Shown here: piece by piece, positions 1 to 64,000 of the stretch
Numbering within the stretch: position 1 is the stretch's first letter
How the letters are laid out: every line of letters starts with the position of its first letter
Translations under genes and position numbers: made by a program
Source of the DNA: Antedon bifida
Lineage: Eukaryota > Echinodermata > Crinoidea > Comatulida > Antedonidae
Direction: 5' to 3'
NCBI GenBank assembly: GCA_963402885.1
Contig: OY727099.1
Location: 3,956,001-4,020,000 of the forward strand
Length of the DNA stretch: 64,000 bases
The notes under the pieces: generated by a model
What the model was told of the DNA's origin: nothing
What the model saw: only the letters and a program-made list of their open reading frames with translations
Database searches by the model: none

Positions 1-209
1 ACCCTAGTGCACTGGTCCATCTCAGCCCCTGTTGATCATATTAAGCACTGCACTGTGGCTGCCATGGATCTGTAAAGGGGCTAGTTCCATGATAATTGTG
101 AGAAATTACGGCAGTAAAGATGAAGTTAAGAATTAGCCAGTGTGCTTGTGAAACTCAAAATGAACTAGCCCGGTTGACTAGTCACTAATACTAAAAAACT
201 AGCCCTGAC

Positions 210-1708
210 CTGGTAGCCTTCTCTAGGTTTGCAGCAGTGAGCTGTTGATGGAGCAGTGTGATCATCTCTTGTTTTGCCTTTGATTCATTCTCCATTGCTT
301 CACTCTCCTCTGCCAATGAACTTATTTGATGTTGTAACTAAGAAACAAAACATTTGAATACAATTATATAGTATAAAAAAGCATATTTTTATATCGTTTG
401 TCTCTATTTCAAATTACTTTACTCTGACAAATAAAATGTTGTTCTTTACCTGTTGGCATTTTGAACATGTGCTATCTGAACAAACATTACTGGATGTTAA
501 AGAATTGCTTTTGGAAATCGGTGGAGTTTTCCTTTAATTTAACAAGAAAATATCATTTTCAGTATAGGCCGAGTATTACATTAGTGTAATAGCATATTAC
601 AAAAGCAGTGGCATATACATTTCAATGCATCTTTAGTGAATTCGTGAAAGAGAATAAAAACATGTGCTACAGTATATCAAAGACACAACAAGAAAAGATA
701 CCAGAAGCTGTTGCTTTCTTTACCATGGGACTTTTGGAGGTGGGATTTTTCCTCCTTTGAAGCTGTAGGTAAAGTTACAGTACAGTTAAGATGAATATTT
801 GACCAGGTACAAAATGGAAAATATATATATATATATCTAATATACTAACTTTCTAAACGTTGACATAAATCCTTCCTTAGGCTTGGCTTTTTCAGTTGTT
901 GCTGGTTCTACATCAGTTGAATTCTGGTAATCTTCAGCTCCTGATGACCCCCGCTTGTTGGTCACTACTCCCTCCATGCCACCAGATGTCCTCTTTCTTG
1001 AAGGTAAGCTAGCATAGGCAAAAACTTTTATATTTCTATTGTATACACATTTTAAAAATTAAAACCACAAACAATACATACTGTAATATCGTAAACAATG
1101 CTTGTTCCAGTTACACTTATAGAGTAACAAAATCTTAACATAGACCATTGAATTAAATTTAGAAGTTATCAGATTCTTGAAATTAATAGATTAAAATGTC
1201 AAATAAAATTGAACTTTACGTTTTAGCCACTTCAAAACACTTCTGACAGGCTAAAAATATACCACATTGAACGTGATAAGAAATTCAAACAACAAGTAAA
1301 ACATACCGTATCTGATATCATAAATTAAAGTACCTTATTTGTGCCAGACTTTTGAGGTTGCTAAAAGCAGAGTTGAACATGCTAGCAGTCTGATTAGATT
1401 GAATGGCAGACTCTCCTACTGAATGTTTTGGTGCCTCAAGTGGGTTCAAAATTTGAGAGTACACTATTAAACAAACAACAAATAATGTCCATTGACTTTT
1501 TATCTTTCATATGATATTATTGATAACAATGGTGATTATGTAGAAAAAGAAATTATTTTGGAGATAACTAAGAGGATGATAATATATATGACGTTGACGA
1601 TGATGATCAAGATGATGATGATGATGTTGAAGATAAAGATAATGATGATGACGATGACGATGATGATGATGATGGTGATCTTGTTGATAGTGATACTACT
1701 GATGATAC

Positions 1709-1741
<33 letters not shown>

Positions 1742-4700
1742 GGTGATAAGTTGAGAGTGATGATAATTTTGTTGAAGATACTGATGATAAATAATAATAA
1801 TCTTGATGGTGATACTGATCATGATACAGATGATATTAATGTTAATATGATTGCAATGTGATGATGACTGTGATGATTAAAACAATAAATTCTATGGTAA
1901 TGATAACTAAATTGGTCACCTGGACTTTGTTTTGATCCAACCTGAATTGCCTGTTTTGATCTTTGTGTGCTCACTAGTCCGGTAGTAGAGTACTAAATAA
2001 ATAAATACAACAACATAGTGTAGTGCATTAACAATCTATTCGGCATGATACTAGCCCTGTAAGCAGGAATGATGGGTTCGAATCCCATCTAAGCTATTTT
2101 TTCATATATAAATATTGGAACTTTCTTGTCTTGTATTATGTGTAATGCATAATAGTACTGTATATAAAAATAATGTTGAATAGGAGTCATTCATTCATTA
2201 TGGACAGCCAACCTTTCAACAAATAAAAATCCCCCCCCCCCCCCACCCCTCATTTCAATGAATAAAAAACACACCTACAAAAAAAAGTAAACTTTTAATC
2301 AATTAATCTGCTGTTTCCATTTTGAATCACTGTCGAAAGGTAGACCTTATAAAAACAGCAGCACTCACATTTTGGTAGTAAAATCAGATCAGTTGTAGTC
2401 CAATAATAATAGTTAAATAATGGACGGCAACAATCAATTTAATATCAATCTAATATAAAGTATTTTTGTACCTTTTCATTCTGGTTTTTCCTAGAGCGTG
2501 CAAAGCAGGTTTGCAGTAAGCTGTACTGCCTACGCTTCTCCTAAAAATAAAATAAATAAAATATTAAAAATCAACAAAACAACTCGCAGTAAATTCCAGT
2601 TGATACATATTTTTACAACTTGTTTCATTTCCAAGGGCCACCAATAGCAACATAAATCCACCACTCACATGATGGTATTAAAATATACAAGATTCAAACA
2701 ATGCGTGCAGAGATTCTGCAAACGACCCAGTTTGACCTGTGCAAAATTACTTTTCTTATTGTACATAACATACAACTCATTGTTTGTCTCCATTGGCAAT
2801 AAATCCCTATGCATTCCTCTTGTTCTGCCAACCACCCAGGTATGACACACCATGTGTGCCAAAATGTTTTCCTTATTACCAAATTAAACTGTATCACCTT
2901 ATAGAACATAGACTAATTCTGATCAAGAATTTCACATAGTACAGTCAGTAGTATGTAGAACATAAAAATTATTTTTACCTAGTTTGATATCAGAGTGCGC
3001 TTACCCATCACAGTTAGTGGAGATAATTATTTAGAAAATCAATTTTTATTATTACCATATGGTGAGTGATTTTAATTGTCTTTGACGCAAATTCATCATA
3101 AATATGACTGAATTATTTAATTTTTAATGTAAGTGTTGGCAAAGCTCCCATAAAGAATTTATCAAGAACACGTAGCAATAATTGAATAATTGGAACTTAT
3201 TTAAATGAATCAGAATTATTAAATTATAAATCATATACATCCTGTTAGCACAAATTATATTTAAAGTTTGGTTTCCAGTAAAAGTACAATGCATTATTTT
3301 GCTATCAAAAGAATAGCAATCATCCATTTTTTCAGTTTTCCGTACTTAATATCTACAGCCATATGACATAAAAGTGAAAACAGGGAATTCACTCATCCCT
3401 GGTAAAACACACTAAAAGTATAGTTTAAAATATTGGTATATTGTTTAATATTATCAATAAGAAGTGTTTATAATTACGAAAGATAGTACTGTTTAAAATG
3501 CTTTTATTTCTTCTCCCAAAACAATTAAAAGAGGTTTACAAACCCCACCCTCCTTTGAAAGATTTAAAAAAGGAAAATGGTTTAAATAATCTACAAAAAC
3601 TTTTCTGGGAGAGGATACCATACCCCATTCAGCACAGCTGTTGTTAACATCCTAGATCTGTTCTTGTAGTTTATTATCAAAACATACTTATATTAGACAA
3701 TATCTATACTGTTTATAGATTTACCCTTGAATAAAGTTTTTTTTTGTTTCTCTGAAAAAAGTAGGCCTATCATACCACCAGATAGCAACCAGTCACGCCT
3801 CTGTCTTAGGATGGACACAAATTCTAGGTAAACAACACTTTTTTAACTGACAGAAATTACCAGTTATCATGACTACTCAGAAAATAACACTTGCAACAAA
3901 ATTTGCTATTGATTTTACTAGCCCGCATGCCACTATTTGGTAGCCCACATATTGAAACATACTAACCTGAAGCTCCTGTAACCAATACATCATTGTGTGT
4001 CGGTCATTCGCCTGCAGATGATACTGTCGCTCATCAGAGCTAAACAAACCGAGGCATAAAAACAACAAATAGCATATAGTAGAAAACACCTTACTAGTGT
4101 TTCCTGCCAATAATCAAAAACTAATTTGTCATCAATTACACAAAGCATTAAAGAACACTTACCGTTGATTAAATTTAGGTTAATTCAAGATTGAAAATCT
4201 AAACATCCGATAGGAACATGCAATCAAAATAACATCGCTTTCCAGGTTTAATAATATTTATAAACTATCCAAACATAATATAAGTACAACTGGTGAGATG
4301 TTACTATTCCTGCACTGTGTATCAAACTACAATCACCGTAGTAAAGGAAATAACACTGTAAAATAATATCTCTTCACAATGTTGATGTTTATCAGTGCAT
4401 TGTTATTCAAAATTCATTTTTTTGCTACAAAATCTAGAGATTACAGAACAAAGGCATTTTTTAGGCTTCATTTCACATATTATACAAAAAGCCCAAAGAA
4501 GAGGTATGGTATCAGAAAAATTAGCAAAAAGAACAGAATTTAAAGTATGGTTTACTATTATTATGGCTCCCTTTGTAAGCATTATTCAATACAAATCAGT
4601 GTTGGTGCCCACATTTTTCCCATGAAATACAAAAATAAAAAAGATTTAATAGCATTTTAAAGCTCTGCCTACACTATCAAACTAGTTTGACAAAAAAAGT

Positions 4701-7700
4701 GTTATTTGCCAAAATATAGTAGTGATATGCCCAAATATGGTAGTGATATGACATCATCATGTCCATCTATGGGCACATCACATTTTTTTGTCACATAAAG
4801 TTTAATAGTGTAGACAGAGCTTTAAAATAAAAACAAAGTGCTTAGTACTATCAATGACCTATACTGTAGGTACAATAAATGTTTAATTTTCCAGACAGAT
4901 TACTAAACTACATTTGACTCTCTTGACCATGTATGACCATTCAAAACATCGAGAAACTCCAGAGATACCCCTTTCACACCAACCTAGCAACACCGGGGTT
5001 TATAAAATTAAATTGTAAATGTCGCCTTCTATTTTTTTTGTTTACATAGCGACGATCATTAGAATCATTTTAATTGATAATTTTAAATTAATAATTATTT
5101 TCAAAAGTCTCAGAAGTCACATAATGTTTTATTGATACTACTTATTATTTAGTAGTAGTATTTAAGAATATCACTACTAATTTTTTTTGTCAAAGTAGTG
5201 TAGACAGAGCTTTAGGAAACTTGCTAATCAGTAGGTGAAACAATTTTTTTAATGTTTTCATTTATTTTTTTTTATAGATTTTGTGTACGGTTATTGATGG
5301 TGCAGGAGGTGGAGAAGACTAGACTATAGCGGACAGCTGAAGGATGAGCGCCCCCAGTCGGGATCTACAAACCCTGTCTAACAAAAATTATTTCTCACCT
5401 GATATCAAAATTAAACTGTCCATTCTCCTGAGAGGCAACATCATAATTAAATGAAGCTGTAGATATATCAATGTGCCTAAATAAAAATAATGAAAAATAG
5501 TAAGTTAATTTCCCTCTAGCGGTATACACTCTTTGCTTTAGCTTTCATATAATTTCGTATAATTACTAAACTGCACACATACTTCGTAATATGACAATAT
5601 CACATTAAAACACTGGTTTTCGTCAGATCACCAAGTTAAGCAATGTTGGGCCAAGTAAATAATTTTAAAAGGAGACTGTTTAGGCATATCGAGTGCTGTG
5701 TGACCTTTCAGAGAGTGATTACACATATAAATATGTTGTCTTCGTATTCATACTGTAGATATGATACAATAGGTGCATAGAGTATTTATTTTTACATAAA
5801 ATGTAGTGTGTGACCTTAAATTCTAGGTAGGTCTAGTGTCTTTAACTAAAGTGTGTAAGGGAGGTATGTAATTATTAGACAGATGTTTTTTTTTTTATTT
5901 TAGTTTTTTTTATTTTTAAAACCAGAAACAGCAGCAGAAACAAATCCGCCACTTACAGCTTGGTTTAACAGATACAAAAACAACTACAGAAACACTTAAA
6001 TTACGACGAAACAGATAAAGATTGTAATTAAAAATGTCGATATGGGGATGGGCCTGGACTAAACTATTATAAGATATTTCTTAATCTACTGATGTAACCA
6101 CTCCAGATCACTAGCCTGTTACTTGTTTTACATGCTTATATTATTAATGTATATTATTCAAAAATAATTGAAAAAACAGACTTACCCAAGTGGTAACAGA
6201 TCCTGCTTGGTTCTGTAGTAATAGAGATGACAGGTACGTTGCTCAAAAACAAACCTTTAAATTATTAATAATAAATAAAAATAATGCAATAATATTATAA
6301 TAACATGCACTGAAATCAGATATTGTAAATCATGATAAACACTGGAATATTGTAATGTAACAGCTATTCTTATTGGTTGGGTATGAATCAATGAGGGAAT
6401 CTATTTATAGTACATTCAATCTAGGGTAATTCCCTATTTGCATTGAATGCTATAAAGTGTTTCTGAAAGTGCACAAGTGAAAATTATGTAGATTCTGTAC
6501 AGAAGTTTATGGTTTAAAGCCACTTCAGTATCTCTTTCCTTCCTCACTTCTAGTATACCCTTAAAGTTTCAAATATGCTTTTTCTACACTATCAAACTTT
6601 ATGACAAAAAATGTAATGTGCCCATATGGACATGATGATGTAATACCACTACCAAGATTGATAGTGTAGACAGAGCAGAATTTAGACCGTCTTGACTTTT
6701 CATCATTTAGTGATGTGCTTTATGTTCAAGAGCACATATAAATACAAAATTTGTTCTAAATTTACATTAAATACCAAGTTGAAGAGCCACTTGATTCATA
6801 CTGTGCCTTTTCAGTGGTACTGTACAGAATTTGAAATAAAGGGAGAAGAAAGGAATAAGAGGAATGGCCTAAAATTTTAGTTTGAGTGAATTAACTTCTC
6901 ACTTTTCCTTGATCTTCTTTTACTTTACAATAAGAATCATTATGAAAAAAGCGTGAACAAAATGTATCGCAATTTAAACTTACCATCGTGTCCTGAATGT
7001 CCTTATCAAACCTCTGTCGCCTTGTTTGCTAAGAAAACCACACAGTCTTACATCCTCAGAACCACCCTGTAAATGTAAAAAGGAAGTCCTTAATATTCTG
7101 ATGTAATGCCAAATAAAATAACTGTCTTTGACTTGTGCAAGATATTTGCCTACCTTTTACATGAGGTAATTTCCCGAATGATCGTAAAATCAAAGCGGTA
7201 CTGGGTATGTATTATCAACTACTGCAGTACATAATTCATAGAAGCACTGATGGAAAAAGTTTATATAGCGGTATTGCTATAGATGGCCCAAGACAGGCTT
7301 TAGTGGTTAGAAGATTGAAATTTTTGTTAGAAATTTATTATGTTCAACTTTAATGTAAATAGTTGGATGTAGAGAATAGATTGTCATGTGATAAATAGTT
7401 TATTCTTTACATTGTTATTGTTACGTTATAAAGTTCAATTTAAATAATTTAATAATATGTATAATACGTTTCAGCAATATTCATATACAAAGTTAAACAT
7501 AGATTTATTTGACAAGCTAGTTGGCGTAGTGATCTAGTGATGTGGTTATGGACCATGGTGGTGATTCTTGCTAAAATGATTAATTATTTTTTTTTTCTTT
7601 TGGTTGGTGGGGTCTTATTCACCATTGTTATGAGGTTCTAAAGGTGGCTTTACTCAGCAAATTTGCCTAGAGTGGGTTGGTTTTTTTTTTTTGGGGGGGG

Positions 7701-8744
7701 GGGGTAAGATATTTTTTCAAATATGTGTAATTATTGTGAGGCATATGATAATTTGTTTTTTTCAAACTTTCATGTGCACATGGAAATATTGATCATGTTG
7801 AACATGTGATTATTTATTATGGGTCTAAGGCCCTAGGCCTACTTACTATTTTGTTTCTGGTACTGTAGTTGAAAAAATGAATGAATGTGTATAATATACA
7901 CATTATAGCTTTTGCATTATTTATAATATCACCAACAATGTATTTCTGAGAACTACATTATAAGTAACACTGCAGAATCTGAGACTAAATAAATAATTAT
8001 TTTAATATATATAAAATACATAAAATAATATTAATGAAGTAAAAGGCCTTTTATTTTAGGCCTAACCATGATGGAGTTATAAAATTAAAATGTTACGCTC
8101 CATGACCTAGGCCTAACTACAGTAGCCTGCCAATTATATTTTTGTAATCTTGAAATATCAATTTATAACCCAAAATGAAACCATGGATGGCCCAAACACA
8201 GCAGCAGAACATACAAAGTTCAAACAAGACACTATCTATAATTACAGTCTGAGTATACAGATAATGATATAAACATATTTATTATATTAATAGAGGCCTG
8301 ATCAGCCTGATGGGTAGGCTAGCTTTCAAATTTAAATCAATTGGCTTAGGCTAGGCTAGGCTTATTAGGCCAGGGAGATGTAAAGGGCCAGGGTCCGGGA
8401 GATGTGAAATTAACTCCCTAATTAGGCCTACCTACAGTACCTACTGTAGCTAGGCCTACGCCTACCTAGGCCTAGGCCTAGCTACTCACATCTGCAGGGT
8501 CCTCCATGATGGGGATGGTGGTGTTTTCGCCTGCTGCGGTCGTCGGCCTAGTTTCAGCCGCAGGGTGGATATTCGTAGGCCTAGGAGAAGCAGTGGAAAG
8601 CTTGTAATTATCAGTTGTTGAGAAGGTAGCTTGGTCATTGACTATCTGCTGATGACTTGGGTGAACTTCCTGTCGAATTGTGTCATCAAATGATATCAGA
8701 AGTCCCGTAGGAACTTCCGTGTTTTCTTCGACACATGAATTCAT
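210..8744 (-). CDS. TBC1D2/TBC1D2B-like Rab GTPase-activating protein, N-terminal part (partial)
   Basis: Exons by splice sites and phase: 8490-8744 (start codon 8742-8744), 6984-7066, 6186-6254, 5399-5476, 3967-4039, 2472-2540, about 1334-1434, 846-1008, 210-337. The first 85 residues are a low-complexity leader. The next four exons encode a PH domain running from LCGFLSKQGDRGLIRTFRTR through WFVFEQRTCHLYYYRTKQ to MMYWLQELQ, the order found in TBC1D2/Armus and TBC1D2B. Later exons are polar, then start a coiled coil (LQHQISSLAEESEAMENES). Known family members are Rab GAPs (Armus acts on Rab7) with a C-terminal TBC domain, which would lie left of position 1. The acceptor of the 1334 exon is uncertain: position 1463 has a better pyrimidine tract but the wrong phase, 1434 fits the phase. 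The donor at 846 (GTATAT) was chosen because it keeps the frame. The family call rests on the PH domain and architecture only. Confidence 0.8.
1590..1745. repeat. GAT/ATG trinucleotide microsatellite
   Basis: This is an imperfect (GAT)n tract inside an intron of the TBC1D2-like gene. It produces spurious poly-Met and poly-Ser reading frames on the two strands. Confidence 0.9.
2231..2247. repeat. poly-C tract
   Basis: A C homopolymer interrupted once by A near its 3' end, in an intron of the TBC1D2-like gene. Confidence 0.7.
4658..4824. mobile_element. MITE family 1, full-length copy
   Basis: Ends are inverted: AAAGCTCTGCCTACACTAT at the left and the complement (ATAGTGTAGACAGAGCTTT) at the right. 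The interior is itself semi-palindromic, with GATATGCCCAAATATGG and ATGGGCACATCACATTT arms around GACATCATCATGTCC. At about 165 bp with no coding capacity, it looks like a non-autonomous DNA transposon. At least eight relatives occur in the window. Confidence 0.85.
5180..5213. mobile_element. MITE family 1, right-end fragment
   Basis: Only the terminal stretch TAGTGTAGACAGAGCTTTA and a few bases of the interior remain. Confidence 0.65.
6578..6676. mobile_element. MITE family 1, shortened copy
   Basis: Both ends are present (CTACACTATCAAACTTTATG at the left, GATAGTGTAGACAGAGC at the right) around a shortened core containing CCCATATGGACATGATGATG. Confidence 0.8.
7681..7706. repeat. poly-T / poly-G tract
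   Basis: A run of T followed directly by a run of G, in intron 1 of the TBC1D2-like gene. A likely site of sequencing or assembly length error. Confidence 0.7.
8336..8482. repeat. TAGGCCTA-rich cluster
   Basis: Dense, overlapping TAGGCCTA / GGCTAGGCTAGG motifs lie just downstream of the first coding exon of the TBC1D2-like gene, in intron 1. A similar cluster lies in intron 1 of the kinesin gene. Function is not known. Confidence 0.7.
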
Positions 8745-10587
8745 CGCGCGCAGTGCATTACTTTTTTACAAAGTTTTTTTTTTGTTTTTCACAGTACACA
8801 CACACATCAATCATAAAAATACGAAGACGAGACAGGGCTGCTGGCAGGGCATGGCCATGGAGAAAATGAAACACTACTATGAAGCCCGCCCTCATCTATT
8901 GTGTCCCATGCGATATATCGCATCAATCAATACATAATATAATAAAAATAGACAAGAAATATTTCTTACAAAAAACGCTGCTCGCTTATATTGACGTAAC
9001 AGTTTTAAAGATATTATTATTGTCCCTCTGAAAAATAATTTTTATTTCAAATTTGTTTTTGAATGTGTCATTTTATTGTCACATAATAGTTATTTTACCT
9101 GAAAAAATGTAATTTAAAGCAAAAAATACTTAAATTGTCTGTCACAGAATGGTTTTTGAGTTATAATTAAACGTTTCTTTTCTCTTTTTATATGTGAATA
9201 AATATTATTTTTTTGTTACAGAAGTGAATAACTTTGATATGAAATACAGACTCAATTTCTGTCACTTAGTACAAACATGGAACTATAATTTATATAGTTC
9301 CATGGTACAAACAAAAACTTTCATGGACTGTTTTGATTTACAGTATTATATAATATCATGGGACTCATAAATACCAGAAATGCTTTGGGATTTTGCTTTT
9401 GGGTCTAGCAGCTGGGACCTATAAATTATAGTGGAGTTTCCATTTTCGCAAAAATGTCAGTCTCTCAGTACTAAAACTGATGCTTGCTTTATATCGGATT
9501 ACGTCATCTCTTGTGACGTAGCGGGCTAGAGCAGCAGCGTGAAAAAAAATGCCTCATTTTGGGAAATAATAATTAATACTGAATACTGAAGCATTAAGAA
9601 ATTTCACAAAACATGTGAAGACTTCGTAATTATTATAATGTCTTAATGTCATAAACTCCAAATAACGAGAGGGATGGAAGCCATGATTCGACGTTTCGGT
9701 CTTTATTTGATCATTATCACTATGTTCTAAAAATAACCAGTGCACATATTGGTTTTTAAAATGTATTAGTCGATAGTAGATAATAACATTCCCTCAGTAG
9801 GTGATATCAAATCTTATGTTCACCTCTAAGCAAGAAATATCTACTGAGTCAATGATGCTCTCTTAGGAATGGCATCAATGAGAGCGGCATCTTTTATTAA
9901 TTAGTCAGTAGTCCTACAGTTTATTTTTGTTAATTTACATATAATTTATATTCTATGGACCAGAGGAAGTAAAAGATTGAATTGAATTAAATCAGAAATG
10001 CTAAAAAAATCAAGGAGGACATGTTATACGCTAGACCTATTAGTAGGCCGAAGACAGTATAAAGTTTACTGATTTGCAGTATCGGTACTAGTTAGTCCGC
10101 AGACATCGGTACTCGTTAGTCCGCAGACAGCGTAGTAAGACTGTCTATCTTTATCATTTAGAAAAACATACCAATATTAACACAAGCAATAGAAACACAT
10201 AAAACGAGTTTAAGCTATAAATTATATTATAGATCCATGGTTTAAGTTCATGTCCCAGCACGGTGGTATGAATAAATCATAATTTAAGTAGGCCTACAAA
10301 CTTATCATACAATATGTAAACTCGAATAAATTATTAATGGTATCCTCTATCAACGTACAATAGGATATTAATAGTATTTCTAAATAACAATTAAATATTA
10401 ACATCAGCAAAACCTGGATATATCTGCTGAAATGATTTACCTAAATTATTAAAACTCACTAGAAATGCTAAAAGTAATCTGTAAACAACAATATGTAAAT
10501 TAATCGCCATACACGACCTGATTCTCTAATAAAGTAAACTCGACTTCTCACACTCCGATCTCGGGACGTTATAAGTTGTTTAAGAAG
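8745..10587. promoter_or_regulatory. Divergent intergenic region between the TBC1D2-like and LRR genes
   Basis: About 1.8 kb separates two divergent start codons, so it should hold both promoters. Visible items: a fragment of the family-3 terminal-repeat element (about 9008-9240); an inverted ACGTCA...TGACGT pair at about 9504-9519, a CRE-like arrangement; and a short direct repeat of TCGGTACTMGTTAGTCCGCA at 10081-10128. No TATA box could be assigned with confidence. Confidence 0.45.
9008..9240. mobile_element. Fragment of terminal-repeat element family 3
   Basis: It starts near TTAAAGATATTATTATTGTCCCTCTGA and contains ATTTAAAGCAAAAAATA. Related blocks occur near 25980-26250, 50207-50744 and 62030-62130. 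Confidence 0.4.
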
Positions 10588-10657
10588 ATGTCTATCTTTC
10601 AAACCTTTACGCTGTTGGTACCATTGCTGTTTTCAAGCTGTTGTGTTTCCGTGAATG
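10588..10657 (+). CDS. LRR gene exon 1: signal peptide
   Basis: The exon encodes Met-Ser-Ile-Phe followed by a Leu/Val/Phe-rich core and SSCCVSVN, then the donor GTAAGA. The ATG is the first in frame and follows AAGAAG. Confidence 0.75.
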
Positions 10658-13600
10658 GTAAGATTGATTTAGCTTATTTTATTTTCAAACTGTCCAAATA
10701 AATAAAACCTTTCAATTAAAAAGTGTCATTTATAAGATATAGGGGCCTATAAAGTATAGGTTGCTGGCTTATGATATTGGTCAAACATTGAGGTAATGTT
10801 TCTCTAAATTAAACGTTGCATTTCAATGTTACAGAATGTTCACATATCACACCAATAGCAAACGCTGCAAATAATAGTTCTTTATTTGCTAAGTCTATTG
10901 TTTTATTATTTACACATTACGTAGCTACACGAGGACTCTTGTTCAGTTTATAACATAAATGATGTCACTATTCATTGACTCAGGGCCTCTGTTGGCCTAT
11001 TCAATTACAAAAACATTTATTTACGTTCAAAAGACAACGAGTAATAAAACAATAATGACAAGAGATAATTGAGAAACGGACGAAAGCAATTGGAGAGTAT
11101 TTTTAAAAAAAAATAACTTTATAAGCAAATATATATACAATGATGACATCATAGGTCACATATTTTGCAAAATATACCATTCTAGTTTTAGTATCCTGAA
11201 TACTGAACGTGTCCATTGTAGGTCCTATACCATAAATGTAGTTAAAAATAAGTTTAATCTCGAGGTGCAATAGAAAACATTATATTTATAAAACAATTAA
11301 ATTGTTATTCTAATATACGCTTAACGCTTAACTGGATATTAATTAATGTGTTGCTAAAATGTGTATTCTATAGGTCTATATCAAATTCACACACATTTCA
11401 TATTGTAGGCCTACTGTAACGCTGAAAGCAATTACATTACGATTGAAAGTAATTACAACTGTTTTAAAGCATTATCGTTGTTGTACTGCACACCGTATTT
11501 GTTTTTATTTCTGTATTTGTTTCTGTGTACCAATTTTCAGCAACTGGCTGCTGGCTGGTTTTGTATGTTTTATACCGTAGGCTTAATAATAAATAAATAA
11601 AATATACATTTTACTTTTTAATATTTACTTCTTTACTTTTATTATTATATTTGTTTTAACAGAAGCAAGTGTATGCCCAAAAGGTTGCAATTGTAACTAT
11701 GAGAGATATCGGGGCGCTCCTCCTAGTACTAGGTGTTATAATTGGAATACTACCATACATACACAACTTGTACTGTACAATGAGGATAATCCTATACAAG
11801 CATTGTAAGTAGTAGTTATTGTTTTTGTATTTTAACATTAATATTTGTCTATCACGAACAAATAACTTTCCCAGTGAGGGATAATAAATTATTTTGTTAA
11901 GTGTATGATGAATAAGTATAATAAATAATTGTATCTTAATGCTCTTGGGCGTAAGTAAGAACCATTTCCTCTCCCATAAGCTCGATTCTGGAGGTCCACC
12001 AAAACAAGAACTATAACGACTAAACCCAGCCAACATAACTCCCCTAATTAACAAAAATGTAAAATAACCATTTATACATGTAATTAACTCAATCCAGAAT
12101 AATTTCTGTAGACCAAAATCTAAGAATTCAATTGATAAAGGAACAGAAACAAAAAATGATGATGTCAATCTAAGTGATTGGTATGAGAATTAAAATGTTA
12201 AAACTATCTTATAATATATTTTGATATCATTCAAGTACAAGAGCTGACATACCCATGCAGTATATTGTTATGCTTTACCAATAAATACAAAATACGATAT
12301 ATTTGTTACTGCTCAGGCGCTGTATAGAACGGCCTGGCCAGAACGCGATTTTTGTTTTTCGTACAGAATTTGGAGACCCCTTATGTTAAAGATAGCCGAA
12401 GTACTTCCTAAATATAACTAAACCTAACCCTTTAAATAATCTCTCTCACTATAAAGTAAAAAGAATTTGCTCATGGGATTCGAACCCCATTCGAGAACAC
12501 AGACGGCTTGACAGAAAGAGTTTGCATTAGTGAATTGTAGATTAATTCTTACGTCACACCTTATTGATATGACTAATGAATATTCATGTTTATTTTGTGA
12601 TGTTTCATGTACGAAAAGAAATATCGCGGCCGGAACCATAGGTACATGACGGGATCACGACGGGACAACATTTTTACAAATATCTTATCTTATTTAAACA
12701 TATCCACATGTGAAAACTATATGTAAATTAAATACGAAAGACCACAACAGACACACACACAACAGTAATTTATAATATATAATGTGTAAGAGTTTTTATC
12801 TATGTTATACTTGCAATCTATTAATTAATTGTTGTCTGTGTATGAAAGTTAGAATGTTTAAATTATCTTGATTTACCATTTAGTATATATTGACATCATT
12901 TTAAGTTCAATAGTTATACCCATACAGTATAAAGTATAATGTAGTATTACTAATGTAAATAATTTAAACATTTGAGGAAACAGAAAGACAAAATTATTGA
13001 TATTGTAATTACTCCGTGTGCTTATTCTGTGCATTCTTTTTCTATTTGAGGTGGTTGTATGGTAATCAAATAAGTACATTGCCAGCCAATGCATTTGCTG
13101 GTTTGACAGCATTGAAAGAACTGTAAGTGTATTGCTTTGTTTATGTATATTGTCACAAAATGTATTTATGAATTTGCTTTTCCTTCATCCAATCTACATG
13201 GTAGATGGATGAAGATATTGTTTTTAACCACGTGACTATGTGGCGTAGGTTTTTTTATATATCTATATATATATTGTTGTTGTTTATATATAATTTGTTA
13301 TTGAGCTATGGAGAATTACTTTTTTTTCCGAAATAAAAGATGAATGAATATTAATTAATATTTCAATAGGTTAAAATTAGAACTTTAAAACCAGTGTGAA
13401 TTCATCCAGCATAAATAAATTACGCTATTCATTTTGTCAGATAAAATTATTAACAATTTAAAAATATTACAGGAATATTATTATGTTAATTCATTATTTA
13501 ATATTTCCATAGGATAAAAAATAGAATACTATATGTAAATTAAATACGAAAGACCACAACAGACACACACACAACAGTAATTTATAATATATAATGTGTA

Positions 13601-16600
13601 AGAGTTTTTATCTATGTTATACTTGCAATCTATTAATTAATTGTTGTCTGTGTATGAAAGTTAGAATGTCTAAATTATCTTGATTTACCATTTAGTATAT
13701 ATTGACATCATTTTAAGTTCAATAGTTATACCCATACAGTATAAAGTATAATGTAGTATTACTAATGTAAATAATTTAAACATTTGAGGAAACAGAAAGA
13801 CAAAATTATTGATATTGTAATTACTCCGTGTGCTTATTCTGTGCATTCTTTTTCTATTTGAGGTGGTTGTATGGTAATCAAATAAGTACATTGCCAGCCA
13901 ATGCATTTGCTGGTTTGACAGCATTGAAAGAACTGTAAGTGTATTGCTTTGTTTATGTATATTGTCACAAAATGTATTTATGAATTTGCTTTTCCTTCAT
14001 CCAATCTACATGGTAGATGGATGAAGATATTGTTTTTAACCACGTGACTATGTGGCGTAGGTTTTTTTATATATCTATATATATATTGTTGTTGTTTATA
14101 TATAATTTGTTATTGAGCTATGGAGAATTACTTTTTTTTCCGAAATAAAAGATGAATGAATATTAATTAATATTTCAATAGGTTAAAATTAGAACTTTAA
14201 AACCAGTGTGAATTCATCCAGCATAAATAAATTACGCTATTCATTTTGTCAGATAAAATTATTAACAATTTAAAAATATTACAGGAATATTATTATGTTA
14301 ATTCATTATTTAATATTTCCATAGGATAAAAAATAGAATACTATATGTAAATTAAATACGAAAGACCACAACAGACACACACACAACAGTAATTTATAAT
14401 ATATAATGTGTAAGAGTTTTTATCTATGTTATACTTGCAATCTATTAATTAATTGTTGTCTGTGTATGAAAGTTAGAATGTCTAAATTATCTTGATTTAC
14501 CATTTAGTATATATTGACATCATTTTAAGTTCAATAGTTATACCCATACAGTATAAAGTATAATGTAGTATTACTAATGTAAATAATTTAAACATTTGAG
14601 GAAACAGAAAGACAAAATTATTGATATTGTAATTACTCCGTGTGCTTATTCTGTGCATTCTTTTTCTATTTGAGGTGGTTGTATAATCAAATAAGTACAT
14701 TGCCAGCCAATGCATTTGCTGGTTTGACAGCATTGAAAGAACTGTAAGTGTATTGCTTTGTTTATGTATATTGTCACAAAATGTATTTATGAATTTGCTT
14801 TTCCTTCATCCAATCTACATGGTAGATGGATGAAGATATTGTTTTTAACCACGTGACTATGTGGCGTAGGTTTTTTTATATATCTATATATATATTGTTG
14901 TTGTTTATATATAATTTGTTATTGAGCTATGGAGAATTACTTTTTTTTCCGAAATAAAAGATGAATGAATATTAATTAATATTTCAATAGGTTAAAATTA
15001 GAACTTTAAAACCAGTGTGAATTCATCCAGCATAAATAAATTACGCTATTCATTTTGTCAGATAAAATTATTAACAATTTAAAAATATTACAGGAATATT
15101 ATTATGTTAATTCATTATTTAATATTTCCATAGGACAAAAAATAGAATTTTAAAAACAAGTGTAAATTCATCCAGCATGAATGAATTTTAATATTTTTTT
15201 TTTCAGATTAATTATAAGGAATCTTATTATCTTGTTCATGCATGCAATTTCTTAATTATTGTTTAGTGATTTTGTATGAGAATGAAAATTTAATGACTGT
15301 ATTATTTTACCATGTGATTCAAGTTTACTTGCAATCTATTAATTAATTGTTGTAGTATGTGTATGAAAATTAGAATGTTCAAATTATCTATCATTTAAGT
15401 ACAAGAGTTGATACTAAACCCATGCAGTATAACTATAATGTTACTAATGTAGATAATTTAAACATTTGATTGCCAGCCAATACATTTGCTGGTTTGGCAG
15501 CATTGGAATGGCTGTAAGTGTATTGCTTTTTTACATATTTACAAGTTTGTCTTTATTTACTAATTATATTACACATTAATAACAATTATTATTTTTATAG
15601 GTTAAAAATAGAACTTTAAAAACAGAATTTTAATATTATTTTTTCAGGTTAATTATAGGGAGTCTTATTTTTTTTTCAAATAGTATTTATTATTAGTATA
15701 TTAAATTATATTTTAAACTATTGTCTTGTCCATGCTTGCAATCACTGAATTATTGTTTAGTAATTTTGTATGAGAATGAAAATGTAAAGATTGTATTATT
15801 TTACCATGAAATTCAAGTGTACGAGTTTTTATCTATGTTTTACTTGCAATCTATTAATTAATTGTTGTCTGTGTATGAAAATTAGAATGTTTAAATTATC
15901 TTGATTTACCATTCAGTATATATTGACATCATTTGAATCAAGATGAATGAATGAATATTAATTAATATTTCAATAGGTTAAAATTAGAACTTTAAAACCA
16001 GTGTGAATTCATCCAGCATAAATAAATTACGCTATTCATTTTGTCAGATAAAATTATTAACAATTTAAAAATATTACAGGAATATTATTGTGTTAATTCA
16101 TTAATTAATATTTCCATAGGATAAAAAATAGAATTTTAAAAACAAGTGTAAATTCATCCAGCATGAATGAATTTTAATATTATTTTTTTTTCAGATTAAT
16201 TATAAGGAATCTTATTTTTTTTAAATAGTATTTATTATTAGTAATATTAAATAATATTTTTAACTATTATCTTGTTCATGCATGCAATCTCTTAATTATT
16301 GTTTAGTGATTTTGTATGAGAATGAAAATTTAATGACTGTATTATTTTACCATGTGATTCAAGTTTACTTGCAATCTATTAATTAATTGTTGTAGTATGT
16401 GTATGAAAATTAGAATATTCAAATTATTTATCATTTAAGTACAAGAGTTGATACTAAACTCATGTAGTATAACTATAATGTTACTAATATAGATAATTTG
16501 AACATTTGAGGAAACAGAGAGACACAAATAATTGATATTGTAATTACTCCATGCTTATTCTGTGCATTCTTTTCCTACTTGAGGTGGTTGTCTGGTAATC

Positions 16601-19600
16601 AAATAAGTACATTGCCAGCCAATGCATTTGCTGGTTTGGCAGCATTGACACGCCTGTAAGTGTATTGCTTTTTTACATATTTACAAGTTTGTCTTTATTT
16701 ACTAATTATATTACACATTAATAACAATTATTATTTTTATAGGTTAAAAATAGAACTTTAAAAACAGAATTTTAATATTATTTTTTCAGGTTAATTATAG
16801 GGAGTCTTATTTTTTTTCAAATAGTATTTATTATTAGTATATTAAATTATATTTTAAACTATTATCTTGTCCATGCTTGCAATCACTGAATTATTGTTTA
16901 GTAATTTTGTATGAGAATGAAAATGTAAAGATTGTATTATTTTACCATGAAATTCAAGTGTAAGAGTTTTTATCTATGTTATACTTGCAATCTATTAATT
17001 AATTGTTGTCTGTGTATGAAAGTTAGAATATTTAAATTATCTTGATTTACCATTCAGTATATATTGACATCATTTTAAGTTCAATAGTTATACCCATACA
17101 GTGTAAAGTATAATGTAGTATTACTAATGTAAATAATTTAAACATTTGAGGAAACAGAAAGACAAAATTATTGATATTGAAATTACTCCGTGTGCTTATT
17201 CTGTGAATTCTTTTTCTATTTGAGGGACTTGTCTGGTAATCAAATAAGTACATTGCCAGCCAATACATTTGCTGGTTTGACAGCATTGGAATACCTGTAA
17301 GTGTATTGCTTTGTTTATGATATTGTCACAAAATGTATTTATGAATTTGCTTTTCCTTCATCCAATCTACATGGTAGATGGATGAAGATATTGTTTTTAA
17401 CCACGTGACTATGTGGCGTAGGTTTTTTTATATATCTATATATATATATATATTGTTGTTGTTTATATATAATTTGTTATTGAGCTATGGAGAATTACTT
17501 TTTTTTTTCCGAAATAAAAGATGAATGAATGAATGAATATTAATTAATATTTCAATAGGTTAAAATTTGAACTTTAAAACCAGTGTGAATTCATCCAGCA
17601 TAAATAAATTACGCTATTCATTTTGTGAGATAAAATTATTAACAATTTAAAAATATTACAGGAATATTATTGTGTTAATTCATTAATTAATATTTCCATA
17701 GGATAAAAAATAGAATTTTAAAAACAAGTGTAAATTCATCCAGCATGAATGAATTTTAATATTATTTTTTTTTTTCAGATTAATTATAAGGAATCTTATT
17801 TTTTTCAAATAGTATTTATTATTAGTAATATTAAATAATATTTTAAACTATTATCTTGTTCATGCATGCAATCTCTTAATTATTGTTTAGTGATTTTGTA
17901 TGAGAATGAAAATTTAATGACTGTATTATTTTACCATGTGATTCAAGTTTACTTGCAATCTATTAATTAATTGTTGTAGTATGTGTATGAAAATTAGAAT
18001 GTTCAAATTATCCATCATTTAAGTACAAGAGTTGATACTAAACCCATGCAGTATAACTATAATGTTACTAATGTAGATAATTTAAACATTTGAGGAAACA
18101 GAGAGACACAAATAATTGATATTGTAATTACTCGGTGTGCTTATTCTGTGCATTCTTTTTCTATTGGAGACGGTTGGATGATAATCAAATAAGTACATTG
18201 CCAGCCAATGCATTTGCTGGTTTGGCAGCATTGGAAGAACTGTAAGTGTATTGCTTTTTTACATATTTACAAGTTTGTCTTTATTTACTAATTATATTAC
18301 ACATTAATAACAATTATTATTTTTATAGGTTAAAAATAGAACTTTAAAAACAGAATTTTAATATTATTTTTTCAGGTTAATTATAAGGAGTCTTATTTTT
18401 TTTCAAATAGTATTTATTATTAGTATATTAAATTATATTTTTAAACTATTATCTTGTTCATGCTTGCAATCTCTTAATTATTGTTAAGTAATTTTGTATG
18501 AGAATGAAAATGTAAAACCTGTATTATTTTACCATGAAATTCAAGTGTAAGATTTTTATCTATGTTATACTATATTCTAATTAATTGTTGTCTGTGTATG
18601 AAAGTTAGAATGTTTAAATTATCTTGATTTACCATTCAGTATATATTGACATCATTTTAAGTTCAATAGTTATACCCATACAGTATAAAGTATAATGTAG
18701 TATTACTAATGTAAATAATTTAAACATTTGAGGAAACAGAAAGACAAAATTATTGATATTGTATTACTCCGTGTGCTTATTCTGTGCATTCTTTTTCTAT
18801 TTGAGGTGGTTGTATGATAATCAAATAAGTACATTGCCAGCCAATGCATTTGCTGGTTTGACAGCATTGAAAGAACTGTAAGTGTATTGCTTTGTTTATG
18901 TATTTTGTCACAAAATGTATTTATGAATTTGCTTTTCCTTCATCCAATCTACATGGTAGATGGATGAAGATATTGTTTTTAACCACGTGACTATGTGGCG
19001 TAGGTTTTTTTTTATATATCTATATATATATATTGTTGTTGTTTATATATAATTTGTTATTGAGCTATGGAGAATTCCTTTTTTTTTTCCGAAATAAAAG
19101 ATGAATGAATGAATGAATATTAATTAATATTTCAATAGGTTAAAATTTGAACTTTAAAACCAGTGTGAATTCATCCAGCATAAATAAATTACGCTATTCA
19201 TTTTGTGAGATAAAATTATTAACAATTTAAAAATATTACAGGAATATTATTGTGTTAATTCATTAATTAATATTTCCATAGGATAAAAAATAGAATTTTA
19301 AAAACAAGTGTAAATTCATCCAGCATGAATGAATTTTAATATTATTTTTTTTTTCAGATTAATTATAAGGAATCTTATTTTTTTCAAATAGTATTTATTA
19401 TTAGTAATATTAAATAATATTTTAAACTATTATCTTGTTCATGCATGCAATCTCTTAATTATTGTTTAGTGATTTTGTATGAGAATGAAAATGTAATGAC
19501 TGTATTATTTTACCATGTGATTCAAGTTTACTTGCAATCTATTAATTAATTTGTTGTAGTATGTGTATGAAAATTAGAATATTCAAATTATTTATCATTT

Positions 19601-22600
19601 AAGTACAAGAGTTGATACTAAACTCATGTAGTATAACTATAATGTTACTAATATAGATAATTTAAACATTTGAGGAAACAGAGAGACACAAATAATTGAT
19701 ATTGTAATTACTCGGTGTGCTTATTCTGTGCATTCTTTTTCTATTGGAGGTGGTTGGATGATAATCAAATAAGTACATTGTCAGCCAATACATTTGCTGG
19801 TTTGGCAGCATTGGAAGTACTGTAAGTGTATTGCTTTTTTACATATTTACAAGTTTGTCTTTATTTACTAATTATATTACACATTAATAACAATTATTAT
19901 TTTTATAGGTTAAAAATAGAACTTTAAAAACAGAATTTTAATATTATTTTTTCAGGTTAATTATAGGGAGTCTTATTTTTTTTCAAATAGTATTTATTAT
20001 TAGTATATTAAATTATATTTTAAACTATTATCTTGTCCATGCTTGCAATCACTGAATTATTGTTTAGTAATTTTGTATGAGAATGAAAATGTAAAGATTG
20101 TATTATTTTACCATGAAATTCAAGTGTAAGAGTTTTTATCTATGTTATACTTGCAATCTATTAATTAATTGTTGTCTGTGTATGAAAGTTAGAATATTTA
20201 AATTATCTTGATTTACCATTCAGTATATATTGACATCATTTTAAGTTCAATAGTTATACCCATACAGTGTAAAGTATAATGTAGTATTACTAATGTAAAT
20301 AATTTAAACATTTGAGGAAACAGAAAGACAAAATTATTGATATTGAAATTACTCCGTGTGCTTATTCTGTGAATTCTTTTTCTATTTGAGGGACTTGTCT
20401 GGTAATCAAATAAGTACATTGCCAGCCAATGTATTTGCTGGTTTGACAGCATTGGAAGTACTGTAAGTGTATTGCTTTGTTTATGATATTGTCACAAAAT
20501 GTATTTATGAATTTGCTTTTCCTTCATCCAATCTACATGGTAGATGGATGAAGATATTGTTTTTAACCACGTGACTATGTGGCGTAGGTTTTTTTATATA
20601 TCTATATATATATATATTGTTGTTGTTTATATATAATTTGTTATTGAGCTATGGAGAATTACTTTTTTTTTCCGAAATAAAAGATGAATGAATGAATGAA
20701 TATTAATTAATATTTCAATAGGTTAAAATTTAAACTTTAAAACCAGTGTGAATTCATCCAGCATAAATAAATTACGCTATTCATTTTGTCAGATAAAATT
20801 ATTAACAATTTAAAAATATTACAGGAATATTATTGTGTTAATTCATTAATTAATATTTCCATAGGATAAAAAATAGAATTTTAAAAACAAGTGTAAATTC
20901 ATCCAGCATGAATGAATTTTAATATTTTTTTTTTTTTTCAGATTAATTATAAGGAATCTTATTTTTTTCAAATAGTATTTATTATTAGTAATATTAAATA
21001 ATATTTTAAACTATTATCTTGTTCATGCATGCAATCTCTTAATTATTGTTTAGTGATTTTGTATGAGAATGAAAATTTAATGACTGTATTATTTTACCAT
21101 GTGATTCAAGTTTACTTGCAATCTATTAATTAATTGTTGTAGTATGTGTATGAAAATTAGAATGTTCAAATTATCCATCATTTAAGTACAAGAGTTGATA
21201 CTAAACCCATGCAGTATAACTATAATGTTACTAATGTAGATAATTTAAACATTTGAGGAAACAGAGAGACACAAATAATTGATATTGTAATTACTCGGTG
21301 TGCTTATTCTGTGCATTCTTTTTCTATTGGAGACGGTTGGATGATAATCAAATAAGTACATTGCCAGCCAATACATTTGCTGGTTTGGCAGCATTGGAAG
21401 TACTGTAAGTGTATTGCTTTTTTACATATTTACAAGTTTGTCTTTATTTACTAATTATATTACACATTAATAACAATTATTATTTTTATAGGTTAAAAAT
21501 AGAACTTTAAAAACAGAATTTTAATATTATTTTTTCAGGTTAATTATAAGGAGTCTTATTTTTTTTCAAATAGTATTTATTATTAGTATATTAAATTATA
21601 TTTTTAAACTATTATCTTGTTCATGCTTGCAATCTCTTAATTATTGTTAAGTAATTTTGTATGAGAATGAAAATGTAAAACCTGTATTATTTTACCATGA
21701 AATTCAAGTGTAAGATTTTTATCTATGTTATACTATATTCTAATTAATTGTTGTCTGTGTATGAAAGTTAGAATGTTTAAATTATCTTGATTTACCATTC
21801 AGTATATATTGACATCATTTTAAGTTCAATAGTTATACCCATACAGTATAAAGTATAATGTAGTATTACTAATGTAAATAATTTAAACATTTGAGGAAAC
21901 AGAAAGACAAAATTATTGATATTGTATTACTCCATGTGCTTATTCTGTGCATTCTTTTTCTATTTGAGGTACTTGTATAGTAATCAAATAAGTACATTGC
22001 CAGCCAATGCATTTGCTGGTTTGGCAGCATTGGAAGTACTGTAAGTGTATTGCTTTGTTTATGTATTTTGTCACAAAATGTATTTATGAATTTGCTTTTC
22101 CTTCATCCAATCTACATGGTAGATGGATGAAGATATTGTTTTTAACCACGTGACTATGTGGCGTAGGTTTTTTTTTATATATCTATATATATATATTGTT
22201 GTTGTTTATATATAATTTGTTATTGAGCTATGGAGAATTACTTTTTTTTTTCCGAAATAAAAGATGAATGAATGAATGAATATTAATTAATATTTCAATA
22301 GGTTAAAATTTGAACTTTAAAACCAGTGTGAATTCATCCAGCATAAATAAATTACGCTATTCATTTTGTGAGATAAAATTATTAACAATTTAAAAATATT
22401 ACAGGAATATTATTGTGTTAATTCATTAATTAATATTTCCATAGGATAAAAAATAGAATTTTAAAAACAAGTGTAAATTCATCCAGCATGAATGAATTTT
22501 AATATTATTTTTTTTTTCAGATTAATTATAAGGAATCTTATTTTTTTCAAATAGTATTTATTATTAGTAATATTAAATAATATTTTAAACTATTATCTTG

Positions 22601-25600
22601 TTCATGCATGCAATCTCTTAATTATTGTTTAGTGATTTTGTATGAGAATGAAAATGTAATGACTGTATTATTTTACCATGTGATTCAAGTTTACTTGCAA
22701 TCTAATAATTAATTGTTGTAGTATGTGTATGAAAATTAGAATGTTCAAATTATCCATCATTTAAGTACAAGAGTTGATACTAAACCCATGCAGTATAACT
22801 ATAATGTTACTAATGTAGATAATTTAAACATTTGAGGAAACAGAGAGACACAAATAATTGATATTGTAATTACTCCATGCTTATTCTGTGCATTCTTTTT
22901 CTACTTGAGGTGGTTGTCTGGTAATCAAATAAGTACATTGTCAGCCAATACATTTGCTGGTTTGGCAGCATTGGAAGACATGTAAGTGTATTGCTTTTTT
23001 ACATATTTACAAGTTTGTCTTTATTTACTAATTATATTACACATTAATAACAATTATTATTTTTATAGGTTAAAAATAGAACTTTAAAAACAGAATTTTA
23101 ATATTATTTTTTCAGGTTAATTATAGGGAGTCTTATTTTTTTTCAAATAGTATTTATTATTAGTATATTAAATTATATTTTAAACTATTATCTTGTCCAT
23201 GCTTGCAATCACTGAATTATTGTTTAGTAATTTTGTATGAGAATGAAAATGTAAAGATTGTATTATTTTACCATGAAATTCAAGTGTAAGAGTTTTTATC
23301 TATGTTATACTTGCAATATATAAATTAATTGTTGTCTGTGTATGAAAGTTAGAATGTTTAAATTATCTTGATTTACCATTCAGTGTATATTGACATCATT
23401 TTAAGTTCAATAGTTATACCCATACAGTATAAAGTATAATGTAGTATTACTAATGTAAATAATTTAAACATTTGAGGAAACAGAAAGACAAAACTATTGA
23501 TATTGTACATTTGCTGGTTTGACAGCATTGGAATACCTGTAAGTGTATTGCTTTGTTTATGTATATTGTCACAAAATGTATTTATGAATTTGCTTTTCCT
23601 TCATCCAATCTACATGGTAGATGGATGAAGATATTGTTTTTAACCACGTGACTATGTGGCGTAGGTTTTTTTTATATATCTATATATATATATTGTTGTT
23701 GTTTATATATAATTTGTTATTGAGCTATGGAGAATTACTTTTTTTTTTTCCGAAATAAAAGATGAATGAATGAATGAATATTAATTAATATTTCAATAGG
23801 TTAAAATTTGAACTTTAAAACCAGTGTGAATTCATCCAGCATAAATAAATTACGCTATTCATTTTGTGAGATAAAATTATTAACAATTTAAAAATATTAC
23901 AGGAATATTATTGTGTTAATTCATTAATTAATATTTCCATAGGATAAAAAATAGAATTTTAAAAACAAGTGTAAATTCATCCAGCATGAATGAATTTTAA
24001 TATTATTTTTTTTTTTCAGATTAATTATAAGGAATCTTATTTTTTTCAAATAGTATTTATTATTAGTAATATTAAATAATATTTTAAACTATTATCTTGT
24101 TCATGCATGCAATCTCTTAATTATTGTTTAGTGATTTTGTATGAGAATGAAAATTTAATGACTGTATTATTTTACCATGGGATTCAAGTGTAAGAGTTTT
24201 TATCTATTTTATACTTGCAATTTATTAATATTGTTGTCTGTGTATGAAAGTTAGAATGTTTTAATTATCTTGATTTACCATTTAGTATATTTTGACATGA
24301 TTTAAGTACAATAGTTAAAACTATAATACCCATGCAGTATAACTATAATGTAGTATTACTAATGTAGATAATTTAAACATTTGAGGAAACAGAAAGACAA
24401 AAGTATTGATATTGTAATTACTCCGTGTGCTTATTCTGTGCATTCTTTTTCTATTGGAGGTACTTGGATGACAATCAAATAAGTACATTGCCAGCCAATG
24501 CATTTGCTGGTTTGTTTTATTAACAATTAATAACAAATCTTTTTTTTTTTTAAATAGTATTTATTATTGGTAATATTAAATAATATTTGAAACTATTACC
24601 TCTTTTACATTTAATCACTTAGTTATTGTAGTAATTTTGACTTGCTCCAAGTCTGTATTCATTGTTTTTAGTTTATTTATTTATATTTATTTCAATTTTT
24701 GTCTGAAGATATTTATCATTTTATTAATATTAAGACAATAAACTCCGTCTGGGACCCAGACTATAATTTTGTATGCGAATGAATATGTATAGACTATATT
24801 GTTTTACCACAGTTTGTCATCATTAAAGTAAAATTGTTGACACTATACACACTTAAAACAAAGGGTGCAAATCTCTACCTAAAAAGATGCAAATCGATGC
24901 AATAATAGCAGCTCCTTTTAAGGTGCACAACTGCACCTTTGATGAAATGTGCAATTTTGAACGCTGATGAAGGGTGCTATGATTCTGCTTTGGAGTTCAT
25001 ATTTGCACCATATAAGGTGTGATTTTCAACCCTAAAAGGTGCAAGCGAAATGCAACAATAGCAGCTCCCCAAAGGAGCAAAATTAAACCTCTAAATAAAG
25101 GTGCAACTTTACACCCTCATATAAGGTTCAATAATGCTCTTCAAATTTCTGTTAAAAAGGTGCACAAATAAAAATCACCAAAATAAAAAAAATATTGATT
25201 AAACTTGGTATAATTTTATTCAACTTGAAAACATTACATTATTCAATTCAACTGCTGAATTAATGGATGGCATTTACCAGTCTACTAGATTTGCAACTCA
25301 ATCAATTTATAGACCATATATATAGGTAACCACTCCCAATCAACCTTTGTTAACACGGCAATAACGTCATGGAATCACCTGCCAAAATTGATACAGTGTT
25401 CAGAAAACATAAATCAATTCAAAAGAAATATCAGGAAACATCTCAAAGAGGTTATGCTAGAAAGATTATAATTTATATTTTTATTGTTACTACATGTGTT
25501 CTGTTTATATTGTAAATGTTTATTCTTGGTGTTGTTATCCTTAAGGGCCACAATGGAAATAAGTTTGACCTTTGGTTACTTTTTTGTGTTACCCTGAATT

Positions 25601-28069
25601 CATTCTTTGTATTTTTTTTTTATGTTGTGATTTTATGAATTCGAATAAAGAAATAAAAAAAAGTCTCTGCACCTTAAATAGAGTGTGGCCATCTCTTCTC
25701 AAACCAAAAATACGCCTTTTGATACATACAGGTATTTTTGCTTCTGTTTTTGATATTCATGCACCACATCTATGCCAGCAGACACTTTTAGCCTTCAACA
25801 ACAACGCTGAGATCTTCTCTCTTGAAGACATTGTCTTAAGTCTGCAACATGATACTGAAAAAAAACATTTAATGTCTGTGTAAAGAGGTCAGAAGTATTT
25901 GTACACTACTAATGCATCATTATCATCAGTTAAAAAACATGTAAACGAAGATTAATTAAATCAGACTTTGAATAGGTTATCTTGTATTTTTATAAAAGTT
26001 AATCACTGCCGTAGAAAAAAATCTATAAAAAATAATGTTTTCAGTTATAAAATGACAAAATAAATGGTTAAATTCAACCAAAAATCCATTGGCTTATTTG
26101 TTTGTTTAAATTATAGTTTTTCAGTATATTCAATATATTTTTTTCGATTCAATTTTTGGTAAAAGTGGATAACTGACATTAAATTGGCATATTCAACAAA
26201 AAATGTTTGTTTAATTATTTATTCAGGGGGACAAAACATCTTTAAGATTAATTCCAACATGGCATAATTCTTGAGACATTCACACATTAACCAACAATGT
26301 ATAAAATATCTTATAACTTTGGTTATTTAATATTACCTCAATCTCATTGTCTTTTTGCTTAATAAATGTAGATGACAACTTTGACAGTATTCTCTTCTTA
26401 TCTCCATATATCCGAAAAAGTGTTCTTGTCTGGTTCACCTTTTCCAAACAGTTTCACCTTATAATAAACTGTGCCATTACCTTAACCGCTCGGCCATTTT
26501 ACTCGCTTCAATAAAAACAGCAGCATAAGAGTTGACATTATACTCATGCTTTATTAAATGTCTTAGGCCACAGATAACAAGTCATGAAAATTAATTGTTA
26601 TAACTCAGTTATGGAATTAAAGTTTTATAAACGATTAACATTTTGTAATCATTATTTAACAATTTGATTTTGTACGGCATCCCAGAAAACTAAATAGTTT
26701 GTCTATCAATTTATCTTTCAACAGAAATTTAGATAATAATGCTATAACTACCATTGAACCAGATGCCTTCTCTTCTTTTGCTTCATCACTTCATCATTTG
26801 TAAGTTAGCACTGTAATTTATATACAGTATGACTGCTTATGATTATTTGGTTTTCGTTTTTATGTTTTGATGTGATTAACAGAACAATTTGATAAATAAT
26901 TTACAGTTTATACTAAGTAGGCCTACATTTGAGAATTCTTGCGTACTTCTTAGGTACGGTGGGCATCGAAGCGACGACTTCCAAGAAATCACAATATTGG
27001 CATTCAATACCTCTTATAAACAAAGATTTACGATTTAATTGTTAACATACAACTATCTGTAGTTGTCAAAATCTACTTATTGTTACTTCTGTACACAATA
27101 AAAGTATACATGTTTAAAATATGTGCATTGAATATTAAAGAACATCAGGTAGAAAATTACTGAGTAAATAATTAATTAATTAAATTTACCTACTACAACC
27201 ATGATCACCTTATTAATATATTTTCTATCTATTTTTTTTAATCACTTTGTAAGTAAAATAAAGAAATCTGAAACCTTGGCTTCTACCATTATATACAACT
27301 TTAATTATTTTTATTATTTTAGGTATCTCAGAGGCAACAGTTTACAGGTTTACAGTGATAAGACGTTTAAAGAATTGGCAGACTTGGCAGAATTGTAAGT
27401 AATGATAGATCTGCATTTGACAATATGCTATTATCAAAATACTATTTTTGTAGTTACTGGGGAAGGCCTAAGTATTGTGAATCATAATCTTATATCAAAC
27501 ATAGTGGTTTACTGCAACTAAGTTTATTTACTAATTTCCTATGTTTCCAGAGTTAAGCTTGAGGACCGACGATAATAAATATCTATAGGCTTACCTTTTA
27601 CCTTTATTTGCCTATTCTAATCAATTTAATAAGAACTTGATAGCGTTATTATAGTTTGTAGTTAAATTGTCTTGTTGGTAAATTCAAATAATTCTAATGG
27701 CACTGGTTCCGTCATAGGAGGATTGTTTTCTCTTTTGGTCATTGGCATTTCTACGTCTGACTTGACATCATCACATATTTGCAATTGTAACGTCATACGC
27801 TAGATGTTTGATGTTGTGACAACTTTTTTGTAATCATTATTATTTATACATATTGATTTGGATGTTTATTATACAATATTTTAGTTAGGTGTGTATTACC
27901 ACTATAAACGTATTATACTGCTATTTCACTTGCTTATTTTTACAGCACCTCGGATTTCCCACGTCTGTGTTGTGTTGTGAGTGTCAGTGATACCTGCAAA
28001 CCCGTCGATGCCTCTGCTTCTTGTGACTATTTACTAAATAGGCATTTGCATAGTTGTCCTCTTAACTAA
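10588..28069 (+). CDS. Secreted leucine-rich-repeat protein with tandem single-LRR exon array
   Basis: Exon 1 (10588-10657) encodes a signal peptide, MSIFQTFTLLVPLLFSSCCV. Exon 2 (11663-11804) encodes an LRRNT cap with CPKGCNCNY and a later Cys. Twelve intact array exons between 13051 and 22981 each add one LRR of the type WLYGNQISTLPANAFAGL. Two unique LRR exons (26725-26799, 27323-27394) and a Cys-rich end exon (27946-28069, stop TAA 28067-28069) follow. If all intact exons are joined, the product is 447 residues with no frame break. Every internal junction splits a codon, almost always Leu, after its second base, so any array exon may be skipped or added without a shift. One 72-75 nt exon per LRR with phase-2 introns is the known layout of LGR/glycoprotein-hormone receptors. 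No membrane segment is visible, so secretion is inferred. Which exons are used in mRNA cannot be told from DNA. Confidence 0.8.
11663..11804 (+). CDS. LRR gene exon 2: LRRNT cap and first beta strand
   Basis: Acceptor TTTTAACAG, donor GTAAGT. The product has C-x3-C-x-C-x13-C spacing typical of LRR N-terminal caps, then QLVLYNEDNPIQAL leading into the repeats. It enters in phase 1 and leaves in phase 2. Confidence 0.8.
12424..12640. repeat. Possible tRNA-derived SINE remnant
   Basis: The minus strand carries GGGGTTCGAATCCCAT (12477-12492 region), which resembles a tRNA T-arm/B-box. No matching acceptor stem or anticodon arm could be found, so this is not a tRNA gene. Confidence 0.35.
13051..13122 (+). 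CDS. Array LRR exon A
   Basis: 72 nt, phase 2-2. Reads WLYGNQISTLPANAF then AGLTALKEL. Acceptor TTCTATTTGAG, donor GTAAGT. Followed by the hairpin-bearing intron type. Confidence 0.85.
13183..13214. other. Conserved intronic hairpin (first of eight copies)
   Basis: CTTCATCC-A-ATCTAC then a short loop then GTAGAT-GGATGAAG can form a stem of about 14 bp with one bulge. The same sequence follows exons A, B, C, F, H, J, L and the remnant N, always about 60-65 nt after the donor. A second short stem, CCACGTGACTATGTGG, follows about 25 nt later. Confidence 0.6.
13863..13934 (+). CDS. Array LRR exon B
   Basis: Identical in sequence to exon A (13051-13122) and flanked by nearly identical intron. 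Confidence 0.85.
14675..14743 (+). CDS. Array LRR exon C, one codon shorter
   Basis: As exons A and B, but 69 nt: the Gly codon before the conserved Asn is deleted, giving WLYNQISTL. The frame is kept, but the LxLxxN spacing of the repeat is broken by one residue. Confidence 0.8.
15470..15513 (+). pseudogene. Array remnant D: LRR exon without acceptor or first half
   Basis: TTGCCAGCCAATACATTTGC through the donor GTAAGT is intact, but the upstream part joins directly to AACATTTGA of the intron. The acceptor and the first third of the exon are deleted, so it should not be spliced in. Confidence 0.75.
16584..16655 (+). CDS. Array LRR exon E
   Basis: 72 nt, phase 2-2. Reads WLSGNQISTLPANAF then AGLAALTRL. 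Acceptor TCCTACTTGAG. Followed by the short intron type, which lacks the hairpin. Confidence 0.85.
17225..17296 (+). CDS. Array LRR exon F
   Basis: 72 nt, phase 2-2. Reads DLSGNQISTLPANTF then AGLTALEYL. Hairpin-type intron follows. Confidence 0.85.
18170..18241 (+). CDS. Array LRR exon G
   Basis: 72 nt, phase 2-2. Starts with A rather than G, so the split codon still gives Leu. Reads RLDDNQISTLPANAF then AGLAALEEL. Confidence 0.85.
18806..18877 (+). CDS. Array LRR exon H
   Basis: 72 nt, phase 2-2. Reads WLYDNQISTLPANAF then AGLTALKEL. Hairpin-type intron follows. Confidence 0.85.
19750..19821 (+). CDS. Array LRR exon I
   Basis: 72 nt, phase 2-2. Reads WLDDNQISTLSANTF then AGLAALEVL. Confidence 0.85.
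20391..20462 (+). CDS. Array LRR exon J
   Basis: 72 nt, phase 2-2. Reads DLSGNQISTLPANVF then AGLTALEVL. It is the 3.17-kb-shifted counterpart of exon F: introns match almost base for base, while the exon differs at five bases in two codons (Thr to Val, Tyr to Val). Confidence 0.85.
21333..21404 (+). CDS. Array LRR exon K
   Basis: 72 nt, phase 2-2. Reads RLDDNQISTLPANTF then AGLAALEVL. Counterpart of exon G, differing at two codons. Confidence 0.85.
21969..22040 (+). CDS. Array LRR exon L
   Basis: 72 nt, phase 2-2. Reads YLYSNQISTLPANAF then AGLAALEVL. Counterpart of exon H, differing at five codons, all amino-acid-changing. Confidence 0.85.
22910..22981 (+). CDS. Array LRR exon M
   Basis: 72 nt, phase 2-2. 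Reads WLSGNQISTLSANTF then AGLAALEDM; the split codon at its end becomes Met instead of Leu. Its acceptor and first codons match exon E, its middle matches exon I. Confidence 0.8.
23507..23538 (+). pseudogene. Array remnant N: LRR exon without acceptor
   Basis: Intron text up to GATATTGTA joins directly to CATTTGCTGGTTTGACAGCA and a good donor. About 90 bp, including the acceptor and the first half of the exon, is missing relative to exons F and J. Confidence 0.75.
24460..24515 (+). pseudogene. Array remnant O: LRR exon without donor
   Basis: Acceptor CTATTGGAG and codons YLDDNQISTLPANAFAGL are intact, then the sequence runs into TTTTATTAACAATTAATAAC with no GTAAGT. This marks the 3' edge of the amplified array. 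Confidence 0.75.
24840..25180. repeat. Dispersed GGTGCA/TGCACC motif cluster
   Basis: About a dozen short motifs (AAGGTGCA, GGTGCAA, TGCACC) recur in both orientations, with two AGCAGCTCC blocks, inside the LRR gene between the array and exon 26725. It looks like a degenerate minisatellite or old element. No coding potential was seen. Confidence 0.5.
25235..25660 (+). mobile_element. LINE (CR1/L2-like) 3' end
   Basis: 25328-25471 reads as the end of a non-LTR retrotransposon ORF (AITSWNHLPKLIQ, then INQFKRNIRKHLKEV and a stop), the usual tail of such reverse-transcriptase proteins. A 3' UTR ending GAATAAAGAAATAAAA follows. 5'-truncated and inactive. Confidence 0.7.
25980..26250. mobile_element. 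Terminal-repeat element family 3 fragment
   Basis: It shares CAATTTTTGGTAAAAGTGGATAAC and GGGGACAAAACATCTTTAA with the longer copy at 50207-50744. The left end is unclear. Confidence 0.4.
26461..26511 (-). mobile_element. tRNA-derived SINE head fragment
   Basis: The minus strand reads GCGAGTAAAATGGCCGAGCG followed by GTTAAGG, the A-box part of a tRNA(Leu/Ser)-like SINE also seen at 56520 and 57035. Confidence 0.55.
26725..26799 (+). CDS. LRR gene: unique LRR exon P
   Basis: 75 nt, phase 2-2, acceptor TTTCAACAG, donor GTAAGT. Reads NLDNNAITTIEPDAF then SSFASSLHHL, a 25-residue LRR clearly diverged from the array consensus. Confidence 0.8.
27323..27394 (+). CDS. LRR gene: unique LRR exon Q
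   Basis: 72 nt, phase 2-2, acceptor TTATTTTAG. Reads YLRGNSLQVYSDKTF then KELADLAEL, a diverged LRR lacking the usual Leu-Pro. Confidence 0.75.
27946..28069 (+). CDS. LRR gene last exon: Cys-rich cap resembling an LGR hinge, then stop
   Basis: Acceptor TATTTTTACAG. The product begins TSDFPRLCCVVSVSD, continues TCKPVDASASCDYLL, and ends HSCPLN-stop. The FPxxCC...CxP...CxxLL pattern resembles the hinge that precedes the seven-helix domain in LGR/glycoprotein-hormone receptors, but translation stops where the first helix would begin. The family link is inferred from cysteine pattern and exon layout only. Confidence 0.65.
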
Positions 28070-28109
28070 AATATTGAACAAGGATAATTCAGGTAACAAT
28101 AACAATGTT

Positions 28110-28115
28110 AATAAA
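28110..28115 (+). other. Candidate poly(A) signal of the LRR gene
   Basis: AATAAA lies 41 bp after the stop. A second one at 28285-28290 is also possible. Confidence 0.5.
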
Positions 28116-28943
28116 GCCCAAACCATTGTCATCACTAACTTTGCCGCTGATGGAAATGTATTTAATAATCATCATTTCAAGTGCAGATTTACGGTATTCA
28201 GAAGTTGCAAGAGAATGACAATTTTCTAATCCCATGTGATGTGTTAATCCTATATGATTTGTTAATCCTACTTGATTTGTTACTAATAAAACATTTATAT
28301 TATTTTGTAGATAATTATTATGGTAAAAAGATGGTTTATCTTGCGCTACCCTGAAAAGAAGTCGTTTTCAAGAAAGGGAGTATCCTGTAGCTTGATCTGT
28401 TTAATCCTGTGGGATTTGTTAAATACACTGTCTGATCTGATTTGTTAATTTATGAATTTTTTTAATTACTGCTTAAAGTTAAATTATTTATTATTCGCGG
28501 TACTATACGTACCATTTATTTGTATCAACAGAATATATATATACAGTATTTTACTTTTACAAGAATATTTCTATAACTTTAATCTAAATCATAATGAACG
28601 GAAAACGTATTTGATACAAAACGGATATGCAATGAGCCGAAGCTCTTAAACGCATTACCCTATAAGTTAAAGTTAAAGTTAAATTATTTTGTCTTTTTAC
28701 TTAATTTATACTTATACCTTTTTATGTAATCATACTAACATTGTAAAATACATTTAACATAATATTACTTGATACGTTCAATTAATTTGTTTATATAACA
28801 TTTATGGTTCACAGTGATACATTAAAAACACACATACATAATATATTAACGAATTCTACTGTAGGTGATCCGTGTATGTACACAAAGTGATGTCACACGG
28901 ATATGTGCGTATTGTATTCAGCTTTTGTTCTTGAGTAACTGAC

Positions 28944-29212
28944 CTGACATGGAGTGGAGTTGTGGCTTGGTGGTTATGATGCTTGGCTACCACTCCAAGG
29001 GTCCTGGGTTCAAGTCCCGTCACATGTCAGGATTTTTTCTAAGGACAAAATTACAACTCCCCTCCCAAAGACTTGTAATAAGACTTTGTTTATGTAGAGC
29101 ATCTTGTGTATATGTTTGTCTTGTGAACCTCTGAGGGTCCCTAATGATCAGCATTTGCTGGATGGATCACCCTCTTTAAATATGGTAAAAAAAAAAAAAA
29201 AAAAAAAAAAAG
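28944..29212 (+). mobile_element. tRNA-derived SINE with poly(A) tail
   Basis: The head has an A-box-like GTGGCTTGGTGGTTATGA and a B-box-like GGGTTCAAGTCCCG, bounded by CTGACATG and CATGTCAG, which would pair as an acceptor stem. The body ends CATTTGCTGGATGGATCACC, followed by an A tract at about 29187-29211. A reverse copy of the body end lies at about 54105-54160. Confidence 0.75.
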
Positions 29213-29579
29213 TATACAACTAAATACTCTCTCAATATTTAATTTATTATAAAACATATATATATCATTTAGGCTGAACGTACACATAAAATTGTCAAAC
29301 ATAGGAAACAAACATAAAAAGGACAATATTTTAACATCAAACTTAATTCTTCGCCACATAAAATTTAATTTCTACTCCTAAGTTAATTATATTTTTATTA
29401 TAATTTAATTACTATTTCTTAAAAATAAAATATTGGAGAAAAAAAAATCAAGAGAATTAAAAATGAAAGTTTAACTTTATCATGTTAATACCATCAATAT
29501 ACCAATAGTAAGTATATTCCGTTCGGAAAAGTGTTTGATTATTAGTAATGGACATCGATTCACCGAAAAACAGTAGAGC

Positions 29580-29715
29580 TTTGTTCTAGCGACGCAATTC
29601 AAGGACGTAGACGCAATGCAAGCGAGTTGACCAATGATAAGCGACAGTTCGAATAGTTTATCGCAATTGTGATTGGTCGAATCACTTGCGTTGCGCTTAC
29701 GTCCAATTGCGAACC
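29580..29715. mobile_element. MITE family 2 copy
   Basis: A near-palindrome: GACGTAGACGCAATGCAAGC and GAGTTGACCAATGATAAGCG at the left are answered by GATTGGTCGAATCACTTGCG and TTGCGCTTACGTCC at the right. Relatives lie at 32715-32845 and 57490-57615. Confidence 0.65.
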
Positions 29716-30339
29716 AGTCTTTAATACTCATACCGGTACATTATTATTATGGAATGTTTCTAAATCTTTTTTTGTTAATATTATTGGAAAGTTTTGTAAC
29801 ACAATGTTGTATATGTAGACCTATTGTAACAGTTAAGTTTACCCGCTCTATTCTTTGTCAAATTTAATTGTGGTTTGGCTTGTCAAGGCCTATACCTATA
29901 TTCAGATACATTTAGAGTCAAAGGTGTTGTCCATACGGAGGTATAAGAGAGATCACTGATCACACCACCAGTCGAAAGTACCTCTGATATGATTCCAATC
30001 AGCTTAACTCCGTTCTGTGCATCTAGGGCGTGTGTATTTTGTAAATATTATATGTTAAATTCATCATTTTATATTTGAAATATTTAGCTAAAAAATAATA
30101 GTAGGCCTACAATTTGAAAGTTATTGTTGTAGTTGAATGTCATCATATGGAGAGGACTGCAGTCTTGTAAATCTGGTTCAACAAAGTATTATCTGAACTA
30201 CCTATATTATCCATTATAAACATGTTAGCTTTCGTGCTTCTACAATTCGTGTTGAAATAAAGTTTGGACTACTGCATTAAATTGAATACGTTTTTATCTT
30301 ATTTAAAAAGTTAATACAGTAAAACAGTATTTTTATTCC

Positions 30340-30770
30340 CAGCGATGAAATGCACGCTATTTTGGTAGAGGGCACTATACAAATGTATTATATGGGGCGA
30401 GAGTAAAAAGTATAATACATCCTCGCATCGCAATGAAATGCAGGCAATTGTGATAGAGGGCGCAATAGTAGAAAGGTATAATACATATATCTAGTATTAA
30501 CGTCACAGGCACAGAATAAATTCTAAACCACCCGGTGATATACTGAAATTTAATTAATTAATTAATTTGAAATAGATGGCGTTAGAGTATAAATTGTGAT
30601 AGAGGGCACTATTGTACAAATATGTTAAAGAGGGTGCTAGAATAAAAATTATAATACGTATACAGGTACTACCATAAATAAATTTTATACCATTGTGATA
30701 GAGGGCGCTAAAGTACAAATTGTGATAGAGGGCGCTATAGTACAACAGTATACATACATACTCTCAGCAA
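30340..30770. repeat. Cluster of GATAGAGGGCGCTAT-type motifs
   Basis: At least six copies of a short unit near GTGATAGAGGGCGCTATAGT occur at irregular spacing (about 30364, 30459, 30597, 30637, 30697, 30722), interleaved with ATAATACAT and GCAATGAAAT blocks. Similar short motifs recur at 53699-53930 and 62372-62490. Confidence 0.6.
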
Positions 30771-30957
30771 TGAAATACACGACATTGTGGTTAAAATGTG
30801 TGTTATGATCAGTTTGACGATAGTTTATGTACTTTCTTTTGAAGTAGACTGCCTTTTGCAATCGGAATTTATACTATAAGAGATACAGACAGTGCGCATG
30901 TGAAATTCAGTTATTCTATTCATTAATTGTATCCTCTGTTTTATCCAGCTTGTGCAC

Positions 30958-33900
30958 TCATTTCTCAGTACGGTCATTTTCAACTTTTTCTGTCTCGGCA
31001 TTATTGCTTGTATCATTTTCCTGTTTCTGAAATGTGAATTATACAATTTCCCTATTAGGTACGATCATCAAAACAAAATCTAAAACGATAAACCGTTTAC
31101 AACAAAAATCAGACTGTGATGTATTCAAATGGGATGTTTTGTTATAGGAAAACCCCGAACCCAAAAATGTGTAAATGTGTAACTACTCTAAATATCATAA
31201 TGTAGCTTAATAATGGGGCTTTCTTGTTGCGTTTAGATTTCATAGTAAGTAATGGAAATACGGTAACGCGATTGGTCGAAATGGTATCACATGACAACTT
31301 CTTTGACTACGTTATATCTTCCGAGGACAATGTTGTATCTCGTCAGTTTTGTTTAATGTGGCTATATAATATGAGATATCACCTTTTATATCGATGAAAT
31401 ATAACATTTGACATCCACTTGGGAATAAGATTAGTCCACGAGAAAAAAATATCATTCCCTCGAGCGTCTCAAATGTCATCTCTAAGCAGGCAATATTCGT
31501 AAATAATTAACTCATTTCATACCTCCTCTGAACTATTTTTCATCATGACTTTTACGTCATCAAGAGCGTTTTTTACAGCTTCTAAACTTTCTAATACATC
31601 ACCAAGCACACCTACAAGGGACTAAAACATAAAACACGTATAAATTAAATTGACCGTATTACTTTGAAATTTGCTCTTTTAACTCGTTTAACTTTAAATA
31701 TAAGTGATTGCGCTTAAACTTCCATTAAACTCTGTCTACACTATCAAAATAATGTGACAAAAAAGTATAATATGCCCAAATATGATAGTAATATGACATC
31801 ATCATTTCATTATGGGCACATCACATTTTTTTGTCAAATCAAGTTTGATAATGCTTAAGGCTTTTATGAAAAGGCTTTCATTTAATGAAATTTATATTTA
31901 AAAGTGGTTATTTTTTTTATAAGCATTTGCTTCTTGAATTTTTCCATTTTCTTAAAATCAGTAATTTTATTTTATTATCGCTCAAAGAAAATGTTAAAAA
32001 GTTGTCAATGTCATTGTCAAAACAATTAGTGGTTCACTACCTGTTTTAAACAAGCTTCAAAAAGTTCGTTACGGTACTGAAATAAAAGAAAATAAAAGAG
32101 ATATATTTGACTTTTTTTTTTAATTGCATAATTTGAAACAAATGATGATTTTGTTTATATACTTTATAAATGACACCTATACATTCGATTTGCTGTTATG
32201 TCCAGTACAAGCATTAAATAGTAAAAAGATGCCTGATTATTCATAGGATGATGCATCAAAGGCAAACGCTATTATAAATAAAGTTTATCTAACTAACTAG
32301 TTTATCATTATGTTATTGTACAATGTTGTTATGTTGTGGAAATAAATAAAAATGGAAATATATGGGTGCGGATACAACGTATTAGAATAATCTATTATTA
32401 TTTCAATTCAAAACTATTGTGTTTTATTACATACATTAACGTAATTATAATTAGTGACAAAATATTTGACAATTTCACTAAAAGCGCTGTGATTGATCAT
32501 TATCATTGTTAAAGCAAATAAGGTAAACATTGCAACACTAAAATTAGCACATATCAATGTAACTCACAAGTCAATGTACTTTACAAGCAATAACTTACAG
32601 TAACGTGATCTTTCAGATATTGTACACTATCCTAACCCCTCCTGTATCCGACGAATCACATGGTATGGGATATTTAGGCCCTTTTATATGTTCATGTTTA
32701 TTGATTGATTCCCATTATGCCGCAACTCAAAGACGTATTCGTAACGCAAGTAAATATAACCAATGACAAGCGATCGATCATCAACTGTCTCTTGTCATTG
32801 GTCAACTCGCTTGCGTTGCGCCTACGTCTTAGTAGGAACGAAGCTTAAGTTACTTAACGTAAGATATCTCATGTTCTTTTTAATTTGGTGGCTCCAAGTT
32901 GTGGGAGGATCGGTTGAGGTAGTGAATGTTAATCTAGCTACTGTACATTAAAAAAATACATTGCAATAGAAAGTAGCACATCATGTTAAGTTCAAAATTT
33001 AATTTCACAATTGTCATGGCCTACCACCTCTCACCACCAAAATGCATATCTGCCACTGCTTATTATAACTTCGACATAACTATGTTGTTTTTGTATATTC
33101 TTTTATCTCAGAATAAATGTATGCCTAACGAACGGTATACTATTATATTTCAGTTTGCGTGTTCAAAAGAATATATTATACTCTAATTAATTAATAAATT
33201 AGCTTCACAAATGTATTTTAAATAATATTACACAGGTAGTTTACAGGTTACGGAGACTGTTTCGAACTTGGCTGAAATAACCCAAATTCAATAAATGTTC
33301 CAGCATGATAATTGAAAAATGTTTAGGCTTTTAGTGAGTATTAACAATAAAAGTGTACAAAATGTAATTACTGTTTCTGTAAAGCCGATTTATCTGCTGG
33401 CGCTGTGGGTTTTTTTCTCCTATTTATAGCTTAAGCTGTGGTGACACCAGTGGCGTCCTACAAGCGATAGGCCTAAGCATTACTGTATATTGAGTAGACG
33501 CCTTATCAAAGTTAAGCATTATATTATACTGTACCTCATTACCAGGCTCACATAGTAGTAGCGTAGACACTACGTTTTTTAGTTTAGTATTAGCAGATAA
33601 TGGCTAAATGTTCGAGTAAAGAGTAGTAAAATAGACGAGTTAATGAGTTAAAATTTGTAATTATAAAATGTTTTTAATGATATCTCGCATGATCCTGGAA
33701 AATTACCTTATATGTTACTTTATAATTGAGAGAAAACGTAGGCCACTCCAAAATTACAATAAACATAGGCCTACCAGTAAATTCATCAGGCGTTCATAAA
33801 ACCACCACAGGATGAATGGAATTTAAGAGACATTTTTGACAGCAGAAACACTTCTCTGATTAATCCTCAACCCTTCAACATACCATTTCTGCCTTACTTA

Positions 33901-35067
33901 CATTCAGTTTTTTTGGAAAGGATAAACGATGATTATGAATGACAATATGGAAGAACATTAACAGTTTGTTTTATCTTGGCAGCATTTGAAATCGCGATAG
34001 TGAAATTTGAACAAACATCAATAATAATACATTTTTATACTTACCCTTCTCTTGATCTGAAAAAATAAAATGAATAAAGAAGATTAAGAAAAAACCACAT
34101 TTGCCATTCCATGCGTCCGGCCGTATGGGGTAATTACCTGAGTTGTCTGGGAAGGGGTTAAACTACATTTTAAAACAGTCCTGGGCGGGTAACTTTCCTT
34201 TTTATATTGCATAGACACATTATAATTATTGTGTTTTAATTCTTTCTCCTTACCTCTGACTCTTGAATAAACAGGGGTAAGGCTTGTATTGTGTCTCCAA
34301 ACGTTGATTGATGTAGCATGCGATTCCGGTAAGCTGTTGGTATTTTACCAGCTATAGATGTAGATGACGCTGGAGGGATAGGAGGAACCTATAGAGAAAT
34401 GACTGAGTTAAGCTTATAGTTCTACTACAAGTCTTTTAAATAAGTGTAATGACAAACATTATGTGACAACAAATATGATCTGCCCATTTTTTGGACATGA
34501 TGATGTCATATCACTACCACTATCACTGCCATATTTGGGCACATCACACTTTTGTTGTCAAACTAGTTTGATATTGTAGGCAGAGTTTAAGAAAACTGGT
34601 TGATTTGGATAAATATTATTTTTATTAAAGACAAAAATACTCCAAAAATGTTGCGCCTAACATAATCCATTTTGATTTATTTTTCAATTTAGGTGGACCT
34701 AGCCTTTCTAATAACTATAAATTGTGTTGAAAATGTTAGAAAAATAAAGTATTCAAAATAGCACCTACTTTAGCTTTATTATTGTTTGAACGTATATGAC
34801 TAAAATTCAATTTATTTTGTTTCAGCTAAAAAGCAGGAGGATCTTGAGCAAGTTGAACAAGGGAAGAGTTAAATTTAACTCTTCCCTGATTTAACCATTC
34901 TTACTATATAACCATACATTGTGCAATTTGAATAAATAAATACATTTATTATGCTATACATAAAGGAAATTATTACCTACTAGCTTTATTATTCATTTAA
35001 TTACTTGTGTGATATAGGAAATTGAATAACACTTTCTACTTACCTTTCTTATTACTTTAAGTCCCAT
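30958..35067 (-). CDS. Small coiled-coil protein, unrecognised (cluster gene 1)
   Basis: Exons: 35044-35067 (start), 34254-34388, 34045-34056, 32041-32076, 31523-31621, 30958-31026 (stop TGA). All internal junctions are phase 0 with GT-AG borders, and the joined frame is open for 124 residues. The order is MGLKVIRK; a Pro/Ser-rich segment with AYRNRMLHQSTFGD; a four-residue microexon (IKRR); YRNELFEACLKQ; a heptad-rich helix (LGDVLESLEAVKNALDDVKV); and a charged tail. I do not recognise the family. Its layout parallels the genes at 36024-38710 and 40883-46081. The exon model rests on splice sites and phase alone. Confidence 0.6.
31727..31860. mobile_element. MITE family 1 copy
   Basis: AAACTCTGTCTACACTATCA opens the element. 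The core has ATGCCCAAATATGATAGTAA and GACATCATCAT. The right arm is TTTTTTGTCAAATCAAGTTT and its terminal bases have decayed. Confidence 0.75.
32715..32845. mobile_element. MITE family 2 copy
   Basis: AACCAATGACAAGCGATCGA answers CTCTTGTCATTGGTCAACTC; flanks TAACGCAAGT and CTTGCGTTGCGCCTACGTC complete the inverted arms. Confidence 0.65.
34450..34589. mobile_element. MITE family 1 copy
   Basis: The core GACATGATGATGTCATATCA and arm TTTGGGCACATCACACTTTT are conserved; the right end reads GATATTGTAGGCAGAGTTT. The left end is degraded. Confidence 0.75.
34860..34887. repeat. 28-bp perfect palindrome
   Basis: AGGGAAGAGTTAAA is followed directly by its exact complement, TTTAACTCTTCCCT. It lies in an intron of cluster gene 1. 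No element could be assigned. Confidence 0.8.
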
Positions 35068-36023
35068 TTTTAAGACTCCCGTAATATTCACCGTTCTCTG
35101 GCCAGCAGTGAAGGGTTACCTATAGTGATTGTGTTTGTTAATAATACATGCACATAAACAAATTTCAACCGGTCGATCTGCTGCTTTATTGTGTTTATTC
35201 TTCAATACAAACGTGTTTCCTAGCTCACATCAATATTATAACATCGAATTTTAAGTATTGAATCAGTCACGAAATATAATTATATTTGTTTAGTGTGCAG
35301 TAAGAATTGATGTACAGTCAATAGGATTATATTCAGTATTGTTTACATGTGAATATTGATAGGCTAATTCAATAATATGAGTAATGACCGTGATCAGTGT
35401 CTTTATAACGTGTAACCTTATGAAATGTTGGGGTATGTCTGGAATTGATTAGGCCTACTTGAAACACTTTTAAACAAAATAAGTACAGTTTACAAAAATT
35501 CCAAATCCCCTAAAAAGTTGCCACACTGGATTATCTATTTCATTTTACAATTTTTTTAAATCAAATTCTTGGATCCACGTACGGTTTTGACAGCAATCTT
35601 CGTCCGCTATACATTGTGTGTGTCCTGACACTTTAGGCCTAATAGTGCCTCTTAGCGCTTCACAAGCGGTTGGGATTAATTAAGATCAATGTCTGTTTTT
35701 ATAGTGAGAGACATTATCTTAGACGGTTAGGTGTAATAAGTTAACTATAGTGCTATGAGTTATGGATGGGCATATTAACAGGTTGTCTATTGCCGCAATG
35801 CGAATGGTCTACCTATATGCGAATCGACTAAACGTTTTGTAATCACCTCCATCGTCATCATCGAATAATTTAATTTTCAGTGATAAGAAAAAACTCAATC
35901 ATAAACGTTTATAGGTATTGGATGGATTTTATTCACATTGAGCTAAAACACATCACAGAAAAGACGAATGAAAATATCAAACCGATACAAAAACAATAGT
36001 CGATAGTTAAAATCGTACCACTC
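35068..36023. other. Intergenic spacer between cluster genes 1 and 2
   Basis: No open frame or repeat could be supported. It should hold the promoter of the gene starting at 35067 and the 3' end of the gene stopping at 36024. Confidence 0.4.
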
Positions 36024-38710
36024 TCAAGGTGGAGTATCAGACTTAGATTGTCTTGTTGATTGAGCACTTAGTTTTCTCGACGCTTGTGAAGTAACAGATG
36101 ATGCCCTAGATTTCACTCTAGATCTTAATCTGTTGGACCGACTACTGCCTGGCGGTTCCTGAGGTGGAGATGGGGCAGTTGTGTTTCTACCGGAATTCAC
36201 TTGCTGCTTTTTTCCTTCGTCTGGCTGGGCTATAGTCTCATTCGTTGCTACATCACCCGGGTCATTGGTATCTGGTGTGTTGGGTTCAATATCGGGTGTA
36301 AGCGGTTTATCGTCACATGTATTTGTATCATCTTCTGTTGTTCCATCTGGTTTCGTTGGCTTTTCATCCTCTTTTCCAGAACCGGTTTCTTCCATTTTTA
36401 GATTTTTTTCCGGCATTTGTGTATGCTCATTTTGTTCTTTAACTGGTGTTCCAGGTTTACTTTCTGTTGAAACTGAATTTTTCTCTTGTTCACCTGTATT
36501 TATATTGGGTGTTGTCGGCTTTTCATCTTTAATTGTATCCTCCCTAGCAGGAGACATCTTATCTTCTTCGGTGTCTTCTAAACATTTTGTCTCTTCAGTG
36601 TTGTCTGGCTTCGTTTCATCTTGTGCATTATTATTATTATCTGGTGTTGATGGCTTGCTATTCACATGGTCGTTATTTTCTTTCTTTTCTTGGTCTTCAT
36701 TTGTCTGTGATTCTGAGGGCGTTGGTTTATCGTCTGATTCGCCAGGTTCAGTGTCTAGTTGACCGCTAACCACTTCTGATATTTTCTTATCTCCGTTATC
36801 CATCGGTGTGTTTTCCATCTGTTTAGCTTCTGATGCAATTGCATTCTAATAAAGAAAGTAACAGTATCATGGTAGTTTTTATAATAACATTTTATGTGTG
36901 TAGTATTTTTATAGGATTATCGTATTATTTATTATCAGAGGCGGGTCCAGGGGTACCGATGGGGTCTCTGTTGCGTAAGAGTAAGCTAGAGATACCGGAT
37001 AAAGACTGCTAGCTGCATAATATTTATTCACAGTAGGCCTGCCTGTTTATGGTTTACACTAGATGGTTATTTCAACTTGAATATTGTTTATATTTTCATA
37101 GCACTAACTCTAACTAGTTCGTGGCTTTTTGATGTTAACAAATAATTAAAAAAATAGAGCGAGAATTGATTTATTGGTACAGCAATGGTGACATATCCAG
37201 GGTTTTGAGGTACTCTGTGCTGATATTAACCTAATTTTAAATATATATTTTTCCTTTACTCTTGAGATTTTTTAGTGCTAGAAGTGAAATTGATACCTTG
37301 TCCAAGTTCTCAGAGGTAGGTCTATCTGTTCTCTTCATGAGATGTTGTAGTTCATTTAAAGACTCTTGCACTGCTTGTAGTTGCTGTAATACCGTCACAA
37401 AATGATCTTTCATGGACTGTAGTAGACAAAATAATGTAACAATACATATATATATAGATACATATACAGATTATCTTGGACAGTTTCAATTCGCAACCGT
37501 TATAAACACTATTAATAATAATACTATCACCGTTATGCAGTAGATAAGTGATAGATCAATTTCAATTTACTCAGAGTCCTCTTGAGAAACAAACTCCATA
37601 ACTTACACCAGCTAGTTTCTAAATTATGATTACTTTTTAGATTGTGCATATAAATGTAGAATAACTGTTTTTACATTAATTACTTCTTGCATAGAAGAAG
37701 TCATTACCTATTCATGCATGCAGTGTATACTTATTATTATTTTTTTTAATTAGTACCTATCTTACTTACCGATTTAACGACGGTTGAGAAGAACTCGTAT
37801 GTTCGCTCATCTGGGGGTAATTTCAGAGAATTTTTCTTTTTGTTATCTTCCTATTAATCAAAATATACATAACACATCAGACAAGTAAAATACAAGTATT
37901 GTAGAAATCCGAAGTCCTGAATTCATTAATAATATAACATATGCACAATTTTACAAAGAATAACCATAATATTCTACTCTAAATTTAATTGTATTTATGA
38001 AATATACGTTATTCACCTTAAACACTTCAGTGCCAATCAAAGACTTTTACGTAGCTCTCGAAAAAAAAAATCCGTAATAGCATTAGCTAATATAAACTAT
38101 ACTTATATAAAATAAAATATATGAAATAACTTTCATTAAGAATAAATACCGGTTCTTTGTCTTTTTCTTTGTTTTCTTTTACTTGTTCTTCCTTCTCTTT
38201 AATTTGATTTTTCTTTTCCTTTTCTGCAACATCTTTGTCAGCCTTTTCTACCACATTAGTATCTTCTTTTTCTGCCATATCTTTATCACCCTTTTCTGCC
38301 ACATCTTTATCACCTTTTTCTGCCACATCTTTGTCACCATTTTCTGCCACATTTGTATCTCCTTTTTCCATCACATCTTTTTCGCATTTTTCTACCACAT
38401 CTGTATCACCCTTTTCTGTCACATCTTTACTACTCTTTTCAACCATATGTTCGTCATTATTCTTTCCTTCTGCAACTTTCTCTTCCTTTACAGACTTTTC
38501 TTCATCAGTCTTTTCTGAAATTTCCTCTTTATTACTGTCAGTTACATTTTCGTTGGTACTCTCTGATAGACCTTCTGCTTTCTCATTACCAACATCTCCT
38601 TGCACTTGTTCTATTATGGTAGTTTCTTCTTTATTCTTATTTCCTTCTTCTGTAGAATTCGCTTCCTCCACTTCTCCAGCATTTTTCTGCTCTGAATTAT
38701 TCGTAGACAT
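36024..38710 (-). CDS. Acidic, disordered coiled-coil protein, unrecognised (cluster gene 2)
   Basis: Exons: 38150-38710, 37770-37850, 37297-37416, 36024-36845, all phase 0; 527 residues. Exon 1 is highly charged (Glu/Lys) and holds about ten degenerate 8-residue repeats of the type EKGDKDVA. Exon 2 (LKLPPDERTYEFFSTVVKS) and exon 3 (VLQQLQAVQESLNELQHLMK) are the only ordered-looking parts; exon 3 has coiled-coil heptads. Exon 4 is Pro/Thr/Glu-rich with repeated KPTTP/KPSTP-type motifs and ends in a basic Ser/Arg tail (RSNRLRSRVKSRASS). An in-frame ATG at 38725 would add five residues. The family is not recognised. The strongly biased exons are supported by open frame length (561 and 822 nt) and good splice sites. 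Confidence 0.7.
38225..38440 (-). repeat. 24-bp coding minisatellite
   Basis: The DNA unit encoding roughly EKGDKDVA is repeated about nine times with drift in exon 1 of cluster gene 2. The three central units (38277-38348) are closest to each other. Confidence 0.75.
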
Positions 38711-40882
38711 ATTTTTGCTAAACAAAACTCACCTCGCAGCCATTTTATAAATTTCAGTAATTCATTTCAAAATGATAGGAATAAATTCATTTCAGAAGCC
38801 GGTATTCTTTATATGTCGGCAATAAATTCTTACGCATATTCTATATTCATACACATATTAATTTGTCATTACTTATAAACTTGTAAAAGCTCGCCACCTA
38901 CCGGTCGACAACAAAGACATTCGTATTTGGCTAATAATAATATTTCAATTGAAAACGCCCCCAGTAAACTGTTCAGCGTAAGCATCGTACTTATATTGTA
39001 CCTTTTTTACTATTTGTTAATCTAAATGCTATGTCTATTTTTATACATAGAATATATTATAACGCACTAAATGGAAAATTCACCATTATAAAAGCAGTTA
39101 ACCAACTTATATTTGTTACAAAAATAATAATTGGATGATTTCGAAACCATCTGTAGAATTCTTTCTTATCGATCGGTTACAGTAGTATAATGGTAGCCTT
39201 TTCAGATCAATCCAAAGTATTGAATTTATTGACATTCTTTAAGAAATTATCAACAACAAAACTCAACAATAAGCGTCAGAAAATTACTAATAACAATACT
39301 AATGTAAATAAATATCAATATATTTTGGATTATGGTGTTGAAATTAGTGTTTGTATCGGAGGCGTCATGACAACCGTACTATCCAACATTACTCATCGAT
39401 CTGTCCTGATCATTATACACAATTCCATAAGATTGTTGTAATTATCAGTTTTCCTGTCTCTATATAAAAACAATCCCTTAAACTAGTTACTACTCTAGAG
39501 GCCAATAATAATATACATTTTTTTAGTTAAATGTGCCTTTGAAATATAAAGTTTTGACTCATGCATATGTTTAATAATAGACAGGTCTTATGTCGAATTT
39601 CTGGAGCTTGGAATGATTTTAATTAGAATAAACATTAGTGTTAGCATTGATGATATTACCAAAGCTTGCCTTGATGAATGCAGCAACTGATTATGGATGC
39701 TTTGACTACACTACACTCTCTCCTTCCCTGCCTCCCCATGTTAAGAATTACATACAAATATTACAGAGGGCTTCTTCTCTATGAAGGCGTATCCCCTTAC
39801 TGCGGTTTGGGGGGGTTTTTTTGGCATGGTTGGATTTCCCTTTTTTCATATTAATTTATGTACAGCGCTTAGAGGTTTCACAACATTAGGCGCTATATAA
39901 ATCCAGGATATTACTATTATTATTATTAAATGTAATAAGTTTTTTTTTGTATTATGTTTTTATTTTGTGTCTATTCATTCAACGTGGATACAGTTTGGTG
40001 GAATAATAGCAAAAACTGTTCCAAACTTAAATCAACGGGGTTACCATACAGGTGGTGATTATTGTTTTTGATTTTGATAAAAATGACACAACATAGTTGA
40101 ATGTCGTATTACGGCTCTGATATATGCACACTCGTCATACCATTCTAGAATTATAATATAACGACAAGAAAAATATTAAAACATTGCATACATTTATTTC
40201 CATTTTTATAATTGATATACATGACTATTTTCAAATAACACCCACACGTTATCGAACGTATGCTTACTTTGCATTAAATAAACGTTAGGCTTGAAAACCA
40301 ATTAGACAACTTCAAATTATTTATTAGAAGTCTGTATACGTAGGTTAATATTAATTATGAATATAACAATAACCTTATTATCAGTGTTGGTATAGACCTA
40401 TATATAATATATATTGGCATACTAAGATCAATCAAAATACTATTTAGGATTGGTTTTGTGAAACGCCTTATAGTAAGAATGTTAAAATGACATGACAGAT
40501 TTTTCTTGGACATAGTTATAATCAAGTGATATTACATTGCATTACTCCCTCACGGATCTAAATGTTTTAAGTGGGTTGTATTTAACGAAACGAAATCCAG
40601 TATTAATAATAACACTGATATAATATTTAAAAATAACCAATACAATATACTAGTAAAAATATATAAATATATACGTGCCGCACAACGAAGTATTTGAGAC
40701 AAATCCTTTAAAATGAAAGATTTAAGAATATGGAAAAAATCATTTATAGCTAATTTTTGTGTAGAGTATATTTCCACTCAAAATCCCATAACGTTTATTG
40801 ACCACATTGCATCTGATAATAAGCAAGAAGTGTAGCAAAGTCTCTAAATAATTTCACAATTAATATTCTACCGTCGTTCGTA
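38711..40882. other. Intergenic spacer with LINE tail
   Basis: No gene seen. 39830-39930 resembles a LINE 3' end on the plus strand: TACAGCGCTTAGAGG, then GGCGCTATATAAAT and an ATT-repeat tail. A short open frame at 39190-39441 has no recognisable features. Confidence 0.5.
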
Positions 40883-43800
40883 TTATTTTATTGCGAATAT
40901 CGTGGTGCTATGCGACAGCTCGTCGTCACTAAGTTCTACAATGTTTGATTTTTCATCAGATGTTGGGAAATTCCCATACAGTGCGTGGAACGTAGATGAC
41001 TGTAGCATTCTTTCCGAATAACCACTTCTTGGAGATTTGCTTAAAATGGAGAGAAAGTAAAACAAGATTGATTTGTGAACATTTCAATAATCAACATTGA
41101 GTATATAAGATACAATAGAAGCTTTGACGAAAATACATTTTCTAAAGTTATTATTAATATTATAGGTCTAGTGATATTATCTTTATGTACATTCTTCGAA
41201 AAAAAAACGTTTTCGTCATTGCTTGCTCATTTATTCAATTATTCCAAAAATCATTTGATTTATTTACAGATTTATAGATTTGTATTCGTTCATCTGGTAG
41301 GTCTAAATTATTTAGTATATTAGTTAGAAAATAGAAAGTCTTCTGTGCCTGCAAAAAACTACTAACAAACCTTTTATTTATATCTGAATCATTCCACGTG
41401 CCGTGAATTGCACTTGCAAATCTTGACGAATGAAATGCCCACTCCATCTAAATTGATAACAAAAAAATAATGTGAGTACGATTGCTCGCGGTGTAAACAG
41501 TAGAACACAAAATGCTCGGCGTGTGCACTTCTGTACACACTTATTCCCTGAATGGAAGACGGCGCAAGGATTTTAAATACTGGAAAATCATTAAGCTCTG
41601 TTTACACTATCAAACTATTTTGAAAAAAAACGTGTGATATGTCCAAATATGGTAGTGATATGCCCAACTACGGTAGTCCAACGGAACAAGTGTGAATTGC
41701 TATTGGATTTTTTGCGGTTTTAATAACTCAACTTACATGTCTTCTGCTTGTCTTCATCACTACCATATCTCGGACTTCTTCCAGAGACACTTTTAGTTTG
41801 TCTAATTCATCAACAATGTACTTTATAATATCTTGTGCGTCCTATTTCAATGTACAGCAATGCAGTATAAAATAAAAAAATATATATTGAGTGAAATTTA
41901 TATCTGAAATAATTACACTTTTTAGGCTGATAAGAGATTTGTAAGAGAATTTTCTTTAATTAGAATTAGTAAATGTGGAATTTCTTCATTTATACATTTA
42001 TTTTGAGTTTCTTTCTGGCTCGTTTTATAGTTATTACTAATTTTACAAACGTGTATCTTCATCGAGATACAGCCCACTGATACACCTACCTACACAGTAA
42101 ATTGCCTTTGGATTTATTTTGAGTAGGCTAGTTTTGTTTTTTTTTATCTAAAGATTTTTACTCACGACTATAATAAAAAAAAACAATATGCTGAGTGTGT
42201 ATTTGTTGTGAATAGTATCTACTCTACTACTTTACTAACTATAACGACGACTAAAACACCATATTTTCCTACTTTTGCATTATATTTTTATTATTTTATA
42301 CCACGAACTCGAACATTACAAGCTTATCAATTGTTTCCACAATGCTGAATTGCATTTATTTTTATATAATAATATGTCTCATTAACTTGATATTTGTGTG
42401 GGTAATTGCAAACTCGATCTATTGCTCAGTGAGTACGAAACTGATGGGATTCTTTTATTTTCAATAAGTCGACTATATTCAGGAATAATTTAAATTGCAT
42501 TATTGCTAGACAATAACGTTAATTATCACATATACACTTAAATCGTTAGAATGGAAATAAATTGTGCCTTATTGACTTCAAATAAAAAGCAGTCTAACTT
42601 AACGATTCACTAGACAGAGAGGATCGAGGCATAAACACATAAAAACAATGATTTGCAATGTTATGTAACAGAACTAAAGCTCTGTCTCCACTATCAAACT
42701 TTATGTGACAAAATTGTGCTGTGTCCATATATGGATATCAATACAATTCTGGTAAAAGTTGTTATTCTATGTGTTTTCATTAAAATAAACAAACTAATAT
42801 TTATTTTTTATTTTTTCTATTGTGGCTTGGTAATGTCTTTATATTTTAATATAATTGCATTTGTTAAAATTGTTTTCTTATCTTTTATGCTTTATTTAGA
42901 TGTTATGAATAAATTTGTATTCCATTGTAAATCACACTTATACAATATTTCTTTATTATTATTATTATTGTGTACTTATTGCTGTATTTATTGCATAGAG
43001 GAGGAGAATAAACTGAATAAATAAAGTAATACATTTTGACCAAATTATTATGATTTTGTCTCCGTATTAACCTTTCCCAACTACTTTGACGTGCAATTCA
43101 AATTATTTTATTTTTTTTTATCAATGAACATCAGAAGATGCAATACATTTTCAAGTTCTTTACAGATGAACATAAAATTATAAATATAATTATTTTTCAC
43201 CTTTTCAATATGATTTCCCATCATTGATATCCGGTGGTCTTGCATCTCGTAATTGCTTTCTGGTGTATCATCTCTCTATTGAACAAAAAATATGCAAGAT
43301 ATATACTAAAGATAAATAGCAGACTGTAGACAAAAAAATATTGAGTCTTATCCGCGTATCTCATCAGCGGCAAATATATTCAACTCATAAAACAATCAAC
43401 ATTTCCATTTCATTTTTCATTAATATAGTTTATTAAGTCTGGCCAGTGTATCTTTTTTATACATTATTAGTAATTCATTCATACCTCATAAACAGTTATA
43501 ACAAACTCGATACGGTATAATGATATTTACAAAGAGCTTATATTGTGGGATATCAATTCATTAATATTCAAATAAAGATTACACGTACGTGCAGATGCAT
43601 TCTCAAATTATTATTTATTAAAACTACAAGCATTGTAGACTTATTATTAATTGTAGTGATGATGTTGATTGCCAGGCAATTTCTGACAATGGCTCTAAGA
43701 ATATGGTGATGATGGGGTGGTTGTGATGGTGACGATATTGATAAGAGGCTAATTGGACCTTTATTGGAATTTTATCGGTTAATTTTTTGACTGTTATTAT

Positions 43801-46081
43801 AATATATTTACTACTTTTTTGTACGGTTCGATAGCCATCACAGCTTGTTGCTCTTGAAGACTTTGGATTTGTTTCATAAGTTCTTCAACATTTACTCGTT
43901 CAGCTGCTCTCTGCTTTTTTCTTTTACGCCGCTCCTTTTCGTCCCTTGCATCTAACGTCTACAAAATTACAAAATTATGTTCGTTATGTAGAGTTCTAGT
44001 TAGGGCTAATTATCATACCTTGCATTTTTAGTTGGTGATGTAGACTTCCAATTAATTATAATATTATTATTATTCTTATGCAGACTTCTAAGTGGTATAT
44101 AATATAATGGTTTGCATTTCAGTTGGTGATTTCAAGTCAGGCCTAAATATCATAGTTTGCTTTTATGATTATTTGAGGGCTTCTGCACTACTCATTTAAT
44201 ATGCCCTACTTTTTTTTAGTTGAAACACTAAAGAATGTTATATACATAAACTATATGTTTATAGGCCGACACAATGTTGTTCACCGAATTGCATAGAGCT
44301 GATTACCACATTCAGGAAACAAAGGTATTGTTTGATGGGGCTATGAATTAAAATAATTTCAAAACCGGTGATAAAGTTTGACTAGAAAGCAACCCTAATT
44401 CGATACGTCTGAGAAAGTACCTTACATAACTATTATCTTTATTATAATTGTTTTTTGCTCCTGAGCTTTTCGCATATAAAAACAATTGTATCTGTAAAGT
44501 GGTTTAAATAAAAATGTTTAGTATGGGTTGATGCTTTACAGATAGAAATTGTTACTTCTACGTACGAAACTGATATTTAAAACCTGCGCTCGACATTTTT
44601 TTTATAAAGAAAAGTGCTGAACTATACTACATACCTTTTGTTCATTTTGCTCGAGTACAGCGGGTACAAGACTAGAATAGCGGCCACTGGCAAAAGCAGA
44701 CGATCTCCTGACCCTGTTCTTGTGATACGCCATTGGCCAAACACCAACCGTACCTAAAATAAACTTAAACCTGAGTCCTCAAGAATTTACAAATTAGATG
44801 AAAAAAACAGCTACTTTATAAACAAAAGCAGGCTGTATCGGTAACTCAAAATGAAAACAAAATAAGGTTTAAACAGTGACACTGGCAGATCATTGAATCA
44901 TGTCTAAACGTTAGTAACTCTATCTTCTAATAATTAGACATACATAATATATTTTATTGCGTGTTTACATTGTTATTAGTCTACAATATGAAAAACAATC
45001 GATAAGGTGAACGGCGGTCGATCTGTTGCCTCGACTTATTGGTTGATAGTAATTATGAACAATAATTTGATTGCGTGAAAATGCAAATCATCACGAATAT
45101 CATCATTTTCCACACAGTATCTTATTAATATTTACAATACACATTGTCATAATTCGTGTAACAACTGGGTATTTATGAATTATTTTGTTCGTTTAGTAAT
45201 TTATAAAAAAAAAGGATTATTTTTGGTCACATAACAACAGTTTGTAACAGTATAAAGTCTTTAGGGAAGTTCCGATTTGCGACGACCGACGACCAACCAG
45301 GTCAGGTCAGGTCAGGTCAATCGATGTGTCGTGTGGACTCAGAAACCATCAAACATGTGCACGTTTCAGATATGTATGCACTATTAAAACTTTACAATGC
45401 TTATACAGAAATATATATATGTACATTTTTCAAGATAATTAGTTATGGTGTTAAGTTTTTATATTGTGTTTTAAATTGTATCTATGTTTCTTAAGCTCAG
45501 GAAAACAAATATCATATATGTTATATTATGTGACAATAAATTGAATCTTGAATCTTGAATATATGTTGCTTTCTTCTTTATAGACTAGACTATATTCTTA
45601 TAATATAACATTATTTATATCAACAAATTATCCTTGTTATATTGGAATTCATACGTACGTTATTATAAATTAAATATGTATAAATTTAAATTACTTTTTC
45701 TTTCTGGCTGTTTATTAACTTTATCTGTTTGATTTAACTTTACGCCTCCTTTATTGTATCTTCATTGAGATCCAACCACTGATACCCTACAGCATGTGTC
45801 ATTTGCCTTTTGATTAAATGAACAAACTAATTCATCACATTACAATCAAGATCATTACATCCAACTATCACTAATGATCGTATAATAGGTCCATGGCACC
45901 ATATATTGATAGCATACCGAGAAATTGCATCACGCAGTATTTGAAATAAATTAAGATAAAAGAAAATCTGTAAGGGGGTACAATGCTGGACATATCACTC
46001 TATATGTAAACTTCTACTATCCTCACCTGTGTTAGTAATTGATGGTAAGTGTCCTTTCACTTTCTTTGTCTTATGATCCAT
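40883..46081 (-). CDS. Coiled-coil protein, unrecognised (cluster gene 3)
   Basis: Exons: 46027-46081 (start), 44635-44753, 43815-43958, 43201-43275, 41737-41841, 41371-41447, 40883-41039 (stop TAA). Phases match at every junction and give 243 residues. The order is a basic N-terminus (MDHKTKKVKGHLPSITNTG); WPMAYHKNRVRRSSAFASGR; a basic helix (RKRKKQRAAERVNVEELMKQ) running into a Gln-rich coiled coil; NYEMQDHRISMMGN; a second helix (VDELDKLKVSLEEVRDMVV); MEWAFHSSRFASA; and an acidic tail (IVELSDDELSHS). AYHKNRVRRSSAF recalls AYRNRMLHQSTF of cluster gene 1, and the second helix exon resembles the helix exons of the other two genes. No known family recognised. AATAAA overlaps the stop codon. 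Confidence 0.7.
41592..41680. mobile_element. MITE family 1 left-half copy
   Basis: Left end TAAGCTCTGTTTACACTATC and core AAATATGGTAGTGATATGCC are present; the right arm is missing. Confidence 0.7.
42675..42740. mobile_element. MITE family 1 left fragment
   Basis: AAAGCTCTGTCTCCACTATC and TTTATGTGACAAAATTGTGC match the family's terminal sequence; the copy stops after CCATATATGGATA. Confidence 0.65.
45299..45320. repeat. AGGTC pentanucleotide repeat, four units
   Basis: AGGTCAGGTCAGGTCAGGTC followed by A gives four overlapping AGGTCA sites, the nuclear-receptor half-site, in intron 1 of cluster gene 3. It may be only a short simple repeat. Confidence 0.6.
45340..45560 (+). mobile_element. 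LINE 3' end with TTGAATC tail
   Basis: An AT-rich 3' UTR ends ACAATAAATTGAATCTTGAA plus a further TTGAATC unit. Short tandem tails of this kind are typical of CR1/L2-type retrotransposons. Confidence 0.5.
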
Positions 46082-48839
46082 TTTAGCCCTTTAGGAAAAA
46101 AAATAAATTGCATTAATTATTAGTGTTTAGTTTAGTTATTATTATTATTTTTAGAGTGTAAAATATGTCCTGAACTTAAGCTAACTTTTGTTTTTGTGAA
46201 AAGAGTGACTAAACAACAGATATCAAATAAAGTGGTGTTTATATAAAAGGCAAATCATACAAGGAAAATGACAATGCTGTGGGTATCAGTGGCTGGATCT
46301 CAATGGAGATACAAATAAAATAAGCAAAACGATAAATCAAAACAATAAAATAAAAACAGCCAGGGAGAAATGAACAGCTTTCGAGTAATACCTTAACCCT
46401 TCCTTAGTGCAGTAGAAATCCTGAAACTAAGTTTCTGTCAGTAGGCCTATCTATTCAATTTTGATTGACCAGTTACCCGTATTATAGCGTTTCCTTGACA
46501 ATCTACCAACCTATATATCGTAATGCCACTATTATGCATACAAAACACTGTACAGCGCACATAAAGAATTTAATCATCTCCCAGAGCTCTCTAAATTTGC
46601 ATTGCAATAGGTGATGTGTAATACAATCTTCTCTTTATAAAGCAGCCCAAACCAATTTTAAATTGTCATGTTGAATTGGATGTGCTGACATTATTAAAAT
46701 ATTGCTAAAACGGTTATCAATATTTATTAATAAAAAATTGTAATGATGCATAAATCGATATTCTCGATGAATACTGAATACTGAATACTGAAATGCTTTA
46801 TTTGTCCATCATCATCATAAAATAACAACAGAAATTCTTCTTGAAGATTGACAATTATTAGTACAATAATAAATAGATATACAATATAATATATTATGTA
46901 CACACACATAATTGCACAAAAAAAGTTAAAGAAGCTCCGCCACCACACGACACGTTATGGTGCCATGTTTAGCAACAAAACAATTCAATCTGCAGCGTCG
47001 TTTTGTCATGAATTTTTTTAGGACCAAAAAAATCAACATTATTAGATCCTAAATCAGCTAACAAGGCACGGTTCCGGTCCTGCGCCGGCAAATCCAAGGA
47101 CCAATCGAACGTCAATGCAATGTTCCGTGCCGGAACAGGTGTGAAAGACCCTTTATAACCATGTGTTTGTATTGTTATTTTCTTTCCCTTTGATATTCCA
47201 ATAGTCTATCTAAAAAAGAATCCTTCTATCTTGAAAAGAAGCCCAGCGGGCTTGATTTCTAGATGGGATTCTTTTCGAGATTAATTTTTCAGTCCAAAAT
47301 GGGGGCTTCTTTTCGAGATGACCTTCTTTTCCGGTGTTTTTATGGTCTATAATTGGTACTAACAGCAACGTATTGACAAGATCAATACCTATTTAGTTAC
47401 AGTGTGTTAGACATCTGAATAGTACTTGGATAGTACCGTAGTACACTGCTATTCAAACATGCTTAAGAAATTAGCTCATCGGTATAATTTGATTATACAC
47501 GGTAATAACCAGCTGATTAGCAGTAAATTTAATTCGTTAACGAGAGGCGAGAGTGATGCATGCAGGTTAAAAGTTGTGTGTAGCCTACGATGAGGGTGCT
47601 GTAACAAATTGTAGGCCTACTAGCGAATCCCGGCCTATTAATATCTTATATAATTCTTGCCAATAAGAAATACAGGTTAATTGAAAAAGAAAACAACAAA
47701 AACTTGCTTTACTAGACTATTTTTAAAATCCGTTGGGAAAGGTATCTCATCATTTTCAAGTACGCAAGGAAAACATATAATTCGCGCTGCCTGTGGAGTG
47801 ACGTTAGACAAATTTGAAAAGATTGGCACTCTCAATTTGTCCAGTAAACAAACAATTAAATTAAGAACAAAACAGTTTTACAAAAATAGTAAAATCACTT
47901 TCTGACGAGATTATTATCCAGTGGAGTCTATATTCATTGCGTATTCACACGCGGGTAGGAGACTTTAAAAAAGTGTAACGGCGTGGCCAACAAAGTTATG
48001 TGATGACACAGTTACTTTTGTTTGTTTTTATTTTCGCGCTATATGAAAAAATTATCCACCACCCACACAAAATTTGTTTTGCATTTTTTTTCTCTCGAAT
48101 CACCTGATTTAGGTTCGTAATTATCAAAGAAGGTATGACTGGTATTACAGCAGAATTCTCCAAACTATTTATTCATGTTTTAAAAGCAATCAGTCTCTGA
48201 ATAGGCTACACTAGCAAACTTAAACAAGATTTTGTTTGTTTGTTTGTTTTATTCGGTACTCAATACAACAAAAATACCAGGATGACCCATAAAGCTGAAA
48301 CAGCTTAATTCCAATGGGGTCCTTTAAACAAGCAAGTTAGATAATAATGTGTACATTATAAATGCATATTAATACAATAAACAGAAACATCCATATACAA
48401 AATACAATCATCATCAGCATGGTTAATGCACAATACCAAAGTGCTCATGGATTAAAGATATAGAATTCCTTAATCCATGGTTTGCTCGAGTTTTTAAATT
48501 AAGGATAATTGAAAAATATTTTTATTTGTATAATAACAATATCCTGTATCTATCTAAGTGAAAAATACATACAAATACAAATAAAATCAAACTTATATTG
48601 AAAACAAACCAAAACAATAAATAGATAGTTTATGCTTAAGAGAACTGTGTGACTTGACAATAATAATAATTCTTGTAAATATATAAATAATATCATATAT
48701 AATAAAATAGAATAGTGTTTCTTTATTATGGTTTTTTTTTTCATCAAAAAATGTTTGTTTACTGTTGTTATGTAAGCTTCCGGTTTCTCAAGTACTTTTG
48801 GTCAAAATAAAGGCGATCATCGTCTACGCATGCGTACAA
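46082..48839. other. Divergent intergenic region between cluster gene 3 and the kinesin gene
   Basis: It holds a LINE-like tail in reverse orientation at about 46767-46940 (three ATACTGA units, then GCTTTATTTGTCC); an inverted GC-rich block at about 47067-47142 (GCACGGTTCCGG...CCGTGCCGGAACA); a short stem at 47216-47285 where AAAGAATCC...GGATTCTTTT can pair; and another reverse LINE-like 3' end at about 48240-48345 (TTTATTCGGTACTCAATAC). An open frame at 47681-47905 has no recognisable features. Confidence 0.45.
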
Positions 48840-48917
48840 ATTCCGTTAAATTTTCTATCGCGAAGCACAACAGTGTGTGGAAAATGTGAATTTATTTGCA
48901 AAGATATTATTTATTTT
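48840..48917 (+). other. Probable 5' UTR exon of the kinesin gene
   Basis: Sequence from TTCTATCGCGAAGC to ATTTATTTTG is followed by a strong donor, GTAAGT, and holds no useful start codon. Placement as the first kinesin exon is inferred from position and strand. Confidence 0.45.
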
Positions 48918-49059
48918 GGTAAGTAAAACCATTTGTAGTTGTATATGTTATTTTCATAAACCACCTAGTAAAACTTGCTAACATAATGAATTATTGTCCC
49001 ATATGAATCATCAAAATTTCAACCAACCTCGTCTTCACTCAGTCTCAGTCAGCAGGAGA

Positions 49060-49530
49060 GGGCCTAGGCTAGGCTAGGCCTAGATAGGCTAGGCCTAGTG
49101 GTTAGGTTAGCCTAGGCCTAGCTAGCTATCTGGGCAAAGACTCCCTAGCTCAGTCAGAGCTAACATCCTTCCCTTGTGGATGTTGGCGGCCTTCACAGAA
49201 GTTATTCAAAAAGGGAGGTGAATGGTCTTAATTTAAGCGTTGCTAGGAAAAATAATATTAATATAGCCTCTACTCTAGCCTACTAATATCTAGCCTAGTA
49301 GGCCTAGTACTAGGCCTAACTAACTAGCCTAACCTAGCCTAACTAACTCTAGGCCTAGCTACTACTACTAAATGTGGGGGGATGGATGGATGTAGGCGGA
49401 TGGATGGATGTAGGCTAGGCCTAGCCGCTTTGTTGTATTAAACAATTGTCGAATACATTTTGAGAAACAAGGCCTAGCTAGGCCTAGGATAGAAGGCCTA
49501 TCCCTAGCTAGCTCAAAAAGAAGTAAGACT
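49060..49530. repeat. TAGGCCTA-rich cluster in intron 1 of the kinesin gene
   Basis: More than fifteen overlapping CTAGGCCTAG / TAGGCTAGGC motifs occur, with a GGATGGATG stretch at 49380-49410. It is comparable to the cluster at 8336-8482. Confidence 0.7.
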
Positions 49531-49670
49531 TGCCTAGCCTAGAGGGAAAGATCATGATGATGCAATGAATCAAAGAAATGTAAAATGTTATTTTTCTTTA
49601 TTAATTATGAATAGGCATTTTGGATTGACATTTCATAAAGAACTTTCAATTAAATATAATTTTCTTACAG

Positions 49671-52600
49671 TGTGTTTTCATAAAGTGTTTGTTCTGAAAG
49701 ACAAGAAAAATGGTGAGATACATTATAATTTTTAAAAGGTTTATGACAAATCGAAAGAATAGCAAGGTTTTTGGGGCATTGAACACCATACTGTAGCTGC
49801 AATACAAAACCCGTCTCTTTGCTGTACAGATACTGGTCAATGGTCTATTGTCAGTGGTGGATTCAAGATTTTGAACAATTATAAAAGGAGATGCTGAACT
49901 TACCTAATGTCCTGTCTTTTGCATTGCAATTTTAAAAAGTTATAGTGTTTCATGCTGATTTACAACTGTCTATGATTTCACAATGCACAAAAAGTTCCCC
50001 ACCACCCATGATTTAATAATAACAATAACTATAACTTAACACATAAATTACTGTAACGCCGCTACCCTCAGTTGAAAAAAGAAGTATGTGAAAGTGGATG
50101 GTCCAACTTCATCATAATGTGTGATTTTGTTCCACAAAAAAAACTTTTTATCATACCTTGAGATACCCAGAAAAGATTATAATGGAATACACAGTCTTCA
50201 ATACATATTAAAGATGCATTGTCCCTTGAAACACAAAAAAGAAGGTCAAAATATTCTAATTTTTAAATTGGCCATATCAAAGTTATTCACTTTAAGTCGA
50301 AAATTCGAGCCAAAAACAACAAGTTTACGTAATTAACAGGTAAATTAATTTGATTACATTTCGTCTGGAAAATCGTCGCGAGCGAAAGTAAACAAAGATT
50401 TCAAACCACGAGTATGCATTATGCATGATGCTAATTAGGATTGTTTACAACTCATCACGGTTGAGAAGGTGTTTTCACACAGATCGCGAAGAAGTTTTAT
50501 GATTATGCATACAGAGTAGCCAAACAAGCGCATTGCACTATGAGATATGTTTTGATCGAAAACTTTGACTGTAAGTTATTTTTTGAACAAAAAAACGTCT
50601 GTATTTCAGTTAAATGATTTTTTTTCCGACTAATTTTTGGTGAAAGTTTATAACTATTATGATAATTCAAAATGACCCACTTTTTTCGAAATCTTTTTTT
50701 TTAATTTTTTTGGATTTAGTCAAAGGGACAATACATCTTTAATTAAATTTCACTGTAATAATTGACCTGACAGCAAAATGATAAATTAGGAATAAGAAAT
50801 TAACGGTTCTTTTGACTTAATTTTTTTTTTCATTCAGTCTAAAAAAGCGGAGAGCATCAAAGTTGTTGTGAGATGTCGTCCACTTAACAGCAAAGAAACA
50901 GCTGCTGGCCATAAACGCATTGTTGAGATGGATGTAAAGAAAGGCGTGGTTCTGCTTAGTAATCCAAACAGTCAAGGCGAGGCATCAAGAAATTTTACCT
51001 TTGATGCAGTTTACGATTGGAAGTAAGTGCATTTGAACATTTTAATATCGCAACCAATGCAACCAATACAACATGCGATTACATTAAATCCATCGACATT
51101 CAGCCTAGGCTTAAATGTATTTTTTTGAAAATATATTATAGAAAGCATCTGAATCAAATTTGGTAAGAATTCTTGCCTCATATTTTTTAACTATTTAAAA
51201 AAAATATCGTGAATTGAATATACAGTATGTAATTTTAAGCACAGTGGGAGATCCCTCTGCTCGAGCACTAAACGCACACAGCCAGTATCATCAATTCAGA
51301 ACATTTTAAAATACAAAAACATAATGAAGAAAGGATTGGATTTGTTAAGAAACTTTTTTAGTATTATTAGGATTGTTAACCATTGATGCCTAAATGCCCT
51401 AAATTGTTCACCTCTGCCTTGGAGGAAATGTTTCACCCCTGTATATTTGTGGGTTTATTTGTGGGTTTGTTAGTTTGTGCGTATGTTGTTGGTTTGTTTG
51501 TGGGTATGTTGTTGGTTTGTTTGTGAGTATGTTGTTGGTTTGTTTGTGAGTATGTTTGTTTGTGAGTATGTTTGTTTGTGAGTATGTTTGTTTGTGGGTA
51601 TGTTTGTTTGTGGGTATGTTGTTGTTTGTTTGTGGGTATGTTTATTTCTGGATCTGTTTGTTGGATTGTTTGTGAATATTCTAAAAGGGTCACACTCTTT
51701 TCACAACAAATAAATTGATTTCAGTTCGATACAAAAGGCGTTATATGATGAGACATTCCGCCCCTTGGTGGAGTCTGTTTTGAATGGTTTTAATGGTACA
51801 ATCTTTGCATATGGACAGACAGGTACTGGGAAGACTTACACCATGGAAGGTAATCATTTTTTGAATAAATAGAGCTCAAAAGACATAGTTTTAATAATGT
51901 TGCCCTTTGTTACCAATAAAGATGCAATTTTTAATTTGTTTATATACTATATTATAGTATTGCCTCTTTCACATTGCCAGGCAAAACTTTGGAGTTTTTC
52001 CACATCCAAGCATCAGCAACTGTGTTTTGTTTAGTGTTTGTAAACTTTGGAATTTTTTTGTGAAGGGAATGATGAGGTAAATTCTCCATCTACAATACTG
52101 AACCACATTAATTTTTTTTTTTTTGGTTTCTAGGTGTGCGGGGCGATGTTGAAAAAAGAGGTGTGATACCAAACTCTTTCGACCATATATTCACTCACAT
52201 TGCCCGTAGTCAAGACCAACAGTTTTTAGTAAGGGCATCGTATTTAGAAATTTATCAGGTAAGTTAGGTTTGCTACACAGGGATGGATTTCAGGACTGGA
52301 CTGATGACACATTATGTTCAATTCTGGTTCATTCCCACTGCGCCATATTGGTTTCTCTTTGTGACCATAGTAAAGAAAAAAGAAGAAGCCAACATCTCTT
52401 ACCTACAGAAGGCTAAATATATAACTGTTAATTAATTGAAATTCTAACTCACACTCATTGGTTTTGAGATCACCATTTGTTAATAATAATATGTATCGTT
52501 TCTTTCTCTGAAAAGAAATTGGAAGATAATTTACAGTAATTCTCTTCCAATTTTTTAATAATCTTCTATAGTAAGTCAAAATTAATGAATTATTCTATAA

Positions 52601-55600
52601 AATGAACTCCTTCATTAAATATTCATTAGCCGTATATATTTATTTCATGAGCTTAATATCCTATCATCATTCAATGTAAATGAACAAGATGAATAATTCT
52701 ATGTAATTTGAACTGATATATTCCCTACTGTATATAGGAAATTGTGAATTTCTTAATACAGTGTATCATGTTCATTATTATTTTGTAAAAATTGTGATCT
52801 ATGGTTCCTTTTAGTCATGCGATGCATACTTTGACTCATTCAATTATAAATGTCTATATATTTCCTGTATCTAGGAAAAAATGCACCATGATACAGTGTA
52901 TCATGGTGCATTATTTTTTTGTCATATGTGATGCATGTGTCATATATTATTATTAAAACCTATTTTAATTCCTTAGGAAGAAATTCGAGATTTATTAGCA
53001 AAGGACCAAAGTAAGAGACTAGACTTAAAAGAACGTGCTGACACAGGAGTTTATGTAAAGGTATACGATTTAGCGTTATATTTTACTGTGTATTGGAATA
53101 TTTTTTTAGTCGATGCTTTAGAGCAGTAACAACTTAATATCTGGTCCAAACCATATTTTATTATATTTTATATTTTTATTATCGCACTAATTGGAGGAAT
53201 TTTTTTTTTTTTATTCTTTATTTATTCTTTATTTCAAGCCAACAGTGTAAAACATCAATAACAGGTTGAAAATAAAATAACTAAACTATAAAATATAAGC
53301 CAATATAAATATATATACAAAAATGTAAATAAGATTATTTAAAAAATTTCATTTTTTGGTATTGACTATACTATATTAAGATAAAGAATTTTGAAAACAA
53401 TCTTTGATTGATTTTAAATAGAAACAAAAATATAAATATTGGAGGTCCTCAGTGGAAAGTTTTTTTCTTTGGTAATATCCTCAGTTTATTAAATAATATT
53501 GTTTTCTTGTACCTTTTTTCATTTATGTCCTATTGTTTATAAGTTGTATAATTTAATGAACTGAATTAAAATGAATGAATTAACTTTTGTGTTTTTCAGG
53601 ATTTATCATCCTTTGTTACCAAAAGTATCAAAGAGATTGAACATGTTATGAACGTAGGGAACACTAACAGATCTGTAGGGTGAGTTTGTAAAATTTATTG
53701 TGCCCTCTATTGGTTGGTATTAGTAGTTATTTATAGTGACAATTGATTGCGCCCTCAATTGGTTGGTGGTTTATTTGTGTTGAACGTAGGGAACAGTAAC
53801 AGATCTGTAGGGTGAGTGTGTACATCTAATTGTGCCCTCTATTGGTTGATACTAGTAGTTATTTATATTGACAATTATTGATACCGCCCTCAATTGGTTA
53901 GCAGTTTATTTGAGTGTGTAAATCTAATTGTGCTCTATTGGTTGGTACTAGTAGTTATTTATAGTGATAATTGGTTGGTTGTTTATTTGTGTTGAATATT
54001 CCCTCCCCACCCGATGTTGATTCAAGATGAAAGCAAACCAACAGTAGATGTGTTATCTTTTGAAAAAACAAAGTTGTGTGTTTATTTTATTTCAACAATA
54101 TTTAACAATGGTCCATCCAGCCGAAGCTGATCATTAGGGACTTTCACTAAAAAAACATGCAACAATTAATAATATTTATCGCTTAAAAGCGCCCTGCATT
54201 TTGCGTTACATTAAATTGAAATTTATCACTATTATTATAAAGCAATGCTTTTGCGAATATTTTCATTTATTGAAAGTCGAATGTCCTGCTATAGCCCAGT
54301 TCCGATTCCTTAAAATAGAACACTCAATCTTTCAACTCAATCTACTGTTAAATATTCTTTATTCTATTCTGATTGTATATTCATTTTTTGTATGTGATTT
54401 TATACTCAGAGCTACCAATATGAATGAGCACAGTTCAAGATCTCATGCCATATTCATAATCACAATCGAATGTAGTCAGGTAGGTATACTTATACTGAAA
54501 AGCTTTATTTGTCCATTATCATAATAAAATAACAATGAAAATTCATCTAAAAGATTGCCAAATCAGATAAAAAAAACAGATAAATATAAAATATAAGCAA
54601 AAATTCATATACAGAATACACACACATTTTTGCACACAACTTGCAATTACAATTTAGAAGTTAATGATAAAAAGTTGTTTAAAAAATTTCATTTAAATAT
54701 CCCATTTACACTATTCACCATCTCAGAAGTTTTATGGCCCAGTCACAGAAATGGACTTCCTATGGGCAGGAATATTAGAATTAGAAATGAGAAACTAAAA
54801 TAAAAGCTCATATTTTGTTTAGTGTTTTGGCAAGGCCAGTCAATAGGTATTTTAACCAAAGAAATGTATGAATTTATTGTGGAATCTTTGCTTATACTGT
54901 AGGTGGGATTAGACGGTGAGAACCATATATGTGTAGGCAAATTGAACTTGGTAGATTTAGCAGGCAGTGAACGACAGGGAAAGACAGGTGCAACAGTAAG
55001 TATTGCTAAGGGATCATAATAAAATTATCTACTGCAGTTACTGCAGTAACTAATTTTTCCTATACTGTATTATTAAAAAAATTCAGATGCCATTGGAAAA
55101 AACAGTGTGTATGATAACCTCCAAAATGTGCTATATATTGCATAAACAGTTATAGAGTAAATATACATTTAGAGTAATTAAATTGAAGTTACTGCAGTAA
55201 CTGCAGTAGATTATTTTTGACATGATCCCTAAATATATTAAAACTGTTAATCAACTGTATTTATTCTGACCAATATACAAAAAAATGCTAAAAATAACAA
55301 TACTAAGTAATAATGTAATCAGTGTTACTATTAGTGCAGCTGCTTTTTGCATAATTTAAATGTACTGTTTTTTTTTAAATCATAAACATACAGTGATCAT
55401 TTGTTTTTGTAAGTAGGTTATTTTATAAATACTAATTCATAATTCTCAAATAAAATATTGGTTTCCTTTTATTCATGCATTTTTTGAATAATTCATATTT
55501 TTACTTCATGTGGATACTGTAATTTTTATTTGGTTTCTGGATTATACAAAAATATGTATGGTTTTGGTGAAAAATATTATGAATGAAATTGGTAATTTTT

Positions 55601-58600
55601 ATTTAATTTGGTATATTATAATTCCTTTTTTCTGTTTCTGTTTTATTGTTTCTATACAAATCAGAGAATGTAAATAGGCTTCAAGAGGTCAAAAGTGTCC
55701 CCTTAGTTGTGTGTGCTGAATAGGAGTTATCTGTAGTGTTAAGACATAATATGTTGTCCCTCGTATGTTTCATAGACAAGTCTCCCTTGAATATGGGTAT
55801 CCTACAGGAGGGATTTCACTCTATTATAATAGTACTGTCTTAAAATCAACCTACTAACTAAGAAATCTGATCTTTAATCTTTAATTCGTGTTATTTTTTT
55901 ATCAAACAACAAATACTATCTTTTCATTCAGGATTTGGTCACTTCATTTTTATACTGTATATTGTTTTTAAATGTACTACTTTAAACAAGGATTATGTTC
56001 CGATTATTTGAGATAATTTTTTTTTTTTTTGGAAAAATTATTAATGTTATTATTACCTTATTCCTCAACCTCTATAGAGAGATTTTGTTATAGAAATGTT
56101 TTAGTTATAAAACGCCATAAGTTTTAACAAATGGACCATCCTTCATTAACGATGGTATTAAATTATTAAATAAATCCATACCAATATTTTTAATTAAATG
56201 ATTTTATCCTGCAGGGTGTACGTTTAAAAGAAGCGACAAAGATCAACCTGTCGCTGTCGGCACTAAGCAATGTCATCTCAGCTCTTGTTGATGGACGTAG
56301 CTCACACATACCCTACCGTGATTCCAAGCTAACCCGTCTTCTGCAAGACTCCTTAGGTGGCAACGCTAGAACCGTGATGGTAGCCAACATTGGGCCTGCC
56401 AGTTATAATTTTAATGAAAGCATTACCACACTAAGGTATACAATTCATTTTGCTGTGAAGATTGAAATAGTTGACTGTACAGCCATCTATTTAATTGTAT
56501 CACTAACATTTATTTATTAGAGCGAGTGAGTGGCCGAGCGGTTAAGACAGTGGAACCGTAATACGTTGCCATAATAATAATAATAATAATAAAAACTTGA
56601 TTTAATCACGGTAACACTTGTTCACCTCAATGATGTTTTTCGACAAGACCATAAGACATTATACACTATTTAGCAATTAAACAATTAACAACAAGAGTTT
56701 ATCTTGACAATGACAATGAAACTTAATACTAAAGATATTAATTAAATTATTACTAAGGATTTAACCAAAAACTGAAAATCTTAATTTACACATCTACATT
56801 AATAACATTGGCAAGGGTTCGAGACTCACTCGCTCCATGGTTCTGGTGGTAGAACAAGTCTTCTCGGATAAGGACTATAAACCGTAGGTCCAGTGTACAC
56901 ATCTGGCTCATGTGCACTTTAAAGAACCTAGTACATTTTCGAGACAAGTAGGGGGTTACCCTGGTGTACTAGTCCACACACAGCCACTGTCACAAACTCA
57001 TCATATACGTATGTGAAATAAAATAATAAATATGCAGTGCCTCTGCCTTAATCGCTCAGCCACTTTCTGATTCTAATCATAATCTTCATCATTATCAATC
57101 ATCATCATTGGTATCCTTCAACATCATCTGTTGCATCCCTGTTGTAATAATAAATAAATAAAATATTTTATTATTAGAATGAAATATTGAGATTTACTTA
57201 TTATATATTATTGATATTTTGTTAGGTATGCTAATCGTGCAAAGAATATCAAGAATAAACCAAAGATAAATGAAGATCCAAAAGATGCGCTGCTGCGTGA
57301 GTTCCAAGATGAAATCTCAAGGTTAAAGGCTGAACTCACCAAAAAAGGAGGAGGAGGTGGTGGTGTAGGATCGTCAGTAGGAAAGAGGAAACGTAAAAAG
57401 AACAGAGGAGGAAGACAAGGTAACATAAACATAATACCTGTTTAATAATAGCTAGATTGTAAAGCTCAATTTATCAATCAATTTTGATAGATTATGCTTC
57501 GTTCCCACTAGGATTCAAAGTAAGGATGTAAGCACAACACAAGTAACTTGACCAATCACAAGTGATGTATTATTGAACTTTCGCTTGCCAACTCACTTGC
57601 GAAATGCTGTGTACTTTTTGTCAGTTCTCTGTTTTTTTTTAATATATTTGCAGTATATTTAATATAATAAAAATACGTCCACACTATATTTACGCCTGTT
57701 GAGAAGATCGGGCCTTCCAGCCCTCGAAACCTAAAAACCAAAAACAATATCCCTCTAGGCAATGATGCCAAAAATGGTACCAATGGGTTTTGAATGCTGG
57801 CCTAACGCCTTAGCTTCTGCAGGACCTGCCCATTCAGCCAATCGAAACATTAGTATTTTATCAATAGCCATAGTGCCCCCTATTTAGGCATAGATAGTGT
57901 GAATTCATGCCTAGGTGTAAATGCAGCCACTATGTAATAAAAATGATACATTTCCAGGAGAACCCGGATCAGATGGAGAAATAGAAGAAGATAGTGATGA
58001 TGAAGTTGAAGTGATGGACGAGGCTGAATTATACAAAGAGGCTCAGCAGAAACTAGAGCATGAGAGGCAGACGATTCTTGCTAATCAGAATATGATAGCA
58101 GAGGTTTGTTGGTACCTTGATTTTATGTTATTTAAGATTAAGTTACACTAGTTGGACAACTCTACCCCTGGACAACTAAATTTGATGAATTATCCCTCGG
58201 CATATTACTCTAGCCATTTATCCCTTTAGTAGCTTGATTTGTAGTTGGGTAGTTGTAATGTTTAGTAGGTAGTTATCCAAGATAATTTGGCATATTTGAC
58301 TGGGGTTTTTTTTAGAAGATAAAACTCCTCAAAATCCTCACTGTTTATATGCAAGCAGTGTGAGGTGTTTGCAAGTGACCAATCCAATATGCCTTTAGTC
58401 TAGAGATTTGTCCTAGAATCTTTTTCCTTGATGATGAGTCACTATCTGGAATGAAAGAAAAGAAACAGTTTTTTGTCAATGATTTACGATTGAATTTTGT
58501 CGATTCTAGGTCCTTTGGTAAATTTAGTAAATAATTGCTTCACTGAGTGACTCTAAATCTTTTGATTGGATAGTGATTGAAAAATTATTTTTTAACTACA

Positions 58601-61600
58601 GGAAAAAGAAAAGATTTTATCAGAAATCAAGTTAAAGCAGACTGACCTAAAGAAACAACATCAGGCACAAGACGCTCTCAACTCCAAGATCAAAGCAATG
58701 GAGAGTAAACTATTAGTTGGTGGTAAAAGTATCATAGACCACACGAATGAGCAGGAGAAAGAGTTGGAGAAAAAGCATCTACAGTTAGCAGAGCAACACG
58801 TTAGAGTCTTTATATTAAAGATAACAAAATAGTTCTATATACACTATCAAAGTTTATGTGACAAAAAATGTGATGAGCCCATATATGGACATGATGATGT
58901 CATATCACTAACATATTTGAGCATATCACTACTATATTTAAGTGATTTCTTTCATTCCTTGTCTAATATTCTTTTAAATAAGTTCCTGATCCAAATGTGC
59001 TGACTGTAAGCTCCCAGTTGAGATATATTTTTCCTCTAAATGGCAAAATAGTTATTTAAAGACTTCCTTCTCTAGATGGCTAAATATTCCAAGCACCCTC
59101 TGCGCATAAGTTCTTGCTCTAAAGTATTTCAAACACTCGTCAAAGAATGTCTCAGCTGAAAAGGTTTTTGTTGTTCCCATGCCCAGAAGAGCATATTTGG
59201 ACAAGTTTTCACCCTAAATTGTTAAAGTTATATACTATTATAAGCAGAGGGAAATTATTCTCAGCTCCAAAAATATCTTTAGAAAGCACATTTAAGAATT
59301 CCTCGACCCAATTAAAAAGCATCATGAATATTAATTAGGTAGCTATGTCGACGAGCAATTTTCAGAAACTAGGCCAACGCTCTCAATGCGCTGTACATAT
59401 TATTATCTCGGTCCCGGTTTTTGGATCAAACATACTCCCAAAATAATGCAGCTAGTAATCAGTGCAAAGTTGTGTCTTGATCTTACCGGTACCCATTTTA
59501 TACACCTGGGTGGAGAGAGGCAAATGTAAGTAAAGTGTTTTTTCTAAAGGATACAAGCAATGCTGCGAGAGTTGAATTTGAACCACGATCAGTTATCCAA
59601 CATCCAACACACTGCGCCACACACCCTCATAATATAATAATATTGTAGATCATACCTGCTAAGCTGCCTTTTTAAAAAAGCACCCTTCAAAAATAATTCC
59701 CTATATTGATGAATGAACTAAAAACTTGCTCATATTTATATGTAAAAAAGGAATCTCTTTGATTTAACAGCGTAAAGAACGAGAAATGGAGCAAGCCTTG
59801 GAAGAAAAACATGATATCCATAAAGTACTTAAAGACACATATGGTTCCTTACAACAAGAAGTCGATATCAAGACAAAAAATTTAAAGAAGGTATGTCACG
59901 TTTTATTTTATCCTGTATTATGAACATTTTTACTGCATAATCACAATCATAATTGTGCTGAGCATAGGTTACTGTATCCATTTACTTTAAAATAATTGTT
60001 TAAAACGATATTTGGTATTTTGAAAAATACACTTTTTGAATATTTTGTTCTTTGTGTAGTTGTTTGGGAAGCTTCAACGCGTAAAATGCGAAATACAAGA
60101 TTTGCAAGAAGAGCATTTAATGGAACGACAAAATCTGGAACAGACGCAGAATGAGTTGACCCGTGAACTTAAACTCAAGTAAAGTTTACACACATACAAT
60201 ATTACCTATCAATTAAAAATTGAATACTTATTGGCGGTCTAGATCATCATTATTAATATTATTTTTCACCTTTAATTATTTGAAAACTCAACATCTAAAT
60301 AGAAAAACAATCGTTTCAGACATTTTTTTTTGCATTATAAATTTAAAATCATACCATAAACCATCAGATATTACAGTATACTCAACTCAATTATATTTCC
60401 ATGGGCTTATACTAACAACTGTATAATGGGAAATATGATGAAATTCATACTGAAATAGTTGTGTGTGTTTTTGTAGTAATTGGGTGTTTTCCCCCAAATA
60501 TTCAAAAGCAGCAGAAATATAACTGGCATAGTTTTTATTTCCAAGCTAGTATATTTTACCAGAACTTATGTAGTTCAGCTTGTTCATTAAAAAAAATCTA
60601 TGTTAGCTTTTATATCTTTGTTTCTATTGATTTAGATTATTGATAATTGAGAATTTTATCCCACCTGAGGAGAAAGCAAAGATTTCGAGTCGAGCAGAAT
60701 TTGATGAAGAAGGTGACCAGTGGAGCCTGAAACCTCTAGCGAAAACAGAAGGGTAGACATATTTACTTATTTACTGTTGCCTCTCAATTTTGTTTCACAC
60801 ATTATAAATATTAGTGCTTACTCTTTAAACTGAATACTATCAGTTTTTGGTGGTGCAGTCAACATTTCATAAACCATACAATGTTGGGCGTTGCCCATAT
60901 AGGGATGTAAGCCTACTAAAGAATAAAAAAAAAAATTAAAACAGTACTTGGAGATGGGGTACTGTGGTTGCTATGTTGAAAATACTGACTGAAAAAACCC
61001 CATTAAAACAAGCTATAGGCTTCAGGGTAAAACACAAGTAGCTTCTTCACTCAGTACAGTTACTGCACATGTACGTCCATGCCCATTGTCTAGTGTTTTA
61101 ACCAGACAGTTGTTGTGTAAGAATGCATTTTACAGTGTCTTTATTCAGCACAGCAGCAGGAAGTCTTGTTTACTGCCTATCCATTTTGACTGTACTTAAT
61201 AATACATGTTTTATTTTAGGCCTACACAAATGGCTAAAAGGCCAGTAACAGCATCAGGTAACAGGAGACCAATCACTGACTATGCCAAGACGATCGCTCG
61301 AAGAGGATCAAACCCTAGATATAAGGTATGGTTTTTCCCTCAGGTTGTACATACAAACGATGAATCTCAAGCAATGAAGGAAGAAGGCAACTATTACTAT
61401 GTTGCAAGCCACATGTTAGTCGTTTCACATCAAGTGTAGAATGTTTTCTAAGTACTGTATAGAAAATTTAGCGTAAACAAGTATCATTCTATAGTAAATA
61501 GCAACTTAAGTAATAAACTTAAGCTCTGTTTACACTATCAAACTAATTTGAAAAAAAAAGGGTGATATTCCCAAATATGGTAGTAATATGACATCATCAT

Positions 61601-61958
61601 GTCCATATATGGGCACATCACATTTTTTTGTCACATAAAGTTTGATAGTGAGACAGACATTTTTATAGAAATTATAGGAATTTTGGTATATAGGTACAGT
61701 ACTTTAGTTATAGCATCTCTAATTTTAGAAAGCTAGTTATATCATCTTTATTGATAGTAAATTAGTTTATATAGCAACTGATGAAATTTCCTAATGGAGA
61801 ATTTACGATATTTTTAAGGCTGAGAACATTTTAAAGATTGACCTTGACATGCCAAACAGGACGACACGAGATTACGAAGGACCAACAGTTGCACCACGTG
61901 TACAGGCCGCTCTAGATGCCGCCCTTAAAGATGAAGAAGATATAGATATTGATATTTC
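49671..61958 (+). CDS. KIF3B: Kinesin-II motor subunit KIF3B (KRP95-type), nearly complete
   Basis: Coding exons: ATG at 49710-49712 (exon from 49671), 50838-51022, 51725-51849, 52134-52258, 52977-53060, 53600-53679, 54410-54479, 54903-54995, 56215-56435, 57226-57419, 57958-58103, 58602-58799, 59771-59890, 60060-60178, 60636-60752, 61220-61325, 61819-61958. Phases agree throughout, giving 708 codons; human KIF3B is 747 residues, so only the C-terminal tip is missing, off the right edge. The motor has the P-loop GQTGTGKT (93-100), switch I NEHSSRSH (206-213) and switch II DLAGSE (242-247). The neck reads [20 protein letters not shown], then a Gly/Lys-rich and an acidic stretch ([17 protein letters not shown]). 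The stalk has [20 protein letters not shown] and [20 protein letters not shown]; the tail has [14 protein letters not shown], all KIF3B hallmarks. The family pairs with KIF3A and KAP in heterotrimeric kinesin-2, moving cargo to microtubule plus ends and driving anterograde intraflagellar transport. Confidence 0.95.
50207..50744. mobile_element. Non-autonomous element with terminal inverted repeats (family 3)
   Basis: ATTAAAGATGCATTGTCCCT at the left is answered by AGGGACAATACATCTTTAAT at the right, about 540 bp apart, in the first coding intron of KIF3B. No transposase frame is visible. Confidence 0.7.
51440..51680. repeat. TTTGTTTGTGGGTATG minisatellite
   Basis: Degenerate 12-22 bp units of GTTTGTTTGTGRGTATGTTG are tandemly arranged in a KIF3B intron. 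The opposite strand is open but is only low-complexity Thr/Asn/Lys/Gln. Confidence 0.85.
53210..53330 (-). mobile_element. Probable LINE 3' end, reverse orientation
   Basis: TTTATTCTTTATTTATTC and TTTATTTCAAGCCAACAGTG followed by A-rich text resembles LINE tails read from the minus strand. It lies in a KIF3B intron. Confidence 0.4.
53645..53995 (+). repeat. Tandem duplication that includes the end of KIF3B exon 53600-53679
   Basis: About 132-bp units (AACGTAGGGAACA at 53651 and 53783) repeat with decay. The second unit carries the last 29 bases of the exon and a good donor, ATCTGTAGGGTGAGT, at about 53801-53815. The third unit has lost the exon part. Confidence 0.8.
54105..54160 (-). mobile_element. 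SINE 3' end fragment, reverse
   Basis: The minus strand reads GTCCCTAATGATCAGCTTCG then GCTGGATGGACC, matching the body end of the SINE at 28944-29212. Confidence 0.65.
54490..54665 (-). mobile_element. LINE-like 3' end, reverse orientation
   Basis: ATACTGAAAAGCTTTATTTG and TCCATTATCATAATAAAATA match the block at 46767-46940, including the downstream ACACACACAT...TTGCACA stretch. Two dispersed copies of one element. Confidence 0.65.
55007..55232. mobile_element. MITE with TACTGCAGTTACTGCAGTAA ends
   Basis: TAAGGGATCATAATAAAATT and CTACTGCAGTTACTGCAGTA at the left are mirrored by TACTGCAGTAACTGCAGTAG and GACATGATCCCTAA at the right, about 226 bp apart in a KIF3B intron. No coding capacity. 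Confidence 0.75.
56520..57000 (+). mobile_element. tRNA(Leu/Ser)-derived SINE with a nested insertion
   Basis: The head GCGAGTGAGTGGCCGAGCGG then TTAAGAC (A-box) is separated by about 250 bp from GGGTTCGAGACTCACTCGCT (B-box and acceptor side). GCGAGTGAGT and ACTCACTCGC would pair perfectly over 10 bp. The interposed segment starts with an ATA-repeat and looks like a reversed element with an ATT tail. The SINE body follows (GATAAGGACTATAAACCGTA, GTGCACTTTAAAGAACC, TTCGAGACAAGTAGGGGGTT). Confidence 0.7.
57030..57070 (-). mobile_element. SINE head fragment, reverse
   Basis: The minus strand reads AAGTGGCTGAGCGATTAAGG then CAGAGGCACTGC, the A-box part of the same tRNA-derived family. Confidence 0.55.
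57490..57615. mobile_element. MITE family 2 copy
   Basis: GCTTCGTTCCCACTAGGATT, CTTGACCAATCACAAGTGAT and CAACTCACTTGCGAAATGC match the inverted arms of the copies near 29580 and 32715, with decay. Confidence 0.55.
58833..58942. mobile_element. MITE family 1 copy
   Basis: TACACTATCAAAGTTTATGT, GATGAGCCCATATATGGACA and TGATGATGTCATATCACTAA are conserved; the right end is lost. Confidence 0.75.
61520..61652. mobile_element. MITE family 1 copy
   Basis: TTAAGCTCTGTTTACACTAT at the left and TTTGATAGTGAGACAGAC at the right flank a complete semi-palindromic core. It lies in the KIF3B intron between 61325 and 61819. Confidence 0.8.
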
Positions 61959-62247
61959 GTAAGTTAAAGGTTTTGTTTTCAATTTCCGTAAATGGTAAAG
62001 AAACCTATAAGCTGCAATACTACATAACAAACTTAGTGAAAAAACTGAAATTTAAAGCAAAAAATATTCAAATTGTCTGGTAGGTTTTTGGTTAAATTTA
62101 ACCATTTATTTTGTCTCTTTATAAGTGAAATAATTATTTTAGTTCATTTTTTCCCCAACAAAAGTAAATGACATTATTAAAACTGCAAAATGGCCTATTC
62201 TGAGTCTGATTTTAAATCTTTGTTTTTTATGTTTTTGTGAGACATCA

Positions 62248-63121
62248 TTAACCCCTTCTCTGCGTATACCCGGTACTACCGGGTATAAACAAACGTCGTT
62301 GAAATACGTATACCCGGTAATACCGGGTATGGGCAAAACAATTATTTAATCGTATTTGCCTATAATATATAGCACCCTCTATATTCTTTCGATGAACTTG
62401 AATATTTTTGCAAGTCATTAAAAAAATTTTCCAGCAAAAAAAACGGCCCTCTATAGTTGTATTATCGTCTTGAAAATAATGCGCCCTCTATAGTTAATTA
62501 ATTAATTAATTATATATAGTATAGTATATATAATAGTATTTCTATCTTGGAAAGTTGTTTTGAGTAGCGTAATGGCGGCAATTTTGAAAGTAACAAAAAT
62601 TTACCAGCCCCAATAGGGCAACATCGTGTTTATCACAAAACCCAAAAAAAAAATTCTGAAACAATAGTTAGATTTTGTACTATAGTGAATTTTTGGAAAC
62701 TGTCATTATTTTCACGATTTTGCCCCAAAACTTTGATTTGTGCATAATTTTTATAAAACAATCAAAATAATTCAATTTTTTTTTATATTTTTATTTGTTA
62801 TACGTATCTTCATCAATATCCAGTTGGAAAAACGTATTCCATAAGAATTCTTATAAAAAATATAGTTTTTATCATTGATTCGATAAAAAACAAGAAATCC
62901 AAAATACCTGTAATGACGTCACATGACGTCATCAATATGCAAATTACTTTTTTTTTTTATACCTAACTGTAGACTAACCCTTTGCCCATCACACACCACA
63001 AAAATAATTACACAATTATCTCAATTAGTATTTTTTTGCAATTTATTAAAATATCATATGTTTTTCTTAAATATATATTACGCACAGAGGTAGGAATAAT
63101 GCTCCGCAGTGAAAGGGTTAA
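62248..63121. mobile_element. piggyBac-like non-autonomous element
   Basis: The left end TTAACCCCTTCTCTGCG and the complement of the right end (TTAACCCTTTCACTGCG) are imperfect terminal repeats directly bounded by TTAA, the piggyBac target site. Internally there are two hairpins of the type TACCCGGTACTACCGGGTA (62266-62334), three GCCCTCTATA-type motifs and no transposase frame. Confidence 0.65.
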
Positions 63122-64000
63122 TATAAGTTGTGAGCCGATTTATTTTGGTACAACTCGCAAGCAAAACCAGCATTAGGAGAACACTACCACTTATTTTACA
63201 TAATATACAAAATTCTTCTGTTCCATCAATAATTGATTTTGTTATTGATAGAGATTGTCTGCTTGGTATATGTCTATAGACAGAAGATAGCACTTACCCA
63301 TGTTGTAATAAGAGCTATGATTAAAAACTGTATATTCCAATTGTTAAACTTAATTGCGTGTTAAGCCAGATAGTATTCTACGATAGTGTATGATTGTTGC
63401 ACTTGTTTCCTCAACCCTACTTCACATATCATATTTACATTGAAGATAACTCATATAAATGATTGTAATATTATTATTAACACTTGACAGTGTCAGTGTG
63501 TAGATATGATTTATCAAGATAATATTGAACCCAAGTTGTTATAGTTGAACAAATGGACACAGATTATTACCACAAAATTCAATTACTCAAGATAAACATC
63601 TTTACATTTCATAATACAGCAACTATTGTCTCGTCTGCCATAATTTTTTTTGCACACCATCCAATAAATACATACTCACAAATTAGGAATCCTATGTTAT
63701 AGTAAGTCATTTTGCGCTGGGTGTCAGAAAAATCATGTCAGTCTTCACAGGATTCGAACCAATGAGCACTGACAATATGTCATTGAAGTATTTTATAACA
63801 TTTAGTTCTATATTAAGGACTGATTCCATTAACCTGATTGTTGGTTCCTATCTAAAATAAAATAGGGAGCTAATTGAGATACGATGTATGTATGCATAAC
63901 TTGTGTAGGTAGATAGATATATTTCCACGTGCAGATTGGAGAGTTGAGTGTACATTGTGCACAAAACAATTACTGTTGTGTAACGTTGAAATAAAAAATT
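63122..64000. other. Right-edge region, no gene seen
   Basis: It should be intron of KIF3B before the last coding exon(s). I looked for an exon continuing the phase left at 61958 and found none convincing. A tRNA-like B-box remnant lies on the minus strand at about 63750-63763 (GGTTCGAATCCTGT). Confidence 0.4.

Follow-up and report, generated by a model that had tools for sequence, protein, structure and literature searches.

Hypervariable codons in nearly constant leucine-rich repeat exons of a crinoid LGR-type gene family: probable diversifying selection and exon-centred recombination

In the crinoid Antedon bifida, a family of LGR-type (GRL101-like) genes carries arrays of leucine-rich repeat (LRR) exons in which five codons per repeat are hypervariable, while the exon core, the nearby introns and the 7TM region of the sister genes are nearly constant. 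This pattern is probably explained by diversifying selection on the concave ligand face of the repeats together with exon-centred recombination. Selection would favour novel residues at this face, and recombination, by means of unequal crossing-over between repeats and of short conversion tracts, both inside a locus and from one locus to another, would spread a common set of codon variants and homogenise the exon cores.

Architecture of the Window Gene and its Sister Cluster

The window, the whole stretch of 64,000 nucleotides of contig OY727099.1 that was analysed, contains a gene of this family on the + strand. A signal-peptide exon and an LRRNT exon are followed by 12 array exons that are usable, by two LRR exons at the 3′ side and by a cysteine hinge; the 7TM part of the gene is broken, and the reading frame stops right after the hinge. 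Five sister genes form a cluster about 0.25 Mb away, at C12:4.225–4.355 Mb. The signal-peptide exon (10588–10657; MSIFQTFTLLVPLLFSSCCVSVN) has an open frame and a GTAAGA donor, and shares 82–85% DNA identity with the signal-peptide exons of four of the five cluster genes. The LRRNT-type cysteine cap exon (11663–11804), with AG/GTAAGT borders and a fitting phase, is matched by the cap exons of all five. The array opens with exon A (13051–13122), the identical exon B (13863–13934) and exon C (14675–14743), which has 69 bp and is in frame with one codon fewer, followed by the dead exon D (15442–15513), whose splice acceptor and 5′ half are gone, its span opening with intron joined to the exon remainder. 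Exon E (16584–16655) precedes the exons of the original prediction, namely F (17225–17296), G (18170–18241), H (18806–18877), I (19750–19821), J (20391–20462), K (21333–21404), L (21969–22040) and M (22910–22981), which were all found at the predicted positions with 72 bp each and AG and GTAAGT borders. A second dead exon, N (24460–24531), has lost its splice donor and 3′ part, similarity stopping near 24514. Self-alignment reveals recent tandem duplications (15943–23507) of a 1.58-kb two-exon unit and a 3.16-kb four-exon unit, with values of 96.6% for an offset of 1582 and 98.4% for one of 3162. Each array exon encodes one 24-residue LRR, and the single phase common to all intact array exons means that the gain, loss or skipping of a repeat leaves the frame unbroken. 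Downstream of the array, the fixed 3′ LRR exons 1 (26725–26799, 75 bp) and 2 (27323–27394, 72 bp) both match all five cluster genes as well as Antedon GRL101-like proteins. The cysteine-hinge exon (27946–28069) ends in an in-frame stop (28067–28069) at the expected start of TM1, and the decayed remains of the 7TM exon (28041–28360) have lost most of TM1, carry further deletions and stops, and are devoid of TM3–TM4 and the C-terminal part. No tRNA or tmRNA genes were detected in the window by ARAGORN.

On their sequence, the five cluster genes can be assigned to the LGR or GRL101-like kind, with an LRR ectodomain followed by a cysteine hinge and a 7TM region. They hold 41 further array exons of the same type, and their hinge and 7TM regions show 76–81% identity to Antedon mediterranea GRL101-like proteins over 346–381 aligned residues. 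Their 7TM exons are intact and almost identical, with dN of 0–0.0075 and dS of 0.009–0.022, dN being below dS in all 10 gene pairs (few changes per pair), and the signalling half therefore looks conserved. A bacterial or protist origin, to which the best LRR matches pointed, was rejected, those matches being to generic LRRs, whereas the non-array exons and the 7TM region match crinoid GRL101-like proteins. GRL101 proper has LDLa repeats, whereas none was found in a Pfam scan of the window protein model. Since a single GRL101 gene has been reported in crinoids (PMC8286064), GRL101-like is used here as a label and not as a statement of orthology.

Divergence of Exons and Introns in Duplicate Pairs

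The exon pairs created by the 3.16-kb duplication differ at exactly the numbers of bases proposed originally (five in F/J, two in G/K, seven in H/L and six in I/M, as confirmed by alignment), including the TAC to GTA change in F/J. The changes, described at first as nearly all amino-acid-changing, are in fact all so in these four pairs, and nine of their 13 changed codons are codons 1, 3, 4, 22 or 23, in accordance with the claim that they would fall mostly at face positions. The claim that the adjoining introns are almost unchanged also held, at 0–1.7% difference: 0/569 between introns E–F and I–J, 3/870 between F–G and J–K, 1/564 between G–H and K–L, 12/869 between H–I and L–M, 6/524 downstream of I and M, and 11/641 upstream of E and I. 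When the E/I pair is added (10 base differences), all 19 changed codons are nonsynonymous, with no synonymous change over 84.5 synonymous sites; 13 of the 19 are codons 1, 3, 4, 22 or 23, and of the remaining six, three are codon 14 and one each codons 11, 19 and 24. Over the five pairs, in which exon I is counted twice, differences amount to 30/360 in exons vs 33/4037 outside them (Fisher p = 6e-17), and over four disjoint pairs (E/I, F/J, G/K, H/L) to 24/288 vs 4/2003 in the three inner introns. One point of the original description needs correction: the change at codons 3–4 is not isolated, and in both I/M and E/I it is accompanied by differences in the intron, 4 to 36 bp ahead of the exon on its upstream side. 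Together these changes resemble a conversion tract some 50 bp long, and exon M is a mosaic whose middle is I-like and whose 5′ end is E-like. Near-identical tandem repeats assemble poorly, but an assembly or sequencing artefact is scarcely credible as a source of these differences, as errors would strike introns and silent sites as well, and the pattern is repeated in the 41 exons of five other genes and in single-copy exons.

Codon-Level Variation across the Family

A set of 52 exons, from which the dead exon N (GAC at codon 4) was excluded, extends this observation to the window gene and the cluster. In these exons, 11 of the 24 codons are invariant at the DNA level, and the number of residues found reaches six at codon 1, five at codon 3, six at codon 4, five at codon 22 and 10 at codon 23. 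Divergence was measured in 43 close exon pairs picked by intron similarity, which are edges of a spanning tree that share exons and thus are non-independent. For the whole exon, dN is 0.089, dS 0.0135 and flanking intron divergence 0.0121; for the five codons, dN rises to 0.295 with dS of 0.049 (4.8 path-averaged changes over 99 sites), and for the exon outside them the values are 0.027 and 0.008. Nonsynonymous changes number 210 vs 10 synonymous ones along the 43 edges (p = 1e-14, nominal because edges share exons). Ordinary relaxed constraint was rejected, since it cannot push dN over the rate of introns, whereas the observed dN exceeds the flank rate about seven times for the whole exon and 24 times for the five codons. 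An intron divergence equal to or above the synonymous one had been proposed as evidence against selection. The two are about equal (1.21% intron, 1.35% synonymous), a test that is only partly apt because neutrality predicts the same rate for both, the telling contrast being that of nonsynonymous divergence with both. Positive selection on binding residues, as proposed originally, is thus supported by the dN excess in the 43 close pairs, the binding face being a predicted one.

As to where the variation lies, an Antedon paralogue, whose structure model matches LGR4, TSHR and RXFP1, has seven repeats, and in six of them a beta-strand is predicted at codons 23-24-1. Codons 1, 3, 4, 22 and 23 form or flank this predicted strand and would face the concave side of the repeat. 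A scatter of variable codons, the other outcome proposed as contrary evidence, is seen in part: these five dominate, but codons 11, 14, 17 and 19, which are not beside the predicted strand, vary too. The fixed single-copy 3′ LRR exons of the five sister genes have 11 variable codons. Seven of these are codons 1, 3, 4, 22 or 23, and one more, which is codon 24 in the exon of 25 residues, occupies an equivalent place.

Targeted hypermutation of few codons, somatic or germline, would produce such concentrated change instead of selection, and 47 of 164 codon changes do involve two or three bases while flanks differ by 1.2%. This mechanism is very improbable on account of codons 3 and 4, which have T as their third base in all 52 exons and show 54 replacement and no silent changes along the 43 edges (p = 0.0017 if 1/9 of changes are silent), whereas silent changes would be expected from a mutator indifferent to the encoded residue. 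Moreover, mostly one codon is used per residue and position (the exceptions are GGC/GGG at codon 1 and AGA/CGC at codon 23), and this recurrence suits the reuse of existing variants.

Probable Recombination and Conversion

Short-tract gene conversion, the other process put forward originally, is also supported. The 52 exons hold 43 distinct five-residue combinations; left and right exon halves are unassociated (p = 0.97, in a sparse table of distinct combinations only, with little power for weak linkage), and violations of the four-gamete test occur in 19 of 105 site pairs. Array exons of the window and the cluster differ by 0.6% at synonymous sites, whereas their introns differ by about 32% and non-array exons of the same two loci have a pooled dS of 0.38, with a gradient of divergence around the exons. 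Another possible cause of this synonymous identity is constraint on splicing signals that lie in the 72-bp exon.

Exchange might account for the whole pattern if an old palette of codons were simply being recombined, the introns having been homogenised and the exon variants being persisting ancient polymorphism, without present positive selection. The common codon set and its free assortment agree with this, as do the mosaic exon M and the divergence gradient, but neutral variation would hold silent variants in proportion, and the distinct extra codon states comprise 36 replacement vs 4 silent ones (p = 0.026). Outside the array, the first fixed 3′ LRR exon shows dN of 0.068 vs dS of 0.011; on the other hand, the second alone has no excess (0.057 vs 0.062). 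Conversion carries synonymous and nonsynonymous variants equally, and the nonsynonymous excess therefore goes beyond conversion alone. Because of this excess, and because variation in the single-copy 3′ LRR exons falls on the same positions, pure shuffling is considered unlikely, and selection acting together with exon-centred recombination is the preferred reading.

Fate of the Window Copy

The window copy has lost its 7TM region and has kept an open frame that would encode a secreted ectodomain. Somewhat more probably than otherwise, it still makes an LRR protein in soluble form, which might act as a decoy or as a binding protein. Nevertheless, with two of its array exons dead and its 7TM region decayed, it may be a dying gene. 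It is quite possible, if rather doubtful, that it is already a plain pseudogene, its exon differences being a remnant of selection on the sister genes brought in by conversion: the 7TM region is broken, exons D and N are dead, C is one codon short, and array exons appear to be exchanged between loci. Against this, the ectodomain model, which comprises 17 exons and excludes D and N, has all its exon borders and its frame intact, and four non-array pieces have a pooled dN/dS of 0.33, a value that covers the time before 7TM loss and sister-gene evolution and excludes the LRRNT exon, which differs in length. Furthermore, the newest window duplicates, whose introns are 0–0.4% apart, already show differences at the five codons and no five-residue combination is common to window and cluster, for which simple copying is insufficient, and the 7TM lesions would seem older than the latest array duplications. 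When residues 355–447, from the 3′ part of the window model, were used to look for a close relative that is secreted, one weak match came back, an LRR protein of little likeness; as this search missed known Antedon relatives too, its result says little.

Comparison with Known Systems and Significance

The variable lymphocyte receptors of lampreys and hagfish are built from 24-residue LRR modules between LRRNT and LRRCT caps, with variation concentrated on concave beta-strand residues, and are assembled somatically from cassettes as GPI-anchored or secreted proteins. In contrast, the modules described here are ordinary spliced germline exons. In the window gene they are framed by an LRRNT-like cap and a cysteine hinge of the GRL101-like receptor type. 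An LRR ectodomain, a cysteine hinge and a rhodopsin-type 7TM region are common to LGR/RXFP/TSHR receptors, GRL101-like proteins and the present family. Classic LGRs, however, are conserved hormone receptors, whereas here the repeats are numerous, near-identical and hypervariable at few codons. Phase-2 LRR exons of similar size occur in gonadotropin receptors, as cited in PMC11378527. The closest known parallel is found in the LRR-ROCO genes of the brown algae Ectocarpus and Saccharina, in which (PMC11378527, citing Zambounis et al., 2012) each LRR is encoded by one 72-bp phase-2 exon subject to exon shuffling, concave-face sites are under positive selection, a recognition role has been proposed, and LRR-only genes are proposed as a reservoir. 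The window and sister genes resemble them in having one LRR per 72-bp exon of the same phase and an excess of replacements, their concave placement following from the predicted strand. On the other hand, LRR-ROCO proteins carry a ROC-COR GTPase, a domain absent from the window protein, whereas the crinoid sister genes have a 7TM region instead, plus a signal peptide and cysteine caps. In an animal 7TM-receptor ectodomain with these features, the variable face would be expected outside the cell.

The likeliest guess for the role of the family is an immune-type or allorecognition function, with pathogen, self or mate, prey, or hormone as candidate ligands. Tentatively, these genes may constitute a germline repertoire of recognition GPCRs with the build of immune receptors, in which the 7TM signalling part is constant and the LRR part is modular, adjacent genes exchanging its concave residues one exon at a time; a copy devoid of 7TM could provide a soluble form of the receptor or a store from which LRR exons are donated, and alternative splicing of in-frame exons could enlarge the repertoire. 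The family represents a sharp split, within an animal GPCR family, between constant signalling parts and hypervariable modules of predicted binding, at a locus where the footprints of selection and of exon-centred exchange are both legible. The likeness to the brown-algal design would be a convergence of very distant lineages, and, if these genes recognise microbes or self, a recognition repertoire would have arisen from a receptor class rarely regarded as immune.

The receptor gene in the window

The window is 70% A+T, and its gene structure is animal-like. A fuzzy search for the repeat core located 14 array exons (A to N) on the plus strand at 13051-24531. In D the 5' half and the acceptor are gone, in N the 3' part and the donor, and C is shorter by one codon; the remaining 11 are 72 bp each, code for one 24-residue LRR apiece, and are preceded by AG and followed by GTAAGT. 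Self-alignment of the window revealed a two-exon unit of 1.58 kb (96.6% identity) and a four-exon unit of 3.16 kb (98.4%). The array is preceded by an exon for the signal peptide (10588-10657) and one that resembles an LRRNT (11663-11804); the exons that follow it, at 26725, 27323, and 27946, have their matches in GRL101-like LRR-GPCRs of Antedon mediterranea, a crinoid. Seventeen exons joined in phase, with D and N left out, code for a protein of 447 residues ending at a stop at 28067-28069, past which the 7TM exon is ruined (TM1 is mostly missing, there are other deletions and stops, and TM3-TM4 and the C-terminal part are gone). In a Pfam scan, this protein model matched LRR families, showed no LDLa and no 7TM, and gave two weak matches (CSTF_C and DHU1_N) that look like chance.

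Exon and intron differences between window duplicates

Alignment of 15943-20345 with 19105-23505 gave 63 mismatches in 4397 bases, 30 of them inside five exons that total 360 bp. The base differences originally noted for F/J, G/K, H/L, and I/M (5, 2, 7, and 6) proved exact on realignment, and E/I differs at 10. Nearly all changes had been described as altering amino acids; with E/I included, 19 of 19 codon changes are nonsynonymous (none is synonymous over 84.5 synonymous sites), and nine involve two or three bases. Flanking introns had been described as almost unchanged, and this holds: intron E-F, for example, is identical to I-J over 569 bp though the exons on both sides differ. One qualification concerns E, I, and M, where a codon 3-4 difference is coupled to changes in the intron 4-36 bp before the exon begins; this is a mosaic tract. 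Codon 23 is GTA (Val) in each of the neighboring exons I, J, K, and L (19750-22040), their counterparts E-H having CGC, TAC, GAA, and GAA; this Val run along the predicted concave face would have arisen by spread or parallel selection.

A sister cluster on the same contig

The exact 27-base exon core has 50 copies in the genome (315.6 Mb, 27 contigs), all on contig C12, which carries the window. The window accounts for 11 of them, and the other 39 sit at 4.23-4.34 Mb on the minus strand. A reversed control pattern of the core gave no match in the same genome; outside the window and the 130-kb cluster region, the search was by exact core only. Of the 42 array exons in the 130 kb of cluster DNA, 41 have both splice sites; they belong to five genes, whose counts of intact array exons are 6, 2, 8, 12, and 13. 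All five contain a cap exon, a pair of fixed 3' LRR exons, and an unbroken 7TM exon, and signal-peptide exons were found in four of them. The 7TM exons show 2-10 differences per 1035 bases (dN 0-0.0075, dS 0.009-0.022; 10 pairs), and over 346-381 aligned residues the hinge and 7TM share 76-81% identity with Antedon mediterranea; the next named relatives are from Anneissia, and a crinoid source is inferred from these best protein matches. In sister gene g3, a truncated array exon without donor (C12:4290956, locus L015) lies after the array and ahead of the 3' LRR exons; therefore, exon death also occurs in genes with an intact 7TM.

Variation at five codons

Variation was examined in 52 exons (11 normal window and 41 intact cluster exons, without C, D, N, and the truncated exon). 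Codons 1, 3, 4, 22, and 23 show 6, 5, 6, 5, and 10 residues; 11 codons are invariant even at the silent base, and extra synonymous states total four. Exons were paired by a minimum spanning tree on the similarity of 200 + 200 bp of flanking intron (51 edges), and 43 edges were kept at a flank distance of ≤5%. On these, flanks differ by 1.21% (207/17107), and dN and dS are 0.0887 and 0.0135 for the whole exon (fixed 16.9 synonymous sites per exon), 0.295 and 0.049 for the five codons, and 0.027 and 0.008 for the rest; on all 51 edges, flanks differ by 2.75%, with dN 0.0917 and dS 0.0155. More than one base is changed in 47 of 164 codon changes. The third base of codons 3 and 4 is T in every one of the 52 exons, and the 43 edges show 54 replacement changes at these codons but no silent ones. 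Outside the arrays, the two single-copy 3' LRR exons of the cluster genes served as a control: 7 of their 11 variable codons are 1, 3, 4, 22, or 23, and codon 24 of the longer exon occupies the equivalent place; the first has dN 0.068 versus dS 0.011, and the second alone shows no excess in these genes (0.057 versus 0.062).

In the structure that AlphaFold predicts for P0128, an Antedon paralogue (mean pLDDT 74.6; LRR part mostly >90), six of seven repeats have a short strand at residues equivalent to codons 23-24-1, the seventh falling in a low-confidence stretch; codons 22, 3, and 4 flank this strand. The predicted structure resembles LGR4, TSHR, and RXFP1. In LRR proteins, this strand lines the concave face. 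In the window pairs, 13 of 19 codon changes fall at the five codons, which form or flank this strand and would face the ligand; codons 11, 14, 17, and 19, which lie away from the strand, also vary somewhat.

Probable exchange between exons and loci

The 52 exons hold 43 distinct five-residue combinations, made from 24 left and 21 right parts. When each combination is counted once, left and right parts are unassociated (p = 0.97, the mutual information being no higher than in shuffles), in a sparse table where weak linkage would escape, and the four-gamete test fails for 19 of 105 biallelic site pairs. Together with the dN at the five codons against the flank difference, this supports and extends the original reading of positive selection or short-tract gene conversion on binding residues. 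Window left parts recur in the cluster in three of seven cases and right parts in three of six, and no full combination is common to both. Introns differ by ~32% between window and cluster, but the difference shrinks to 5% immediately before the exon and to 3% over the 18 bases that follow it. At the remaining 19 codons, array exons of the two loci diverge by 0.6% at synonymous sites, compared with a pooled dS of 0.376 (dN 0.125) for signal peptide, two LRR exons, and hinge. The best explanation of this pattern is exon-centred conversion between loci, with constraint from splicing signals as the alternative.

State of the window copy and neighboring features

The window 7TM remnant has several independent lesions, and its divergence from the intact sister genes greatly exceeds that among the newest array duplicates; loss of the 7TM therefore probably preceded the latest array duplications. 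A dead gene is a real possibility for this copy; a soluble ectodomain still in use is somewhat favored, because the five codons have already diverged between the newest duplicates and a pooled dN/dS of 0.33 was obtained for four other ectodomain pieces. Just downstream of the broken gene, a sequence with a promoter-box-like stretch that ends in 25 A (28950-29211, plus strand) may be a tRNA-derived SINE; ARAGORN reported no tRNA in the window. An open frame at 54138-54524 (plus strand) codes for a partial kinesin motor domain (PF00225, E 1.4e-5, below the family cut-off) and is probably an exon of a neighboring kinesin gene. Two charged-residue-rich open frames lie on the minus strand: 36024-36845, with no Pfam match, and 38087-38728, with a 24-bp tandem repeat and only a weak Pfam match below cut-off.

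Relation to known systems

PMC8286064 treats GRL101 as a single gene in crinoids and as a possible IGF receptor. LDLa is absent in the one copy tested, that of the window, so the genes described here are best kept apart from GRL101. According to PMC11378527, which cites Zambounis et al. (2012), brown-algal ROCO genes have one repeat per 72-bp phase-2 exon, an exon design identical to that of the present receptor genes, together with exon shuffling and positively selected sites on the concave face. Exon-shuffled hypervariable LRRs are a known kind, found here in a family of LGR-type receptors of an animal.
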